IMG/VR virus record: IMGVR_UViG_3300040801_002588 | Coordinates: 1 to 45,979 of that record | Strand: one strand, 5' to 3' | DNA from: a virus | Length of the DNA stretch: 45,979 nucleotides | In this document: positions 1-45,979 of the stretch, piece by piece | Layout of the letters: each line of letters starts with the position of its first letter | How positions within the stretch are numbered: position 1 is the first letter of the stretch | Translations under genes and position numbers: made by a program | The notes under the pieces: model-generated | The model's input: only the letters and a program-made list of their open reading frames with translations | Told to the model about the DNA's origin: nothing | Databases searched by the model: none

Positions 1-681
1 GATCTGTTGCAGGTTGGTGTCGGTGCGGATACTTTTCTGACGGTGCCGGGTTCTGGTGGCTTGCAAATCAACCGATCAGGTGGCCGCGACCCGTACATCA
101 TGTTGATGCAAAACGGCGTTTCAAAATGGCAAGTCAGGCAAGGTGGCACTAATTTCAGAATTGCCAACGGTGATGCGTCAAAGGTATTTTTCAATGTAGA
201 CACTGACGGTAAAACAGCCATCGGCGTCAATAACATACCCGTTGCGAGACTTTCAGTTAATTCCAATTCCCCTGCCGAAATGGGTTTGACGGTTCAGGGT
301 GCTGCCGCCCAGACTGCTAATTTACAGGAGTGGCGGGATGGTTTGGGTGGGACACTTGCCCATGTCGACAAGGACGGCAAGATGTTCATGGGTGCAACCG
401 CCGTCACCTCCGACCGCCGCCTGAAAGACAACCTGGAACCCATCCAGAACGCCACCGACAAGCTGAACCGGATCACCGGCTACGAGTACGACAAGCAGGG
501 TCAGCGTTCCGCTGGCCTGATTGCACAGGAAGTCGAAGCCATCCTGCCGCAGGCGGTCAGCACCGGCCCGGACGGCATGAAGTCACTGGACTACAACCAG
601 ACGATTGCAGTGCTGGTTGAGTCACTGAAAGAAGCACACGCAAAAATTGCCAAACTAGAGGAACAGATCAATGCCCGTTAA
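1..681 (+). CDS. Tail fibre/spike C-terminal part with S74 self-cleaving chaperone domain (5' end outside window)
   Basis: The reading frame is open from base 1, so this is the C-terminal 226 or so residues of a longer fibre. The last ~95 residues match the peptidase S74 / intramolecular chaperone domain: the block TSDRRLKDNLEPI, then GLIAQEVEAILPQAV, then a C-terminal coiled coil (VESLKEAHAKIAKLEEQI). In endosialidase-type fibres the Ser and Lys of S-D-x-R-x-K form the autocleavage dyad that releases the chaperone after trimer folding, and both residues are present with the right spacing. The part before it is Gly/Thr-rich beta sequence typical of a fibre shaft. The stop overlaps the next start (ATG at 671), so the two are probably translated together. 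The role in host receptor binding is inferred; the specific receptor is unknown. Confidence 0.9.
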   Translation, partial: DLLQVGVGADTFLTVPGSGGLQINRSGGRDPYIMLMQNGVSKWQVRQGGTNFRIANGDASKVFFNVDTDGKTAIGVNNIPVARLSVNSNSPAEMGLTVQGAAAQTANLQEWRDGLGGTLAHVDKDGKMFMGATAVTSDRRLKDNLEPIQNATDKLNRITGYEYDKQGQRSAGLIAQEVEAILPQAVSTGPDGMKSLDYNQTIAVLVESLKEAHAKIAKLEEQINAR

Positions 682-1117
682 ACCTGAACTTGCCGAACAG
701 CACGCACAGCAAACCGTCATCCTCGCTGCCCTGAAGGCCGCATTGCCATCAGCAGCGGATGCCGACATAGCGGCGGAAATCCAGAACCAGATCGAGATTT
801 ACGAATCTGCACTGGCCGATCCTGCCTACCAGGATGACTTCGACCCCAGCCGTGATCCGACGGCGGTGGAACTGATCATCGGCAAGGTCAGTGGCCTGTC
901 CGATCCGACTGTCCGCTGGCACGCCGAGATCGCGTACAAGCCGGGCGATGTCTGCACGCACAGTGGTACGGTGTATCGTGCGCTGGCGGATGTAGCGGTT
1001 GGTACGCAGCCGGATGATGTATTCGATGCTGAAGCCGGTACCGGTGGTTGGATTCCGGTAGACTACGAGCCGCCTGTTGTTGCTGATGACGACACTACAG
1101 GTGGCACCACTTCCTGA
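671..1117 (+). CDS. Carbohydrate-binding (CBM5/12, chitin-binding-like) fibre-associated protein
   Basis: 148 residues; the start overlaps the end of the fibre gene by 11 bases. The N-terminal half is helical (EQHAQQTVILAALKAALP, then EIQNQIEIYESAL). Residues about 84-132 carry the ChiC/ChtBD3 pattern: W-H-A-E-I-A-Y-K-P-G-D-V, then G-T-V-Y-R-A-L, a P in a loop, and a closing W-I-P-V. In CBM5/12 modules the aromatic residues stack on polysaccharide sugars. Its place directly after an S74 fibre suggests a virion accessory that binds host glycans, or a fibre-tip protein. The tail is rich in Asp and Thr. The domain call rests on motif recognition; the sugar bound is not known. Confidence 0.75.
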   Translation: MPVKPELAEQHAQQTVILAALKAALPSAADADIAAEIQNQIEIYESALADPAYQDDFDPSRDPTAVELIIGKVSGLSDPTVRWHAEIAYKPGDVCTHSGTVYRALADVAVGTQPDDVFDAEAGTGGWIPVDYEPPVVADDDTTGGTTS

Positions 1118-1134
1118 ATAAATAGGAAATTATT

Positions 1135-1995
1135 ATGCCTTTCAAAATCAGACCCAAACGTACGGCTACAGCTGGAAGAAAACCTACAGCGGCTCAACTG
1201 GATACAGGTGAAATCGCCCTGAATATGGCGGATAAGAAGCTGTATTTCAAAGACCAGACAGGAGCCGTTAAGGAATTGAATGGCTCTGTGCCAGCACAGC
1301 AGCCAACCAATCTGGGCCGCACTATTACCAATACCCAGATCACGATTACGTCGTCTACAGGCACTGACGCTGTCATACCTTCAGCAGGTGCAAGTGCGGG
1401 TGTCATGACCACGGCCCAAGTTGCAGATCTGGCTCAAGCAAAGGCAGACAATACGGCTCAGGCTAATCAGCTTGCAAAAGCGAATTCAGATATTACGACA
1501 TTGACCAATAGGCTGAATACGACACAGGCAGACATAACTGAAGTCTTTGAAAGCTTCATGGATTTAGAAGATCTGTTTGAAGCATTCAAAACTGAAGTAC
1601 GTGGTCTGATTGCATCCATTCCTACGCCTCCGGTACAGACACCTACACTGTCTTACAATCTGACAGTTACTGCAGCCGGCATTTCAAAAACGACTACGGT
1701 TAGCTATAAGTTTGGTGAGAAAGTGGCCGGCAATGTGTCAATCCAACCATTAACAGGCAAACCTGCAATCACATCTATGACCGCCAGTTCGCCTCCTGCA
1801 GGTTATAGATTGCATAGCGCACGTGCTGCTACATATTACAAATCAGCTGCTGGCGCCAATGTCGTTGGTCCCTTCCAGGGTTGTCAGGTTAACGGAACAT
1901 CAATCTCGGTTAATCAGGCCGGGGGCATTCCAGTAACATATACGGGCGCCAATTTGTACAGCATTCGCGTATATCTTGAATACGTCAAGATTTAA
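1135..1995 (+). CDS. Fibre-like protein with tropism-determinant-type N-terminus
   Basis: 286 residues, preceded by an AGGA ribosome site. Residues about 4-45 (RPKRTATAGRKPTAAQLDTG, then EIALNMADKKLYFKD) fit the short N-terminal repeat shared by many phage fibres and the Bordetella phage Mtd protein, which packs as a trimeric base. Residues about 100-160 form a coiled coil rich in Ala, Asn, Gln and Thr, followed by a Pro-Thr hinge and a beta-rich C-terminal head with many Tyr, Ser and Gly residues. This is the usual layout of a short receptor-binding fibre. No reverse transcriptase or template repeat was seen nearby, so diversification by a retroelement is not supported. Confidence 0.7.
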   Translation: MPFKIRPKRTATAGRKPTAAQLDTGEIALNMADKKLYFKDQTGAVKELNGSVPAQQPTNLGRTITNTQITITSSTGTDAVIPSAGASAGVMTTAQVADLAQAKADNTAQANQLAKANSDITTLTNRLNTTQADITEVFESFMDLEDLFEAFKTEVRGLIASIPTPPVQTPTLSYNLTVTAAGISKTTTVSYKFGEKVAGNVSIQPLTGKPAITSMTASSPPAGYRLHSARAATYYKSAAGANVVGPFQGCQVNGTSISVNQAGGIPVTYTGANLYSIRVYLEYVKI

Positions 1996-2003
1996 GGTGA
2001 TTT

Positions 2004-2039
2004 ATGGCCAAAAGTGGCATTCACATCAAGAAAAAGAAC
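2004..2039 (+). pseudogene. Possible 5' remnant of a small basic phage gene cut by the HNH gene
   Basis: An ATG with a GGTG ribosome-site-like sequence 4 bases upstream starts the peptide MAKSGIHIKKKN, which ends exactly where the convergent HNH gene's stop codon begins (2040). The peptide resembles the first residues of the small basic protein encoded at 2611 (PIRIKPSHKGK) and of similar small phage proteins recalled from other genomes. The frame stays open to 2228, but that extension is antisense to the HNH coding sequence. Reading it as a truncated paralogue is an inference; it could also be chance. Confidence 0.35.
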
Positions 2040-2534
2040 CTATGTACCGTGGTTAGGATGAAAATGTTTGTTGTCTTTGGCTTGCTGTCGGGCAAGCACA
2101 GCATCAGACAGTTCATCAAAAAAACCAAGATGCGTCAGTTTTTTGTTGTATCGGATGTACGCATGCCATTGTTGTTTTTGTTTGTCCCAGGTAACTCCAG
2201 CAGTGCCGCTGGTGTTAGAACGGTATAAAGGTTTGTTGCGATGATTTACGGCTTCAGAAACCGAACGCAAATTGCACCAGCGATTGTCAATTTTGTCATG
2301 GTTGATGTGATCAATGTGATCAGCAGGATATTGTCCGGTCATCCAAAGCCAAATAAGCCTGTGTTCAAGGTAGCTCTTACCACGATAGTGAATCCATCGG
2401 TAGTCTCGATAAATACAGCCAGCACGGTCTCCGGCTTTAATTTTGTAACCGCGGGGGATTTTCCAATAGACATGCCCAGTGACTGGATTGTAGTCAAAAA
2501 GGCGGCGAGCGAGAGCATAATCAATATGGGCCAT
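2040..2534 (-). CDS. HNH homing-type endonuclease with AP2-like C-terminal domain
   Basis: 164 residues using the ATG at 2534, chosen because GGAGA lies 6 bases before it; upstream in-frame codons have no better site. Residues about 58-100 carry the HNH_3 motif: E-H-R, then D-H-I-D-H-I-N-H-D, then D-N-R-W-C-N-L-R and N-H-R-N. These supply the histidines and asparagine that bind the catalytic metal. Residues about 105-164 (SGTAGVTWDKQKQQWHAYI) fit the small AP2/NUMOD-type DNA-binding tail of homing endonucleases. It lies on the strand opposite all surrounding late genes, between two structural genes, which is typical of a free-standing homing gene. It is expected to nick or cut DNA at the equivalent site of related phages that lack it. 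Confidence 0.9.
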   Translation of the reverse strand: MAHIDYALARRLFDYNPVTGHVYWKIPRGYKIKAGDRAGCIYRDYRWIHYRGKSYLEHRLIWLWMTGQYPADHIDHINHDKIDNRWCNLRSVSEAVNHRNKPLYRSNTSGTAGVTWDKQKQQWHAYIRYNKKLTHLGFFDELSDAVLARQQAKDNKHFHPNHGT

Positions 2535-2563
2535 AAACATTCTCCGGATGTTTTGGTCAAGTG

Positions 2564-2587
2564 GATACGGGGCTGCCACCCCGTATC
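2564..2587. repeat. Inverted repeat between HNH gene and small basic gene
   Basis: A perfect 9-bp stem, GATACGGGG / CCCCGTATC, with loop CTGCCA. No U-run follows on either strand, so it is not a standard intrinsic terminator. It sits just upstream of both the HNH gene (- strand) and the 2611 gene (+ strand), and an A/T-rich stretch (GATTATAGTATAG) follows before the 2611 ribosome site. It could be an RNA-processing or regulatory hairpin; function unknown. Confidence 0.5.
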
Positions 2588-2610
2588 TGCGATTATAGTA
2601 TAGGACTGAT

Positions 2611-2790
2611 ATGGCAGCAAAAAAGAAACCGATACGGATTAAGCCCTCCCACAAGGGCAAGTTTACTGCGTACAAAAAGCGCACGGGCAAGACAACTGCC
2701 CAAGCCAAGCGCAGTAAAAGCCCTGCGGTGCGGAAGATGGCTACGTTCGCTCAGAATGCCAAGAAATGGAACAAAGGTAAGAAACGCTGA
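2611..2790 (+). CDS. Small basic protein, FAxNAKKW type
   Basis: 59 residues, about one third Lys or Arg. It starts at ATG with GGA 5 bases upstream, and the TGA stop shares its last base with the next gene's start (TGATG). Visible motifs are IRIKPSHKGKFTAYKKRTGK near the N-terminus and FAQNAKKW near the C-terminus, a pattern I recall from short uncharacterised proteins in many environmental and gut phages. The strong positive charge suggests nucleic-acid contact or packing in the capsid, but no function is established. Its place between tail genes and the portal and its tight coupling to the 539-residue gene suggest late expression. Confidence 0.7.
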   Translation: MAAKKKPIRIKPSHKGKFTAYKKRTGKTTAQAKRSKSPAVRKMATFAQNAKKWNKGKKR

Positions 2791-4409
2791 TGCCACATCG
2801 CACCGAACAAGAAGTCCGTCAGGAATGTACCGATAATCTTCCGACACATCGGTACAACGAAGATGCCGGGCACTGGGAAATTTACAGTGCTCTGTTGGGT
2901 TGGATGAAACCTCTCACACCTGGATGGACGCCTGAATCATCAGTTGAGCAGTGCGTGCAGAAATGGCGGGATGAGGTCAAGGATATTGAAGACGACAAGG
3001 ATGACATTGGCTGGCCTGGTGACCTCAATCCTGAACCCATCCCACCGCCGCCTACAACGCCGCCAGCCAATCCCCAACCAGAGGACTGGGTACCGTCCAA
3101 GGATTTCTGGATCGGTGCCGTTAATTTTGCCAATGAATGGATTGGTGATTACGACGGTCACTTGACCGGTGCAGAAGTACATACCCGAGCCAAGCGCTGG
3201 GTAGATTACGTGTATGCCAACAAGCCACTGACCTCGGATGCCAGGAAAGAATTCAAAGCCTGGTACGAAGCCAATATTGGTGCCTGGCCGGGTGGCGGTC
3301 CCGTTATTTTCAGACAATCGGGTGGGCTGAATCTGGTAGACAGTTGGGGCGCTGGTCACACTGAATGGGACAATGCCAGTAGAGCCGCCACTCTCTTCGT
3401 CAATGCCCTGTCCCATGAATACCGGATACTTGCCGTACAGCGGTATGCCAGTGAGCGCAGAGCGGCTGGTTGGCTGCCATCCGGCACATGGGGCAATGTC
3501 TACCATACGAACTATGGGTTCGAGCTGTACCTGACCGATCCCAATGGTTACGACGGTACTCATCGTCCGTTTCAAGGACAGCCAGTAGGCAAATACAGCG
3601 AGTTTACTGCAGCGGACATGTACTACGTGCCCGAGCAGGGTTATCCGGGAGTACCCAATCCTGGTGATCCACCACCACCTGACGTACCACCGGGCGAGAA
3701 AGAACCTCCGCCAGATGAAGATGATGGTTCAGGCTCCAAGCCGCCTGTCATTGATGATCCAATTGGCGGCGGTTCCGGGAGCCGTCCGGATAGTCCGGTA
3801 CAAAAACCTGAGTACAATGATGAAGACCTGATTCGCGGTGTTCTGGGTATTACAGATATCGTTAATCACCCAAGCGAAGTTCCGGCAACGCCTGATGAGC
3901 GTGGTCAGGTTATCTGGGTCAGATCAACCGGTGAAATTTACGTTGGCCAGGAAGACGGTACTTGGGAAATTTTCAAGGTTTCGGACATCAATCCTGAAGC
4001 CTGGGGTAAGATACCGCATCATTCGATTCCTAACGCGTATTGGGATATACCGCTTATAGAGCGTCAGGGTGACCGTACGACCTTTTACTGGGAATTGGCC
4101 ACTGGCCATCACATTGTCAGCGGTGGCTGGGATATCTACGTGAATATCCCGCTTGATACGTTCAAGGCCATGACTGAGGATGCTCTGCTAGAGTTCATGA
4201 AAGAACGTATGGGACCTGCATGGGTGGATCACATCGAAACTGAATTGGTTCTGTTAATCTATGGCGATACTCGTTGGCCGCTGCCGGAAAGCTTCATACC
4301 GATCAGCAAACACGAGATACGCGGTAATGTAGGTGCTGGTTTTTATATCAGCAGGGCAACAACTCAACCGGATGGTGTTCCCGACCGGTGGGTCGACATG
4401 CAAGGGTAA
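2790..4409 (+). CDS. Proline-linked structural protein, probably tail or spike
   Basis: 539 residues; the start is coupled to the preceding gene by TGATG. Three regions are joined by two Pro-rich linkers. Residues 1-78 are acidic with several Trp; residues about 79-100 are a Pro-rich linker. Residues about 101-288 form a globular region with many Trp, Tyr and Gly. Residues about 290-335 are a second Pro/Asp/Gly/Ser linker, followed by a C-terminal domain of about 200 residues rich in Trp and Asp. No catalytic motif is recognised. Location between fibre genes and portal, and the bead-and-linker design, point to a virion surface component. The function is inferred from context only. Confidence 0.6.
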   Translation: MPHRTEQEVRQECTDNLPTHRYNEDAGHWEIYSALLGWMKPLTPGWTPESSVEQCVQKWRDEVKDIEDDKDDIGWPGDLNPEPIPPPPTTPPANPQPEDWVPSKDFWIGAVNFANEWIGDYDGHLTGAEVHTRAKRWVDYVYANKPLTSDARKEFKAWYEANIGAWPGGGPVIFRQSGGLNLVDSWGAGHTEWDNASRAATLFVNALSHEYRILAVQRYASERRAAGWLPSGTWGNVYHTNYGFELYLTDPNGYDGTHRPFQGQPVGKYSEFTAADMYYVPEQGYPGVPNPGDPPPPDVPPGEKEPPPDEDDGSGSKPPVIDDPIGGGSGSRPDSPVQKPEYNDEDLIRGVLGITDIVNHPSEVPATPDERGQVIWVRSTGEIYVGQEDGTWEIFKVSDINPEAWGKIPHHSIPNAYWDIPLIERQGDRTTFYWELATGHHIVSGGWDIYVNIPLDTFKAMTEDALLEFMKERMGPAWVDHIETELVLLIYGDTRWPLPESFIPISKHEIRGNVGAGFYISRATTQPDGVPDRWVDMQG

Positions 4410-4415
4410 GCGGAT

Positions 4416-6515
4416 ATGGCCGTAGACAGAGACCTCATTGAAGTTTACCTGAAAGAAGCAGAGCCTCTGACCGATTGGGAGAATGAACCCAAGGTCAGTG
4501 ACCTCAAGCATGACTATGATGAAGCACGCAGTCATCACGACGCACAGGCTGGCAAGATTTCACAATGGCTGGATAACCTGAATGTTACTGGTTCTGCCCG
4601 GATTGAGAAAAAGAAAGGCCGATCTACAATAGTACCCAAGCTGATTCGGAAACAGGCTGAATGGCGTTACGCAGCATTATCCGAACCGTTTCTATCAACA
4701 CCTGATTTGTTCAAGGCTTCACCCAGTACCTGGCAAGACAAGAAAGCAGCTATCCAGACTGGCTTAATCCTGAACCATCAATTCAATCACCAACTCAACA
4801 AGGTCAAGTTCATTGATGATTTTGTGCGTGCAGCCGTAGACGAAGGTACGGTCATTGTGCGCACGGGTTGGGACTTTCAGGAAGAGGAACAAGACGTTGA
4901 AGTTCCAATCATGGAGACACGTCCCGTTACCGATCCTGTACAGGTTCAGGCTATGTTGGCTCAGGGCATACCTCCGGTGGAGGAGGTCCCAGTAGGCATT
5001 CGTATTGAACGCCAGATGGTAACTACGGTAAACAAGCCAACCATTGAAGTCTGCAACTACAACAACGTCATTATCGATCCCACCTGCCGTGGTGACATGG
5101 AGAAGTGCAACTTCGTTATTTTCCGGTTCCAGACGGATATGTCGGAATTGGAGAAAACCGGACTGTACCGCAATCTCGATGTCATCAATGTTGAAGATCA
5201 CTCAATCCTGAATGAACCCGATGCAGCGTTCACCGAAGACCAGTCATTCAATTTCAAAGACAAGCCACGGAAGAAGTTCGTGGCCTATGAATATTGGGGG
5301 TATTGGGATATCGAAGGAAACGGTACCGTCAAGCCAATCGTGGCGACGTGGGTCGGCGACACCATGATCCGGATGGAAGAAAATCCATTCCCGGACGGCA
5401 AGGTACCGTTCGTCGTGGTTCAGTACTTGCCAAAACGCCATTCGGTGTACGGCGAGCCTGATGGTGAGCTGCTTGAAGATAATCAAAAGATTATCGGTGC
5501 GGTTACGCGAGGCATGATCGACATAATGGGTCGATCTGCAGCGGGTCAAAAAGGCATTCGGATGGATGCTCTTGACGTAACCAACAAGCGCAAATTTGAT
5601 CGGGGCGATGATTACGAGTTCAACGCCCATATCGATCCACGTCAGGCTATACATGACCACGTATACCCCGAGATACCCAATTCCGCCCAGTTCATGCTGC
5701 AGCTGCAGAACATGGAAGCAGAGTCTCTGACGGGCGTGAAGGCATTCCATGGAGGCGTAAACGGTGACACTCTTGGTCAAACTGCTACAGGCATTCGTGG
5801 CGCTCTTGACGCGGCTAGTAAGCGGGAGCTTGGGATCTTACGGCGGCTAGCCAGTGGTATCGTGGAGGTAGGTAAGAAGATCATGGCGATGAACCAGGTC
5901 TTCTTATCGGATGAAGAAGTCGTCAGGCGCACGGATGAAGAATTTGTACCGGTACAGCGAGATGAGCTGGCCGGTAATGTTGATATCGAATTGCATATCA
6001 GTACAGCGGAAGCGGATAATGCGCAGGCCCAGGAATTGGCCTTTATGCTGCAAACCATGGGTAACAGCATGCCGTTTGAGATGAGCCAGATGATCCTGGC
6101 TGATATCGCCCGCCTACGCAAGATGCCGGAACTGAGCAAGCGTATCGAAGAATACCGGCCACAGCCGGATCCGATACAGCAGCAGATGCAGCAGCTTGAG
6201 ATGCAGCGGATGCAGATGGAAATTAAGAAGATGGAATCCGAAATCATGGAGAACCAGGCAGAAGCTATGCTGGATCAGGCCAAGGCACGCGAAGCCGAAG
6301 GTAAGGCCGACATGATGGATCTGGACTTCGTAGAGCAAGAGTCGGGGGTCAAGCAAGAGCGTGACCTCCAGAAGCAAGGCGCCCAAGCGGAAGCCAACAT
6401 GAAACTGAAGATGTTGGAGAACGCTCTGAAAGGCGGCACTGATCTGGAGAAAGAGCGGATAAAGGCGCGAGCCCAGCTGCTCAAGAACCAGAACCAACCA
6501 CCCACTTCTGAGTAG
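4416..6515 (+). CDS. Portal protein (N4/P22-like podovirus type)
   Basis: 699 residues. The family signature includes RSTIVPKLIRKQAEWRYAAL and FLSTPDLFKASPSTWQDK near the N-terminus, YEYWGYWDIEGNG, PFVVVQYLPKRHSVYGEPDG and a TGVKAFHGGV block, all typical of podovirus portals. The last ~130 residues are a long Gln/Met/Glu/Lys coiled coil, as in the portal barrel region. Twelve copies should form the ring at the capsid vertex through which DNA is packed and ejected, contacting terminase (not in the window) and the tail. It opens the capsid module: a small protein, scaffold and capsid follow within a few bases of each other. N4 gp59 holds the same position. Confidence 0.9.
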   Translation: MAVDRDLIEVYLKEAEPLTDWENEPKVSDLKHDYDEARSHHDAQAGKISQWLDNLNVTGSARIEKKKGRSTIVPKLIRKQAEWRYAALSEPFLSTPDLFKASPSTWQDKKAAIQTGLILNHQFNHQLNKVKFIDDFVRAAVDEGTVIVRTGWDFQEEEQDVEVPIMETRPVTDPVQVQAMLAQGIPPVEEVPVGIRIERQMVTTVNKPTIEVCNYNNVIIDPTCRGDMEKCNFVIFRFQTDMSELEKTGLYRNLDVINVEDHSILNEPDAAFTEDQSFNFKDKPRKKFVAYEYWGYWDIEGNGTVKPIVATWVGDTMIRMEENPFPDGKVPFVVVQYLPKRHSVYGEPDGELLEDNQKIIGAVTRGMIDIMGRSAAGQKGIRMDALDVTNKRKFDRGDDYEFNAHIDPRQAIHDHVYPEIPNSAQFMLQLQNMEAESLTGVKAFHGGVNGDTLGQTATGIRGALDAASKRELGILRRLASGIVEVGKKIMAMNQVFLSDEEVVRRTDEEFVPVQRDELAGNVDIELHISTAEADNAQAQELAFMLQTMGNSMPFEMSQMILADIARLRKMPELSKRIEEYRPQPDPIQQQMQQLEMQRMQMEIKKMESEIMENQAEAMLDQAKAREAEGKADMMDLDFVEQESGVKQERDLQKQGAQAEANMKLKMLENALKGGTDLEKERIKARAQLLKNQNQPPTSE

Positions 6516-6526
6516 AGGATTAAATC

Positions 6527-6904
6527 ATGACAATGGAAAACAGCGAACAGCAGTTGCGGCAGGTACAGCTTACGATTGAACAGGCCAAGGCCAGTATCGA
6601 GCGTATGAAAAAGCTGCAGCGGCTATTCCAGAATGAGGATTTTCAGGACATTATCAATGAAGGTTACTTCGTTGAAGAGGCTGCCCGCTTGGTTGGCGCA
6701 CGTGCTGATGCCAACATTCAAGGCAAAGAACAACAGAGGCATATCAATCTCTTAATTGACGGTGTTGGCGCTTTGCGCCATTATTTCAGTAACATAGAAC
6801 GTTGGGGACACATGGCTGAAGATGCCTTGAAGAACCACGAAGAGACCCGCGAAGAGATTCTGCGGGAACAGTTGGAATCCGTTGAGGTAGGCGCACAGGT
6901 ATGA
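6527..6904 (+). CDS. Hypothetical helical protein of capsid module
   Basis: 125 residues, preceded by GAGGA; the stop overlaps the next start (ATGA). The sequence is almost entirely helical and charged, with repeated Gln and Glu (QLRQVQLTIEQAKASIERMK) and no Cys. It lies between portal and scaffold in a tightly coupled run, so a role in head assembly is likely but unproven. I do not recognise a family. Confidence 0.65.
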   Translation: MTMENSEQQLRQVQLTIEQAKASIERMKKLQRLFQNEDFQDIINEGYFVEEAARLVGARADANIQGKEQQRHINLLIDGVGALRHYFSNIERWGHMAEDALKNHEETREEILREQLESVEVGAQV

Positions 6905-8088
6905 TTGATCAAGCCAAAGACACACCGAATTTGGCTGAACTTTCGGATGAGGAAGTCCTGAACATGGACCCTGATCGCTTTCCTGATCCTACTGAAGAAT
7001 CAATAGAAGCATCGGATAGCCAGCCAACACCGGAAGAGGTATCAGAGACGGAGGACAGCTATGAGCGCGAATCCCGATCTGAACAATACGAAGAACCAGA
7101 CGCACCTGGTGAAGATGATTCCGAAGACGAGGGTAGTGAAGTACCGGATCTTCGGGACGTCTACTATGCGGATGGTGAATCTGCCGATGATGAAACCGAC
7201 GAAGAAGCCACTCAGCCAGTAGACGAACCTACGGCTGAAGCTGATTCCGAGGTAGACCCAGAGGCAGAACTGCAACGCCTGTTTGCGCCGTTCAAAGCGG
7301 CCAAGCGGGAAATGCGTGTGACCAACATCGAAGATGCCAGACGGCTGATGCAGATGGGCGTGGATTATTCCCGCAAGATGGAAAGCATCAAGCCGTACCA
7401 AAAGGCATTGAAGACGTTGGAACGCCACAACCTTCTATCGCCTGAGAAAATCAACTTTTTGATTGATCTGGTCGATAAGAAAAATCCGGATGCTATCCGG
7501 AAGTTCCTCAAGGACAGTGACATTGATCCGCTAGACCTGTCTACGCACGATGAGGAAGACGATGGCTCATACCGGCCCAACGACTACACTATTGGCGATC
7601 AAGACCTGCTACTTGATGAGATTATTGACGAGCTGCAAGGTACTGATTCATTCAACCGCACGGTTGAAGAGATCACCAACAAGTGGGACGACGCCAGTAG
7701 AGGCCTTGTAAAAAAGGACCCGAACTTGATCCGCGTGATCAATGATCATGTTGCCGTAGGCATCTATGACCAAATCATGAACGTGGTAGAGCAAGAACGC
7801 CTTATGGGGCGTTTGTCGGGTTTATCTGACCTGGAAGCGTACAAAGCTGTAGGCGATGCAATCAATGCGAAAGGTGGATTCAAACCCTACCAATCGCGTG
7901 GACCATCAGCCGGCCAAACCTCCCAGGTTTCTGGATCACGTGCAGCCAAACAAGCTGCACAGTTGCGGAAGCGCAAAGCTGCCGCCAGTCCCACCCGTGG
8001 GACCAGTGGCAGAAGCAAGGAGGTCAAGAATTTCCTCGAAGCTCTGAGTGATGATGAGATCGAGGCGATGGGACCTTCAATTTTGTAA
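6901..8088 (+). CDS. Scaffolding-like protein with acidic N-terminus
   Basis: 395 residues; ATGA overlap with the previous gene. Residues 1 to about 125 are very acidic (runs of Asp, Glu, Ser and Pro) and predicted disordered. Then PFKAAKREMRVTNIEDARRL and MQMGVDYSRKMESIKPYQKA match a block I recognise from putative scaffolding proteins that precede N4-gp56-type capsid genes. The C-terminal third is basic (KQAAQLRKRKAAASPTRG), as expected for a scaffold segment that touches the capsid shell. Position directly before the capsid gene supports this. No protease motif is visible. Confidence 0.7.
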   Translation: MIDQAKDTPNLAELSDEEVLNMDPDRFPDPTEESIEASDSQPTPEEVSETEDSYERESRSEQYEEPDAPGEDDSEDEGSEVPDLRDVYYADGESADDETDEEATQPVDEPTAEADSEVDPEAELQRLFAPFKAAKREMRVTNIEDARRLMQMGVDYSRKMESIKPYQKALKTLERHNLLSPEKINFLIDLVDKKNPDAIRKFLKDSDIDPLDLSTHDEEDDGSYRPNDYTIGDQDLLLDEIIDELQGTDSFNRTVEEITNKWDDASRGLVKKDPNLIRVINDHVAVGIYDQIMNVVEQERLMGRLSGLSDLEAYKAVGDAINAKGGFKPYQSRGPSAGQTSQVSGSRAAKQAAQLRKRKAAASPTRGTSGRSKEVKNFLEALSDDEIEAMGPSIL

Positions 8089-8121
8089 CTCTATTCATGA
8101 AACCATGAGAGGTAATTAACA

Positions 8122-9951
8122 ATGGCAAAGCCCTTTGATCATGGGGATGCAGGCGTCCCTGGTTACGGCCAGGATCCCATGCCCCATTCGTACAAGGCGC
8201 CCCCGGGTCCCTTGGACAATCCGCCCAGTACAGTCGGTGAACAGATTCGTACTGATTACTGGTATCGCCGTGCGCTGGTAGAAGCTGCGAAGGAAGCATT
8301 CTTCTCCCAGATGGCTGACGTGCGTGCCATGCCCAAGAATATGGGTAAAACCATCAAGCAGTATCACTACCTGCCGATCCTCGACGACCGCAATGTCAAC
8401 GATCAGGGTATCGATGCTCAGGGCCGTACTACTCAGACCCTTGGCGATGCAGCAGCCACTGGAAATCAGTGGATTCCTGGTAAGTCTGTTGTGACTGCAG
8501 CAGTTCGACTGCTGGCTCCGGCCAACATGTCGGGTCGTAATTTGTATGCCACGTTTAATTACACAGGCGAAAATACTGTGCCCGGTGCTGTTCCAGGTAC
8601 TGCTCCTACAGGAGTTACCAACAAACCGAAGCTTTATGGCACACCGCCTAAAAACGATCCTAATGCAGGAGATCCGTTTGTAGCTGGTGAAGCATGGCCT
8701 GCGTACAGTCTGGAAGATTTCCCGGAAACGGTGTACTTCTCTGGCTCAGCTACCGGTGCTGATGCGGCCACTGCTATGACCGCTGCTGTCAAAATTGCTG
8801 CAGGTAAGGCTAAAGATTGGTACGCCGAATTTATTGGCGGTACTTTGGCTATAGCAACAGGTGGTGCTGATTTGGCAGGCGCTTCTGGTAATGCTGGTCG
8901 TGATGCAAGTGCTTGGAAGGCCCAATATCTAGATAAAGATGGTGTTTGGAATAACACTGTTCCGACTGGTGGTGCAGCAGGTACTGCTGGCGCTAACTAT
9001 GTATCTGGCAACCTGTATGGTTCTGCCCGTGACGTGGGTTCCATCATGGCCAAGATGCCGATCCTCTCTGAGACCGGTGGCCGTGTAAACCGCGTTGGCA
9101 TGACCCGTCGTACCCTCGAAGGTAGCCTTGAGAAGTTTGGCTTCTTCGAAGAGTACACCCAGGAATCCCTGGACTTCGATACCGACAGTGAACTGCTTGG
9201 ACGTATTACGTCCGAAGCTGTGAAAGCAGCTAATCAGATCACCGAAGATACGATCCAGCTGGACCTTCTTCACTCTGCTGGTGTGGTCCGCTTCTGTGGT
9301 ACTGGCAGTGCTGTGTCTACTGCTACCGTTGACGGTGTTGTTAGTTATGACGACCTGGTTAAGGTCGGCATTGAAATGGACAATAACCGCATTCCGAAGA
9401 GCACGCGTATCATCGCTGGTTCTCGGATGATCGACACCCGTGTCGTGAATGCAGCTCGGTACGCCTACATTGGTTCAGAACTTCGTCCGACCCTGATGCG
9501 CATGAAGGATTACTTCGATGAAGCAGCCTTCATTCCTGTGGCTCAGTACGCAGCTGCTGGCAATGTAGCTAAGGGTGAGATCGGTGCAATCGGTGACTTC
9601 CGCTTTATTGAAGTGCCGGACATGATGTACTGGCAAGGTGCTGGTAAAGCAAGTACTACTGGAGAGGTTGATGACGGTACAGGTAATGCCGTAGCTGGAC
9701 ACACCGATGGCGCTAACATCAACGTCTATCCGATCCTCTTTGTAGGCGATGGCGCCTTTACCTGCATTGGTTTCCAGACCAATGGCAAGACGGTGAAGTT
9801 CACCATTACCCACAAGAAGCCGGGTCCGGAGCGTGCAGATCGGCACGACCCGTACGGCGAAGTGGGCTTCTGGTCCATCAAGTGGTACTACGGCTTCATG
9901 GCCCTGCGGCCGGAACGCATCGTACTGCTGAAGACTGCTGCTCGTTACTGA
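8122..9951 (+). CDS. Major capsid protein, N4-gp56 family, with large insertion
   Basis: 609 residues, with a GAGAGG ribosome site. Family blocks run through the protein: KFGFFEEYTQESLDFDTDSE, ITEDTIQLDLLHSAG, an R-I-I-A-G-S block, ARYAYIGSELRPTLMRM, GEIGAIGDFRFIEVPDMMYW, YPILFVGDGAFTCIGFQTNG and near the end DPYGEVGFWSIKWYYGFMAL then RPERI. These mark the HK97-fold capsid subunit of N4 relatives. N4 gp56 is about 400 residues; here some 150 extra residues lie between about 147 and 300 (Gly/Ala/Thr-rich, low complexity), and a Gly/Asp/Thr-rich loop interrupts the C-terminal part near 510-530. The insertion may form a surface domain. It is followed by a strong hairpin, which fits high transcription of this gene. 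Confidence 0.93.
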   Translation: MAKPFDHGDAGVPGYGQDPMPHSYKAPPGPLDNPPSTVGEQIRTDYWYRRALVEAAKEAFFSQMADVRAMPKNMGKTIKQYHYLPILDDRNVNDQGIDAQGRTTQTLGDAAATGNQWIPGKSVVTAAVRLLAPANMSGRNLYATFNYTGENTVPGAVPGTAPTGVTNKPKLYGTPPKNDPNAGDPFVAGEAWPAYSLEDFPETVYFSGSATGADAATAMTAAVKIAAGKAKDWYAEFIGGTLAIATGGADLAGASGNAGRDASAWKAQYLDKDGVWNNTVPTGGAAGTAGANYVSGNLYGSARDVGSIMAKMPILSETGGRVNRVGMTRRTLEGSLEKFGFFEEYTQESLDFDTDSELLGRITSEAVKAANQITEDTIQLDLLHSAGVVRFCGTGSAVSTATVDGVVSYDDLVKVGIEMDNNRIPKSTRIIAGSRMIDTRVVNAARYAYIGSELRPTLMRMKDYFDEAAFIPVAQYAAAGNVAKGEIGAIGDFRFIEVPDMMYWQGAGKASTTGEVDDGTGNAVAGHTDGANINVYPILFVGDGAFTCIGFQTNGKTVKFTITHKKPGPERADRHDPYGEVGFWSIKWYYGFMALRPERIVLLKTAARY

Positions 9952-9975
9952 TGGCAGTGATTCGTAATACCGGGA

Positions 9976-9995
9976 GGGGGGCCGTCAGGCCCCCC
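9976..9995 (+). terminator. Strong GC hairpin after capsid gene (attenuator or RNA-stability element)
   Basis: A perfect 8-bp stem GGGGGGCC / GGCCCCCC with loop GTCA, 24 bases after the capsid stop. No U-run follows, so full intrinsic termination is doubtful. It may partly terminate late transcripts or protect the 3' end of the capsid message from exonucleases. The loop GTCA is the same as in the hairpin at 36934-36961. Confidence 0.5.
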
Positions 9996-10034
9996 GACCG
10001 GGATAATCCCTTCAAGTAACCAAAGGAAAAATCC

Positions 10035-10673
10035 ATGAAAGATGTCTATGCCAATGATCCTGAGAAGCAGGCCGAACTGGATGCTCTCAGAGAACAAGCA
10101 GACGCTTTGGGATTGAAATACCACCACCGTGCTGGTATTCCGAGACTCAAGCAACTGCTGAAAGAAAGCCGGTTTATGCCCGGCCCCGCTGCTGAAACCG
10201 TACAGAGTGATGAGCAGGTCGCAGAACAGACACGCAGATTGCGTCCTGGGATCGACTTCATGACCGAGGAACAGTTCAAGCAGGCATTTGCAAACGATCC
10301 ACGGGTAAATCCAAACCCTGCTCAGGAATCCAACAGGCTGATCCGCTGTCGGGTGCAGTGCATGAATCCGAACAAGCGGGAGTGGCCGGGTGAAATCATC
10401 TCGGTGGGCAATGCCAAGATCGGTACGTGGAAGAAGTACATCCCGTACAACAACACGCCGTACCACATTCCCAAGATCATCCTGGATCACATGAAGGAAT
10501 CCAAGTGTGTTTCCTTTGTGACCGCCAGGGATGCAGGTGGGAATGAAACCAAGAAGCCTACGCTGATCCGTGAATACGCTATTGAAGAGCTGCCGCCGCT
10601 TACCCAGCAAGAGCTGAAAGAGCTGGCTCAGCAGCAGGCAATGCGTGACGGTAAAGTTGAGGCAGTGGGATAA
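10035..10673 (+). CDS. Hypothetical head-associated protein with HeH/LEM-like N-terminus
   Basis: 212 residues; AAGGA ribosome site. Residues about 17-44 (LREQADALGLKYHHRAGIPR, then LKQLLKE) look like a HeH/LEM helix-extended-loop-helix segment, a small fold found in phage head and DNA-binding proteins. The rest contains RCRVQCMNPNKREWPGEI and a PYHIPKIILDHMKE block without a function I can name. It follows the capsid gene in the slot held by N4 gp55. Head or connector assembly is a reasonable guess from position only. Confidence 0.6.
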   Translation: MKDVYANDPEKQAELDALREQADALGLKYHHRAGIPRLKQLLKESRFMPGPAAETVQSDEQVAEQTRRLRPGIDFMTEEQFKQAFANDPRVNPNPAQESNRLIRCRVQCMNPNKREWPGEIISVGNAKIGTWKKYIPYNNTPYHIPKIILDHMKESKCVSFVTARDAGGNETKKPTLIREYAIEELPPLTQQELKELAQQQAMRDGKVEAVG

Positions 10674-10684
10674 AGGAACCGTAA

Positions 10685-12058
10685 ATGGCAGACCAGAAGA
10701 AAACCAACCACCCGGAAGTTACCGAAACTGTACTGAACGGGGGCGGTCTTTTCGATGAGCTGATGCGTAGCATGAAGGCTCACCTGCTGGAGGAATATAC
10801 CCAGCAGCGCATTCGGGGAGCTGAGTATTCCAAGGTCTACCTGGGTTCTCTCCAGGCGGTACTGGGCGGTTCTGTCCAGTACCTGCTTGGTTCCCAGTTC
10901 AGGGATCAACAGAGAGCACTGTTGGAGTCCCAGAAAAATCTGGTTGATGCGCAGGTCTGGCAGATCAATGAACTGACGCCGCTTGAGCGTGAGAAGCTGG
11001 AACTGCAGAAAGATATGCTGGCACTGGAGAAAGAGCGTCTCCGGTTCCAGATCGATGAATTGTTACCGCTTGAGAAGAAGAAACTCAGGCTGCAGAACAA
11101 ACAACTGGCTGCCCAGATCCCGCTGATCGAGGCTCAGGTCAAGGTAGCTGAAGCACAGATTATCCTGACTCGGGCACAGGCCAGTAAGGTTATGCAAGAG
11201 CTCAAGATGATTCCGTACCAGATTGACCTCATGAAATGGCAATCCAAGACGGCTGAAGCCCAGTATGGGCTCACCAAATTGCAGCGGAGTCTCATCGGTC
11301 AGCAAATCCATAAGACCCGCCAGGAGCGCTTCCTGGTCGAGGCACGCTACGCTACGGAACAGACCAATTGGTCCAATGGCGTCTTTACCGATCACTTCTA
11401 TGACTTTGCGCATGAGATGGTCTATGAGCAAGAGCTTGTGCCACCCGATCCCAATGATCCCAATGCGCCTCCCACATACCGGGATAAGCTGGATGCCGGT
11501 GGCAACAAGATTCCGCTACGGGATAAGCGGGGCAACATCATCTACAAGCGGGATGAGTTTGGCCGGCGTATTCGGAAGAAAGATGCCAACGGTAATGATG
11601 TGCCCATTCCGTGGGAGCCGAAGGGTATGGTTCGGCGGCAGAAAGATCTGCTCTACGAACAGCAGATGGGCTTTGTGCGGGATACCGAGCAGAAGACGGC
11701 CAAGATCATCTCGGACACGTTTGCCATCATGCGGTCTACGGACGAGAATCTCAGCCCGCCCTCTGGCTTGAATGCAGATAACGCCAACAGTGTGCTGCGT
11801 AACATGGTGCAGAACAGCGGCACGGAATTCTTCATGTACGACAATGAGCTTGTTTCTTTGCTCAACGCAGTTCCTGTACCTGAATACTACGGAGTCAAGG
11901 TCAACAAAAATCCGGTAGATAATCCAGATAATGATACTGCCACTAAGGACCCGAACCTGCCGTGGGATCCCGATAAGATTCCAGTTGGTGGCGGTGGCGG
12001 TGGTGGCTATGACAATATTGTTCGACCTGCCGACAAATCACTTAAATCAAAATCATGA
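10685..12058 (+). CDS. Coiled-coil virion protein in N4 gp54 position
   Basis: 457 residues with AAGGA upstream. Residues about 75-215 are a long uninterrupted coiled coil (for example LELQKDMLALEKERLRFQ and KKLRLQNKQLAAQIPLIEAQ). Then comes a region rich in Asp, Pro, Asn and Arg with short K-R-D-E-F-G-R-R type repeats, and near the end a run of seven Gly (residues about 435-441). The stop overlaps the next start (ATGA). The gene sits two places after the capsid gene, where N4 encodes a tail/connector or injected protein (gp54). A rod-like internal or tail-tube role is inferred; no enzymatic motif is present. Confidence 0.6.
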   Translation: MADQKKTNHPEVTETVLNGGGLFDELMRSMKAHLLEEYTQQRIRGAEYSKVYLGSLQAVLGGSVQYLLGSQFRDQQRALLESQKNLVDAQVWQINELTPLEREKLELQKDMLALEKERLRFQIDELLPLEKKKLRLQNKQLAAQIPLIEAQVKVAEAQIILTRAQASKVMQELKMIPYQIDLMKWQSKTAEAQYGLTKLQRSLIGQQIHKTRQERFLVEARYATEQTNWSNGVFTDHFYDFAHEMVYEQELVPPDPNDPNAPPTYRDKLDAGGNKIPLRDKRGNIIYKRDEFGRRIRKKDANGNDVPIPWEPKGMVRRQKDLLYEQQMGFVRDTEQKTAKIISDTFAIMRSTDENLSPPSGLNADNANSVLRNMVQNSGTEFFMYDNELVSLLNAVPVPEYYGVKVNKNPVDNPDNDTATKDPNLPWDPDKIPVGGGGGGGYDNIVRPADKSLKSKS

Positions 12059-14043
12059 GCCTATTTAGCGGCAAAACCACCTTTACCGCTTATGGCGCCA
12101 GTAATTCAGCCATAGAGGAGAAGAATTACCCTTACTCACTTCGGCAAGCCATGTTGGAATATTTCATTGGTAATGGCGATGATATGGTTCGTTCCATCAT
12201 GCGTGCCCGCAACAGGTCATTTCTGGCTGATGTCAACAAGATGACGCGGTTTGCCCGGAGCGAGCATCCCGATGGACTGCCTACGGTTACGCATGGCATG
12301 GATCAGAATTTGGAATTCTTGCCTGTTGCTATCCTGATGCACGACAAGCAGCCATTCAATGATCTGCGTCCAGAAAGAGATTTTGATAAGGGCTTGGAAA
12401 CAGATACGGTTGATCCCGACCGGGAAAAGCATGCAGATGCAACCCGGGAAATGCTGGAAAGAATTGGCATGGATGCCGATGAGGTTGTGACCCAGTTTTT
12501 TGAGCAACAAGAAGAACAAGGATTACCCAGGAATGTGAAACCCTGGGATTTGTTTGTGCACTTTGGCTTGCCAATTGACACAGATACGGAAGCCGGCAAA
12601 GAGTACATTTATCGATTCCTGGCGTATTTACACGCCAATCAGGATGATTCCATCAATACTAAGTATCTGAAATTTTGCGATACCAATGGCAAGGGTGGTG
12701 TCGACAAGCAGCCCTATCATGCCATCAATATTGAAGAAGGCGGGGTCGATGCCTTCAATCTGGATTTCAGATATTCACTTGCGTGGCGTACGCCACAAAA
12801 TGAGTTACTCAAAGCCAACAAGAACGGCGAAATTGAGGTTCAGCTCATTGGCGTAGCTGGCGTACAACCGAGAAAATATTCATGTCCTGTTGGCGAAACC
12901 ATGGTGATCACATCACAACTTCGCTGGAATGCAGCACTTTGGCATGGCTGGCTATACAGGCTATTTGGCAATGCAGCCAAACCCGAATACCAGATTTTAA
13001 GATCCATGTGGGACAACATTGGCGCTGTCAGGTCTGATGGTTTCCATGATTTATTCATCGTTTGCAAGCGTATGAGTGCCACTGAATACGACGTCATTTT
13101 TACAGTTGGCTTGTCGCAGGCATACAAGGTGAATGTCAAAGATAATCCAACCAGTGACAGGCAATTTCGCTACGCAGATTTTGTTCCATCCCAACATATT
13201 GACGATCCTACCCTCTCATTTGGTGAACAGTTCCGACTACCGTTGGCCATTCACATTATGAAAGAGATGGGCTTCACGCGGTCTGAGCGTCTATTGGCGG
13301 AGTCCCTGACCATTACTGTGATCCTGGTTCAGAAAGAACATCGACAGTGGTATGAGCAAAAGTTTTGGGGGTTTTTCTTCCTGGTGGTGACACTCATCCT
13401 GATCGCCTATGGCCAGGTTTGGATCGCAGAATGGCTAATTCCAATTGTTGGGGAATTCCTGGCGAATGCCATTCTGGTTTTGACTATCTCTGTTACATTT
13501 AGTTTGGCTAGCGCTTCTTTGCCCAGTGAGATGATGCTGTTTTTTGCTGTGGCTTTCGCCATTGTTTCAATTGCTCAAATGGCGCAAAGCGCTAGTGGTG
13601 GTCAATTCAAGTTCAATTGGCAAACCATCAAGTCGATGGGGTGGGCAACAGCCGTTGATATGCTGAATACCGTAATGGGCGTCCTGCAGTCGATGCAGCA
13701 ATATATCCTTGAAGGCCAGATGAAGGAATTCCAGGAAGAAATGAACCTGGAATACGCGAGTCTCAAGGAAAAGCAGGAAGAATTAGAACGCTTGTGGGAT
13801 GAATTGGGATCCAGTCCGATTGATGCCATTAGTTTGGTGAAGCGTAGTTACATTACACGCCCGTTGGAAACGCCAAGTGAGTATTACAACCGCACGCTGA
13901 GCAAGAATCCAGGTGTATTGGCACTGGAGATGCCTAGTAAATTTCATGCATTGGCTCGCCGCTTGCCACAAACAGCGGGAGAACCCACAATTGTGGATAA
14001 TCTTTTTGACCGACTATACGAGATGAGGCTTTCAAATGGCTGA
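12055..14043 (+). CDS. Membrane-spanning internal virion (ejection) protein
   Basis: 662 residues. The first ~430 residues are soluble with many Trp, Asp and Phe. Residues about 437-510 hold about three hydrophobic segments (FWGFFFLVVTLILIAYG, AILVLTISVTFSLASASL, EMMLFFAVAFAIVSIAQMA). A helical region rich in Glu, Gln and Met follows (LEGQMKEFQEEMNLEYASLK). Virion proteins of podoviruses with a buried hydrophobic bundle are usually ejected and insert into the host membrane to help form a DNA channel. The gene overlaps its neighbours on both sides (ATGA before; 8 bases after). It falls in the internal-protein run between capsid and vRNAP. Ejection is inferred. Confidence 0.65.
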   Translation: MSLFSGKTTFTAYGASNSAIEEKNYPYSLRQAMLEYFIGNGDDMVRSIMRARNRSFLADVNKMTRFARSEHPDGLPTVTHGMDQNLEFLPVAILMHDKQPFNDLRPERDFDKGLETDTVDPDREKHADATREMLERIGMDADEVVTQFFEQQEEQGLPRNVKPWDLFVHFGLPIDTDTEAGKEYIYRFLAYLHANQDDSINTKYLKFCDTNGKGGVDKQPYHAINIEEGGVDAFNLDFRYSLAWRTPQNELLKANKNGEIEVQLIGVAGVQPRKYSCPVGETMVITSQLRWNAALWHGWLYRLFGNAAKPEYQILRSMWDNIGAVRSDGFHDLFIVCKRMSATEYDVIFTVGLSQAYKVNVKDNPTSDRQFRYADFVPSQHIDDPTLSFGEQFRLPLAIHIMKEMGFTRSERLLAESLTITVILVQKEHRQWYEQKFWGFFFLVVTLILIAYGQVWIAEWLIPIVGEFLANAILVLTISVTFSLASASLPSEMMLFFAVAFAIVSIAQMAQSASGGQFKFNWQTIKSMGWATAVDMLNTVMGVLQSMQQYILEGQMKEFQEEMNLEYASLKEKQEELERLWDELGSSPIDAISLVKRSYITRPLETPSEYYNRTLSKNPGVLALEMPSKFHALARRLPQTAGEPTIVDNLFDRLYEMRLSNG

Positions 14044-14599
14044 TTGGTGGGACACATCATTCCTGAACCCGATGAACAACATTGGAAATAATTCGCTGCT
14101 GGGGCAGCCTACCGGTGGTCTGTTTAATAATGGCAACCAGTTTTCAATGAATTATTTACAACAACCACAACCCTTCCAGATGGGCAATCAATATCTGCAG
14201 CCCAATCAAGGATTAGGGCAGTTCAATACGCCCAATGCCAACATTATGGATTCATTGGCTGCCAACATGAATTATTTAGATGGCCAAGGCGGCTGGTCCG
14301 ATAAGATTGGTGGCTTCTTTGATACCCACAGGAGCAGTATAGGTGCTGGACTTGGTTTGGGCCAATTGGTACTGAGCCTTGCCGGTTATCTGGGCAGTCG
14401 AGATGATGCGGATCGAGCATTCAAGCTGTATGGCCAGGATCGGCAAGATCGCATGACAGGCTATAACAATGACCTGTCCATGACTTTAGCCGGATATGCT
14501 GATCAACAGGTAGCACGACAGGCTTATGGTGGGGGCGGTGGCCTGTACGAAAGCCCCGAAGAGTACAACAAGAAATTGAACTTGCGTTACCTTAGCTAA
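14036..14599 (+). CDS. Asn/Gln/Gly-rich small internal virion protein
   Basis: 187 residues; the start overlaps the preceding stop by 8 bases. The first ~85 residues are low in charge and rich in Asn, Gln, Gly, Leu and Met (many N-Q-F, Q-P-Q and G-N motifs), resembling a disordered or amyloid-like linker. Residues about 101-121 (IGAGLGLGQLVLSLAGYLG) are a hydrophobic Gly-rich segment that could enter a membrane. The C-terminus is helical and ends with a Gly-rich loop. Context suggests an ejected or structural protein; no family recognised. Confidence 0.6.
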   Translation: MADWWDTSFLNPMNNIGNNSLLGQPTGGLFNNGNQFSMNYLQQPQPFQMGNQYLQPNQGLGQFNTPNANIMDSLAANMNYLDGQGGWSDKIGGFFDTHRSSIGAGLGLGQLVLSLAGYLGSRDDADRAFKLYGQDRQDRMTGYNNDLSMTLAGYADQQVARQAYGGGGGLYESPEEYNKKLNLRYLS

Positions 14600-14614
14600 G
14601 GTAAGGATTTGACT

Positions 14615-16684
14615 ATGGCTATCAAGCGCCCTGAATTACCCAAACCAAGCAATTTTGCCCAGTCACTGTTGGAGCGTGCCACGCTCCGCGAACGGGGCAG
14701 CATGAATCAGTTTGGCCAGGATGTCTCTGCTTTGCGCAATTTGCTGGAACAGAACTCACAGGAGCGCTTTGGTCAGCGTTTTGGTGAACAGGTGGCTGGC
14801 ACTAATTTCGAGAATGCTGATGCAGTCCAGAGGTTGCGCCAGACCGTAATGGGAGATGCCTTAGCTAAAGGATTGGATCCCACATCTTTTGTGAACATGA
14901 TTTCGGGCCAACGCACCAGTGCGCTTCAAGAGCAGGCTCGGGAAGAAGAATTGTTTTCCAAGGAGCTGGCTCAGAAAGCTTTCGCAAATCCAGCAGAGGC
15001 CAGACAGCTATTGTCCACTGCTGATCCCAGGATGCTTACTGCAGAAGGTATGCAGTTGCTTAGGGGTGCTGATGCCGAGTATCGGACTGAATTGACCCAG
15101 CAAGGCGTGCTTGATGCTACTCGTGGTATTTGGGCAGCTCCCACTTTGGAAGAAGCCAGGAAGTATCTACAGAACTTTAATCCGAATGCAGAAGGCGATG
15201 AAGGTGCCATAGCTAAATCGGCGCATGATGCTTTCACTGCACGTAGCCAGCGTGAAGCAGCTATGCGCCAAGCTCGTGCGGCAGAAAAACCCACACGTGA
15301 AGAAGAAATACGGCCTTTAGTTACTAAAGTGGAAGGCATGTATTCCCAGTTCTATGAGCCTGTGCTTCAGGCCCGCATAGCGAAGGCGGACCAAATCGTA
15401 CGGCAGACTATGCCAAATGCAACTGAAGGTGAAATTGAATTAGCTAAACGTCAGAAGCTTCATCGTTGGGAAAATAACCTTGATTCAGAAGAGCTGAATT
15501 CTGCAGAGTTGTTGTTTGATGAAGGCAACATGCGAAAGCTGCGTCAAATGTTCAGGGCGGAAGGTGGCACGGACGCTGAGTTTGATGAATTTACACGGCC
15601 TGGACGGCATGGCGTCCAACTCAGGGAAGCTCTGCAAAGTGAAGTTGACGCTGCCGAGACCCGCAGAAAGAACTATCGCCAGCTTGGTGATGCTCGAATG
15701 GAGTCAATTGATAGAGCTCCGCTTCAAGGTTTTGAATTCACGGCAAGTGGTTTGGTGCCAGTGCAGTTTGAGGATGACATTAAAAGCTCTGGCACTGTAC
15801 CAGAGATCATCAGTCGCTTTATGCAAGAGGCTGCTGATCCAGCCAGTGGTAATTACGGCTTTTCGGCTAAAGCATTTGACGACGATGCCGTTCAGGGCGT
15901 ACTGAAGGGATACAAAGATTTCAACCCAAGCATTACTAGACGAGGTTTGGAAATTGCCTGGGATGGTAAGAAATTCGATGCGGATAAACTGGCAGAATTT
16001 AGTGCCATTATTAAAAAATACCTGCCTACAGACGCTTTTTTGGATGCCACAATGGCTCAGTACCAGCAGGCAAAAGCAGGTGGCGGTTCATTACAGACTG
16101 TGAGCTTTATGCCAGCAGCCTATGACAGGATGGATGCTGATGAAAAAGCGATCTTTGATGAAGCTTTTAGTGGGCCTAACGTAACCGAAGGAAGTGACGC
16201 TCAAACCGGACAAGCACTGAATAATCTGGATAAGCTTACGGAAGCGGTTGAAGTAAAACAGACCAGCACACGTGGAATGGTAAATGACATTGCCAGTGAT
16301 ATCACACTTTTGTCCCAAGCAGATCAAGACGAATTTGCTTCTATAACCACAGAATATTCCAACCTGCTGGGTGCCAGACAAGAAGCAGAGGTTGGTTTTT
16401 GGAAAGGCGTATGGGACACAGTTGATGATGCAACGTTGATGCCGTGGGAGGATGAATTTAGTTGGGATGCGGCATTCTCAGCTGCACTTCCTTTTGGTAA
16501 AGATAACAGTGAGTTGATTGGTAGAGGCCAGTTATCTGCCAACTTACAAGCAGGAAAACGTAATCCCGAAGCAAAACAAAAAATGATTGCTGTACAAAGG
16601 CAATTTGAGTCCTTGGAATCAAGACTCGAAGCTCTCAGGAAGAAGCTACAAAAAGCACGATTGAGACGGGCCGCGACAGAATAG
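14615..16684 (+). CDS. Internal virion protein, helical, N4 gp52-like position
   Basis: 689 residues from the ATG at 14615, chosen because AAGGA lies 7 bases before it; the TTG two codons earlier has no such spacing. The protein is almost all alpha-helical, rich in Ala, Gln, Glu and Arg (for example FAQSLLERATLRERGSMNQF), with no obvious membrane segment. A short C-terminal coiled coil ends in Lys/Arg. It lies directly before two giant proteins in what looks like the set of proteins packed in the head and ejected with DNA. There is no recognisable lysozyme or other catalytic motif, so a structural or DNA-guiding role is assumed. Confidence 0.6.
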   Translation: MAIKRPELPKPSNFAQSLLERATLRERGSMNQFGQDVSALRNLLEQNSQERFGQRFGEQVAGTNFENADAVQRLRQTVMGDALAKGLDPTSFVNMISGQRTSALQEQAREEELFSKELAQKAFANPAEARQLLSTADPRMLTAEGMQLLRGADAEYRTELTQQGVLDATRGIWAAPTLEEARKYLQNFNPNAEGDEGAIAKSAHDAFTARSQREAAMRQARAAEKPTREEEIRPLVTKVEGMYSQFYEPVLQARIAKADQIVRQTMPNATEGEIELAKRQKLHRWENNLDSEELNSAELLFDEGNMRKLRQMFRAEGGTDAEFDEFTRPGRHGVQLREALQSEVDAAETRRKNYRQLGDARMESIDRAPLQGFEFTASGLVPVQFEDDIKSSGTVPEIISRFMQEAADPASGNYGFSAKAFDDDAVQGVLKGYKDFNPSITRRGLEIAWDGKKFDADKLAEFSAIIKKYLPTDAFLDATMAQYQQAKAGGGSLQTVSFMPAAYDRMDADEKAIFDEAFSGPNVTEGSDAQTGQALNNLDKLTEAVEVKQTSTRGMVNDIASDITLLSQADQDEFASITTEYSNLLGARQEAEVGFWKGVWDTVDDATLMPWEDEFSWDAAFSAALPFGKDNSELIGRGQLSANLQAGKRNPEAKQKMIAVQRQFESLESRLEALRKKLQKARLRRAATE

Positions 16685-16695
16685 GCTAAACAACA

Positions 16696-19600
16696 ATGAG
16701 TGATTTCATTGGTAGACTAAAGCGAGCTCGTACGCTTGGTGAGCAGAAAGTACAACAGCTGGATGAACGTTTAGCTGAAAAGCGCTCGCGTCTGGATCCG
16801 GAAGAAGCGGGTTGGGAAGATGTACCCGATAATCAGTTCCAGATTGTTGATGGCGATACTGCATTCAATCCAGCCAATAATGAATATTTTCGTATTGCCT
16901 TCCCCGGCATGCGTACAGCTAATACGTTTGAATCCCGACCAGAAGTTTACGAACGTGATCCAGAATTATTTCAACGTCACCGTTTAGCACTGGCCAATAT
17001 CAAAGGTTGGCATCCTGATCGGGTAAGCATTGAGCACTTAGTTGAAGAAGGTAGAAGTGCCAAGTTTCGTATTGGGCAGGATTTGGGAGAGCAGATCCGT
17101 AACGGACAGCTACAAGCTCGCAGAATGGGTCGAGCAGCTGATGGACGTACTTTGCTTGAAGTACGTAATAAACAGGCACCCAATGAGTGGCGTGATTTTT
17201 ATACGGGACAAGATGAGAATGCCGATTATTGGACTAAGTTTAATTCCAGAAAAATTCTTGAAGATTTAGGAAAGCAGGATCTACCCGACCAACATCGCAA
17301 AGGCGAACGCAGCTTTGGCGAGTTAGCTACGGATCTACCATCACAAGCGCTGACTGGCACTATGAGCCTTGGTTTAGCTGGTGCACAGTTCGGGGCAAAT
17401 GCTCTTGGCTTGAACAACATCGAAGGTGTTAATGAAGCTTTTGCTGATGCCAATGATGCAGTTGAACGTCTGAAAAAATCCATGACCAGCGATGCGTCAC
17501 AGTATCGCTCCCGTATGTTCGATAAGCAGCGTGAACGAGCTAAGCAAATGGCTCCTATGCGGGAACAGATGTATCGCCAGAATGGGTTGACCGAGCGGCA
17601 AGCACGGGTAGCCGCCGGACTGGATGAATATAAAGATGCAATGACGGCTATTGGCAAGGAACCAGGAGCTATCCTGGATCTTGCTGCAGAATCATTACCC
17701 TCTATGTTTGCTGTAGGTATTGGCGGCATTGCAGGTCGTGCAGTGGCCATGCGTGCAGCTTCCAAAGCTGTATTGAATGATCTCAAAAAACGTCCTTTCT
17801 CCCTGCCCAAACTGACGGCTCGTGCTGAAGATGTGGGCAAAGACAAATTTAGCAGGGCAAACCGAGCACGATTGGCTGAAACAAAGAAAGACATCCGGGA
17901 AGGTTTGTACGATAAAGATGGCAAGCTAGACATAGATGCAGCAAAGAAAGCTGCGCATAACGCAGCCATGGATTTCTACAAAGACACGGAAGCCGGCAAA
18001 AACATCATCAAATGGGTCAGTAGGTCTACTGGTATAGCTGGCATTGGTGTGACAGAAACTGTTGGTAACGTCGCCGATGCATATAACTCAGTCATGACCA
18101 TGCCTGTGGATCAGTTGATGCAGTCAGAACGCTTTCAGGCACTGGTTATAGATCAGGGTCTGACAGTAGACGAAGCCAGACAACAAATGGCTGATCAAGT
18201 AGCCAGTGAAATTGGCACTAATACATTCTTGCTGGCAACGGCTACTGCTGCAGCATTTGGTACTGGCGCCTTTGAAGGTAAGCTGTTCCAGTTCAAGACC
18301 AATCCATTTGCGAAGGAGGTCGTTGGAGAAGTTGCCGAAGAGGGTGTGGAACAGGCAGCCAAGACCAGTTTAGGGGCACGTCTGAAATCAGCGCTATCAC
18401 TGAAGTCTGCTAAAGAAGCGACCAAGAAAGCCACGAAGGCTACAGGTGAAGCGGTCAAGAAAACACCATCATTGGCCAAAACTGCTGCTAAGGTGCAAGC
18501 CAGTGCTGGCGTACGTGTTGCTGGTCGTTCCTTGGGCGCAGGTGGCCAAGAGTTTATTGAAGAAACAGCTCAGTCAGGTGGTGGCACATACATTACACAA
18601 GCGGCCATGGAGCCCATTACGGGTGAAGCACCCCGATTGGGTGCAGCCTGGGATGCAGCACAAGGTGGTGCAGCAGGTCTGGTGACTGGTGTCTCGATGT
18701 CAGGCATTTCTGGCACCATCAAAGAAACCATCAAGAAAGCCGAACAAGCCCGCAGGGGCACACCCGATACTGTTGGATCAGGCACTATTCGTGATATCAG
18801 TGGTGTCCCGGGCGGTAGCAGTAATAATGCCAATCTTGTAATACGTGAAGAATTTGCAGAGGATGATTATGACGCAGTAGGTGCAGCAGAGGCTGCCTAC
18901 GAAGAGCTGGGCGATACTACTGCTGAAGACGCTCCGGCACGCTACCAAAACTATGCTGTAGCACGTGCTAAAGGTGCAGTTGCTGAGAGCGCTCTTGTGA
19001 CTCAGATCACCGAAGAGCAGGACCCCAATAAGAAGAAAGAACTGGTAACTAAACTGCAGCAAGTACGTGCTGCCAATCAGCAAGCAGATTCCAATTTTCA
19101 GGAAATGGTTCAACGTGAGCTGGGCGATATTGCGCCTCGGGCACGTGACGGTAATCTGACCGAAGATGACCTGAATACCATTGAGCAAGTGGCCGGTCGT
19201 GGCGCCATTCTGAATGAATTATTCCAAAGCACCAACCTACCCGAGCCAGTACGTGCCGCAATCCAGGCGGCATCAGATATTTATAACCTGATCCGAAATG
19301 AAACCAATCCCAGCAGCCTGTACAACCAGGTGAAAAAGCAGGCTTTGGTTATTGCTGAAAAAGATGGGCTCGAAGGCGAAGAAGCAAATAGCGTTGCTGA
19401 AGCACTGACGGAGAACTTGGTTGGTACCGGTCTGAGTGTATTCAACGACAGCGACGGCAACACCGTCAGTCGTGCTGGATTGGCAAGAGCCTGGAATCAC
19501 GCACAGGAATTTTTGCGTGCAGGTATGCCGGAAGAAGCCAAGGCTTTGGTGAACGAAAGACTTGATGCGCTGGCAGCAAATCTCTCACTTGATGAAGACA

Positions 19601-20955
19601 CAATCAATGAAATCAGAGACAAGTTCAACCAGCGTGTAGACAATGACCAGCAGATCAAGGAAGCAATCAAACAAGGCCCGGTAAAACCAGATGCCACACA
19701 AGCAGCAGGGGAGCAGGGAAAGGCGGCTGCAGCAACGCAAACAGGTGAGGCTACCCCAGAAGGTGCCCAGACGCCCAGAGCCGCTGAGAGCGGCCCACAG
19801 CGGCCAGAGTTTACCAGCACCAATAAGCAGGAGTGGAATGATTACTTGGCCCAAGTGCCGGATGAAGAGCTGGCACAGCTGAACAAAGACGTACGGGCAG
19901 CGGCAGGACGTAACAATGGGCAGGATGTAAGCGTAGCGCAACAGGCTATCAAAGAGGCTATTCTGGCTCGGAACAAAGCAAGCCAAGCTACGCCACGGCC
20001 GGGCCCTGAGCCTGAGCCTGAGCCTGAGCCTGAAGCTGAAGTTGAAGCTGAAGGAGGGTTGACCCCAGAACAGGAAGAGAACGAGCCAATTCTCAGCGGA
20101 GCCGAGATGCTCATCAACGATGACCCGCAATCTGATTTGGGTCAAAGTTATGTTGAACAACTGAGTGAAATCGAAGATCAACTGACAGAGGATCAGCAGG
20201 CACGCCTACAGACATTACGCGAGAAGATATCTGCAGCTGAGCCCGAGCCGGCGCAGCCGGCCGGGCCAGCTGCTGAAGAAGTAGAAGAAGAAGAAACCGG
20301 AGATGAAACTGCAGAAATTATCGGCAGAGAAGCCAAAGCCGCAAAGCAGGAAGTTGAACAGAACCTGGTATCGGCTTCCGTGTTCTTCCTGGATCCATTG
20401 AGCTCATTGATTCAGCGTTTGGAAATGGACGGCACAGACGTGCTGGATAAATACAGCGCATCACCAGCAACTCCTGTAAACGACATTGTGGGGCAGGTAC
20501 TGGAAGATGGTGCTGGAATGAATTTTGGTACATTTGCTGAGATGCCTGAAATAGCTGGCAATGTACAGGTAATTGCACGCAGTATGTCGCGGGATAATTC
20601 AGCGATCCAGAATTCCGCCAATGTAGTGACCAAGCTGCAGCAATTGCTATCTGCATTTCAGGATGATGTAAAACTGTACTATGAACGCAATCGCAACAAG
20701 CTGGGCACATCTGCAGAAAACCGCAGTGCCAGTGATTGGATGCGGGTGACACGTGGGGCAGAAGGTTTTACTTCATTGGATTTCGCTGACCAACTGACAC
20801 AAGGCCAGATTGGTGAAATAGAAAATACAGTGAATTCAGTGACAGGTCTGGCCGATGTGGACACAACCCCTGTCGAAGGTATCCGAGATCCACAGCAAAA
20901 GGCAGCAGCTGCACTAGCAAAATTGAAGAAATTCAATGAGCTATGCAAAAAATAA
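16696..20955 (+). CDS. Giant (1419 aa) internal virion / ejection protein
   Basis: The N-terminal part is basic and helical, then QIVDGDTAFN at residues about 49-58 followed by F-R-I; this loosely recalls the D-G-D-T...R-L core of staphylococcal-nuclease folds, but the downstream acidic residue is not clearly kept. Hydrophobic Gly/Ala-rich segments lie at about 319-355 (LPSMFAVGIGGIAGRAVAMR), 511-525 and 657-673, suitable for membrane insertion. Between them are Lys/Ala-rich helices. The C-terminal third is acidic and linker-like, including eight glutamate-containing hexamer codon repeats at 20005-20052. In size and place it corresponds to the internal protein next to vRNAP in N4 (gp51). It probably travels with the polymerase into the cell. 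No clear SD before its ATG. Confidence 0.6.
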   Translation: MSDFIGRLKRARTLGEQKVQQLDERLAEKRSRLDPEEAGWEDVPDNQFQIVDGDTAFNPANNEYFRIAFPGMRTANTFESRPEVYERDPELFQRHRLALANIKGWHPDRVSIEHLVEEGRSAKFRIGQDLGEQIRNGQLQARRMGRAADGRTLLEVRNKQAPNEWRDFYTGQDENADYWTKFNSRKILEDLGKQDLPDQHRKGERSFGELATDLPSQALTGTMSLGLAGAQFGANALGLNNIEGVNEAFADANDAVERLKKSMTSDASQYRSRMFDKQRERAKQMAPMREQMYRQNGLTERQARVAAGLDEYKDAMTAIGKEPGAILDLAAESLPSMFAVGIGGIAGRAVAMRAASKAVLNDLKKRPFSLPKLTARAEDVGKDKFSRANRARLAETKKDIREGLYDKDGKLDIDAAKKAAHNAAMDFYKDTEAGKNIIKWVSRSTGIAGIGVTETVGNVADAYNSVMTMPVDQLMQSERFQALVIDQGLTVDEARQQMADQVASEIGTNTFLLATATAAAFGTGAFEGKLFQFKTNPFAKEVVGEVAEEGVEQAAKTSLGARLKSALSLKSAKEATKKATKATGEAVKKTPSLAKTAAKVQASAGVRVAGRSLGAGGQEFIEETAQSGGGTYITQAAMEPITGEAPRLGAAWDAAQGGAAGLVTGVSMSGISGTIKETIKKAEQARRGTPDTVGSGTIRDISGVPGGSSNNANLVIREEFAEDDYDAVGAAEAAYEELGDTTAEDAPARYQNYAVARAKGAVAESALVTQITEEQDPNKKKELVTKLQQVRAANQQADSNFQEMVQRELGDIAPRARDGNLTEDDLNTIEQVAGRGAILNELFQSTNLPEPVRAAIQAASDIYNLIRNETNPSSLYNQVKKQALVIAEKDGLEGEEANSVAEALTENLVGTGLSVFNDSDGNTVSRAGLARAWNHAQEFLRAGMPEEAKALVNERLDALAANLSLDEDTINEIRDKFNQRVDNDQQIKEAIKQGPVKPDATQAAGEQGKAAAATQTGEATPEGAQTPRAAESGPQRPEFTSTNKQEWNDYLAQVPDEELAQLNKDVRAAAGRNNGQDVSVAQQAIKEAILARNKASQATPRPGPEPEPEPEPEAEVEAEGGLTPEQEENEPILSGAEMLINDDPQSDLGQSYVEQLSEIEDQLTEDQQARLQTLREKISAAEPEPAQPAGPAAEEVEEEETGDETAEIIGREAKAAKQEVEQNLVSASVFFLDPLSSLIQRLEMDGTDVLDKYSASPATPVNDIVGQVLEDGAGMNFGTFAEMPEIAGNVQVIARSMSRDNSAIQNSANVVTKLQQLLSAFQDDVKLYYERNRNKLGTSAENRSASDWMRVTRGAEGFTSLDFADQLTQGQIGEIENTVNSVTGLADVDTTPVEGIRDPQQKAAAALAKLKKFNELCKK
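20005..20052 (+). repeat. Tandem hexanucleotide repeat encoding Pro/Ala-Glu linker
   Basis: Four perfect CCTGAG units followed by CCTGAA, GCTGAA, GTTGAA and GCTGAA. They encode a Pro-Glu repeat that decays into Ala-Glu and Val-Glu, an extended acidic linker inside the 1419-residue protein. Such tracts change length easily by slippage. Confidence 0.9.
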
Positions 20956-20967
20956 CAGGACTTACTT

Positions 20968-23900
20968 ATGCCCTTAGTTTGTAGCATCAAAGGCAGAACT
21001 GCCGAACAGACCCTGAAGCGAATTCGCAGTGGCGAATTACAGGCTGTTAAACATATCACTGACGCGATGCGGGAAGCTCGTGAAGGTATGTATGACGGGG
21101 CAGGTTATCCAGCTGAAAAATTATTGAAGATTTTTACCATGCCTGAGAATGCCATCAGGCAAGAGGTCTATCAGACCTTGGCTCCATACGCCTGGATGGC
21201 CCTGGATACCGAGATCGATAACAGTATCCATGAACTCATCGAAAACCGTGACACGACCTTGGATGAGATTATTGAGCGGGTAGATGCAATTGCTCGGGAT
21301 GAAAACCTGACTCTGGATACCCGACTGAGTAATATCCGCACTGCAATGTTTGGCCGGTTGGCCAAATTTACCCAGGAAACGGGTAAGCGTCCTAGTCCCA
21401 AAGCACTGAACCTGGCACAAGGCACATCGGTTGCGTACATTGAATCCGTATTTTTGAATAAAGATTCCAAGTCCAAGTTGGATGAGGCCCGCAATAAAAA
21501 ACCTGTAGTGGATCATTTGTGGGATATTTTTGAGTCTCGATCAGAAGATAAAACCAATAGCATATTTGCATTGCAGGCCAATGCCATGGGCCTGTTTGAG
21601 ACTTTGTTGGGTCAAGGTCTGCTCTGGGATGTCGAGTTGGGTGAGATTGGCGCCAGTGGTGACGCATTCAAAGCAGCTGCATATCGCTATCTGGATTACC
21701 ACAAGAAATTTGTAAATGCCCTGCGTAAAGCAATGGGTCCATATGACCCTACGAAATCCAAGACAGCGCAGCATCCTTTATACAATAAAGGACAGAATTT
21801 TGATGAGCGGCTTCGGGAAGACCCATCATTTTTTCTACGCAATCCTATTACTGGTGAAATGCCGGCCAATGTTGAAGGTGCGTTGTCTGCAGCTGTATTT
21901 TGGTACGCCTCAAATATTATTGGTCGCACGCTCTATCTGAACCCACGCGAAGTCAATCGCAGATTGGGCAGGCGCCTGGATCACCCAGTTAGTGAGGATG
22001 AAATGACCAACCCTGAAATTCAGGGTGAGTCAGAAGAAGTCGCACGTCAGATGATTGGCAACATGGCCTGGAAAGCATTAGGCATGTACCACGACCGCAG
22101 CGTGCCGGGACACCACGAAGAATTGATTAAGATGGCGCTGGGCCAATGGGGATTGGAAACCTTGGCTGAGTTGGGCGTTATTAAACCGGAAAATGTACTG
22201 GTAGATCTGGCTGAAGTAACGGGTTCTCAGATCGCCGAATCAACCAAGGTACGATTGATCCAGTTGGAGCGCGTAGAGCGGGAGGACAGCGGTACATACA
22301 ACGAAGAAACCGGGATCCTTGAGGATTTTGAATACGATCCACCACCGCTATACAGACAGATGCTGGATACCTATTGGGCGTTGCGCAACAAAGGTGATAC
22401 CAGCCCCAAGAATAATAACGAACAAGAAGTTAAAGGCCATCTGCTGGGTCGTCTTTTTGGTTGGGGTAGTGATACCTCTTTGCCTATTTTGGCTGATGGG
22501 AATAGCGAAAAACCGGTTACTTCACCTAAGTTGTCCAGCGGCAATAACAGCGTGCCGCAGGTTATGGCAGATGCTGCTACTGTACATGCGCAGCGGGAAC
22601 AAAAGTTCAACACAGTAGGTATGCATGTGATGAACTTGATTGGTGTTGTACCGTTTTTGAATCTCTACACCAAGTACGAATCCAATCGCAACAAGATCCA
22701 CAAGGACAAACGTCAAGGCGCTATTGATCGGAATACACAGTTGCGAGCTGACGTCAATTTCATGAAGCGTTGGTTTGCTGTTGCCAAAGATCAGGGTTTT
22801 TACATTCCAAACCGTTTTCTCAATAACTGGCGTAACCATGAGGACTCCAGACTCAGTCGCCAGATGAGCAAGATCCACCGTGCATTTGTACAACCGGCAG
22901 AAACAGCGTATGTGATTAAAGCCGGTCAGGCAGGCCAGACTGAAAAGGAATTCCTAGTAGCCGTTGCGGAAAAGATTGGAATTTCGCTGAGAAAAGATCA
23001 GGTACCCCGGGGGGAACGTCCAGTTAAGTTTGATCCTGAAGCTTTGGAGACCTGGGATCAGGCCTATGAGCAGGCTCAGCTATATCTGAATCAACCCATT
23101 CTGAAATCAGATGGGACAACCAGCCGTCTGATCGTTGAGGTTGCTGAAGTACTGGGACGGTTATCTGATCCCACTCGCACCCATCGTGCCACTGCACAGG
23201 AATTAAAATTACTACAGGAGCTCAACTACAACGACCACGAGATTGAAGCTGAAGGCTTCATAGCGTTGATGAATTATGGGCGTTATTTGACTGCGCCCAA
23301 GGGCACTGAAATCGAAGTGTTCCAACCGGTCCAGTTTGATGCCAAAGGCGCCGGTTTGAATTGGCAGCTATCGCAGCTGATTACACTAGATACCTATGAT
23401 GAGTCCCTGAATAAACTGGCCACTGGCGGCTACAAGATCAATGACGAACAAGTCTTTGATCTAGACACGCGGCAAATGTCTACCATGAAGTATCTGGATC
23501 AGACTACAGACGCGTATGAGCGTCTGCGTGATGCCCGTGTTACGTACACAACAAGTGTGGCGCAAGGCAAGACACCCGTGGTAGTGGGCACTACCATTGA
23601 ATTCCAAGAAACGGACCTACGCATCACAGCGTTGACCCGTAACGTGGAAATTTCCAAACAAAACTTCCTGGATATACAAAGCCATACACGTCCCTGGGAG
23701 AGCATATTCCGCACATCCAAAGCCAAGTACGAAGAAGACTTGGCAGATTTACGGGCTGCTTACGCAGTTACGCTGACTGATGCAAATGGCAAAACCTTGC
23801 ACCAGACACTGCAGGAACTGGATTTGTTACCCAGTGATGCCAGCAAATCCCGTGAGCTGGTTAAGCATGTAGCCATGATCAAGGCCTACTTTGCCGGTGA

Positions 23901-26900
23901 AATTTCATTGGAGCAACGGCATATTGAGGATTTGTTCGATACGATCCGCAGCATGCTTGCCGAACAAGGCACTATTGATGAAGCGGCTCAATTCCTAAGT
24001 ATTCTGGTGCGTGCCGTACGCTTGGCAAATGCCATTGATATCAAGATTGATCCCGAATTCCGTAACCTGCCGGGCTATGAAGTAGGTTTGACGGATGCAA
24101 CTGTGATGGAACAAAAGTTAGGTGAAGCGCTGAAATCACTTAAGCCTGGCCAGCGTGTAGGCGCAGAGATCAGCTTTAACGATACCGACATATTCACGCA
24201 TAACTTCAAATCCAGATTGATGTCTGCATTGCGTATGACCTATGGTTCTTCGTTACGTTATGCATTGCGCATTGAGAATCTGAACCAGGATGCCGTACGT
24301 AAATTCATGAGTGAAGCCGTAAACATTATGGCCATCATCATACGACCGGTACTGGATCAAAAAATTAAAGAACAAAAAATGCTGGGACTGGATGTAGGTC
24401 CAGCTGAAATTAACCAGATTGTACGCAGCATGATCAAAGGCGGAATCTGGCCCACATTGCAGACGCACCTTTCCCATAATGCAGAAACTGGATTGGATGC
24501 CATGAGTTGGGATTTTGAAGCACTTGACGATGTGGCCTTCAAAATTGCACGTGAGCCTTCTGAGCGGGTCAAGAAAAACAGCGTCAAGGACAATGTTCGT
24601 ATGCTGATGCCACAAGGGCGTGGCGGCATTGCAGCTAATGTGCGCCTAAATCAGGCACTGAGTGACGCTGTAGTTATGATCCTGGTTGCTGAAAAGGTGC
24701 CCTTGATCAGCACCCTTGACGGTGGCATCACGTCACCCAAATTGGTGGGTGAAGCAGTACGTCTGGCAAATGAATACAGTGCTTCTTCGATGTTGGAAAA
24801 CAACATCATGGAGAATCTGTTCAATGAGCTCGCCAAGACATTGGTTATTTTGCGGGACGACAATACACTATTGCCACCGGATGTACGCAAGGTGGTCAAG
24901 GCCCGTTTACATGATGCTTTGTCACGTGACTACACACCAGAACCCTCAGTAAGTTTGCTGGATACCTGGCTGGGTCGATTTGAAGGTGTAGTGACCCAGG
25001 TTAAGAAAGCCAGAGAGCAGGCATTTTTCAGTGGGATACCGGTTCAATTCGGTAACTTTGTTTATCGAGGCGGTGAGATCACACACCAAAAGAAAGGTGT
25101 GGAATCCAATGAAAAAACGCCACTGGGTTTGCTGCAAGCAGAAATGGCAGCCAATCGCGGTCAAACTGTTGTTGGCTTGAAGGCGGTTACAGATGCATTC
25201 CTTAAATCCATGGAATCGTTTGAAACTCGCTATCGTGAGTTTGATGTCAAGCGGTTGGCTTATGGATTAAGCACCAATACCGAGTCACAGATGTTGCGTG
25301 GCATTCTGAGTCGCAGCAATAACGCTGGTGGCGCCAAAGAAGTCACACTACAAGAATTGCTGGAGGTTATGACGGATGCCAGCAATAACGTAGGTCGGCC
25401 ATTAACACATTCAATCATGCAAAACCTGGCTCGCTACGCCAAGGTATTCAATGCCAATGAAATCCGTGTGCGCTGGACAGATGCCCTGCTGCGGGATCCG
25501 GATAACCCCGCTAACCTGGTTTACGCTGAGTTCGATCCTAAAGCCAATGGCGGCAAAGGTATTATTCGTATTTCAGGTCCTTACTACACGGACAACAGCA
25601 ACCCTGATATGGATCTGTGGCAAGCCGTCACACACGAGATGGCACATGGCGTATTGCAGCGTAAGTTCGAGCAGATGTTTTCTGATGAGAACCTGGCTGA
25701 GAACGAACCACAGGTACAGGCATGGCTAGGTCGACAGATGTGGGCACTCAAGCAGCTCAAAAATGTCACCAGCATGCAATTGCCAATACAACGCATTGCA
25801 GAAGCAGCGAACAGCAAAAACCTCCGTAAGTTTATGCAGAACGAGGCCAACCGGGATTCAGTCATCAAGGGTCTGTCTGAGTTTTATGCCTGGAGTCTGA
25901 CCTCCAAGGAGAAGATCCCAGAGAGTCTGCAAGAAACTCTGTCATTGCCGGATCTGAATACACAGGCCAAGCTGGGTTTGAATGCGTTGATCCAACAGGA
26001 TCGACGTAACCGACGACAGGAACAGCAAGATGCACAAGGTGCTGCCACCCTGGTCGGACTGTTATCCATGCCGGGTGTAGACGTGGTTCAGAGTGAAGAG
26101 CTGCAGCGGCGCACTGAAGACATTCGTAAGCCTGGCCAGGAAGGTAATCCGCAAAGTTCATCCACTCCTACTTATGGAGATCCACGCATAGATGGTGTAG
26201 AAGGTGCGGGTGAGACTGATCTGAACTTAAAAGAATTTATCACCAGCTTTTACAATCGCACTACGGCAGATCAAGTGCAGTATGTGTTTGATGTACTCAG
26301 TGAACGAGAGCAAGGTGAAACTAGTCCTGAACACCAACGTCAGCTGAAAAGCATTATCCAACGCTTCATCATTCCGGGTATTCGCTCCATTGGTTGGGTT
26401 GAAACTCGTCTAATGGACAAAATGCCAACCGCCCGGCATGGTGGTGCTTATGCCTATGATAATGACACATTGGGTAAAGGCACAGTTTATCTGGGTGCCG
26501 CTGGTAACCAGCTCACATCTAATGCGTACATGTCGCTGGAAGAAATCGCAGCGCATGAATATCTGCATGCCATTATCAAATTTGCACTACGTAACAACAT
26601 TCATTTCCGTACAGAACTGCAGCGTCTGTTTCAATTGGCTAAGGATAATCTGACCTGGGAAAACTTAATGCCCCCGGCGGATCAGATTGTTGGTGATCCC
26701 AAAATTGCCGAGGAAGCGGCTAAGCGCAGGTGGGACTATATCTTTGAAGGCATGGGTCCGAATCCGCTGGAAGATTTCATGGCTATCGGGTTGACCAATG
26801 AACCGCTCTCCAATGCATTGAAAACCCTGGATCAGGCAAAGTTGAAGAACAAACCACTCATAGAGGGTACGTTCTCCGAACGCTTGCGTAATTTGTTGAC

Positions 26901-29766
26901 GCGGATGTTGGAATGGTTAGCCGGCCTAAAAATGAAAACCAATCAGGGTTCAGTGTATACCGGGCTGGAGCAACTGACACTGGAGATTGTCAAATACAAC
27001 ACTCAGACAGCCCAGAAGATTCAGCGACGTCAGATGGGTAAACGTCCCCTTCTGGACCGCCTGAACACGGCTACAGGCGATCTGATCGATACAGTAACCC
27101 GCAAGCCAATCAAACGTCTGTTGGACCGTCAGCAGGGCGACAATTGGCGGAGCAATGGTTTACGTGGTGCCGTAGGCAAAGTAGCTAGCGAATACATGTC
27201 TGAACGCAGGAAGCATATCGAGCAGGCCATGGATGAGTGGTACCGAGGTATTGGTGGTGTCAAGAACAATGCTTTGTTTGAGATCATGGAAGAGTTTAAG
27301 CCGTACGATCCAGACAAGCGCAAGTGGTACCACGTGTTGCGCATGTCTGATCACGAGATTGAACAAGCCAGACGCCGTATGGCTGAAGACATTCGGCGCT
27401 TTATCATGGAGCATTTTGATAAGAAAAACTTCATGAACAAGGCTGAACGGGCAGCCATCACAACTGTGGTCATGCGGACCAACCTGCAGGTGTTGCTGGA
27501 TACCAATGCACCTAACTACAGTGAGTTAATCAAACTGCTCAGTGATCCCCAGTATTTACAAGCAGCTATCCAAGCTGAATTACGTACGCTGAACAAGGCA
27601 GTGAATGGCAACCAGGAATTGTTCAGAACATTCTATAACCAGGCCGGCAATCTGGGGTATTTCAAAATCGATGGTGTAGAGCGGCTTGAAGGTCAAATGT
27701 TTAATGCCACCAACATCGTAAACCAGGTCCAGTACCATAAGAACGAACGGTTAAAGGTACCGCATAAGGAAGACGCCATTGCAAGCGTGGAGCGGTTGTC
27801 TGCACTGCATGCTATCGATTTGATGCAGCACAATGGATCCAACGATATCCAAAATGCCTTGCGTGTGTTTAATCATGAAATGGCCAGGGATGTTGATATC
27901 AATGGCTTTACCTGGTTGGTTGATCTGCATAGTGTCTATGTCGCCATGGAAAAGAAGCGGCTACACAATGACAAAGCAGAGACCATGGTTGATGGGCATG
28001 TGTATGAGCAATATGACGAAGAGAGCAGCGTGCGGATTGAGATCGACACGCCAGCCAACAGGGAAGCCTTGGCGAAAGAAGGCTTTTTCTGGGTAGCTGA
28101 TTTCGAAGCGTCACCCAATGACCCCATCAAGGATAAGCGAGCTTGGTTCAAGAGTGCTCGTGGCATCAGTCTGCGCCAGCGTGGCGCCATATCAATTACC
28201 AGTGATGGTGATATTGGTCCGGACATGCGGGAAAACGTACGCCTGTCAGAGAAAGCCAGAAAACTGCATTTACGGGGACAGACACGCAGGCTGACCCAGC
28301 ATTTGGATACACAGACCAAGAATGCGGCCAGGGCCCAACGTCATACCATCATGGTGCAGCGGGACTACAACGGACCCAAGTTGATGGCCCCAGTGGTCAA
28401 TGAAGATGGTGAGGTTTACACCTACAAATACAATGTTCCAATGTCGATACGGGATAATGTGTTTGGTCGGGAGGATTACTTTGATCGGATCATGCCACGT
28501 CAGTTTGGCCACTTGGAAGATGTGGTTAAAAGTGAGGAGCATAACCGGAATATTGCCCGCATGTTGTTCGATGAGTATATCGCACTGAAAAACAATAAAG
28601 GCATACGCTTTGTACGCTATGGTGCGGACAGTACAGATCCGCGGATCCGAGAGACGTGGAACCTGTTGCCCAAAGCAATGAAAGAGGAAATGCGGCGTCG
28701 TTTTGGTGGGGATTATTTCTACATACGTGACGACATCACGAGTGCAGTGGTGGGATATCGTAAGCTGACCGTATCAGATGTAGCAGGCAAGCATGCCTTT
28801 GCTGTACGTACAGCTGAACGCATCGTGCAGGAGATCATGCAATGGACCAAATTGGATATCGCTATCCTGGATCCTACGGTAGCGGCAGCCAACATGGTCT
28901 CTAATATTGCTTTGCTACTGATGGCAGGCGTGCCCCCCGATTACATTATCAAGGAAGCAGCTGTAGCCATGCGAGGCGTGGCCCAGTATCGGAAGGATCT
29001 ACGGGAACTGCGTAGAAAACAACTACAGACACAAATGGACATCGCCAAAGGCGGTACTGGCAGTCAGTACTTGGGTGATTTGAAGTTACTGGAACATCGC
29101 ATTACACATAACCCAGTAAAGTCTTTGATGGATGAGGGTATTTTCACTACGATTGTCGAAGATCACGTGCCGGATGAAACATCCTTACGCAGTCGGGCTA
29201 TTGAAGCTGTTGAAGACAAAATGGGTCGAGCCATTCATCCATACGCTGCACGAGCAGTGAATGAATTCTGGATGCTACCCGGATCTACTGGCTTTCAGGT
29301 GATGATTGCAGCGACCCAGTATGCTGACTTTGTCAGCCGACATATCATCTACCAATATGAGACCCAGGTACGTGGAGCATCACATGAAGATGCTCTGGAC
29401 AAAGCTCTGGCTTACTTCATCTGGTATGACCTGCCGCAGAATATGTATCTGCAGTATGGCGGTGATATGGGAATGATCATGTTCAGTAAGTATTTCTTCA
29501 GGATTCAGCCTGTAGTTACCATGATCTTTGTGACCAATCCAGCCACAGCTACAGCTGTGATCTTGCTGCAGCCTATGCTAGCAGGGATGTTTCCGCAGCC
29601 CTTTGAGCAAGCTATGGGAGCCAACATCCAAGACTACTTAATGCTGGGTGGTTTTAATATCCAAGGGCGTTTACATATGTTCCCATTAATGGCAACAAGT
29701 GAACGTAACATATTGACACCTAACTTATTACAGGCAGTGATGTGGCCGATAGGTGGAATGCAATGA
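20968..29766 (+). CDS. Giant (2932 aa) virion RNA polymerase-like protein with two HExxH domains
   Basis: It occupies the N4 vRNAP (gp50) slot: last late gene, next to the convergent replication genes. Proposed T7/N4-type polymerase motifs: motif A at 791-797, D-A-K-G-A-G-L, with Asp and Gly spaced as in T7 D-G-S-C-S-G-I; motif B around 1081-1094, FKSRLMSALRMTYGS, with Y-G-S as in T7, though the nearest Lys is 11 rather than 8 residues before Tyr; motif C at 1250-1251 as L-D where H-D is usual. Residues 612-638 may be the T/DxxGR region. After the polymerase come two metallopeptidase-like domains: HEMAH at 1556-1560 with E1638, and HEYLH at 1863-1867 with E1935. The last ~330 residues are hydrophobic in patches, like the C-terminal part needed in N4 for packaging. 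It is expected to be ejected with DNA and to transcribe early genes from hairpin promoters. The polymerase assignment is inference from synteny plus motifs. Confidence 0.65.
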   Translation: MPLVCSIKGRTAEQTLKRIRSGELQAVKHITDAMREAREGMYDGAGYPAEKLLKIFTMPENAIRQEVYQTLAPYAWMALDTEIDNSIHELIENRDTTLDEIIERVDAIARDENLTLDTRLSNIRTAMFGRLAKFTQETGKRPSPKALNLAQGTSVAYIESVFLNKDSKSKLDEARNKKPVVDHLWDIFESRSEDKTNSIFALQANAMGLFETLLGQGLLWDVELGEIGASGDAFKAAAYRYLDYHKKFVNALRKAMGPYDPTKSKTAQHPLYNKGQNFDERLREDPSFFLRNPITGEMPANVEGALSAAVFWYASNIIGRTLYLNPREVNRRLGRRLDHPVSEDEMTNPEIQGESEEVARQMIGNMAWKALGMYHDRSVPGHHEELIKMALGQWGLETLAELGVIKPENVLVDLAEVTGSQIAESTKVRLIQLERVEREDSGTYNEETGILEDFEYDPPPLYRQMLDTYWALRNKGDTSPKNNNEQEVKGHLLGRLFGWGSDTSLPILADGNSEKPVTSPKLSSGNNSVPQVMADAATVHAQREQKFNTVGMHVMNLIGVVPFLNLYTKYESNRNKIHKDKRQGAIDRNTQLRADVNFMKRWFAVAKDQGFYIPNRFLNNWRNHEDSRLSRQMSKIHRAFVQPAETAYVIKAGQAGQTEKEFLVAVAEKIGISLRKDQVPRGERPVKFDPEALETWDQAYEQAQLYLNQPILKSDGTTSRLIVEVAEVLGRLSDPTRTHRATAQELKLLQELNYNDHEIEAEGFIALMNYGRYLTAPKGTEIEVFQPVQFDAKGAGLNWQLSQLITLDTYDESLNKLATGGYKINDEQVFDLDTRQMSTMKYLDQTTDAYERLRDARVTYTTSVAQGKTPVVVGTTIEFQETDLRITALTRNVEISKQNFLDIQSHTRPWESIFRTSKAKYEEDLADLRAAYAVTLTDANGKTLHQTLQELDLLPSDASKSRELVKHVAMIKAYFAGEISLEQRHIEDLFDTIRSMLAEQGTIDEAAQFLSILVRAVRLANAIDIKIDPEFRNLPGYEVGLTDATVMEQKLGEALKSLKPGQRVGAEISFNDTDIFTHNFKSRLMSALRMTYGSSLRYALRIENLNQDAVRKFMSEAVNIMAIIIRPVLDQKIKEQKMLGLDVGPAEINQIVRSMIKGGIWPTLQTHLSHNAETGLDAMSWDFEALDDVAFKIAREPSERVKKNSVKDNVRMLMPQGRGGIAANVRLNQALSDAVVMILVAEKVPLISTLDGGITSPKLVGEAVRLANEYSASSMLENNIMENLFNELAKTLVILRDDNTLLPPDVRKVVKARLHDALSRDYTPEPSVSLLDTWLGRFEGVVTQVKKAREQAFFSGIPVQFGNFVYRGGEITHQKKGVESNEKTPLGLLQAEMAANRGQTVVGLKAVTDAFLKSMESFETRYREFDVKRLAYGLSTNTESQMLRGILSRSNNAGGAKEVTLQELLEVMTDASNNVGRPLTHSIMQNLARYAKVFNANEIRVRWTDALLRDPDNPANLVYAEFDPKANGGKGIIRISGPYYTDNSNPDMDLWQAVTHEMAHGVLQRKFEQMFSDENLAENEPQVQAWLGRQMWALKQLKNVTSMQLPIQRIAEAANSKNLRKFMQNEANRDSVIKGLSEFYAWSLTSKEKIPESLQETLSLPDLNTQAKLGLNALIQQDRRNRRQEQQDAQGAATLVGLLSMPGVDVVQSEELQRRTEDIRKPGQEGNPQSSSTPTYGDPRIDGVEGAGETDLNLKEFITSFYNRTTADQVQYVFDVLSEREQGETSPEHQRQLKSIIQRFIIPGIRSIGWVETRLMDKMPTARHGGAYAYDNDTLGKGTVYLGAAGNQLTSNAYMSLEEIAAHEYLHAIIKFALRNNIHFRTELQRLFQLAKDNLTWENLMPPADQIVGDPKIAEEAAKRRWDYIFEGMGPNPLEDFMAIGLTNEPLSNALKTLDQAKLKNKPLIEGTFSERLRNLLTRMLEWLAGLKMKTNQGSVYTGLEQLTLEIVKYNTQTAQKIQRRQMGKRPLLDRLNTATGDLIDTVTRKPIKRLLDRQQGDNWRSNGLRGAVGKVASEYMSERRKHIEQAMDEWYRGIGGVKNNALFEIMEEFKPYDPDKRKWYHVLRMSDHEIEQARRRMAEDIRRFIMEHFDKKNFMNKAERAAITTVVMRTNLQVLLDTNAPNYSELIKLLSDPQYLQAAIQAELRTLNKAVNGNQELFRTFYNQAGNLGYFKIDGVERLEGQMFNATNIVNQVQYHKNERLKVPHKEDAIASVERLSALHAIDLMQHNGSNDIQNALRVFNHEMARDVDINGFTWLVDLHSVYVAMEKKRLHNDKAETMVDGHVYEQYDEESSVRIEIDTPANREALAKEGFFWVADFEASPNDPIKDKRAWFKSARGISLRQRGAISITSDGDIGPDMRENVRLSEKARKLHLRGQTRRLTQHLDTQTKNAARAQRHTIMVQRDYNGPKLMAPVVNEDGEVYTYKYNVPMSIRDNVFGREDYFDRIMPRQFGHLEDVVKSEEHNRNIARMLFDEYIALKNNKGIRFVRYGADSTDPRIRETWNLLPKAMKEEMRRRFGGDYFYIRDDITSAVVGYRKLTVSDVAGKHAFAVRTAERIVQEIMQWTKLDIAILDPTVAAANMVSNIALLLMAGVPPDYIIKEAAVAMRGVAQYRKDLRELRRKQLQTQMDIAKGGTGSQYLGDLKLLEHRITHNPVKSLMDEGIFTTIVEDHVPDETSLRSRAIEAVEDKMGRAIHPYAARAVNEFWMLPGSTGFQVMIAATQYADFVSRHIIYQYETQVRGASHEDALDKALAYFIWYDLPQNMYLQYGGDMGMIMFSKYFFRIQPVVTMIFVTNPATATAVILLQPMLAGMFPQPFEQAMGANIQDYLMLGGFNIQGRLHMFPLMATSERNILTPNLLQAVMWPIGGMQ

Positions 29767-29837
29767 GATCAATGTGATACTATCCGCCATGCAAGGTTAG
29801 TAGGTTATCTCTGTGCCCTTTCCGAACAAGGGATTAC

Positions 29838-29863
29838 GCCCCGCCGCCAGGCGGGGCTTTTTT
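29838..29863 (+). terminator. Intrinsic terminator of the late (+) unit
   Basis: Perfect 8-bp stem GCCCCGCC / GGCGGGGC with loop GCCA followed at once by six T, 72 bases after the giant gene's stop. This is a textbook rho-independent terminator for the whole late operon. Confidence 0.93.
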
Positions 29864-29868
29864 ATGCA

Positions 29869-29900
29869 CAAAAAGAAGGGCTGCATTGCTGCAGCCCTTC
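29869..29900 (-). terminator. Intrinsic terminator of the converging (-) unit
   Basis: Perfect 11-bp stem GAAGGGCTGCA / TGCAGCCCTTC with a 4-base loop. Read on the - strand it is followed by TTTTTG. It lies 44 bases after the stop of the exported-protein gene and only 5 bases from the late terminator, forming a two-way barrier. Confidence 0.9.
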
Positions 29901-29943
29901 CAGTACCTAACAGACGGGTTGGAACCTAACCCGGTGTCAGGAT

Positions 29944-31692
29944 TCAGTTAACGTCTGGCTTCGGTAATCCCGTAGCACAGTCGTCATCACCATTGGTGAC
30001 ACGCAGTTCACAGGTAGCCGAGTTACTGGTTACCGTGCACGTCTGCGGGCCACCGGGGTCACCTACACAATCCGCACCAGCGGTATTGACCGGAGTGGTC
30101 ACTACGACGGTTACCTGATCCATGAACGGGCAGGCATCTCCACTCGGGATGGACTGCGGATAGTAGAAGCCAGTGTAGCTGATGCACTGTCCAGCCGGGA
30201 TGGTGGTGGCATCTGGATTCAGCGTGACTGAACCATCCGCTACTGCATCCGTGAGGCTGGTGAGTGTAAGATCAACTTCACCATCGTTACAGACTTGACC
30301 ATCTACATTGACCCGGACTGCAAGCATGCTACCCATGTCTTCCACACCAACCTCACATTGCTTGTTGGCGTTCAGAGACGCATTGAACGTGCGAGCAGGG
30401 CACGTATCAGTCGCCGTAGCCGGATCAACCAAAGCACCGCCAAGACCTACAGCGGTAACAGTGACCGTATCCGTCGGAGCATTGATCGCACTCGCTTCCG
30501 AGAAGTAGAACACCAACGCTTCACCCGCATCCAGCGCGTACGTTGACGGGTCTGCGACGAGTGTTCCATTGGCCGTTGCGTCGGCAAGACTCGTTGCTGA
30601 TGAGCAGTCATTAGCCGCGTCAAACCCGGCTGGCGTTTCGTACCACGTAAGGTCCGCCGGAACATAATTACCCATACCTCCGATGTTGTTCTGGAAGTCG
30701 CTGAGATACAGCGAACCAGAGCCGTCATTGTAATAGCAACCACGAACATCGTAGGTAATGTTCAGCGGCGTATCGTCCGTCAGGTCATCATTGGTGCAGA
30801 CCTTGGAAGCCGCCACTGAGCAGACATCAAAGCCACCCAGCGCAAAGTCCTTGGCTGTGGATGTAAAGCTGGTCGAAGCACCTGTCGCTACCATGTAGCT
30901 GGAGAAGCACAGGTTGGCTCCGAAGAATGAGAACACATTGATACCACCTTCAAAGAACGTGGTCGGCGGGAACACCATGTCCGTGCCAGACTTCGGCGTG
31001 TACGGCCACGGGCTATCGGCGTCAATGAGGTTGGTGATGGCACATGCCCGACCACCGGAGCCGTCACAAGTAGACGCTTCCAGTGGTTGCAGAATGATGA
31101 TGTTGTCTGCTGCGCAGGACAACGCCACGTCGGGTGTCCGGTCATCTTTATCGCAGTCAGGCCACCAAGCGTACACAGCGATCTCTGCTACGCGACCGCC
31201 GTTACTGAACTTGGACGCTACGTACAGATCGCCTTCCACGTGGTTGCCAAAGAACGTGCCGTCAGGATTTAATCCAACATCATCCTGCAGTAACCAAAAC
31301 GCCAGTTCCGCATCACCATTGTCTGCGAATAGGTCGGCACCAAACATGACGACCTGTTCGCCGCTGACGATGTAATTGGCAGCATACGCATTGGTGATAT
31401 TGGTTTTGTCGGGCGGAGGCGGAGAACCTTTCCACTTGTAGTTGGGAAAGTCCTCGGGAACCTTTGATCCGCCACCGGTGAAGATGGTATCCGGTGAACT
31501 GAAATCCTCGATGATGCCGGAAAAGGTAGTCTGGGCGCCGCCGCCCCCATACAGCGTATCCCAGTCGTCACCAGTTACAGCGGTGTCTTCAGCGTCACCG
31601 TCAAGTTCGAAAATACCCAGATCATCTACTGCTAAAAGCGGGGTACAGAATACCGCCGCTCCTAACAGCACGGCTGTTAAGAATCGCTTCAT
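29944..31692 (-). CDS. Exported cysteine-rich protein (moron-like)
   Basis: 582 residues from the ATG at 31692, with AGGAG upstream. The first 21 residues (MKRFLTAVLLGAAVFCTPLLA) form a Sec signal peptide, cleaved after A-x-A-like L-L-A; no lipobox is formed. The region after it carries L-D-G-D, G-D-D-W-D, TIFTGGGSK, P-D-K and MFGADLFADNGDAELAFW, which I recognise from secreted proteins of environmental bacteria (LDGN...GDDWD type), not from phage structural proteins. The C-terminal half contains paired Cys and at least two similar beta-rich repeats. It is bracketed by intrinsic terminators on both sides, so it is an independent transcription unit. A likely role is alteration of the infected cell's surface or matrix; this is inference. 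Confidence 0.75.
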   Translation of the reverse strand: MKRFLTAVLLGAAVFCTPLLAVDDLGIFELDGDAEDTAVTGDDWDTLYGGGGAQTTFSGIIEDFSSPDTIFTGGGSKVPEDFPNYKWKGSPPPPDKTNITNAYAANYIVSGEQVVMFGADLFADNGDAELAFWLLQDDVGLNPDGTFFGNHVEGDLYVASKFSNGGRVAEIAVYAWWPDCDKDDRTPDVALSCAADNIIILQPLEASTCDGSGGRACAITNLIDADSPWPYTPKSGTDMVFPPTTFFEGGINVFSFFGANLCFSSYMVATGASTSFTSTAKDFALGGFDVCSVAASKVCTNDDLTDDTPLNITYDVRGCYYNDGSGSLYLSDFQNNIGGMGNYVPADLTWYETPAGFDAANDCSSATSLADATANGTLVADPSTYALDAGEALVFYFSEASAINAPTDTVTVTAVGLGGALVDPATATDTCPARTFNASLNANKQCEVGVEDMGSMLAVRVNVDGQVCNDGEVDLTLTSLTDAVADGSVTLNPDATTIPAGQCISYTGFYYPQSIPSGDACPFMDQVTVVVTTPVNTAGADCVGDPGGPQTCTVTSNSATCELRVTNGDDDCATGLPKPDVN

Positions 31693-31721
31693 TGTCTCTC
31701 TCCTGCGCTGCTTGTGAACAT

Positions 31722-31737
31722 CCCGCAGGTTTGCGGG
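31722..31737 (-). promoter_or_regulatory. Leader hairpin upstream of exported-protein gene
   Basis: A perfect 6-bp stem, CCCGCA / TGCGGG, with a 4-base loop, 30-45 bases before the start codon, inside the short gap between the upstream terminator and the gene. A promoter for this gene must lie in the same ~70 bases; a weak -10-like TATGCT is visible near 31748. Whether the hairpin is part of a promoter or of the mRNA leader is open. Confidence 0.35.
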
Positions 31738-31760
31738 GTCATTCTTAGCATAGCACGCGG

Positions 31761-31809
31761 AGAAAAAAAGAAGCCCCCAGTGAAAGGAGAATGCATACTC
31801 ACCGGAGGC
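31761..31809 (-). terminator. Intrinsic terminator between 297-aa gene and exported-protein gene
   Basis: On the - strand GCCTCCGGTGA pairs with TCACTGGGGGC (11 pairs, two of them G-U) around a 15-base loop and is followed by TTCTTTTTTT. It should stop transcription from the long - strand operon before the exported-protein gene, implying separate expression of that gene. Confidence 0.8.
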
Positions 31810-31927
31810 TAAGGTGCGGCCAATGAAGAGAAACCGCACTAGGGGTTGGTGGGGCAACTAACAGGAACTTGAGTATCTGTGCTAACAGTTACGGGTAAGT
31901 TTATGGTCCTGCTCGCTGCCCCGTCGA

Positions 31928-32821
31928 TCAGAACTCAGCGCCTGCGACGAATGCAGGAATGTCCTTGGTGGCCGTGGGTTCATCGCCCCACTGACCCGGA
32001 AGGCGCTTCTCGTAGCCTTTCACAGGCTGCGCCGATCCAACGTCGATCTGGTGCGCCAGGTTCAATGCCACGCTGAAGGCGCGGGATTTGTACTGCGCCG
32101 TTTCGAAGTACGCATTCATGGCGTAGGCAATCCACTGCGGGTGGTTGGTGATCGTGTGGACGTAGGTACGCGGAATGGATACGCCGTTGTAGACCACTAC
32201 GCCACCGTGTAGCTGACCGGCCATGACCGACACACCGACGAAGTGGTACTTGACGAACATGGCTTTCCACACTTCCTGCTCGGTCTGGTTGTACGGCCAG
32301 AACGGCCCCATGACGTAGGGCGGCTGCTCACTGCCGTCCATGTTGTGCATGTTCATGGTGGGCAGCATGACCCACTGGTCCAGCATCGCGTGACCAGCCA
32401 TCGCAATGATCCGCTTGCTGACACCGTAGTGTTCAGCCACTGCATCAGGCTGCTCGATCCACAGGCGGGCGCTCTCCTGCCGCTTCTGCAGCAGGTGGCA
32501 ACCGTAGTAGCGTTTCTTGCTAACGTTAAGACCCTGATGTACTGGGCCGCTGAAGTATTTGTTGAGAGTGGTCTGACTGGTCGGCAGTTCGACCGGCATC
32601 AGATCCAGTTGCTCGTAGCCTTCAGCGTTCTGCACCTCGACCGGCGAGAAGTCATCCGGCAGGGGCGGCGGTGGCGTGCGCTGGCCGGTGGCCGTATGGG
32701 CCTGGTTGTTGACGATGAACTCCAGTGCCGTGACCTGCTTCTGCCACTCGGGGTTATCGGGGTACTTCGCCGCCATGCGACGGGCGTGTTCTAGCATTGC
32801 TACGGTTTGGTTCGAGGCCAT
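31928..32821 (-). CDS. Hypothetical 297-aa protein
   Basis: Clear AGGAGAT ribosome site before ATG. The N-terminal ~40 residues are helical, followed by a Pro-rich stretch (QRTPPPPLPDD). The C-terminal 200 residues are rich in His, Met, Tyr and Trp (for example MLPTMNMHNMDG and YHFVGVSVMAGQLHGG) with no signal peptide or membrane helix. I do not recognise a family. It is the last gene of the long - strand operon before the terminator at 31761-31809. The Pro-rich hinge suggests two parts; no catalytic motif could be assigned. Confidence 0.65.
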   Translation of the reverse strand: MASNQTVAMLEHARRMAAKYPDNPEWQKQVTALEFIVNNQAHTATGQRTPPPPLPDDFSPVEVQNAEGYEQLDLMPVELPTSQTTLNKYFSGPVHQGLNVSKKRYYGCHLLQKRQESARLWIEQPDAVAEHYGVSKRIIAMAGHAMLDQWVMLPTMNMHNMDGSEQPPYVMGPFWPYNQTEQEVWKAMFVKYHFVGVSVMAGQLHGGVVVYNGVSIPRTYVHTITNHPQWIAYAMNAYFETAQYKSRAFSVALNLAHQIDVGSAQPVKGYEKRLPGQWGDEPTATKDIPAFVAGAEF

Positions 32822-32830
32822 GATATCTCC

Positions 32831-32923
32831 TTAGATGATGCCCATTTTAATCCACCAGTACAGCAGCCACAGGACAACAAGGATGCTACAGGTGAGGATG
32901 ATTTTGTCTTCTAAACGTCTCAC
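32831..32923 (-). CDS. Possible 30-aa single-pass membrane peptide (GTG start)
   Basis: Starting at GTG, the peptide has four charged residues in its first seven, then a long hydrophobic stretch (IILTCSILVVLWLLYWW) and ends IKMGII, 9 bases before the next gene's start. No good ribosome site is visible, so translation is uncertain. It fills the only gap between two genes in this operon. Confidence 0.4.
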   Translation of the reverse strand: MRRLEDKIILTCSILVVLWLLYWWIKMGII

Positions 32924-32944
32924 GCAGCATAATTTACCACAGAA

Positions 32945-33376
32945 TCAATCAGGTTCAGCTTGTTTGCGCTTGATTGTCGAGTACACGCCACTCTCAATAT
33001 CTTCAATCTTTACTTCAGATTTGGGACGGATATCGAAATACAATTTGCCATTGCGTTCACCACTGATGTGAACTGTGCTGTCCTTGTACTTGCGTTGTTC
33101 AAAGGAACCATCAGGATAATTCAGAATAATCTTGTCATTCCGCTTGGTAACAATAGGTGGTTCGTCAGCATGAGCAGACAGGCTGGAAATCATCATGGCA
33201 AACAGAACCATCATAACGATGAGGATCAGGGCCAGCCAGGTCAGGTTAATGTGCCCATCCAGCCAACGCTCCCACTTGGCGGAGCACTGCCCGCACCATG
33301 GGCAGCTGCCGTTATCACGGACATTGATGGAGCGACGATGGCAATGCGTGCACGTGCTATCCCAGTTCGGGTTCAT
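32945..33376 (-). CDS. Zinc-ribbon/transmembrane protein with periplasmic domain
   Basis: 143 residues. Residues 9-28 hold two C-x2-C pairs (CTHC and CPWC), a zinc ribbon expected on the cytoplasmic side. A single hydrophobic helix lies at about 44-65 (LTWLALILIVMMVLFAMMIS) and is followed by S-A-H-A, which could be a signal-peptidase site. The remaining ~75 residues form a charged beta domain outside the inner membrane. The start overlaps the upstream gene's end by 20 bases. The unusual mix of metal finger, membrane anchor and external domain suggests a membrane-signalling or superinfection-related role, but nothing in the sequence proves one. Confidence 0.65.
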   Translation of the reverse strand: MNPNWDSTCTHCHRRSINVRDNGSCPWCGQCSAKWERWLDGHINLTWLALILIVMMVLFAMMISSLSAHADEPPIVTKRNDKIILNYPDGSFEQRKYKDSTVHISGERNGKLYFDIRPKSEVKIEDIESGVYSTIKRKQAEPD

Positions 33377-33551
33377 TTTGAGCTTCCTTCTCGCGTTTGA
33401 TCAGGTCAGCCAGCCGGGTGGGAATGACGATGTTGTCGTTACAGCTGGGACAGCAGACGCCATGATCCTTGGCTGGGGCAGGGTTGTTCTTTTCGTAAAG
33501 GGTGTACAGGACGGTACCACAGAAGACACAAGGTTCAGGTTGGGACATCAT
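33357..33551 (-). CDS. Small zinc-ribbon protein
   Basis: 64 residues from the ATG at 33551, chosen for the GAGGAG 7 bases upstream. Two cysteine pairs, C-V-F-C (8-11) and C-P-S-C (34-37), make a zinc ribbon, followed by a charged helix. The start overlaps the preceding stop (ATGA). Likely cytoplasmic; function unknown. Confidence 0.65.
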   Translation of the reverse strand: MMSQPEPCVFCGTVLYTLYEKNNPAPAKDHGVCCPSCNDNIVIPTRLADLIKREKEAQNEPELG

Positions 33552-33748
33552 CGACAGGCTCCTCGATGGATTAATGCAACAGCTGTAATAGAAGATGGGA
33601 TCATTATGCAAAGTAAGGACACAACGACCCATTCCGGTATTGAAATGCCAAATGCCTTGAGTACAAGGAAAGCAGCAGTGGCTCCGAAAGCCATCCAAGA
33701 CAATGTTTTGGCGACCCAGATAATACGATCAATCGTCTTGGTCTGCAT
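33548..33748 (-). CDS. Small membrane protein, two helices
   Basis: 66 residues with a GAGGAG ribosome site. Two hydrophobic segments (WVAKTLSWMAFGATAAFLVL and WVVVSLLCIMIPSSITAVAL) are separated by a short I-S-I-P-E turn; short charged ends. The size fits a holin-like or membrane-modifying peptide, but N4-type lysis genes normally lie in the late region, so this is only a possibility. The stop is coupled to the next gene. Confidence 0.6.
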   Translation of the reverse strand: MQTKTIDRIIWVAKTLSWMAFGATAAFLVLKAFGISIPEWVVVSLLCIMIPSSITAVALIHRGACR

Positions 33749-33980
33749 CGTCAGGCTCCTCGTCAGATATGCCAGGTTGGTTTATCAGTAGCTGGTTCAG
33801 GTCGTGGATAGGAAGGATATAACAACCTGTGTCGCCCTGGATGGACTGCCAACGGCTTGACAGTTCGATCAGGTCAGTCAGCAACTCGGCGTACTGTTGG
33901 TTACGCTCTCGCAGTTGATACAGGGCATTGCCTGCAATATCGCCGATCTCCACGGCAGAGTGTGGTTTACTCGTTGTCAT
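33729..33980 (-). CDS. Hypothetical 83-aa protein with acidic tail
   Basis: Helical and charged (ALYQLRERNQQYAELLTDLI), ending in a strongly acidic tail (DEEPDDADQDD). It overlaps both neighbours (14 bases upstream, 20 downstream). It resembles the other short acidic-tailed helical proteins of this cluster, though it lacks the RIAELE motif. Confidence 0.6.
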   Translation of the reverse strand: MTTSKPHSAVEIGDIAGNALYQLRERNQQYAELLTDLIELSSRWQSIQGDTGCYILPIHDLNQLLINQPGISDEEPDDADQDD

Positions 33981-34173
33981 CTGGGTTCCAATAATTGTCT
34001 AATGCCGCTGGGTAACTTTCGGTTTGTACTACCCATACAATATCAACGTCAGGCTCAGCGTCGAGGCACTGCTCTTCGGCGTGGTCGTTGTCTTCGGCAT
34101 GGCATGCGAATCCCATTGGGTTATCGCCGGGAGCACACAGCTTGGTTTTGTACAGCACGATGTAATTATTCAT
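33967..34173 (-). CDS. Hypothetical 68-aa protein
   Basis: Start set at ATG 34173 because the preceding gene's last codons supply GGGAG 7 bases before it. The sequence begins MNNYIVLYKTK and contains many Asp, Glu and Asn plus two Cys, with an acidic C-terminus (WNPDDNE). The upstream gene's C-terminal Asp-Glu codons overlap this gene's ribosome site and start. No family recognised. Confidence 0.6.
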   Translation of the reverse strand: MNNYIVLYKTKLCAPGDNPMGFACHAEDNDHAEEQCLDAEPDVDIVWVVQTESYPAALDNYWNPDDNE

Positions 34174-34414
34174 CTTCATCTCCCAGCGCAGGTGGCGTCC
34201 AGCCCAGTTCAATCAGCTTGTTGTGGATGGCGCTTTCTTTCATGGCAGGGGACAAGTTGTATTCAACAGTGACGGTTTGTCCAGAACGAATGGCTTTCAG
34301 TTCTGCTTCCAGTTTATCGATGCATTCAGCGGCTTTTTTCAGAACATCCCATCCCGGTTGATTCTTGTCCCCGATTGCATACAGCGCCAATAATCTTTTC
34401 TTTAGAGCACTCAT
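34166..34414 (-). CDS. Small helical protein of the coiled-coil cluster (82 aa)
   Basis: Starts MSALKKRLLALYAIGD at the shared ATGAGTG-type junction and ends in G-D-E-D-E. A central helix holds ECIDKLEAELKAI, a variant of the repeated coil seen in neighbouring genes. The last codons (GGAGATGAAGATGAA) double as ribosome site and start of the next gene. Confidence 0.6.
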   Translation of the reverse strand: MSALKKRLLALYAIGDKNQPGWDVLKKAAECIDKLEAELKAIRSGQTVTVEYNLSPAMKESAIHNKLIELGWTPPALGDEDE

Positions 34415-34752
34415 TCTTCACCCTCCAGGGCCGCTTCAAGTCTTTCCAGGTAAGAACCAACAACCGTTACACCATGCCCGATAGCCGCGTTTCCGAGGCG
34501 GGTATCTTCCCCCATCTCATCGGTTATTTCCCGAACCTTATCCAGCTTCGCTTCCAGTTCAGCATTCCGCGTATCCAGTACTGCCACCTGTTCGCATATA
34601 TCGTCCAGTGCTTTATCCAGTTCAGCGATGCGTTCCGTCAAACGGTTCAATTCTTTAACGGAATTTACGCGGCGTGAGGACATCGGACGGAAACAGTATT
34701 GAGTCTTCCAATATTGCTTGTAAGTTTTTGCTGGATTGATAAAGTCACTCAT
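34411..34752 (-). CDS. Coiled-coil protein of the mosaic small-gene family (113 aa)
   Basis: Starts MSDFINPAKTY by overlap with the upstream stop. Residues about 40-85 are a coiled coil, including ERIAELDKALDDICEQ, which is closely repeated in the 34944-35324 gene (QRIVELDKTLDDICEQ), and a later NAELEAKLDK. Ends in E-G-E-E. The shared block implies duplication or recombination between these genes. No catalytic motif; a binding or bridging role is plausible. Confidence 0.65.
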   Translation of the reverse strand: MSDFINPAKTYKQYWKTQYCFRPMSSRRVNSVKELNRLTERIAELDKALDDICEQVAVLDTRNAELEAKLDKVREITDEMGEDTRLGNAAIGHGVTVVGSYLERLEAALEGEE

Positions 34753-34951
34753 CGGTCAGTTCCTCCAGCATAAAAGCAGGAATGCTGTGGGTTTCAGCAA
34801 CATAGGAAATTAGTGCCCTATGTTTGCGTGTCCACTCACGAACGTTCCGTTTGTCTTGTTCCAGTTCAGCGATGCGACACTGTGGGCAAAAGTCGGGCGG
34901 TGCATAGCTGACTTTATGCTCGCACCCACTTCGGATCAGTTTGTCACTCAT
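34745..34951 (-). CDS. CxH...CxxC zinc-knuckle plus coil protein (68 aa)
   Basis: Start at ATG 34951 (MSDKLIRSG), which follows GGAGATGAAG of the upstream gene. Residues 10-25 hold C-E-H then C-P-Q-C, a likely zinc site, followed directly by RIAELEQDKRN, the family coil. A second gene at 35299-35451 has the same order (C-E-H, C-P-D-C, RIAELE), so the two are paralogues. Ends in E-E-L-T-D-E. Confidence 0.65.
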   Translation of the reverse strand: MSDKLIRSGCEHKVSYAPPDFCPQCRIAELEQDKRNVREWTRKHRALISYVAETHSIPAFMLEELTDE

Positions 34952-35324
34952 CTTCATCTCCAAGTGTCCGTTCAATCAGGGCGTGAAGTTCGTTATTCTT
35001 GTGTAGGAAAACATCTGCATAAACCTCTTGCAGCACAGCCTCCAGTTCAGCGATGCGTTTTTTATCTTCCTTCCACTCTCGCAAGTTGCGTTCATGGGTT
35101 TTGATCAGGCGCTTTTTCTGCTTTTTCAGTTCAGCGATGTGTTCCAGCAGGACGTCCATCTGTTCGCATATATCATCCAACGTTTTATCCAGTTCTACGA
35201 TGCGCTGATCTACTTCCTCTACATCGTACCAATCACCATCATCATCCTGGTGGTTTAACGCTGGCAGTTCTTCGCCCATATCGGTGAGGCAGTAGCATCT
35301 AAATTTCGTCAGGTTTCTCATCAT
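34944..35324 (-). CDS. Long coiled-coil member of the mosaic family (126 aa)
   Basis: Two adjacent ATG codons (35324, 35321) follow GGA; the first is used here. After an acidic N-terminal region (HQDDDGDWYDVEEVD) come three coil blocks: QRIVELDKTLDDICEQ, EHIAELKKQKKRL and KRIAELEAVLQEVYA. The last codons encode T-L-G-D-E-D-E and overlap the next start. It appears to combine modules found singly in neighbouring genes. Confidence 0.65.
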   Translation of the reverse strand: MMRNLTKFRCYCLTDMGEELPALNHQDDDGDWYDVEEVDQRIVELDKTLDDICEQMDVLLEHIAELKKQKKRLIKTHERNLREWKEDKKRIAELEAVLQEVYADVFLHKNNELHALIERTLGDEDE

Positions 35325-35451
35325 CAAAGTCCAACAGGCTCAACGCACGTTTGAGCATTTTGTTTTCAGTTTCCAGTTCAGCGATGCGGCAATCTGGACA
35401 GTTATCAATCCAGCCTTCTGCCATGTGTTCACACCATTTTCGCTCACTCAT
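35299..35451 (-). CDS. CxH...CxxC zinc-knuckle plus coil protein (50 aa)
   Basis: 50 residues from ATG 35451, which follows GGAAGATGAAG in the previous gene's end. C-E-H at 7-9 and C-P-D-C at 18-21 form the putative zinc site; RIAELETENKMLKRALSLL makes the coil; the tail is acidic (DFDDEKPDE). Paralogue of the gene at 34745-34951. Confidence 0.65.
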   Translation of the reverse strand: MSERKWCEHMAEGWIDNCPDCRIAELETENKMLKRALSLLDFDDEKPDEI

Positions 35452-35872
35452 CTTCATCTTCCAGTGCAGATTGCAGTTCGCCAGTTGCTTGCTCAACTGC
35501 GGAATATGGGCCGACGTGCCATGTACGCCTCCGTAGACTAATAATCTTTTCTCGCACCCTGCCTATCTTGTTCTTTTCTGCTGCCAGCAGCTTCAAAGCA
35601 CGGCCTGCGTCATCACGATTTCGCTGAATGCATTCGGCTGGGGTTTCGCCGTCCTTGAGGTACGGCTTGCAGGCTTCCAGTTCAGCGACTTTACGCAGCG
35701 CTTCACCCTCCGCTTTAATTGCTGCGTGTTCGCTGTCTTTGTATTCGTTCAGCAGGTTTTGTAGTTCAGAGATGCGGTCAAATGCTTTTTTTAGCTCGAT
35801 GTCACGGAGCTTGATAATCCGTACAAGGTCGTTGATCTTGGCGATTAGTGGTTCATTTTGTTTTTCCTTCAT
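35444..35872 (-). CDS. Coiled-coil protein (142 aa), first of the mosaic family
   Basis: Start coupled to the upstream stop (TGATG). Almost wholly helical with heptad-like Leu/Ile spacing; contains DRISELQNLLNEY and RKVAELEACKPY, related to the RIAELE block of downstream genes, and ends in A-L-E-D-E-D-E. Basic patches near the middle (KNKIGRVREKIISLRRR) could contact nucleic acid. It is the longest and most upstream gene of the cluster. Confidence 0.65.
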   Translation of the reverse strand: MKEKQNEPLIAKINDLVRIIKLRDIELKKAFDRISELQNLLNEYKDSEHAAIKAEGEALRKVAELEACKPYLKDGETPAECIQRNRDDAGRALKLLAAEKNKIGRVREKIISLRRRTWHVGPYSAVEQATGELQSALEDEDE

Positions 35873-36087
35873 CAGTCACGGTCCTGTTGTTGTGGCATCC
35901 TGACGATGGCACGCTTGTCACCGACAATCTGGTTGGCCAGAAACCAGACCATCCAGAATACGGCCATGCCGACGAACCAGGGCGCTTGTTGGCCCATAAT
36001 GAACACGGTAGCCAGGATACCCAGGCCCCAGCCCAGGATCTGTGACCACATGTTGGATCGACGTACGTACAGGACATGAACTTTCAT
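35872..36087 (-). CDS. Small inner-membrane protein, two helices (71 aa)
   Basis: GGAG lies 9 bases before ATG. Basic N-terminus (KVHVLYVRRSN), then two hydrophobic helices (ILGWGLGILATVFIMG and FVGMAVFWMVWFLANQIV) and a basic C-terminal tail, so both ends should be cytoplasmic. Overlaps both neighbours (ATGA, TGATG). Function unknown. Confidence 0.65.
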   Translation of the reverse strand: MKVHVLYVRRSNMWSQILGWGLGILATVFIMGQQAPWFVGMAVFWMVWFLANQIVGDKRAIVRMPQQQDRD

Positions 36088-36296
36088 CTGATTTTCTCCG
36101 CGACTCCTACTCTTTCCACGGTGTCGACTGTGACATCTTTGTAGCTATCACCGGCGGGTTCCCAGTTCAGGTCATCGTCATAGCGGCGATCCATGGCGCC
36201 AGCAGCAGCCATCTGATCATCCACAGCACGGACGAGTACAGTGGTGTACTCGTCACGCGCCCGAACCAGGGTCACTCTGAACAGTTGTTCTTTCAT
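36084..36296 (-). CDS. Hypothetical 70-aa protein
   Basis: The ATG at 36296 is used; the TTG four codons earlier is less likely. Mixed alpha/beta and acidic: begins MKEQLFRVTLVRARDEYTTV, then many Asp and Ala. It follows a gap of ~165 bases after the 36461 gene. Coupled to the next gene by ATGA. No family recognised. Confidence 0.55.
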   Translation of the reverse strand: MKEQLFRVTLVRARDEYTTVLVRAVDDQMAAAGAMDRRYDDDLNWEPAGDSYKDVTVDTVERVGVAEKIR

Positions 36297-36460
36297 CAGG
36301 TTTTCCAAAAATAGGTGGGACGGGGTACGCGATGACTGTACCTGGAGTGTCTAGAATTTCCGTAGCCGGAGTAATCTCTTACAGGGAGATCAACCCCTGC
36401 ACCGGCACCGTCCCATTGAACAGTTATAATAGGTGAAGCAGCCCGGGCGGCTTCAGAAAC
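36297..36460. other. Intergenic gap with weak inverted repeats
   Basis: A 164-base gap in an otherwise overlapping operon. On the - strand it contains AGCCGCCCGGGCTGCT, a near-perfect palindrome just after the 36461 stop, then a A/T-rich CCTATTATAACTG that could serve as a -10 region. A promoter or processing site for the downstream small genes is possible but not proven. Confidence 0.35.
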
Positions 36461-36685
36461 TTAGTGAATCTCGTCAGGTTCTTCTTCTTCTTCTTCGACC
36501 TGCGCTTTATCCAATTCTGCGTACTCCAGAACTTTGATTTCGTCGTCCAGCTCGTTGATACGCTGGCTCAGTGTCTGGAAGATGCTGAAGCACAGGCTGC
36601 GCCAGTCAACAGGCACATTCTTCTGGTATGCAGCGTCGGCTGCTTGCAGCAGTTCAATGACAGTAACGGGTTTGGTTTCAGACAT
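36461..36685 (-). CDS. Hypothetical 74-aa helical protein with polyglutamate tail
   Basis: AGGAG ribosome site; start overlaps the upstream stop (TAATG). Helical throughout (VIELLQAADAAYQKN, then LSQRINELDDEIKVLEYAEL, a coil similar in style to the RIAELE family) and ends with six consecutive Glu then P-D-E-I-H. Function unknown. Confidence 0.6.
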   Translation of the reverse strand: MSETKPVTVIELLQAADAAYQKNVPVDWRSLCFSIFQTLSQRINELDDEIKVLEYAELDKAQVEEEEEEPDEIH

Positions 36686-36915
36686 TAGTAGATCTCCTTG
36701 ATGGATAGGACTTTGTGGATGTCAGGGTCGTACACTTCGTCGAGCTTGGCAGCCATTTGTTCGCGGGCACGGATGCCAGCGATGGTGCGTAAGGGTGGAC
36801 CATCAAAGCCTCGGGGCATGGCTTCCTGGGCACTGATGAAAAACGTCATCACTTCATCCGTCTGCAGATGCCAGCACTGGACTTCATATTCTCTGGGTTG
36901 TGGTTTATGGGTCAC
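36685..36915 (-). CDS. Hypothetical 76-aa protein (GTG start)
   Basis: GTG start with GGAG 7 bases upstream. Contains YEVQCWHLQTDEVMTFFISA and a Pro/Gly loop, looking like a small alpha/beta domain. Coupled to the next gene by TAATG and preceded by a strong hairpin (36934-36961). Confidence 0.6.
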   Translation of the reverse strand: MTHKPQPREYEVQCWHLQTDEVMTFFISAQEAMPRGFDGPPLRTIAGIRAREQMAAKLDEVYDPDIHKVLSIKEIY

Positions 36916-36933
36916 TGCTTTCTCCGATTGAAG

Positions 36934-36961
36934 TTGGTGGGCACCGTCAGGTGCCCACCAA
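36934..36961 (-). promoter_or_regulatory. Perfect 12-bp hairpin in the - strand operon
   Basis: TTGGTGGGCACC / GGTGCCCACCAA around a 4-base loop (GTCA on the + strand), 19 bases before the GTG start of the 36685-36915 gene. No U-run follows on the - strand, so it is more likely an RNA-stability or processing element, or a weak terminator, than a full terminator. Loop identical to the one after the capsid gene. Confidence 0.55.
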
Positions 36962-37070
36962 CAATTAACGCTGGAATGGTTCCGGGCATTTATGAACGCC
37001 AGGGATGAACCCGGACCATTGTTCTATCGCCCTGCTCCCAGCATCACAGGACTGGAGTCATCCCCTATGG

Positions 37071-37349
37071 CTATGCGGAATTGCGTGCAACACGCATGTA
37101 TTCTGCCACAGCATGGCTGGCTTCCTTGGCTGCTTTTGCTACCTCGGAGAGCCCTACCTCGTCACGATCTTTCAGCTCACGCTCGTAGATCATTTCGAGG
37201 GCTTTGGCCAAGCTGTTGGGATAGGCTGGGTCATCTGTTTTCCAAATGATCTCGCCTTTGTTCTTGCCGGACTGCATGACATGCCTGCGTTGGATAATCC
37301 AACCGTATTGGTCTGATACGATGCGGCGTTTGCCGCAGTTGATGATCAT
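37071..37349 (-). CDS. Hypothetical 92-aa protein
   Basis: GGAGG ribosome site 7 bases before ATG; the start overlaps the preceding stop (ATGA). N-terminal beta hairpin (RRIVSDQYGWIIQRR), then W-K-T-D-D-P-A-Y-P-N-S-L and two helices (AKALEMIYERELKDRD, KAAKEASHAVAEYMRVA). The layout recalls small phage proteins of unknown role. It is followed by ~155 bases without a gene, holding an imperfect inverted repeat (AATGGT...ACCATT) and the 36934 hairpin. Confidence 0.6.
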   Translation of the reverse strand: MIINCGKRRIVSDQYGWIIQRRHVMQSGKNKGEIIWKTDDPAYPNSLAKALEMIYERELKDRDEVGLSEVAKAAKEASHAVAEYMRVARNSA

Positions 37350-37489
37350 GAGCTGCCTCCATCAGAGATGACGGCATACAGGAAATAAACAGCAGCAGCA
37401 CAGCCGACAATAAATCCGAAGACAGGTGCCGCTATGCCGATACCCATGACCAGCAAAATCAGACCCACTACAAACAGCATGTCTTTCAT
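37346..37489 (-). CDS. Small membrane protein, two helices (47 aa)
   Basis: GAGG 8 bases before ATG. MKDMLFVVGLILLVMGIG is the first hydrophobic segment, and PVFGFIVGCAAAVYFLYAVI is the second; tail S-D-G-G-S-S. The stop overlaps the next start. Too short for a usual ORF cut-off, but the ribosome site and both junctions are good. Confidence 0.65.
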   Translation of the reverse strand: MKDMLFVVGLILLVMGIGIAAPVFGFIVGCAAAVYFLYAVISDGGSS

Positions 37490-37492
37490 GGT

Positions 37493-37717
37493 TCAGTCCT
37501 CGTCGTTGCTGCCAAATCCAAACGGAGTACTACCCACAGCAGGTGCAGGCTGTTCTGTGGGGCTGGTGATCTCCACCTCTGCTGAGGTACTCGGCGGCTT
37601 GCGATTGGCAACGAAGCGGATTTCCACCTGACGGTTTTCGAGGGGAATGCCCTGACTGGATCGCAGGTACTCGGTGACGGCTTCTACCAATTCATCTTGG
37701 TTTAGTTGTACGAACAT
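37493..37717 (-). CDS. Hypothetical 74-aa protein
   Basis: GGAGG upstream. Begins MFVQLNQDELVEAVTEYLRS, then a beta strand (RQVEIRFVAN) and a Pro/Ser/Thr-rich tail ending F-G-S-N-D-E-D. It looks like a small alpha/beta protein with a flexible acidic tail, similar in style to SSB-type tails; function unknown. Confidence 0.6.
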   Translation of the reverse strand: MFVQLNQDELVEAVTEYLRSSQGIPLENRQVEIRFVANRKPPSTSAEVEITSPTEQPAPAVGSTPFGFGSNDED

Positions 37718-37719
37718 GC

Positions 37720-37998
37720 TTAAGCCTCCCGTGCAATTTTGCGAGCCATCTCCGCAAAGGAGTCATAGTTGGCGTCTTCGGTTTTTCGACACTCCGCACA
37801 CATCTGACGACGGCGGATGTCCCTCAATTCTTGTTGGCTACGGAATTCGAAGGCGCCACAGCTGCAGCGCACTCTGTACCAGTGCTGGTCATCGACCATG
37901 ACCCGCCCGTTACGCGGGTTAATGTTGGTATGGTCCACGTACTTGATCACCATGAACTGACCAACCTTCTGAAACGGTTGAAATCTAGGCTTCGCCAT
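37720..37998 (-). CDS. Zinc-ribbon protein (92 aa)
   Basis: ATG 37998 is used because AGGA lies 7 bases before it. C45-S-C47 and C67-A-E-C70 form a likely zinc site inside a beta region (WYRVRCSCGAFEFRSQQEL). Many Arg and Lys. It overlaps the end of the RuvC-like gene by 14 bases, so the two may be co-expressed; DNA or RNA binding is a reasonable guess. Confidence 0.65.
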   Translation of the reverse strand: MAKPRFQPFQKVGQFMVIKYVDHTNINPRNGRVMVDDQHWYRVRCSCGAFEFRSQQELRDIRRRQMCAECRKTEDANYDSFAEMARKIAREA

Positions 37999-38485
37999 TG
38001 GGATTTCCTTTTGGGTAAGTGTTGAACATATGGTGGGCAATCATCAGAGCATCTGCCCGACCATCAAGAAGGCCCCCACGAGGGCCGTACAGCTCGGCAG
38101 AAGGGTAAAGCCTGCTCGCGGTAGCTGCAATGGCTTGCTTCAGCCCTGCAGGCCCCCCAGCGGCCTTACGCGTTGGTAGCTTTGCTGTACGTTGCCACTC
38201 GCGGGGCCTGACAAGTTCGACTCCGATGCAGGTGGCCTCGGCAATGGCACAGACCATGCCGAAATTGAAGCCGAACTTGAAATTGCTCCCGGCACTGGTT
38301 CCCTGGATAGCATGCACATCTTCGATCCCAATCATGTAGGGATCCTTGAGCTTGATCCAGTCAAGCATGCGATGTGGCGGGAACTTGGGGCAGGGAGTAG
38401 GACGGAACTGTACCTGCTTGGTATCGGAATCGAGTAGACACAGGGCGCCAGAGGCGCCCGGGTCTATACCAAGGTAAAGCGCCAT
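37985..38485 (-). CDS. RuvC-like Holliday-junction resolvase
   Basis: 166 residues. RNase H-fold catalytic residues are visible: G-I-D8-P-G at the start, E55 in M-I-G-I-E-D, and D141/D145 in L-L-D-G-R-A-D-A-L-M-I-A. This is the four-acid pattern of RuvC nucleases. About the usual length (~170). Expected to resolve branched DNA formed by replication and recombination before packaging. The start is coupled to the SSB gene stop (TGATG), placing it in the replication operon. Confidence 0.85.
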   Translation of the reverse strand: MALYLGIDPGASGALCLLDSDTKQVQFRPTPCPKFPPHRMLDWIKLKDPYMIGIEDVHAIQGTSAGSNFKFGFNFGMVCAIAEATCIGVELVRPREWQRTAKLPTRKAAGGPAGLKQAIAATASRLYPSAELYGPRGGLLDGRADALMIAHHMFNTYPKGNPNGEA

Positions 38486-39255
38486 CAGCCGAACAGTGAT
38501 ACGGTCTCGGCTTTGTTGCTGTCAGCCGTGTCGTCACTGTCAGTGGTGTCCGGCCACGGCACATCGTCATCACTGACAGCCATGGTCGGGGTCGTTTCCT
38601 TGACCGGCGTGTAGTCATCCTTGACCCGCTCCGAGTGGAACGATTCCTTCCAGTCATGGATGAATTCAGGTTCGTCTGCGCCGTTCTCCAGCTCGGTGTA
38701 GGTGAAGCCTTTCGGGCTGAAGACCTTCTCGATCTCGTTCTTGAACTTGCGATCCTTGAGCCGCTTGCCATTGCGCCACTGGTTGGTTTCCACCTTCAGC
38801 AGACCCAACAGCACGGGCTTGTTCATCAGCTCGGGCAGGATCGGCTTCTCCACCGGCTCTTCGGAACGGGTGTTCCAGTCCCACAGCTTGATGATCTTGT
38901 TTTCCGTGTTCAACTGGTCGGCAGACTTGTTGGCACACAGTCTGGCCAGCTCTTCCATGCGCTCACGGGACGGCAGCGGACGGACTACGCCATCTTCACC
39001 GGTCATGGTGGACTTGCGGCCCTTGGCCTTGCCTGTCGTCACGTACAGCTTGGTACGCAGGTAGCAGCCAGTATCATCAGCCGGCTTGCAGTGCAGGTTC
39101 AGTTCAACGGCACCACCAGAGCTTTCGCCCAGGTAAGCCAGTTCGATGATGTACGGGTAGACACCCGTAGGTACTGGATCAAAGTTGGTACCTTTGGCCA
39201 GGAAATCGCCGGAGAGCTCTGTCTTCGGATCCATCTTGAGAATATCAATAGTCAT
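38485..39255 (-). CDS. Single-stranded DNA-binding protein (N4 SSB position)
   Basis: 256 residues; GAGGA upstream. The N-terminal part is beta-rich (GVYPYIIELAYLG, then VELNLHCKPADDTG and YLRTKLYVTTGKAKG), fitting an OB fold. The C-terminal ~50 residues are very acidic (DDDVPWPDTTDSDDTAD) and end in a short hydrophobic tip (SLFG), the usual form of phage SSB tails that bind partner enzymes. It lies between RecA-like ATPase/primase and the resolvase, as SSB does in N4. A possible hairpin promoter lies ~55 bases upstream. Confidence 0.75.
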   Translation of the reverse strand: MTIDILKMDPKTELSGDFLAKGTNFDPVPTGVYPYIIELAYLGESSGGAVELNLHCKPADDTGCYLRTKLYVTTGKAKGRKSTMTGEDGVVRPLPSRERMEELARLCANKSADQLNTENKIIKLWDWNTRSEEPVEKPILPELMNKPVLLGLLKVETNQWRNGKRLKDRKFKNEIEKVFSPKGFTYTELENGADEPEFIHDWKESFHSERVKDDYTPVKETTPTMAVSDDDVPWPDTTDSDDTADSNKAETVSLFG

Positions 39256-39308
39256 GAGTGTTCCTCACAGTAAGAAAAGAAATAGAGTTCAGTTAAAACT
39301 CCAATAAA

Positions 39309-39323
39309 CCGCCCGGAGGGCGG
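39309..39323 (-). promoter_or_regulatory. GGA-triloop hairpin upstream of SSB gene (possible vRNAP promoter or weak terminator)
   Basis: On the + strand, the template for the SSB gene, CCGCCC GGA GGGCGG forms a 6-bp stem with a purine triloop, the shape used by N4 vRNAP promoters. The SSB start is ~60 bases downstream, leaving a leader of about 50. On the - strand it is followed by TTTATT, so a weak intrinsic terminator for the preceding small gene is an alternative. Confidence 0.45.
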
Positions 39324-39324
39324 G

Positions 39325-39552
39325 TCAATCGGCAGGTCCAACAGCTTGCATACGAGTGATGACCTTGGGCATGTTGAATGTCATCTGCCGGGATGACGGA
39401 CAGTAGGTTGCCGTACCCAGAGGTACGGCTCCCATACGGTAGTTAGCGAGCATGTGCACCGCGTAGACGTCATTGCCGTGCTGGTCTTCATGCAGCCAGC
39501 GCAGAATAATATCCTGGGATTGCACGCCGCTAAGATTTTTGCGGGTATTCAT
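39325..39552 (-). CDS. Hypothetical 75-aa protein
   Basis: ATG 39552 overlaps the preceding stop and is preceded by GTGGAAGA. Beta-rich small protein: IILRWLHEDQHGNDVYAVHM, then YRMGAVPLGTATYCPSS. Ends just before the 39309 hairpin. Function unknown; it is co-transcribed with replication genes. Confidence 0.6.
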   Translation of the reverse strand: MNTRKNLSGVQSQDIILRWLHEDQHGNDVYAVHMLANYRMGAVPLGTATYCPSSRQMTFNMPKVITRMQAVGPAD

Positions 39553-39776
39553 TCTTCCACCTCGATGATTACGCCCCACTCCGGGGGCGGTTCAGGCAGG
39601 TCATGCAGACCAGAAATAAGGGCTTGGCGTACATCTTCTTTGAAGGTGGCCAACTGAGCATCCACGTCAGCACCCTCATACCGGGACACTCCCTTATGGG
39701 GAATGTCCCGGTTGATCCTGATCGTCACATGGATTTGATCCAGCATGATCCGATCATTCAGCAGCACGGTAGCCAT
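39549..39776 (-). CDS. Hypothetical 75-aa protein
   Basis: Coupled upstream by TAATG and downstream by ATGA. N-terminal beta segment (MLDQIHVTIRINRDIP), a helix (DAQLATFKEDVRQALISG), and a closing strand (WGVIIEVEE): a small alpha/beta sandwich layout. Function unknown. Confidence 0.6.
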   Translation of the reverse strand: MATVLLNDRIMLDQIHVTIRINRDIPHKGVSRYEGADVDAQLATFKEDVRQALISGLHDLPEPPPEWGVIIEVEE

Positions 39777-40405
39777 TACATTTCACACTGGTTGAGCTTG
39801 GCTCGCAGTCGGCTGACCTTTTCGTCCAGTTCCTCGTGATCCAGGTGTTCCTGGTAGAATTCCATGCCCGCTTTCAGAGCCTTCGGCGGACATACAGCCA
39901 GTGTATTGAGCTTGCCGTCCCAGACGCCATTCCAACCCATGTCCCACAGGCCTTCACGGTTGTATACGAAATACCGACCGGTCTTCTTGCCGTCGATAGT
40001 TTCGTCGTTCAGGTGGATCTTCAGTGTCTGGACTTCACGCCGCCAACGCTTCTCGTCATGGTCGTACTTGCGCTCGGAACCGACCGCATACTTGACGCCG
40101 TTCATTGTGATCTCACCCGCAGGTTCTTTGGTCTGCTCCCGTTCAAAGAATGCTTCCAGGAAGTCTTCGATCAGATCTTTGTTGCGGTTGAGCCAGATGC
40201 CCAGCAGTTGCACCGCGTAGTCAATCTCGGCTTTGGTGGGTTGCAGCCGACCGAACTCGACACCGGGGATGTAGGTAAAGATCTTGCCGCAGTTGTTGGT
40301 TTTGAGTACCAGCTTCTTGTCCTTGGGTTCCAGGTCAGCGTGATACTCGTGAAGGTTATATTTGGCCAGTAAAGGTTCACAGGCCTGGCGAAGTAGTAAT
40401 GCCAT
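39776..40405 (-). CDS. Hypothetical 209-aa protein of replication operon
   Basis: Follows a gap of 86 bases after the RecA-like gene. N-terminal helix region, then Y-I-P-G-V-E-F-G-R-L-Q-P-T-K, a helix (LIEDFLEAFFEREQ) and a beta region ending W-D-M-G-W-N-G-V-W-D-G-K-L. C-terminal coiled coil (DHEELDEKVSRLRAKLNQ). No known motif. Context suggests a replication or recombination accessory. Confidence 0.6.
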   Translation of the reverse strand: MALLLRQACEPLLAKYNLHEYHADLEPKDKKLVLKTNNCGKIFTYIPGVEFGRLQPTKAEIDYAVQLLGIWLNRNKDLIEDFLEAFFEREQTKEPAGEITMNGVKYAVGSERKYDHDEKRWRREVQTLKIHLNDETIDGKKTGRYFVYNREGLWDMGWNGVWDGKLNTLAVCPPKALKAGMEFYQEHLDHEELDEKVSRLRAKLNQCEM

Positions 40406-40491
40406 ATCTCTGTTTCCTGTAGTTTTAATGTGTTTGGGGAGCCCCGGAAAAATTTTGTGAATTTTCCAGAACCTCGGTTCTAACTAGTACA
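40406..40491 (-). promoter_or_regulatory. Intergenic region with three stacked inverted repeats
   Basis: The only sizeable gap in the replication operon. On the + strand: AGAACC TC GGTTCT (40468-40481), then GGAAAAATT...AATTTTCC, and GGGGAGCCCC. None has a U-run, so termination is uncertain. They could form a processing or attenuation element between the RecA-like and the 209-residue genes. Confidence 0.4.
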
Positions 40492-41217
40492 TTACTTGTA
40501 GTAGTCGTGAATGTGATCCAGCAGAGCCTGGGCATTGTTGTCGATGTAGGTATGATCCCGATCAAACATGCCAATGGCGCCACGGATGCGTTCGTGGATG
40601 GTGTCCCTGGTTATGTTGCACTGGAATACGTACTTGTAACCAAGTTCCTTCTCCAGATCAGTCGTTATCAGTAATGGGTTGTTGTAGGCCTCCAGATGGT
40701 TAAGGGTTACGCGCTTGGCCGCAATAACCGTGCAGAAGTAACTCTCTACCATGCCCTTGAGCGCACCCTTCATGGGTACGCGGACTTGGTAGATCATGTC
40801 TTTCTCGCTATACACGGTTTCGGTATGCGCAATGAAGATGATGTTCTTGCTGGAGCGGGTTACGTAGTTTTGCATGAGGTTCATGAAGTACATACGGTAC
40901 TCGCCCCAACCCTTGCGGGTGTCGTCTGCATACTCACCTTCGATGACGACGGTTTCATGCATGGACATCAAGCGGGTCAACGAGTCGATGACGATGGTAT
41001 GCACATCCTTCATCTTCTCGGCATTGGCTATGGCAGCCAAGACCTGCTTGGGATGGGTCACTGTGTGTTCCTGAAACTCGGACTTGAAGGGCAATTCCTT
41101 GCCATTCTCACAGTTCAGGTAAACCACACCCTTCGGGTTCTTCAAGGACATCAGGGAAAGGGATTTGCCGGTACCTGGTTCACCGGCGATCAGTACAAGG
41201 TTTCTGTTTACAGGCAT
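40492..41217 (-). CDS. RecA/Sak4-like P-loop ATPase
   Basis: 241 residues. Walker A at 12-19 (G-E-P-G-T-G-K-S), Walker B at 74-78 (T-I-V-I-D), and a later IIFIAHTE strand as in AAA_24 / Sak4 phage ATPases. These act as single-strand annealing or recombination-loading ATPases that work with SSB and a 5' exonuclease, all present in this operon. About the usual length (~240). A GGA-triloop hairpin, a candidate promoter, lies about 90 bases upstream inside the primase gene. Confidence 0.8.
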   Translation of the reverse strand: MPVNRNLVLIAGEPGTGKSLSLMSLKNPKGVVYLNCENGKELPFKSEFQEHTVTHPKQVLAAIANAEKMKDVHTIVIDSLTRLMSMHETVVIEGEYADDTRKGWGEYRMYFMNLMQNYVTRSSKNIIFIAHTETVYSEKDMIYQVRVPMKGALKGMVESYFCTVIAAKRVTLNHLEAYNNPLLITTDLEKELGYKYVFQCNITRDTIHERIRGAIGMFDRDHTYIDNNAQALLDHIHDYYK

Positions 41218-41231
41218 AGTTATCTCCGTGC

Positions 41232-43382
41232 TTATGCAGTGTCACGTTCGTGAATCTTACGGCTAGCAGAAACTAGGACGGTGGAAAGTACTTCCGCTTC
41301 AGGAAGCGGAGCTTCCAACTTGTTGTTAAGAGCCAGAACATTGTTCCGTATGGAGTCGATGTCTTGGCCCATGTCGACAAGGCAGAACGCATAACGTATG
41401 AGCTGGTTATTTCGATTGCCGTCTTCAGTATTATTGATGAACCAACGCTCAAGATTGTTGAGGGACGTTTGGCTGGCAATGATTTGTTTCCGCTCATCGG
41501 CCTTCTTGGTCTTCGGAATGAACTGCAAGGCGTCCAGTATCTGACCATCATTATACCAGTGTTTTCCCTTACAGGTCAGCCACTTACGTGATCTTTGGTT
41601 GGTTTGACGGTCACAATTGAACGGCAGCCAATCATAGATATTGGTCATGAAATCCTTGTAGTCCTTGGCGTCCAGTTGGAGCGTATGGCTCAAGGGCAGG
41701 ATCAGGCGGAAGCGATGCTTGTCATTGGTATGCCGCTTGGTGGTATGCATGATCCACTTGTAATCATCCAGCAGCATCTGGGCGGTCTCAATGGAGATGT
41801 CGTCATCCACATCGATCACGGCCAGGTTGACACCCGGCTTGGCATTGTCTTCGTTGCGATAGCCATTGCGCAGGTGATGGGCAACCCAGTGCAGATTAGG
41901 CGCCTGCAACAGTCGATACAGTTGATCCCACGGAGCCGTTTCGTTCTTGTACTCGGTGGTGATGTCTGTCGACCAGGATACGATCATCTGATCCAGATTG
42001 GTTTCCGGTACGACCTTGCCTGACAGGAATTCGATGTTATCGGTACCGAACTCACGCTTGATGTAGATACCGTGCTTGTAGCCATAGGCAATGGCCAGGT
42101 TCATCATCTCGCGTTTCTGTACTTCGGTGCCCTTGTAGAACGGCAGGTCTTCGACCAGATCAGACTGGGTCAGTTGCTGGTGGCTGGTCGCAATGTAATT
42201 GCACAGCTTCACGTAGGGTCGATCACGCTGCAGAATATTCTGGAATGCAGTACCTGAGTCTTCTGCCATGGACACGGCATAGTTCCAGTGATCCATGGTG
42301 ACGTAGATCGAGCTGTCGATGAAGGCATAGGCAGCAGCCAGCTTGGCTGTTTTGAAATGCCGATGCTCCATCTCGGCACGCATGGCTTCCTGATACTCGG
42401 AATACTCACTGGCTCGCTCTTCGCAATGCAGCATGTATTCCAGGAAGGCCAGTTCCACATCGTCGTCCAGTTCCATGGCAACGTGGAAGTTGGATGGGTC
42501 GGCCAGCAGGCCCAGCTGAGCGGACAGCTTGGACATGAAATCCTTGGCTGAGTCGTCGTTCAGCATGTCCCGGATTTCTGCTGCAGTACGTCCTGCCGGG
42601 CGGCAGCGAGTACGGGTATAACCAAAGAAGCAACGTCTGGCGTAGCCAATCTGTTGCATGTCATAGAATTCATCTTCGGTCTTGCTGCCATTGAGCAGCT
42701 TGGCTGGCGTGCCAAACAGCATCATGTTGGTTGGAGTGGAGCCGGTCAGGTCTTCACCACGCTGGTTATCACGGGTGTGCTTGACCAGTTTGGGTTTGAT
42801 GAAGCCCATGTCGAACAGTTCCAGAAAGGCATTCAAAGCCTCGGTATTGCCCAGCAGATTAGAGCCAATCTCGTCCATCTCGAAGTTCATGGATCCGGCA
42901 GAGGCCATCAGCAGCTTGGTACGCATCTGCTTGATTGCTGCAGCCGTTGCACTGTCAAAGCTGAACAGCAGGGGCCCACACATGTCGAATTCGGCTTCAG
43001 CCATCATCCGTTCGTTGTCTGGATCGGTCTTGTTCTGACGGGATCGGCGAGCAGCAATCTGGGTCAGATGCTGGTCGGCTATATGGGGGAATGTCTTGCC
43101 CAGGAATTGCTGGCGAAAGGTATTCACTACCTCACGTTCCAGCGTATTCACTGAGTAGCCCTTACCGGTACCGGATGGAGCCAGATTGATAGCGTACATA
43201 TTGACCGGTACAACCCGGTCACCGGGCAGATTGACCCGGGTACGCATCATGCTGGCTATCTTGCAGAAGTTGTAGGACACGATCAGGCGGAAGAAGATCG
43301 GATCCATGTTTTGTGTCTTGTTTTGGATAATTTCCACCACCCGTTCCATGGTTGGGTGGTAGACGCGTGGATAGTCGCTCAC
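41232..43382 (-). CDS. Primase-ATPase (AEP-type primase fused to P-loop domain)
   Basis: 716 residues. N-terminal half: Walker A-like A-P-S-G-T-G-K-G at 68-75, with Gly instead of Ser/Thr after Lys, then MNFEMDEIGSNL as the probable Walker B region, as in phage DUF3987-type helicase-like ATPases. C-terminal half: IDVDDD (524-529), then H-T-T-K-R-H, H-R-F-R-L-I-L-P-L and S-R-K-W-L, the D-x-D / H / R pattern of archaeo-eukaryotic primases. The pairing fits a primer-making helicase for the family A polymerase, like N4 gp43. The gene begins by overlapping the nuclease gene's end. Confidence 0.75.
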   Translation of the reverse strand: MSDYPRVYHPTMERVVEIIQNKTQNMDPIFFRLIVSYNFCKIASMMRTRVNLPGDRVVPVNMYAINLAPSGTGKGYSVNTLEREVVNTFRQQFLGKTFPHIADQHLTQIAARRSRQNKTDPDNERMMAEAEFDMCGPLLFSFDSATAAAIKQMRTKLLMASAGSMNFEMDEIGSNLLGNTEALNAFLELFDMGFIKPKLVKHTRDNQRGEDLTGSTPTNMMLFGTPAKLLNGSKTEDEFYDMQQIGYARRCFFGYTRTRCRPAGRTAAEIRDMLNDDSAKDFMSKLSAQLGLLADPSNFHVAMELDDDVELAFLEYMLHCEERASEYSEYQEAMRAEMEHRHFKTAKLAAAYAFIDSSIYVTMDHWNYAVSMAEDSGTAFQNILQRDRPYVKLCNYIATSHQQLTQSDLVEDLPFYKGTEVQKREMMNLAIAYGYKHGIYIKREFGTDNIEFLSGKVVPETNLDQMIVSWSTDITTEYKNETAPWDQLYRLLQAPNLHWVAHHLRNGYRNEDNAKPGVNLAVIDVDDDISIETAQMLLDDYKWIMHTTKRHTNDKHRFRLILPLSHTLQLDAKDYKDFMTNIYDWLPFNCDRQTNQRSRKWLTCKGKHWYNDGQILDALQFIPKTKKADERKQIIASQTSLNNLERWFINNTEDGNRNNQLIRYAFCLVDMGQDIDSIRNNVLALNNKLEAPLPEAEVLSTVLVSASRKIHERDTA
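41302..41316 (-). promoter_or_regulatory. GGAAGC-GGA-GCTTCC hairpin (N4 vRNAP-type promoter candidate)
   Basis: The + (template) strand has a perfect 6-bp stem and GGA triloop. Its core, GAAGCGGAGCTTC, is as I recall the same as in an N4 vRNAP promoter. It lies inside the primase gene, ~85-100 bases before the RecA-like start. An overlapping alternative hairpin, CCGCTTC AG GAAGCGG (41294-41309), cannot form at the same time. Confidence 0.5.
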
Positions 43383-44374
43383 AAGGCATCTCCGTTCGGT
43401 TGTAGTAGGCCTTGGGCCCTGTATTCAGCAGCCTGTTGGCAAATGGCGGATGCTGCACAGTAATTGCAGCGTTTGGGTGTCGAGGGTACTTCCACGACAA
43501 AGCCACCCTTCTTGCGCTGGTGCTCATACGCAGCTCCAGCATCTTCTCTGAAGTTCTTACTGGCTCGGGAAGCCAGCTCGGGCGGCTGTGAGTAGTACTT
43601 GTACTCGGATGGGTCTTGCCACAGTTCACGTGGCGTGCAGCGGGGCATCTCTTCCTGATCGGCATCAGCCAGTGCTTCCAGTTGCTCCAGCCGACTCTCT
43701 ATGTACTCACGGGTTTCACCCAGTGAGAGCAAGGGAATCTGCTTGGACAGCAGGGGTGCACCGGGATAGCTGCTATCGGACAGTGCCCGCATCGGGTACC
43801 AGTCGGTGAAGATGTAATTCACCGTCATGGTGGGTTTGGTAATGATCTCTGGATTGAGCCAGCGATAGATACTGCCCTGTAGTACGAAGTCATGTTCCTT
43901 GTTGGATTTCATGTACAGGCCCACTTTCGTGGATTTGATGTCCTGTACTTCTCCGTCCAGTACAAAATCGTACTTACCGGAGATCAACCAACCGTTCAGT
44001 TCCTTCTCTGTGCGTTGCTCCAGGTAGACCGGGATGTCATCACCAGATACTTCTGCTGGGTTGACCTTGATCCGTTCTATCACTTCGTTGGAGTAGCCCA
44101 GCTTCTCCAGTGCAGGTTCCAGATTGTTCAGCCAGGCCATTTCTACAGCCAGGTGGAAGGCACTGCCCATACGGGAGCTGAAGTTCTGGACAATATCCAT
44201 GGCAGGTGGCTCTGCACCCTGCTGTTGCATGCGACGGGTCAGGATCTGCATCTTGATCGGTCGGATCAATCCTGTAGCCGACACGGTTTGGCTATCCGGA
44301 TCAGCCAGATCGTAGTCATCTGCAGCCAGCCAGACTGCCATGGGTAAAGCAAGATTGTTGTAATTTGTCAGCAT
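43379..44374 (-). CDS. Cas4/RecB-type PD-(D/E)XK nuclease with Fe-S cluster
   Basis: 331 residues. H74 in G-S-A-F-H-L-A-V-E, D136 in G-K-Y-D-F-V-L-D, then D145-I-K147-S-T form the RecB-family nuclease site. C246, and C303-x2-C306-x5-C312 near the C-terminus, match the four Cys of a Cas4/AddB-like [4Fe-4S] cluster. It is likely the 5' exonuclease that makes single strands for the annealing ATPase and SSB, and may degrade host DNA. Start overlaps the preceding gene's stop by 7 bases; a GGA-triloop hairpin lies ~30 bases upstream. Confidence 0.85.
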   Translation of the reverse strand: MLTNYNNLALPMAVWLAADDYDLADPDSQTVSATGLIRPIKMQILTRRMQQQGAEPPAMDIVQNFSSRMGSAFHLAVEMAWLNNLEPALEKLGYSNEVIERIKVNPAEVSGDDIPVYLEQRTEKELNGWLISGKYDFVLDGEVQDIKSTKVGLYMKSNKEHDFVLQGSIYRWLNPEIITKPTMTVNYIFTDWYPMRALSDSSYPGAPLLSKQIPLLSLGETREYIESRLEQLEALADADQEEMPRCTPRELWQDPSEYKYYSQPPELASRASKNFREDAGAAYEHQRKKGGFVVEVPSTPKRCNYCAASAICQQAAEYRAQGLLQPNGDAL

Positions 44375-45021
44375 GTCGATTCCTGTTGCTGTTCCACTCT
44401 ACCCGCCGGAGGCGGGCAATAACGGGTAGGCGATTTTTCGTAGGGATTTAGTTCATGAATGTCCTCCGGGTTATTGACATAAAGTTCCAGGTGATGGGTC
44501 GTGAGATCGGTATCCCGAGGTTCGTCTTCCGGTAACAGGGCTTGAGCCAGGGGAATGGATGGCCAGTCATCTTCGTAGATGTAAACTATCCAGTTATACG
44601 GAAAGAAGTGCTGTGGTGTGTACCGGCCGATATAAGATTGATCGAACGGCATGCGGCCCATGCCACCACCTCCGGCACCAATATGAATTCGGGCCCGTTC
44701 CAGGTAGTAGCCCAGTGACGTCAGAATGGATGTGTTGCCGGGATGTCGTTGGGTAGCGATGTACAATCTACCTGCCCATCCGGGGTGGCGACCGCCCCAG
44801 GCAGGGGCATTCAGTTTCTTCCCGGAAATCCAGTTGTCTTCACTGTTCCATGGGGAGTGATGGGCATTGCTGATGTCGTGGGCATACCTCAAATCCCAAC
44901 CGAGGTACACGACACGGTTCTCGCCATTCCAGACGATTTGTTCCAGGTAGGCCACCAGCAGATGCTGTAGCTCGAATAGGCTATGTGGCGCCTGGAAATG
45001 CTCCAGTGCTTTGTTGGTCAT
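44368..45021 (-). CDS. Hypothetical 217-aa protein between polymerase and nuclease
   Basis: Weak ribosome site; start only 6 bases after the polymerase stop. Rich in Trp, Tyr, His and Gly. Notable blocks: LVAYLEQIVWNGENRVVYLG, a Gly-rich IHIGAGGGGMGRM and YNWIVYIYEDDWPSIP. No known fold recognised. Conserved position beside DNA polymerase suggests a replication accessory. Its last 20 codons contain the hairpin at 44402-44416. Confidence 0.6.
   Translation of the reverse strand: MTNKALEHFQAPHSLFELQHLLVAYLEQIVWNGENRVVYLGWDLRYAHDISNAHHSPWNSEDNWISGKKLNAPAWGGRHPGWAGRLYIATQRHPGNTSILTSLGYYLERARIHIGAGGGGMGRMPFDQSYIGRYTPQHFFPYNWIVYIYEDDWPSIPLAQALLPEDEPRDTDLTTHHLELYVNNPEDIHELNPYEKSPTRYCPPPAGRVEQQQESTC
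44402..44416 (-). promoter_or_regulatory. CCCGCC-GGA-GGCGGG hairpin (vRNAP-type promoter candidate)
   Basis: Perfect 6-bp stem with GGA triloop on the + (template) strand, within the end of the 217-residue gene and 28-42 bases before the nuclease start. An outer repeat, CTACCCG (44399-44405) and CGGGTAG (44423-44429), allows a competing fold. Same shape, loop and strand as the hairpins at 39309 and 41302. Confidence 0.45.
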
Positions 45022-45027
45022 CTCTGT

Positions 45028-45979
45028 TCATGTCTCTGCAAGGGTGTTGACTAGCTGCATGATGGTTTCGTGGTCGGCATTATTGGGAATACGCACCGAC
45101 TCTGCCCAGCTAGGATAATAGACTTCGAGCTCGGCTTCCAAGCCCACGTCAGGATGCTGGATTTCGGGTAGCTTGTTCCAGCGCATGCACTCGATCAGAT
45201 TGTCATTGACCCATTTCAGGCAATTCAGGTCATTGACGATCAGGTAGTACTGGCTGTCATGGATCTGGCAGATGGGCAGGATCTTCTCCCGCCACTTGGT
45301 CGACCAGACGCGGGTCATGAACATGTTCGCTGCATGCGTATTCAGCATGCCATAGGATTGACCCAGTGCGTTGACAGCCGTCTTGATCTCTTTCTGCGCC
45401 TGGTAGGGCAACGCCTTGTCTGCATTGAGCACTACACGGGGCAGTATGGGCGTGTGTAGCCGCAAACCAAAGGCCAACTCCATGTAGCCCTTCTGCTGCG
45501 CCTCACGCACCTTCTGCTGGGCCCAGGCGTCTGCTGTGGCATACAGCTCGTGGTACTGATCTTCGATCATCTTGGCTTCGTCTTTGGTCAAGCCAAAGTT
45601 CTTCATCAACGTGCGCCATGTGCCCATGTAGGTAAGGGCAAATGTAGGGCCTTTGGCCAGCTGCCTGAGTTCAGGATATTTCTGGGCAATGCTGTTGATA
45701 CTGTCCACAGCAGCAGGATCAATATCAGGCATTTGGTTCCCAAAATATGAGAATGCACGCAATGAATGCCCATCGTAGCCTTCGGTGTAGACCTTCAGCT
45801 TGTTGGGATCCTTGGTTTGCAGGGCAGATATTCTATCTTCCAGTGAACTGAAGTCTGCACCAACCATGACCCAGTTCTCGGACAGTTTGCCGACCGGCGC
45901 CCGGAAGCATTTCTTCACCGCCTTGGCGTACTTGGTGCCCGTAGACGGGATATTGGTCAGATTGGGATCTGATGAGGAC
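45028..45979 (-). CDS. DNA polymerase family A, C-terminal part (5' end outside window)
   Basis: The frame is open to the window edge (SSSDPNLTNIPSTGTKYAKA, then V-K-K-C-F-R-A-P), the usual block before motif A of Pol I-type enzymes. Motif A: GADFSSLEDRISA with the catalytic Asp (~45853). Motif B: R-Q-L-A-K-G-P-T-F-A-L-T-Y-M-G, where Phe occupies the position that sets dideoxynucleotide discrimination (Phe762 in E. coli Pol I). Motif C: I-H-D-S (~45250). It replicates the phage genome, like N4 gp39. The exonuclease domain, if any, lies upstream of the window. Confidence 0.95.
   Translation of the reverse strand, partial: SSSDPNLTNIPSTGTKYAKAVKKCFRAPVGKLSENWVMVGADFSSLEDRISALQTKDPNKLKVYTEGYDGHSLRAFSYFGNQMPDIDPAAVDSINSIAQKYPELRQLAKGPTFALTYMGTWRTLMKNFGLTKDEAKMIEDQYHELYATADAWAQQKVREAQQKGYMELAFGLRLHTPILPRVVLNADKALPYQAQKEIKTAVNALGQSYGMLNTHAANMFMTRVWSTKWREKILPICQIHDSQYYLIVNDLNCLKWVNDNLIECMRWNKLPEIQHPDVGLEAELEVYYPSWAESVRIPNNADHETIMQLVNTLAET

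Follow-up and report, generated by a model that had tools for sequence, protein, structure and literature searches.

A deep-branching N4-type virion RNA polymerase, probably encoded by two adjacent genes, in an uncultivated podovirus

Late genes at the locus

The analyzed window comprises the 45,979 nucleotides of the IMG/VR virus record IMGVR_UViG_3300040801_002588. Its late genes follow the order portal, MCP, gp55, gp54, gp53-like and, further on, a giant gene, with the following features recorded for it and its upstream neighbour (all on the + strand):

16696..20955, +: N-terminal domain (NTD) of a virion RNA polymerase (vRNAP) as a separate protein (P0002, 1419 aa), from matches to phrog_2206, by hhalign and to the relative L018
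20953..20970, +: gene junction read from the sequence, with the TAA of the NTD gene, an AGGA Shine-Dalgarno-like core and, 12 nt later and in the same frame, the ATG of the polymerase gene
20968..29766, +: vRNAP polymerase and C-terminal domains (P0001, 2932 aa), from phrog_2206 and hhalign
21670..25167, +: single-subunit RNA polymerase domain, residues 235 to about 1400, from HMM, AlphaFold2 (AF2) and PDB matches
25633..25647, +: HEMAH (1556-1560), first zincin-like site, in the same alignment column as HELVH at 2228 in C1 of N4
26206..29763, +: conserved C-terminal region, residues 1747-2932 (N4 C2), from tblastn to 468 phage records
26554..26568, +: HEYLH (1863-1867), a second zincin-like site where C2 begins, degenerate in N4; hhalign shows its homology to the first one (E 1.5e-13)

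The initial annotation had predicted a vRNAP from synteny, and this held: the gene is the last of the late virion operon and is convergent with the SSB, Sak4, primase, exonuclease and DNA Pol A genes, an arrangement also seen in N4. The genes at 14036-14599 and 14609-16684 occupy the gp52 and gp51 positions.

Homology and predicted fold of the giant protein

The giant protein matched the PHROG family phrog_2206 ("virion RNA polymerase") with an E-value of 7.6e-189. The HMM-HMM comparison with the N4 vRNAP that the initial annotation had proposed gave a match for residues 401-1530 alone (hhalign, E 7.5e-12) as well as for the whole protein against 16 Schitoviridae gp50 sequences (E 9e-100, 236-2883 vs 1016-3368, 2267 columns). 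An HMM of 69 vRNAPs, the window excluded, scored 146 bits across residues 235-1325, and a polymerase-only HMM, built without the window and without its nearest relative, scored 146-153 bits vs at most 4.1 bits for 500 shuffles. The polymerase domain is thereby homologous to N4 998-2103 and is the counterpart of the N4 mini-vRNAP from about residue 83 on; the range of 550-1330 first proposed for it starts too late, as homology begins at residue 235 (nt about 21670). Identity in this domain is low (14-18% to other vRNAPs), and tblastn with the domain alone retrieved nothing significant in known phages. Neither phmmer with the whole protein against PDB sequences nor single-sequence Pfam and NCBIfam scans at curated cut-offs returned a match, which we attribute to the divergence of the sequence.

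The AF2 model of the polymerase domain (pTM 0.74, mean pLDDT only 72) shows the right-hand fold of the T7-type single-subunit RNA polymerase superfamily, with motifs A, B and C, and matched the N4 mini-vRNAP crystal structures above all else, although it is not independent of the homology, since family members were present in its input alignment. The top ten Foldseek matches were N4 mini-vRNAP/gp50 entries (Z 21.9-25.8, the best over about 890 residues), followed by mitochondrial and T7 RNAPs. As T7 and mitochondrial enzymes have this fold in common, the protein could in principle be an RNAPII-like, T7-type transcription enzyme that has nothing to do with virion delivery; the chance of this is close to negligible, given that the N4 mini-vRNAP ranks far above T7 (Z 25.8 vs 17.5), that the protein carries the vRNAP-specific C-terminal region, with matches in 468 N4-like phage records, and that the gene closes the late virion operon. 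In this region both the zincin-like HExxH of C1, a motif also described in C1 of N4 (PMC12633501, PMC5512222), and C2 are found, and both HExxH metallopeptidase sites are kept. For the tandem zincin region, AF2 reached a pTM of 0.47 and modelled most of the second copy at a pLDDT below 50; this model had no Foldseek match.

The proposal of a divergent N4-type vRNAP was thus borne out by profile, HMM and predicted-structure matches, and we put at about 0.88 the probability that the giant protein and P0002, from neighbouring genes, together make up the vRNAP of an uncultivated N4-like podovirus. It is a deep-branching member of this type, with a probably split gene, one changed active-site residue and intact catalytic residues.

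Motifs, spacing and active site

The motifs of the polymerase domain were located as follows:

22831..22881, +: R622 ... K635-xx-R638, counterparts of N4 mini-vRNAP R424, K437 and R440, invariant in 71/71 vRNAPs
23332..23358, +: motif A, Q789-F-D791-A-K-G-A-G796-L, with the catalytic Asp D791 (hhalign, MAFFT, HMM)
23614..23781, +: additional A-to-B residues (roughly 883-938), from the spacing and from model residues 652-707 having a pLDDT below 50
23851..23889, +: motif B / O helix, R962-ELV-K966-HVAMIKA-Y974, in which R962 and K966 do not vary across alignments of 40 and 71 sequences
24241..24249, +: Y1092-G-S, formerly taken for motif B, which it is not
24712..24726, +: motif C, T-L-D1251-G-G, with the second catalytic Asp, invariant in 71/71

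All residues quoted in the initial annotation are present in the ORF (D791-AKGA-G796-L, Y1092-G-S, L-D1251), and its motif A stood: D791 corresponds to N4 D1556 (mini-vRNAP D559) and G796 to N4 G1561. This register was common to hhalign, one 33-protein MAFFT run and an HMM built without the window; two other MAFFT runs shift the motif A loop by two residues, and motif A is, judging by these alignments, the least rigidly placed of the three motifs. Q789 stands where N4 has E557, a Glu present in 68 of the 71 vRNAPs that contacts the +1 NTP phosphates in N4 (PMC4496689), and this Gln is common only to the nearest relative, L018. The vRNAP screening motif ExDGxxxG (PMC10654107) is missed, as QFDAKGAG keeps the D and the last G without the E and the first G. 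L018, L019, L084 and L088 fail it too; the motif is a survey filter and no functional definition.

Every alignment method placed motif B at R962-ELV-K966-HVAMIKA-Y974-F, where the R(x3)K(x7)Y spacing is exact and the AF2 model has a predicted helix (727-741); F975 replaces the motif B Gly. The Y1092 region, in turn, lacks the required R and K, having F at Y-12 and L at Y-8 instead, and hhalign pairs it with another conserved segment, at about 1786-1806 of N4. The choice of Y1092-G-S as motif B had produced both an apparent offset of the motif B Lys by three residues, which disappears as K966 has canonical spacing, and an A-to-B distance of ~290. The distance from the motif A Asp to the motif B Lys is in fact 175 residues vs 111 in N4; it remains the longest seen among 33 aligned proteins (85-175; L018 168, L084 167, L088 161), with an excess over N4 of about 64 rather than about 180. 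From the motif B Lys to the motif C Asp we counted 285 residues vs 281 in N4.

Motif C had been correctly placed at L-D1251, which lies on a predicted beta hairpin (1016-1018/1021-1024 of the AF2 model) and is flanked by the conserved D1233 upstream and N1268 downstream. The view that L-D is abnormal was not upheld: H-D is no requirement, N4 and its closest relatives having F-D and several relatives Y-D, and since N4 itself has F-D, L1250 is a mild change. In the model, D791 and D1251 have the predicted secondary-structure setting of palm motifs A and C. R119, D901 and R904, with which the N4 enzyme contacts its promoter, align with gaps and are not conserved across the family. The early region lies outside the 46-kb fragment.

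With motif B at R962/K966/Y974, the suggestion of an altered active site or lost activity loses its ground, as the catalytic residues of the three motifs are all in place (D791, R962, K966, Y974, D1251). The departures, as read from the alignments, come down to Q789 for N4 E557, F975, L1250 and about 60 extra A-B residues. A catalytically dead relic serving ejection or structure would be consistent with the loss of the Glu at the +1 NTP, with F975 in place of Gly and L1250 in place of H/F/Y, and with the strong overall divergence. We consider it improbable, because the eight residues invariant across the 71 vRNAPs (R622, K635, R638, D791, G796, R962, K966, D1251), among them the two metal-binding Asp and the Arg and Lys of motif B, have all been retained amid surroundings of under 20% identity, which indicates selection on catalysis; moreover, the E-to-Q change is common to L018, which points to an old, tolerated substitution. 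The polymerase is thus probably active. Its domain would form a T7-type right hand with D791 and D1251 as the two metal-binding aspartates, the O-helix residues R962, K966 and Y974 would bind the incoming NTP, and K635 and R638 would hold the initiating NTP, as K437 and R440 do in N4 (PMC4496689). By analogy with N4, the capsid would contain a few packaged copies, which would enter the host through the tail along with the first DNA and then transcribe the early genes.

Probable division into two genes and comparison with known systems

Where relatives have one chain of NTD, polymerase and C-terminal domains (about 3000-3800 aa), the window has two ORFs of 1419 and 2932 aa. The upstream protein, with an acidic, low-complexity C-terminal part, matched phrog_2206 (profile 55-380, E 9.9e-15), and its residues 457-564 matched N4-family 272-380 (hhalign, E 8.6e-9). 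Only about 30% of it aligns with the NTD and its C-terminal half matches nothing, as might be expected of another ejection protein (gp51-like) beside a vRNAP that has lost its NTD. This is very improbable, given that PHROG and hhalign both match it to the NTD, that its residues 9-741 are colinear with the N-terminus of the 4233-aa L018 vRNAP ORF (E 1.2e-28 and 5.6e-26), and that the gp52/gp51 positions are filled by two other genes. One gene thus probably encodes the NTD and the other the polymerase with the C-terminal domains. In N4, the NTD binds lipid and joins the ejection channel.

A second question is whether the split is real. The ORFs lie in the same frame, and the A-rich stretch between them holds the TAA and four codons; single ORFs encode the vRNAP of the nearest relative and nearly all others, and the pSb-1 vRNAP gene is broken by frameshifts in its deposited sequence. 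An error of assembly or sequencing, or a recent nonsense mutation, in a gene for one fused protein of about 4355 aa therefore has to be weighed. We regard this as unlikely. An ATG with a good AGGA core directly follows the stop, a combination (in frame, within 10 codons) expected by chance in about 0.9% of cases in these genes, and its spacing is that of the neighbouring late genes (14609-16684 and 16696-20955, 11-12 nt apart). The break also falls in the poorly conserved NTD-polymerase stretch, where N4 has a disordered linker (907-1006; PMC12633501), and another relative, L086, has a division of its own between polymerase and C2, where the two ORFs overlap by ATGA. Stop-codon readthrough is not favoured, with the Shine-Dalgarno core and ATG right behind the stop. 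The three annotated vRNAP ORFs of pSb-1 were rejected as a precedent for a domain-wise split, because N4 homology crosses the breaks in other frames. The split is known from one metagenomic contig, and a single substitution could remove the stop.

We lean towards a naturally two-chain vRNAP in which the covalent link is dispensable for delivery and early transcription, of a lineage that starts RNA with a Gln in place of the first-nucleotide Glu of N4; the two chains would presumably rejoin without such a link. In N4-like phages, an enzyme of 3500 residues has to traverse a channel of ~35 A and function afterwards, for which a 2025 cryo-EM preprint proposes loosely linked "beads on a string" (PMC12633501). 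The NTD/polymerase division here and the polymerase/C2 division of L086 would lend evolutionary support to independent beads and offer ready constructs for testing which links are needed; if the two-chain reading is true, the NTD-polymerase link of the studied N4-like phages is unneeded for delivery or early transcription. The sequence also separates strictly conserved active-site residues from changeable ones, and surveys filtering on ExDGxxxG miss deep vRNAP branches.

Scans of viral contigs with either protein as the single query found no relative. An all-vRNAP alignment was too variable as a query and a C-terminal alignment worked; with a closer query of two sequences, L018 was the only relative retrieved from viral contigs, and one weak C-terminal relative turned up on a 3.6-kb contig of a Caldisericia MAG.

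L018 (IMGVR_UViG_3300013101_000033, also G001), an unclassified metagenomic virus, is the nearest relative found: it is 33% identical over the C-terminal 1184 residues (1221 columns), is sister to the window vRNAP in the tree (support 1.0) and shares the Q in motif A, the long A-B spacing and both HExxH sites, but has NTD, polymerase and C-terminal domains in one 4233-aa ORF. The best cultured-phage matches include the Schitoviridae vRNAPs of Vibrio phages vB_VhaP_PG11 (3449 aa) and JA-1 (3022 aa), each encoded by a single ORF and having the standard ExDG motif A; identity to them is about 25% and confined to the C-terminal part, and both HExxH sites recur in PG11. T7 RNA polymerase shares the fold (Z 17.5), motif A D-x4-G-[IL] and motif B R-x3-K-x7-Y, but lacks the NTD and C-terminal domains, is not packaged and has H-D in motif C. 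N4 gp50 (mini-vRNAP PDB 2PO4/3C3L; full length 9PNQ/9PNR/9PNT) has the same polymerase fold, register, catalytic residues, C1/C2 domains with HExxH and genome place; it differs in being one 3500-aa chain instead of two proteins (1419 + 2932 aa) and in E557/Q789, motif B YG/YF and motif C FD/LD (N4/window); in the window vRNAP, motifs A and B lie about 64 residues further apart and the second HExxH is intact.

Gene order and identity of the polymerase

The viral record (45,979 bases) is classed as linear, and the window is therefore probably a fragment. Its gene organisation is N4-like (Schitoviridae), as listed here.

Main features of the window (coordinates, strand, description)
4416-6515, + strand, portal
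between portal and P0002, + strand, gp58-, gp57- and major-capsid-like genes, then gp55-, gp54- and gp53-like genes
directly before P0002, + strand, two genes without assignment, at the gp52/gp51 positions
16696-20955, + strand, P0002 (1419 aa), followed by P0001 at the end of the late gene run
20968-29766, + strand, P0001 (2932 aa)
25633-25647 and 26554-26568, + strand, two intact HExxH motifs in the C-terminal domain of the virion RNA polymerase (vRNAP)
facing the late genes, - strand, SSB, Sak4, primase, exonuclease and family A DNA polymerase

The gene order is identical in N4, with gp50 (vRNAP) in last place. The major capsid protein (8122-9951, 609 aa) is ~200 residues longer than that of N4 (401), and the N4-type capsid profile aligned mainly at 319-607, hence a large N-terminal or internal insertion. 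A 691-aa ORF with a TTG start at the gp51 position (14609-16684) had no family match and is, by position, a candidate periplasmic-tunnel ejection protein. Two - strand ORFs directly convergent with the vRNAP gene (29944-31857 and 31928-32821; 637 and 297 aa) had no PHROG or Pfam matches.

P0001 is a vRNAP, as the initial annotation had proposed for the giant late protein. It matched the PHROG 'virion RNA polymerase' family (E 7.6e-189) and, using hhalign, 16 Schitoviridae gp50 proteins (residues 236-2883, E 9e-100; E 7.5e-12 when restricted to residues 401-1530). An HMM of the polymerase region (N4 1010-2101), built from 69 vRNAPs excluding the window and its nearest relative, scored 146 bits at residues 235-1325, compared to a maximum of 4 bits in 500 shuffled copies. 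With tblastn, 468 N4-like phage records were matched, every one via the C-terminal half; the polymerase half alone gave no significant match, a gap closed by the profile methods. In the tree of the C2 region (a C-terminal domain of gp50), the window grouped with the unclassified metagenomic virus IMGVR_UViG_3300013101_000033 (L018, the nearest relative found) with a support of 1.0 and long branches, within a group of metagenomic sequences only, save the more distant PT15-A5; deeper nodes had mixed support. We consider P0001 a genuine vRNAP, ordinary in function, from a deep uncultivated branch.

Active site and predicted structure

Most of the active-site anomaly that had been claimed goes back to a misread motif. 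Motif B had been placed at Y1092-G-S, where both R and K are missing in register; once reassigned (hhalign, several MAFFT alignments and the HMM concurred on motifs B and C), the A-to-B distance is 175 residues rather than ~290 (N4: 111), and B-to-C is 285 (N4: 281). D791 of motif A fell on the N4 catalytic Asp with hhalign, a 33-protein MAFFT alignment and the HMM, while two further MAFFT runs shifted this loop by two residues. Eight N4 residues invariant in 71/71 aligned proteins (R424, K437, R440, D559, G564, R666, K670, D951) correspond to R622, K635, R638, D791, G796, R962, K966 and D1251, and N4 Y678 (Y or F across the family) to Y974; this conservation suggests that P0001 is catalytic. 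Three differences are real: F975 at the motif B Gly position, L1250 ahead of the motif C Asp (the reported L-D holds, but the expected H-D does not, as N4 itself has F-D), and Q789 in place of N4 E557, which reportedly contacts the initiating NTP phosphates (PMC4496689). This position is Glu in 68 of the 71 proteins, and Gln elsewhere only in L018.

Residues 232-1400 were modelled with AlphaFold2 together with 39 relatives from viral contigs (pTM 0.74, mean pLDDT 72); as family members went into the modelling, the model supports homology without being independent proof of it. D791 lies on a strand, R962/K966 belong to a helix, and D1251 is flanked by two short strands, which is the arrangement of the palm and O helix in this family. 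The suggested comparison with mini-vRNAP was borne out: the top ten Foldseek matches in the PDB, with E from 3.5e-23 to 9e-20, were all N4 mini-vRNAP or gp50, mitochondrial and T7 RNA polymerases came next, and VIA-align gave Z 25.8 for N4 (887-891 residues) vs. 17.5 for T7.

HExxH sites of the C-terminal domain

The zincin-like HExxH in N4 C1 is already known (PMC5512222, PMC12633501). The second site, at the start of C2, is homologous to the first (profile-profile E 1.5e-13), and refines a known observation, since N4-like RNAPs were stated to carry one or more zincin-like domains (PMC5512222). Of the 71 vRNAPs, 56 have HExxH at the first site and 18 at the second; most have it at just one of the two, and four have it at both, namely the window, L018, Vibrio phage vB_VhaP_PG11 and L026. 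A relative of the C-terminal region is also encoded at 1362-3344 of the contig JAGLCW010000240.1, which is likely phage DNA within the Caldisericia MAG bin to which it was assigned.

A divided gene and its putative mode of action

P0002 matched the vRNAP family over its N-terminal part (PHROG profile 55-380, E 9.9e-15; hhalign E 8.6e-9), and L018 carries a P0002-like N-terminus and a P0001-like remainder in a single 4233-aa ORF, compared to two ORFs in the window. As judged from the sequence, the vRNAP gene of the window is thus split into P0002 and P0001. The junction consists of TAA, 12 nt including an AGGA core, and ATG, with the frame unchanged, in a weakly conserved stretch between N-terminal domain (NTD) and polymerase that corresponds in N4 to residues 907-1006, a linker that is disordered (PMC12633501). 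An assembly error may lie behind the split, which is known from one contig. In a survey, two genomes had separated vRNAP ORFs, for which gene calling or read-through was suspected (PMC10654107). In L086, a further metagenomic relative, the vRNAP break falls at the boundary of polymerase and C2, with an ATGA overlap; its NTD-polymerase (510-7478, 2322 aa) and C2 (7475-11488, 1337 aa) ORFs both lack HExxH. In Shigella phage pSb-1, the vRNAP is annotated as three ORFs (537-11325), which represent one N4-like gene broken by frameshifts within uninterrupted homology; the SSB of this phage is likewise annotated as two ORFs, pointing to sequencing errors.

With its split gene and Q789, the window vRNAP is a noteworthy variant. 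By homology, synteny and analogy with N4 (PMC12633501, PMC4496689), the polymerase would be packaged in the virion, ejected along with the first DNA, and transcribe early genes from single-stranded hairpin promoters. P0002 would be ejected as a separate protein, its association with the polymerase being non-covalent or none; the NTD of N4 is lipid-binding and just loosely joined to the polymerase.

Follow-up and report, generated by a model that had tools for sequence, protein, structure and literature searches.

The window analysed here is the whole stretch of 45,979 bases from virus record IMGVR_UViG_3300040801_002588. It contains a gene that is the polymerase-plus-C-terminal-domain half of a split N4-type virion RNA polymerase (vRNAP) of the Schitoviridae, and its neighbours are portal, head and virion structural genes, which fit an N4-like virion block. 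The features of the vRNAP genes are:

16696..20955, + strand: ORF A, 1419 aa, the N-terminal domain (NTD) of the vRNAP, encoded as a separate gene (PHROG 2206, hhalign, BLASTP)
20953..20970, + strand: gene junction, with the ORF A stop TAA, a Shine-Dalgarno-like AGGA and the ORF B ATG in the same frame
20968..29766, + strand: ORF B, 2932 aa, the polymerase core and C-terminal domain (CTD) of the same N4-type vRNAP, with both HExxH domains (PHROG 2206, hhalign)
22831..24720, + strand: polymerase catalytic positions R622, K635, D791, K966 and D1251 (hhalign map to N4)
27025..29763, + strand: rest of the CTD, equivalent to C2 of N4 (alignment, hhalign)

The PHROG 2206 profile ('virion RNA polymerase') matches residues 1083-2887 of ORF B (E 7.6e-189), and hhalign with a profile built from 18 named vRNAPs of the Schitoviridae aligns ORF B with residues 1139-3455 of N4 gp50 (E 6e-101). 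The homology to the family CTD extends over about 1400 aa, and 468 phage records were found by tblastn. In the hhalign map the five catalytic positions correspond to N4 R1421, K1434, D1556, K1667 and D1948, with 5/5 identical residues; these N4 residues, which we take to have the roles given in the T7-like polymerase literature, are invariant in at least 17 of the 18 relatives. Since all five are aligned with N4, the possibility that ORF B contains no genuine polymerase was ruled out. Among the virion genes of the window, positions 8122-9951 (+ strand) encode a 609-aa major head protein whose residues 19-608 align with a head-protein profile that has only about 340 positions; a large insertion, of roughly 250 aa, seems to be present in it.

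ORF A matches the PHROG 2206 profile (55-380, E 9.9e-15), residues 273-373 of N4 gp50 (E 7.6e-11, hhalign with the profile of 18 named vRNAPs) and residues 1-682 of the vRNAP of L020 (BLASTP, E 1e-44), the closest relative found, in which the vRNAP is a single unsplit gene of 4233 aa. A single polypeptide with NTD, core and CTD is the usual layout, but it is not family-defining: it is missing in the window and also in L025 and L027, where the NTD is a separate ORF of 836 and 845 aa (HMM E 7e-31 and 8e-27, respectively). The window gene is kept here as an N4-type vRNAP. In L025 (2204-6545) and L027 (1420-6374), the NTD gene is followed by a gene of 434 and 623 aa, respectively, and then by the polymerase-CTD gene, which constitutes a second natural vRNAP split, in a different lineage from that of the window.

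The split in the window is unlikely to result from a sequencing error or from read-through of the stop, with no real second gene. Such an origin would agree with the common frame of ORFs A and B, which are separated by a single TAA at 20953, and with the unsplit gene of L020; rare cases of separated vRNAP ORFs, in two other phages, were noted earlier and ascribed to gene calling or read-through (PMC10654107). However, the TAA is followed by AGGA at a fitting distance before the ATG at 20968, another gene intervenes between the separate NTD and the core gene in L025 and L027, and the window break, between NTD and polymerase, coincides with the position of the long flexible linker of N4 (residues 907-1007; PMC12633501). 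Naturally split vRNAP genes show which joints of the protein can be non-covalent. L070 was discarded as a further split because its 2159-aa ORF begins near the contig end; this ORF shares 99.9% identity with residues 1688-3846 in the unsplit L067 vRNAP.

Between the polymerase core and the C2-related region, ORF B contains two HExxH domains, which occupy the positions here named slot 1 and slot 2:

25339..25947, + strand: slot-1 zincin-like domain, about residues 1458-1660 (AF2 model residues 19-206; slot-1 HMM)
25633..25647, + strand: HEMAH, residues 1556-1560
25879..25881, + strand: E1638, third-ligand position of slot 1 (Glu in 45/45 slot-1 clusters)
25942..26223, + strand: low-confidence linker between the domains, about residues 1659-1752 (pLDDT under 50, model residues 220-313)
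26218..27024, + strand: slot-2 zincin-like domain, about residues 1751-2019 (AF2 model residues 312-580; active slot-2 HMM)
26554..26568, + strand: HEYLH, residues 1863-1867
26770..26775, + strand: E1935-D1936, with D1936 homologous to the family ligand Glu

The initial annotation had placed HEMAH, HEYLH, E1638 and E1935 at these residues, with the acidic residues 78 and 68 positions behind their motifs, and both the positions and the spacings are correct. At least two HExxH motifs appeared in 0.36% of 5000 shuffles of the window protein (expected number 0.087). Slot 2 matches an HMM of active slot-2 sequences that excluded the window (E 1.4e-26), and slot 1 matches the slot-1 HMM weakly (jackknife E 0.004). 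The same zinc-ligand layout had been claimed for both domains, which holds for slot 1, with E1638, but not for slot 2, where the homologous residue is D1936 and not E1935: the slot-2 family motif is EF-x-A-x-G-LTN, and LEDFMAIGLTN in the window puts D1936 at the ligand Glu column. Glu is found at this column in 36 of the 37 active slot-2 clusters and the window alone has Asp, within a 79-cluster set that includes the best 80 of 210 matching IMG/VR loci (see below). The adjoining E1935 might substitute as ligand, and slot 2 of the window may work with Asp, use E1935 or be beginning to decay. Because the residue set is complete in slot 1 and the third-ligand position of slot 2 is Asp, slot 1 would be, judging from the sequence, the safer candidate for activity in the window phage.

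Curated families and a phmmer search against PDB sequences gave nothing above threshold for the window protein. The only Pfam match at its HExxH motifs was SprT-like PF10263, with 19.5 bits, below the curated cut-off of 25.6, and NCBIfam gave zero matches. An AF2 model of window residues 1440-2020 (m12966c3102ef, 64 rows) had a moderate pLDDT of 73.8 and contains two domains joined by a disordered link, each with the succession helix, sheet, HExxH helix and ligand helix. In model numbering, the slot-1 elements are E61-97, H111-133 with HExxH at 117-121, and H197-206 with E1638, and those of slot 2 are E372-404, H418-437 with HExxH at 424-428, and H494-504. Foldseek gave no match of this model in the PDB at E <= 0.001, and seven in BFVD at the same threshold, namely one podovirus RNA polymerase, two Vibrio phage proteins named 'coil containing protein' and four nameless entries.

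Among solved structures, anthrax lethal factor and PPEP (Zmp1) came closest to the slot domains in fold, with Z values of 5.6-7.5 for slot 2 of the window and 5.2-7.8 for slot 1 of phage LUZ7. By VIA-align, slot 2 of the window aligned with the lethal factor catalytic domain (1pwv) at Z 7.5 (rmsd 8.6, 177 residues), with Certhrax at Z 6.8 and with Zmp1/PPEP-1 at Z 5.6. Slot 1 of the window aligned best with a minizincin (2ejq, Z 5.3); its matches at Z 2.8-3.9 were mainly zincins, accompanied by non-zincins such as SidE at equal Z. The Z values of the window are middling, and a VIA Z below 8 may be due to a common arrangement. In LUZ7, slot 1 reached Z up to 7.8 with lethal factor and 5.2-5.9 with PPEPs (VIA). 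The pair of metallopeptidase-like (zincin) domains that had been proposed for this vRNAP is borne out by the AF2 layout and by zincins as the best structural matches, and both slot domains of the window are predicted to have a zincin-like (metallopeptidase) fold. The likeness to lethal factor and PPEP is structural, as the window protein has no phmmer sequence match to them, and no common delivery or substrate is known.

It is very improbable that these domains are HExxH enzymes of a non-proteolytic type, for instance alpha-ketoglutarate-dependent oxygenases with this motif. Although 8s5f was among the matches (Z 3.6 and 3.0), higher scores (Z 5-8) were obtained with lethal factor, Certhrax and PPEPs, and HExxH with a downstream Glu is the gluzincin layout. 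The HExxH of such oxygenases is mentioned in PMC12633501.

The slots were compared in 99 sequences, composed of the window, 18 named phages picked from the matches, and the best 80 of the 210 matching IMG/VR loci, a set that leans towards relatives of the window. Three short fragments without a slot match (L074, L079 and L091) were dropped, and the remaining 96, all with a slot-2 match, formed 79 clusters at 90% identity. The slot-2 HMM was built from the 18 named phages and the window, and the slot-1 HMM from 14 of the 18 and the window, all of which are among the counted sequences. A single-protein scan for near relatives gave none, a two-row alignment search returned only the contig of L020 again, and a plasmid search matched one record.

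Two family-wide positions for HExxH domains, the slots, were found between the polymerase core and C2. With the best 80 of the 210 IMG/VR loci included, HExxH was present in slot 1 only in 41 of the 79 clusters, in which the slot-2 domain is present with its HExxH lost; in slot 2 only, with slot 1 absent, in 32 (31 complete and the cut fragment L021); in both slots in four (window, L020, phi 1 and PG11); in slot 2 and in a copy upstream of the core in one (L045); and in neither slot in one (L064). The distance from the core end to the slot-2 start had a median of 52.5 aa (19-214) in the slot-2-only clusters (n = 32) versus 347 aa (254-517) in the slot-1-only clusters (n = 41), and this missing length rules out a degenerate slot 1 hidden in the slot-2-only phages. 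The conservation of HExxH in homologues, on which the initial annotation depended, was confirmed in 18/18 named N4-like vRNAPs, each with at least one copy, and the same pair of sites as in the window was recovered in L020, phi 1 and PG11.

Slot 2 of the slot-1-only phages lacks both histidines, with LEQVE or IESIE as typical motifs. The third-ligand Glu is also replaced in 41 of the 42 clusters with an inactive slot 2, with Arg (27) and Gln (6) as the most frequent substitutes, the remaining cluster being L064. HExxH and the third acidic residue were thus lost together, with Glu or Asp in 37/37 active and Glu in 1/42 inactive slot-2 clusters. Among the 45 clusters whose slot 1 is intact, again from the set with the best 80 of 210 IMG/VR loci, the only columns conserved at 100% were H, E, H and the third Glu.

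Additional HExxH sequences were observed outside the slots. In the L045 vRNAP, residues about 1420-1685, upstream of the core, form a slot-1-like HExxH domain (E 2e-14 with a slot-1 HMM from which the window, phi 1 and PG11 had been left out). N-terminal motifs were also seen in L064 (1443, upstream of the core), DSS3phi2 (1178), L026 (1427) and L033 (226 and 1005); none of these scored at E <= 1 with the slot HMMs and they were not counted as slots. They may be other inserted domains or occur by chance.

The slot-1 and active slot-2 alignments are homologous by hhalign (probability 96.7%, E 3e-10), and active and degenerate slot 2 (99.7%, E 3e-26) are plainly one family. The internal duplication that the initial annotation saw in the window protein stands as homology between family profiles, but it was too simple a description: there are two family-wide slots, and slot 1 of the window is too divergent for its origin to be traced. 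The pairwise alignment of the two window domains was marginal (BLASTP E 0.007 in a single comparison, with 57/2000 shuffles scoring as high), which is too weak to prove a duplication, and the homology of the slots therefore rests on the family profiles. A domain tree left slot 1 of the window unplaced, with long branches and no starred set; this domain matches C1 of N4 in position, and orthology to C1 is not claimed.

An unrooted tree of the region behind slot 2, built from 79 rows by a quick method, explains the slot states with only six changes, and the relatives are therefore not independent. The state with both sites appears in three separate places among the slot-2 phages; this tree is compatible with an ancestor with both slots from which slot 1 was lost repeatedly, and also with renewed gains. 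Schitoviridae vRNAPs probably have tandem homologous zincin slots, of which selection keeps at least one, and usually one, catalytic. The active site would have shifted a few times, C2 of N4 would begin with the fossil of a second protease, a few phages such as that of the window would keep both sites, and an injected protease would be a core function of the vRNAP.

N4 gp50 belongs to the same family as the window protein, keeps the polymerase residues and has an HExxH domain with Glu directly after the core. It differs in having a degenerate domain where the window has the second intact HExxH, and the window protein is encoded as two genes. C1 of N4 (residues 2124-2375) has a conserved HExxH according to Bellis et al. 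2025 (PMC12633501), and C2, which belongs to the region required for encapsidation (PMC5512222), is mostly helical and without structural relatives (PMC12633501). C2 of N4 starts with slot 2, located at residues 2385-2610, where FQMVT stands at the HExxH position. The two-slot AF2 model of LUZ7 (pLDDT 86.4) has a zincin-like slot 1 and only helices in slot 2; the predicted slot 2 of the window, in contrast, has a sheet. The LUZ7 model matched the N4 cryo-EM structure 9pnt over residues 2124-2592 (Foldseek E 2.9e-4; VIA Z 13.2, 366 residues), and the rmsd of 14.2 corresponds to domains that are placed differently. Slot 2 of N4 would be a former protease domain that lost its sheet and metal site and kept its structural place. 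The degenerate slot 2 would give an origin for part of C2, a region reported as resembling no known structure.

On balance, the best overall explanation of this split N4-type vRNAP with two family-wide zincin-like slots appears to be that the slot domains are injected endopeptidases, most likely acting after entry. As a more tentative proposal, the domains could be Zn-dependent endopeptidases similar to lethal factor and PPEP, which would be packaged together with the vRNAP, threaded through the tail and refolded in the host, where they would cut a host or ejectosome protein in trans. Action in trans is favoured because the intact site sits in either slot, with one more located before the core in L045 and perhaps L064; because phages with the NTD as a separate gene (window, L025 and L027) keep HExxH; and because the N4 vRNAP is packaged uncut (PMC5512222) and was purified and assayed at full length (PMC12633501). 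A host-directed protease would be limited by the copy number, since a capsid holds only 4 +/- 1 vRNAP copies (PMC12633501).

The main alternative, a strong one that we regard as somewhat less probable than action in trans, is auto-processing, in which the metallopeptidase would cut the vRNAP itself at the NTD-core or core-CTD linkers after ejection and relieve the inhibition of transcription by the CTD. This function has already been proposed in print (PMC5512222), the CTD lowers N4 vRNAP activity in vitro, C1 contacts the core, and the linker between core and CTD is flexible and invisible (PMC12633501). An intact HExxH domain after the core in 77 of the 79 clusters (the exceptions being L064, which has none, and L021, which is cut) would also agree with it. 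Nevertheless, the unprocessed packaging of the N4 vRNAP (PMC5512222) and the assays and imaging of the full-length protein (PMC12633501) mean that cleavage is not spontaneous, and both the varying position of the intact site and its retention where NTD and core are encoded apart speak against auto-processing.

A purely structural or regulatory role of metal bound at the HExxH sites, with no peptidase activity, seems rather improbable. Slot 2 is non-catalytic in 42 of the 79 clusters with its domain kept, which means that a zincin-derived module can serve structure alone, but the general-base Glu is invariant alongside the ligands in 45/45 slot-1 clusters, and a mere zinc clamp needs none. Almost all complete relatives retain the zinc-site layout in at least one of the two slots, which argues that injected proteolysis is essential and provides the exact residues to mutate.

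The initial annotation knew of no described function of this kind for the N4 vRNAP, and here it was mistaken, as the HExxH of C1 had been noted (PMC12633501) and Iyer et al. 2017 (PMC5512222) had described N4-like vRNAPs with "one or more" zincin metallopeptidase domains, for which roles in self-processing or in attack on the host were proposed. The same authors had reached lethal factor by HHpred (PMC5512222), and a match to PPEP-2 was reported for phage CB1 (PMC8472413). A limited literature search, covering text passages and sections, found no statement on a degenerate second zincin or on alternating slots. Within that search, what is new here is the family-wide arrangement of two slots between core and CTD, the presence of metallopeptidases and both functional ideas having been published. 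The polyvalent proteins of phages and plasmids are likewise giant injected proteins with one to five metallopeptidase domains (PMC5512222), and differ in that alternating active slots or a degenerate second metallopeptidase were not found described for them in the passages of that source.

The nearest parallels to the two-site state of the window are the Vibrio phages phi 1 and vB_VhaP_PG11, whose vRNAPs have two HExxH motifs in the same slots (1942/2177 and 2187/2424, respectively). They differ from the window in that their genes are unsplit, their slot 2 has the ligand Glu and they lie on other branches of the tree.

Follow-up and report, generated by a model that had tools for sequence, protein, structure and literature searches.

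A predicted exported protein of bacterial type as likely captured cargo of an N4-like phage

The window analyzed here, a virus record taken at its full length of 45,979 bases, is, on gene content and order, a fragment of an N4-like (Schitoviridae-type) phage genome, and one of its genes, P0001, very probably encodes an exported protein of bacterial type that the phage has captured. Sequence comparison establishes the gene, the boundaries of its unit, its phage context, its bacterial homology, and the carriage of the family by several unrelated phages; we infer export of P0001, disulfide formation, and the timing of expression. The complete reading that we favor, at a probability of roughly 45%, is that an N4-like phage captured the gene from bacteria as cargo and that the exported product would act outside the infected cell as an adhesive or coat-like protein. 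Phage cargo as such is already known; what is new here is an unnamed exported family that appears to have been captured more than once.

The P0001 gene and its transcription unit

A preliminary description of the window had placed at this site an exported, bacterial-like protein encoded as an independent moron unit, and that claim is borne out by bacterial homologues, a signal peptide, and a unit of its own in the phage genome. The open reading frame is real, lies on the minus strand, and has full-length homologues. Delimited mechanically, it begins with TTG (31857..29944, minus strand, 637 aa), and the likely start is the ATG at 31692, with AGGAGAG 5 nt upstream. The span originally given, 29944-31809, holds the P0001 gene, which ends at 31692, and at its upper end also takes in an insulating terminator. 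The features, with coordinates in the window, strand, and basis, are as follows.

29944..31692, minus: coding sequence of P0001, predicted exported protein, 582 aa (open reading frame, Shine-Dalgarno sequence, full-length homologues)
31698..31704, minus: Shine-Dalgarno sequence AGGAGAG (sequence)
31630..31692, minus: predicted signal peptide, residues 1-21, predicted cleavage between LLA and VDDLG (sequence, homologue alignment)
30793..31629, minus: N-terminal family domain, residues 22-300 (alignments of 17 and 11 members)
29947..30792, minus: C-terminal cysteine-rich beta region, residues 301-582 (sequence, alignment)
29870..29901, minus: P0001's own terminator (-22.8 kcal/mol, z -4.3, 0/200 shuffles as good)
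29838..29863, plus: terminator of the convergent vRNAP gene (-20.5)
31763..31810, minus: terminator of the upstream gene at 31928-32821, minus (centroid -20.7 kcal/mol, z -2.5)
31747..31755, minus: candidate extended -10 element TGCTATGCT, without a good -35 (sequence)
31722..31737, minus: 6-bp hairpin CCCGCA/TGCGGG in the presumed 5' leader, from about +1 (sequence)

P0001 is predicted to carry a signal peptide, as initially claimed, and this is of the Sec type: by inspection of the sequence, the N-terminus (MKRFLTAVLLGAAVFCTPLLA before the cut, VDDLG after it) has the three regions, n, h, and c, and the aligned homologues repeat the cleavage point, A followed by V[DH]DLG. The product is an acidic, cysteine-rich β-protein, with a mature chain of ~58 kDa, a pI of 4.05, and 18 cysteines.

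Terminators were correctly placed on both sides of the gene, namely, P0001's own (29901-29870) and that of the upstream gene (31810-31763), with the vRNAP terminator facing at 29838-29857. The upstream terminator combines a 13-bp stem with a T-run (4 of 200 shuffles were as good) and insulates the P0001 unit from the preceding gene. The promoter sought between 31693 and 31760 is not a consensus -35/-10 site, but the interval contains the candidate extended -10 element TGCTATGCT at 31755-31747, one of just 12 such sites in the whole window. A consensus -35/-10 match at 31718-31691 was rejected as a promoter because it overlaps the start codon, and the leader hairpin, ~10 nt downstream of the extended -10 site, was rejected as a terminator because it has no T-run. 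Because both terminators and the extended -10 site were found, the independent transcription unit is supported as real in sequence terms, its promoter being a candidate. The gene thus has the layout of a moron, that is, its own terminator and a candidate extended -10 promoter between phage genes, and it is absent from the same site in the reference Schitoviridae, which carry other small genes there.

Composition, whose comparison was proposed earlier as a check, gives no sign of foreign origin: the GC of P0001 is 0.549 vs 0.508, and its codon score falls inside the spread seen for the other phage genes. Foreign composition was accordingly rejected as evidence.

An accessory slot in an N4-like genome

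The affiliation of the window follows from several of its genes. In the PHROG search, the portal matches phrog_1216 (E 1e-250) and the MCP/head gene phrog_1357; the vRNAP corresponds to phrog_2206 (E 8e-189), and the portal is ~57% identical to those of known N4-like phages. The gene order, that is, vRNAP, accessory genes, Holliday-junction resolvase, SSB, AAA protein, and primase, is that of the reference Schitoviridae, where the resolvase of the window was assigned from the PHROG search and the last three proteins from order and sequence inspection. By this order, the site of P0001 is the accessory slot at the junction of the vRNAP gene and the replication module. The P0001 gene adjoins the vRNAP gene, with which it is convergent, and is oriented opposite to the late genes of the window, at the late/replication junction. 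The corresponding slot of the reference Schitoviridae, from vRNAP to resolvase, holds small, variable minus-strand genes, over ~1-3 kb where measurable. With N4-like genes in conserved order on both sides of the slot, a chimeric contig is unlikely. A scan with the C-terminus of the vRNAP found no close relatives of the window phage.

Other features of this region were observed in passing. At 8.2 kb, compared with ~1-3 kb in the references, the accessory region of the window (29767-37984) is unusually large and contains numerous short ORFs on the minus strand; for one gene in it, that at 31928-32821 (297 aa), PHROGs, Pfam, and phage records gave no match. The vRNAP itself is apparently split into two in-frame genes, 16696-20955 (1419 aa) and 20968-29766 (2932 aa), separated by a stop and 12 nt, after which comes an ATG preceded by CAGGA; the first corresponds to phrog_2206 in its N-terminal part, and the second covers the rest of it, whereas the vRNAP of the reference Schitoviridae is a single chain of 3022-3376 aa. 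The 2932-aa protein contains two HExxH motifs (HEMAH and HEYLH; 25633-26571, codons ~1556-1863), compared with one HE[LI]VH in each of three reference vRNAPs.

A family of exported bacterial proteins

Searches of Pfam, NCBIfam, PHROGs, PADLOC, and PDB sequences with P0001 yielded no match. A profile of 11 members reached at best E 0.14 in the PDB, which was rejected, and there were 0 family members in 50,697 phage records, a match to Gordonia phage Bachita (E 2) being due to chance. By tblastn, however, conjugative plasmids of Vibrio were found to encode a full-length homologue (E 7e-58, 34% identity over residues 2-519). A profile built from this pair detected a family member in Marinobacterium arenosum (C66:14768-16429), and members are present in 4/194 genomes of the order of Marinobacterium and in 5/398 genomes of its phylum, with Marinobacterium itself counted in both, a frequency of ~1-2% of the sampled proteobacterial genomes. 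The likeness to secreted LDGN/GDDWD proteins that had been perceived in the sequence thus corresponds to full-length bacterial homologues, which the homologue search suggested as a check places on both chromosomes and plasmids. The prospect that homologues would turn up only as phage virion proteins, named at the outset as the finding that would count against a bacterial-like cargo, does not hold, because they sit on bacterial chromosomes and plasmids.

P0001 aligns with the family along the whole N-terminal domain, where it is 29-45% identical to 16 members and shares their conserved columns, with the signal peptide, by inspection, directly before the domain; the profile score of P0001 itself is not independent because P0001 is part of the profile. 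The motifs of the domain are ELDGDA, GDDW, GGSK, PDK, GAD.F...GD, H..GD, PWPY.PK.G, FFEGGIN, CFSS, and KDF. As delimited here from sequence, the family comprises unnamed exported 'FELDGNA..GDDW' proteins of Gammaproteobacteria and other Pseudomonadota. The homologues of the Vibrio campbellii plasmid pLMB143 (WP_077202393.1) and of M. arenosum have the same signal peptide and N-terminal domain as P0001, followed by cysteine-containing beta domains, and bacterial relatives can be aligned over the range and at the identity given above. P0001 differs from them in that FGADRF/FWFFQ is replaced by FGADLF/FWLLQ and in that the C-terminal CPLCP tail is lost, with TCEL...DDDC (TCELRVTNGDDDC) in its place. 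Short-form members end in CPLCP, CSVCP, CDVCP, or CPLCR, a tail that is common among the short forms and not defining; like P0001, the long-form members and the viral member L084 do without it. The CxxC tail is conserved in P0002, L107 (9763-11433), L104 (9222-10937), L112 (3926-5515), L109 (4592-6235), and others, and is degenerate in P0001.

The predicted secondary structure consists mostly of beta strands. With an input of only five sequences, the models of the whole P0001 (pLDDT 42) and of the domain from the viral member L112 (pLDDT 46, pTM 0.54) were too poor to use, and the matches of the latter model, at pLDDT 46, to a legume lectin (Foldseek E 0.08, TM ~0.15) and to CBM74 (best VIA Z 5.8) were not significant.

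Among the bacterial members, those in G001, G007, and G182 (two copies) adjoin a convergent gene whose product, a secreted M11/reprolysin-like peptidase, carries NEW3 and Big_9 domains and ends in a Gly-Lys-rich tail; the neighbor in G531 has, in the part covered, Big_9 domains and a tail of this type. A gene for a GspD-type secretin lies directly upstream of the family gene in G001, and, by sequence, a secretin-like ORF is also present upstream in G383; a sigma-54 activator adjoins the copy in G425, ORFs similar to it in sequence accompany those in G253 and G531, and ~2 kb separate the Vibrio copy from a cluster of CS1-type pilus genes. By neighborhood, then, the bacterial proteins would seem to be released from the cell, perhaps through type II secretion. 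Unlike the bacterial relatives, P0001 has no M11 peptidase or secretin neighbor in the phage.

For this repeated pairing of a bacterial family gene with a convergent M11-type peptidase, the partners are located at L104 (7331-9145), L106 (6-1925 and 6108-8789), L107 (11495-13888), and L100 (2-1144), the last with a Gly-Lys-rich tail and, as far as seen, only Big_9 domains. To our knowledge, this pairing has not been described previously.

The neighborhoods also bear on a role of P0001 in the periplasm, where it might act on lysis timing or envelope stability, for instance, by prolonging infection as in the lysis inhibition of N4. Predicted export and the delayed lysis of this model phage would fit (PMC12642591), but the lysis regulators of N4 face the cytoplasm (PMC12642591), and the setting of the bacterial relatives suggests that they are secreted past the periplasm rather than involved in lysis, so that we consider such a role very unlikely.

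Recurrence in unrelated phages and possible roles

A single-sequence scan of viral contigs with P0001 gave no match, and viral members were reached only with profile-derived patterns. Two independent patterns revealed members in three further virus lineages among 2.9 million viral contigs (IMG/VR): the contigs from the first scan were all true members by HMM score, and the second pattern returned the same contigs and one chance match, L118, which is not a family member. The three lineages are L108/L109/L110, which represent one virus in three samples (99.98% identical), L112, and L084; blast detected no proteins common to the window phage and any of them. The relatives in these contigs (for L112, at 3926-5515) resemble P0001 in having the family domain with a signal or hydrophobic N-terminus, and differ from it in belonging to other phage lineages and gene neighborhoods, with 37-42% identity in the domain; the L084 relative, unlike P0001, has PKD-like C-terminal domains. 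Besides a head protein of phrog_1357, L108 encodes a large protein of virion/DarB-like type, and the family gene of L108/L116 ends the late module, at a junction with oppositely oriented genes. In L112, the family gene directly precedes the portal gene, and in L084, which encodes DnaB and SbcC-like proteins, it lies among replication and repair genes.

Two other genes in these contigs were recorded: L112 encodes, just after the portal region (9255-11564), a 769-aa protein with an ADP-ribosyltransferase-like domain (PF03496, E 2e-6), and L084 (9237-10959) an acyl carrier protein, next to which a phrog_7858 protein bears a weak similarity to amidoligases.

The positions in L112 and L108, together with the beta-rich, multi-domain make-up, keep in play a protein of the virion or associated with the progeny, which, set free at lysis or carried on particles, would aid sticking to matrix or cells. 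Nevertheless, all carriers retain a hydrophobic or signal segment at the N-terminus, and such a segment would take the protein away from where virions are assembled; in the window, moreover, the gene runs against the late genes with its own terminator; given the signal peptide of P0001, in particular, we regard a virion role as quite improbable.

In a tree built on the 264-column domain, phage members fall in four places, and a constraint that unites them costs 16.6 units of log-likelihood (AU p = 0.027). A single phage origin of the family is therefore disfavored, and phages probably acquired the gene repeatedly, although the number of captures is uncertain because most deep branches are unresolved. 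These acquisitions weigh against P0001 being a chance passenger without a role in infection, as do its long intact frame, matched codon usage, and preserved signal peptide and regulation; the rarity of the family among viruses, set out above, speaks for a passenger, which nonetheless seems unlikely.

Another rival is a superinfection-exclusion or receptor-shielding protein that, exported late, would bind the phage's own receptor and stop adsorption, or re-adsorption to debris. In N4, superinfection is linked to a lysis inhibition that lasts for hours, and neither an exclusion system nor an exclusion protein is known (PMC12642591), which makes shielding worth weighing for an exported beta-protein encoded as its own unit in a related phage. 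However, an adsorption block has no obvious role for bacterial members located beside peptidases and secretion genes, and the unrelated carrier phages probably use different receptors; we judge exclusion to be rather unlikely.

Under the reading of P0001 as captured cargo, the gene would be transcribed during infection as a separate unit with its own promoter and terminator; the precursor would be exported through Sec and cut after LLA, and the mature chain would fold outside the cytoplasm, with disulfides among its 18 cysteines, into a beta-rich protein. Either at the exterior of the infected cell or after release, it would act adhesively or as a coat, as its bacterial relatives presumably do, altering the contacts of the infected cell with matrix, neighbors, and further phages. 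Among the several roles proposed, an adhesive or coat function appears the most likely, as a guess that we hold at somewhat less than even odds. Against this explanation stand a codon usage that bears no mark of recent foreign DNA, the loss of the CxxC tail, the lack of significance of the lectin-like matches, and the two other phages that carry the gene within or at the end of virion modules.

The family has no Pfam, NCBIfam, or PHROGs model and no PDB sequence relative, yet is found on plasmids, chromosomes, and in four unrelated phage lineages. Its repeated capture suggests that export of the protein pays off during infection, and P0001 offers a clean, single-unit target for testing this benefit. 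More broadly, though improbably, a secreted bacterial surface or matrix family might have been recruited repeatedly by unrelated tailed phages to rebuild the outside or surroundings of the infected cell; if so, it would be a recurrent class of extracellular phage effectors not yet described.

Among known systems, T5 Llp and phi80 Cor are exported phage morons that alter the surface of the infected cell. P0001 resembles them in being phage-coded, with a signal peptide, a unit of its own, and a proposed action at the envelope; they are, however, small lipoproteins or membrane-associated proteins, whereas P0001 is a large, soluble beta-protein. T4 Hoc, an Ig-like decoration protein, and others of its type share with P0001 a beta-rich and possibly adhesive character, but they have no signal peptide and are borne on capsids, whereas P0001 has a predicted signal peptide.

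Follow-up and report, generated by a model that had tools for sequence, protein, structure and literature searches.

How does a phage come to carry a row of adjacent small genes whose products look as if they had been assembled from the same few pieces? The question is raised by the minus-strand genes between 33967 and 35872 of a 45,979-base linear viral sequence, a single fragment that was analysed whole and is called the window here. A preliminary description had proposed that at least five of these genes share modules, and that duplication and module shuffling gave rise to them.

The gene content of the window and the identity of its primase suggest that the phage belongs in or near the Schitoviridae (N4-like phages). 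The portal protein matches Pfam SU10_portal and phrog_1216, the primase matches phrog_2135 and is 41-52% identical to those of most named N4-like phages, and the window also encodes a major head protein, an exonuclease, a Sak4-like annealing protein, an SSB, a family A polymerase and a virion RNA polymerase. The replication genes lie in the order exonuclease, primase, Sak4-like protein, SSB, and the virion RNA polymerase genes are convergent to them, both as in Schitoviridae. Genomes of that family measure about 70-79 kb and have terminal repeats; because the N4-like genomes listed run roughly 68-79 kb, the record is a fragment. The virion RNA polymerase seems to be spread over two plus-strand ORFs separated by 12 nt, through either a genuine gene split or a frameshift. 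The first (16696-20955, 1419 aa) matches phrog_2206, the virion RNA polymerase profile, in an N-terminal stretch only (profile positions 55-380), and the second (20968-29766, 2932 aa) matches positions 1664-3378 at E 7.6e-189 and carries two HExxH-type motifs, HEMAH and HEYLH, which suggest metallopeptidase-like segments. The major head protein (8122-9951, plus strand) has 609 aa and matches its 356-position family profile nearly end to end, which implies that it carries a large insert, about 250 aa long.

The small genes lie in a variable slot of 8.7 kb (29767-38484), which runs from the minus-strand genes for SSB and the RuvC-type resolvase to the end of the convergent, plus-strand virion RNA polymerase genes. 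In seven named Schitoviridae, the same interval measures 1.1-3.4 kb and contains no RIAELE-type motif, the hexapeptide that recurs in the array. The flanking SSB and the Sak4-like protein have homologues in named relatives and in the IMG/VR relatives L132-L136, as does the resolvase in several of them, whereas the array genes have no homologue at E 0.01 in 12 loci from relatives. Searches of the array proteins against Pfam, PHROG and NCBIfam gave no family above cut-off and weak generic coil matches, and a profile search among PDB sequences found nothing better than weak coil matches. The slot has no more consensus sigma-70 promoters than chance would give; its terminator-like sites number 15 against 7.8 expected, and a facing pair on the two strands at 29838-29901 fits the convergent gene end. 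By analogy with N4 biology, the array may be expressed with the replication genes in mid-infection. Next to the end of the virion RNA polymerase genes, the slot also holds a minus-strand gene that is unusual for it (29944-31857); its 637-aa product has a signal-peptide-like start and many cysteines and matches nothing in Pfam and PHROG searches.

Three of the array ORFs (g34745, g35299 and g33967) had been drawn from TTG, and these starts are mis-set. The real starts are most likely the ATGs at 34951, 35451 and 34173, respectively, each of which has GGAG or GGAAG 6-10 nt upstream, inside the GDEDE-type tail of the preceding gene. Read in this way, the minus strand encodes g33967 (33967..34173; 68 aa, MNNYIV...), whose ATG lies inside the tail of g34166; g34166 (34166..34414; 82 aa), a coil with CIDKLE and the tail ALGDEDE; g34411 (34411..34752; 113 aa), a coil protein with RIAELDKALDDICEQ and the tail ALEGEE; g34745 (34745..34951; 68 aa), in which a zinc-knuckle-like head, MSDKLIRSGCEHK...CPQCRIAELE..., is followed by a helix; g34944 (34944..35279; 111 aa from the ATG at 35279); g35299 (35299..35451; 50 aa), MSERKWCEH...CPDCRIAELE...; and g35444 (35444..35872; 142 aa), a coil that carries the portable module PYLKDGETPAECI and ends in ALEDEDE. 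The start of g34944 is uncertain, as it lacks a good ribosome-binding site and in-frame ATGs also occur further upstream.

Most array genes have an embedded ribosome-binding site of this kind. At these seams, the upstream frame ends in (G/E)DEDE-stop or GDEDE-stop, and the downstream frame opens with an ATG, after which come Ser-Asp, Ser-Glu or Asn-Asn. The seam GGAGATGAAGATGAGTGA (34944..34961) combines GDEDE-stop with a ribosome-binding site at 34958-34961 and an ATG at 34949-34951, and GGAAGATGAAGATGAGTGA (35444..35462) and GGGAGATGAAGATGAATAA (34166..34184) have the same design. Two further minus-strand seams vary it: at 34411..34426, GGAGG and an ATGA overlap join the tail EGEE-stop to a gene beginning MSALKK, and at 34745..34766, GGAGG lies inside the tail LEELTDE-stop ahead of MSDFINPA. 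The exact 18-mer GGAGATGAAGATGAGTGA occurs at 47 places in IMG/VR, where the genes that it joins belong to many unrelated families; at least one flanking frame is open at all 47, and both are open at 33, at the lengths tested. Given the embedded signals and the variety of genes that they join, the shared acidic tails are best read as mostly a translational coupling signal. If this is right, annotators should take the GDEDE-type tails common in such arrays for translation signals, not protein domains.

Inside the genes, sharing was judged against shuffles that keep the pattern of hydrophobic, charged and small residues. The RIxELDKxLDDICEQ module of g34411 and g34944 scores 86 against a shuffle mean of 53, which none of 300 shuffles reached, and its two copies, RIAELDKALDDICEQVAVL (34576..34632, minus strand) and RIVELDKTLDDICEQMDVL (35148..35204, minus strand), are 82% identical as DNA within an in-frame alignment of 116 columns. 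The other pair, g34745 and g35299, shares CEH...CPxCRIAELE with a score of 66 against a mean of 35 (1 of 300 shuffles) and an in-frame DNA alignment of 30 nt; the head followed by RIAELE comprises Cys10-x-His12...Cys22-Pro-x-Cys25 in g34745 (34859..34924, minus strand) and Cys7-x-His9...Cys18-Pro-x-Cys21 in g35299 (35371..35433, minus strand). Both modules named in the preliminary description are thus borne out, and module sharing holds for these four adjacent minus-strand genes. It does not extend to the coils of g35444 (RISELQ, KVAELE) and g36461, which align no better than shuffled coils, or to g33967, which shares the seam only, and the remaining similarities that had been listed are generic coil at the level of the shuffle controls. 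Between g34166 and the RIAELE block of g34944 there is a single DNA match, in frame but weak.

The DNA sequence that had been described as recurring many times on the plus strand, CCAGTTCAGCGATGCG, does so: the window contains four exact copies and nine at up to 3 mismatches, where 0.42 are expected. All nine lie on the plus strand between 34.3 and 35.8 kb, and every one is the complement of frame-0 codons in a gene on the minus strand. The exact copies are at 34617..34632 (antisense of RIAELD codons), 34861..34876, 35042..35057 and 35373..35388, and copies with 2 mismatches at 35126..35141 and 35189..35204 lie opposite HIAELK and RIVELD; over the nine sites, the encoded peptides are RIAELE/D, RIVELD, HIAELK, RISELQ, RNAELE and CIDKLE. 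Within proteins, RIAELE-type units are spaced by 21, 21, 28 and 28 residues, which is heptad phase and partly what any coil would give. Four RIAEL copies, however, use the same five codons, for which P is ~2e-7 under independence and the codon usage of this phage, so that coil convergence alone is insufficient and common descent or gene conversion is needed.

These observations bear on three other accounts of the likeness. Coiled coils favour I, L, E, R, K and A in their heptads, and unrelated small genes could have converged on similar sequences; most pairs in the cluster are indeed no better than class-preserving shuffles, and weak matches reach many generic coil families. We consider convergence an unlikely explanation of the whole, since two gene pairs stand well above the shuffles, their synonymous codons agree and their in-frame DNA identity reaches past the hexapeptide; for g34411/g34944 and g34745/g35299, the codon-level identity already disfavours it. 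The likeness could also lie mainly in the seam, with acidic tails and MS[DE] starts forced by the embedded ribosome-binding site and little sharing of modules. The breadth of GGAGATGAAGATGAGTGA, which joins 33 gene pairs among its 47 matches, fits such a reading, as does an analogous LEDK-stop seam, GGAGGATAAGTGATG, which differs in sequence, follows the same logic and recurs in the IMG/VR locus L126. We nonetheless think it rather improbable, because the sharing of CPxC-RIAELE and RIxELDKxLDDICEQ, far from the seams, is left unexplained. Least probable by a wide margin is that CCAGTTCAGCGATGCG is primarily a DNA element, such as a protein-binding, replication or packaging site, whose location in genes is incidental. 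Its confinement to one strand, with many copies in ~1.5 kb and none elsewhere in the window, would suit an element of this kind, but we rejected it because all nine copies share one coding frame; their mismatches, moreover, yield residues compatible with a coil, and the identical spelling occurs in the coding frame of unrelated phages, mostly unclustered.

The modules can also be followed into other phages. The module LEACKPYLKDGETPAECIQRNRDDAGRALKLLAAEK of g35444 (35573..35680, minus strand) is also found in gp15 of EBPR podovirus 1 and in two IMG/VR contigs, where what flanks it is unrelated. Over its central 38 residues (LEACKPYLKDGETPAECIQRNRDD...), g35444 has 74% identity to a stretch of gp15, a protein that otherwise differs, and the DNA of the module is 83% identical to that of EBPR podovirus 1 over 72 nt. 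The CPxC-RIAELE head occurs in seven IMG/VR stretches. Two of these, L007 and L127, are from unrelated phages, in which the head is joined to different tails and the ends are of GDEDE or GNEDD type; L007 has a T7-type Gp2.5 SSB, its polymerase is a different one, and the L127 tail (VPKLTETIRMPNTEWVSDEHN...) recurs in L126 behind a coil head of non-zinc type. Among 84,980 prokaryote genomes, the zinc-head-RIAELE pattern gave one match; no gene corresponds to its frame, and it was judged to be chance. IMG/VR yielded no copy of the LDDICEQ module and, in a protein-pattern search, no confirmed relative of g34944 or the SSB; tblastn against named phages gave no match for g34745 and weak coil matches only for g35299. 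L126 itself holds, on its minus strand (1014-2850), an array of small genes with LEDK-stop tails, RIAELE coils and CPYC heads that resembles the window cluster in build, and its phage has no match to the N4-like portal or primase.

RIAELE appears to mark the point at which such exchanges break. Among 103 non-redundant RIAELE contexts from IMG/VR loci fetched by the same codon spelling, ten pairs are homologous upstream over at least 20 aa, and homology is lost directly after RIAELE in eight and continues in two. In 13 pairs with downstream homology, it is lost directly before RIAELE in seven, lost within the adjoining 8-17 aa of coil in four and continued in two. Most of these pairs had been picked for sharing the motif, and single-query searches free of that condition were therefore added. 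In one, against named phages, many partial matches start at residue 72 or end at 74, 77 or 78, with RIAELE at 73-78; in a second, the breaks are concentrated in a different stretch of coil (residue 75) and directly behind RIAELE (117), so other coil segments act as joints too. Several targets of these searches are annotated as Ead/Ea22-like. Because the usual place for protein homology to break in unrelated phages is RIAELE or the residues directly ahead of it, a recombination joint at the motif is strongly suggested, although the break-points come from other phages, mostly lambdoid Ead/Ea22 relatives, and not from close relatives of this phage.

Taken together, the DNA repeats, which are in frame and agree in their synonymous codons, the module in gp15 and the breaks at RIAELE agree with the duplication and shuffling proposed at the outset, and make it fairly probable that the locus is a lineage-specific accessory array in an N4-like variable slot, diversified by local duplication and by recombination at RIAELE-coil codons. 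In this model, origin of the genes by local duplication and recombination is strongly suggested, and the RIAELE-coil codons would be the joint between a head, which may be a zinc-knuckle, charged or absent, and a helical tail that varies, with frame and coil phase intact. Annealing-type recombination by the exonuclease and the Sak4-like protein of the phage (40492..41217, minus strand), a candidate recombinase for short-homology exchange, would work on such short homologies. Rad52-like phage recombinases act on short diverged sequences, in a study that does not mention Sak4 and in which mosaics between virulent phages are rare (PMC3945230). Against the joint model, the exact repeats of 16-18 nt are short for efficient homologous recombination, and the same picture could result from illegitimate exchange if selection then favoured products with the coil intact. 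RIAELE is also a near-ideal coil heptad, so some of its recurrence is convergent. The array is a real and well-marked instance of modules duplicated and shuffled in an accessory slot of a phage, new in detail and of a kind already known.

The coil itself may contribute to what is displayed. A monomer model predicts g34944 as one continuous 91-residue helix at high confidence (pLDDT ~97), in which intervals of 21 and 28 residues separate three RIAELE-type units. RIAELE, which is present in g34745, g34944 and g35299, fits the R-hxxhE trimerisation motif of coiled coils (PMC3653964), with Arg at g, hydrophobic residues at a and d, and Glu at e. It may thus seed oligomers with varied ends, and the products could be small coiled-coil oligomers, possibly trimers given this fit, that would present different end modules to host proteins, a step that we hold with low confidence. 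Zinc binding by the CxH...CPxC heads is predicted from Cys/His spacing; six proteins have CPxC without variation, the outer pair takes several forms (CxH, CxxH and others) and some of the proteins do not conserve it, and the structure model has low confidence in this head. A bolder extension, which we offer tentatively, is that RIAELE-coding DNA is a phage-wide portable joint that provides 17-18 nt for annealing, keeps frame and heptad phase and seeds trimerisation, so that any head could join any tail and still oligomerise; with the seam, this would make a two-level combinatorial system. If right, it would explain a steady supply of new small accessory proteins with frame, oligomeric state and expression retained, and would allow a long-standing question, whether phage mosaicism is driven by short homologies at the boundaries of genes and domains, to be tested on a defined sequence of 17 nt. 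In the literature searched, neither RIAELE nor any of three longer forms was found as a word.

A role in host interaction or anti-defence is plausible for the cluster proteins by analogy. The more specific proposal, that the array consists of small zinc and coil proteins which block restriction or other host defences and are diversified by shuffling, is doubtful. The variable slot would suit it, and the protein that shares the g35444 module, gp15 of EBPR podovirus 1, is weakly Lar-like at its N-terminus (E 0.03) and lies beside gp14, a Lar restriction-alleviation protein (E 2e-11); this circumstantial link is the sole hint in that direction. Against it, none of the proteins in the window has a match to Lar or to an anti-defence family, and many other roles are possible for N4-like middle genes. 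Lar (PF14354) proteins resemble those of the array in being small, phage-encoded and equipped with CPxC motifs like those of zinc ribbons, and the Lar-like head of gp15 adjoins the module also found in g35444, but in the array CPxC runs straight into coil, and membership was rejected for want of a profile match by any window protein.

The accessory array that we favour has a closer structural parallel in Ea22 of lambda and Stx phages, small acidic early accessory proteins published as mosaic, which have the N-terminus and a coiled coil at the centre in common and differ by swaps of the C-terminal regions (PMC10834534). The lambdoid proteins that bear RIAELE are annotated Ead/Ea22-like and break at the motif. 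The likeness of the array, a central coiled coil with variable ends, is structural only: membership in Ead/Ea22 (PF13935) was rejected, as g34944 scores 17.6 bits (E 0.006), below the cut-off of 27, and no other cluster gene matches. Unlike Ea22, several genes of one array share modules here, with zinc-type heads and in an N4-like phage; the Ea22 protein of lambda forms tetramers and not trimers (PMC10834534), and its pro-lysogenic role need not hold for the array. A survey of domain shuffling in phage proteins describes sub-gene fragments that are still being exchanged; it puts its emphasis on receptor-binding proteins, endolysins and polymerases and calls coiled-coil repeats, as in tape measure proteins, hard to judge (Smug et al. 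2023, PMC10684548). In the array, the joint itself is the coil. The lambdoid boundary sequences (bsq) of Shigella phage Sf6 are similar in being short conserved DNA at small-gene junctions in mosaic regions, whereas the recurrent DNA of the array is of two sorts, junction seams and a coil-coding joint inside genes. In Sf6, bsq3 lies at the start of the ea22-like gene 21, which itself carries RIAELE. The RIAELE proteins of lambdoid loci (L070, L114, L022, L013 and others) have a common C-terminal AAGIxxE..GE tail, perhaps another seam.
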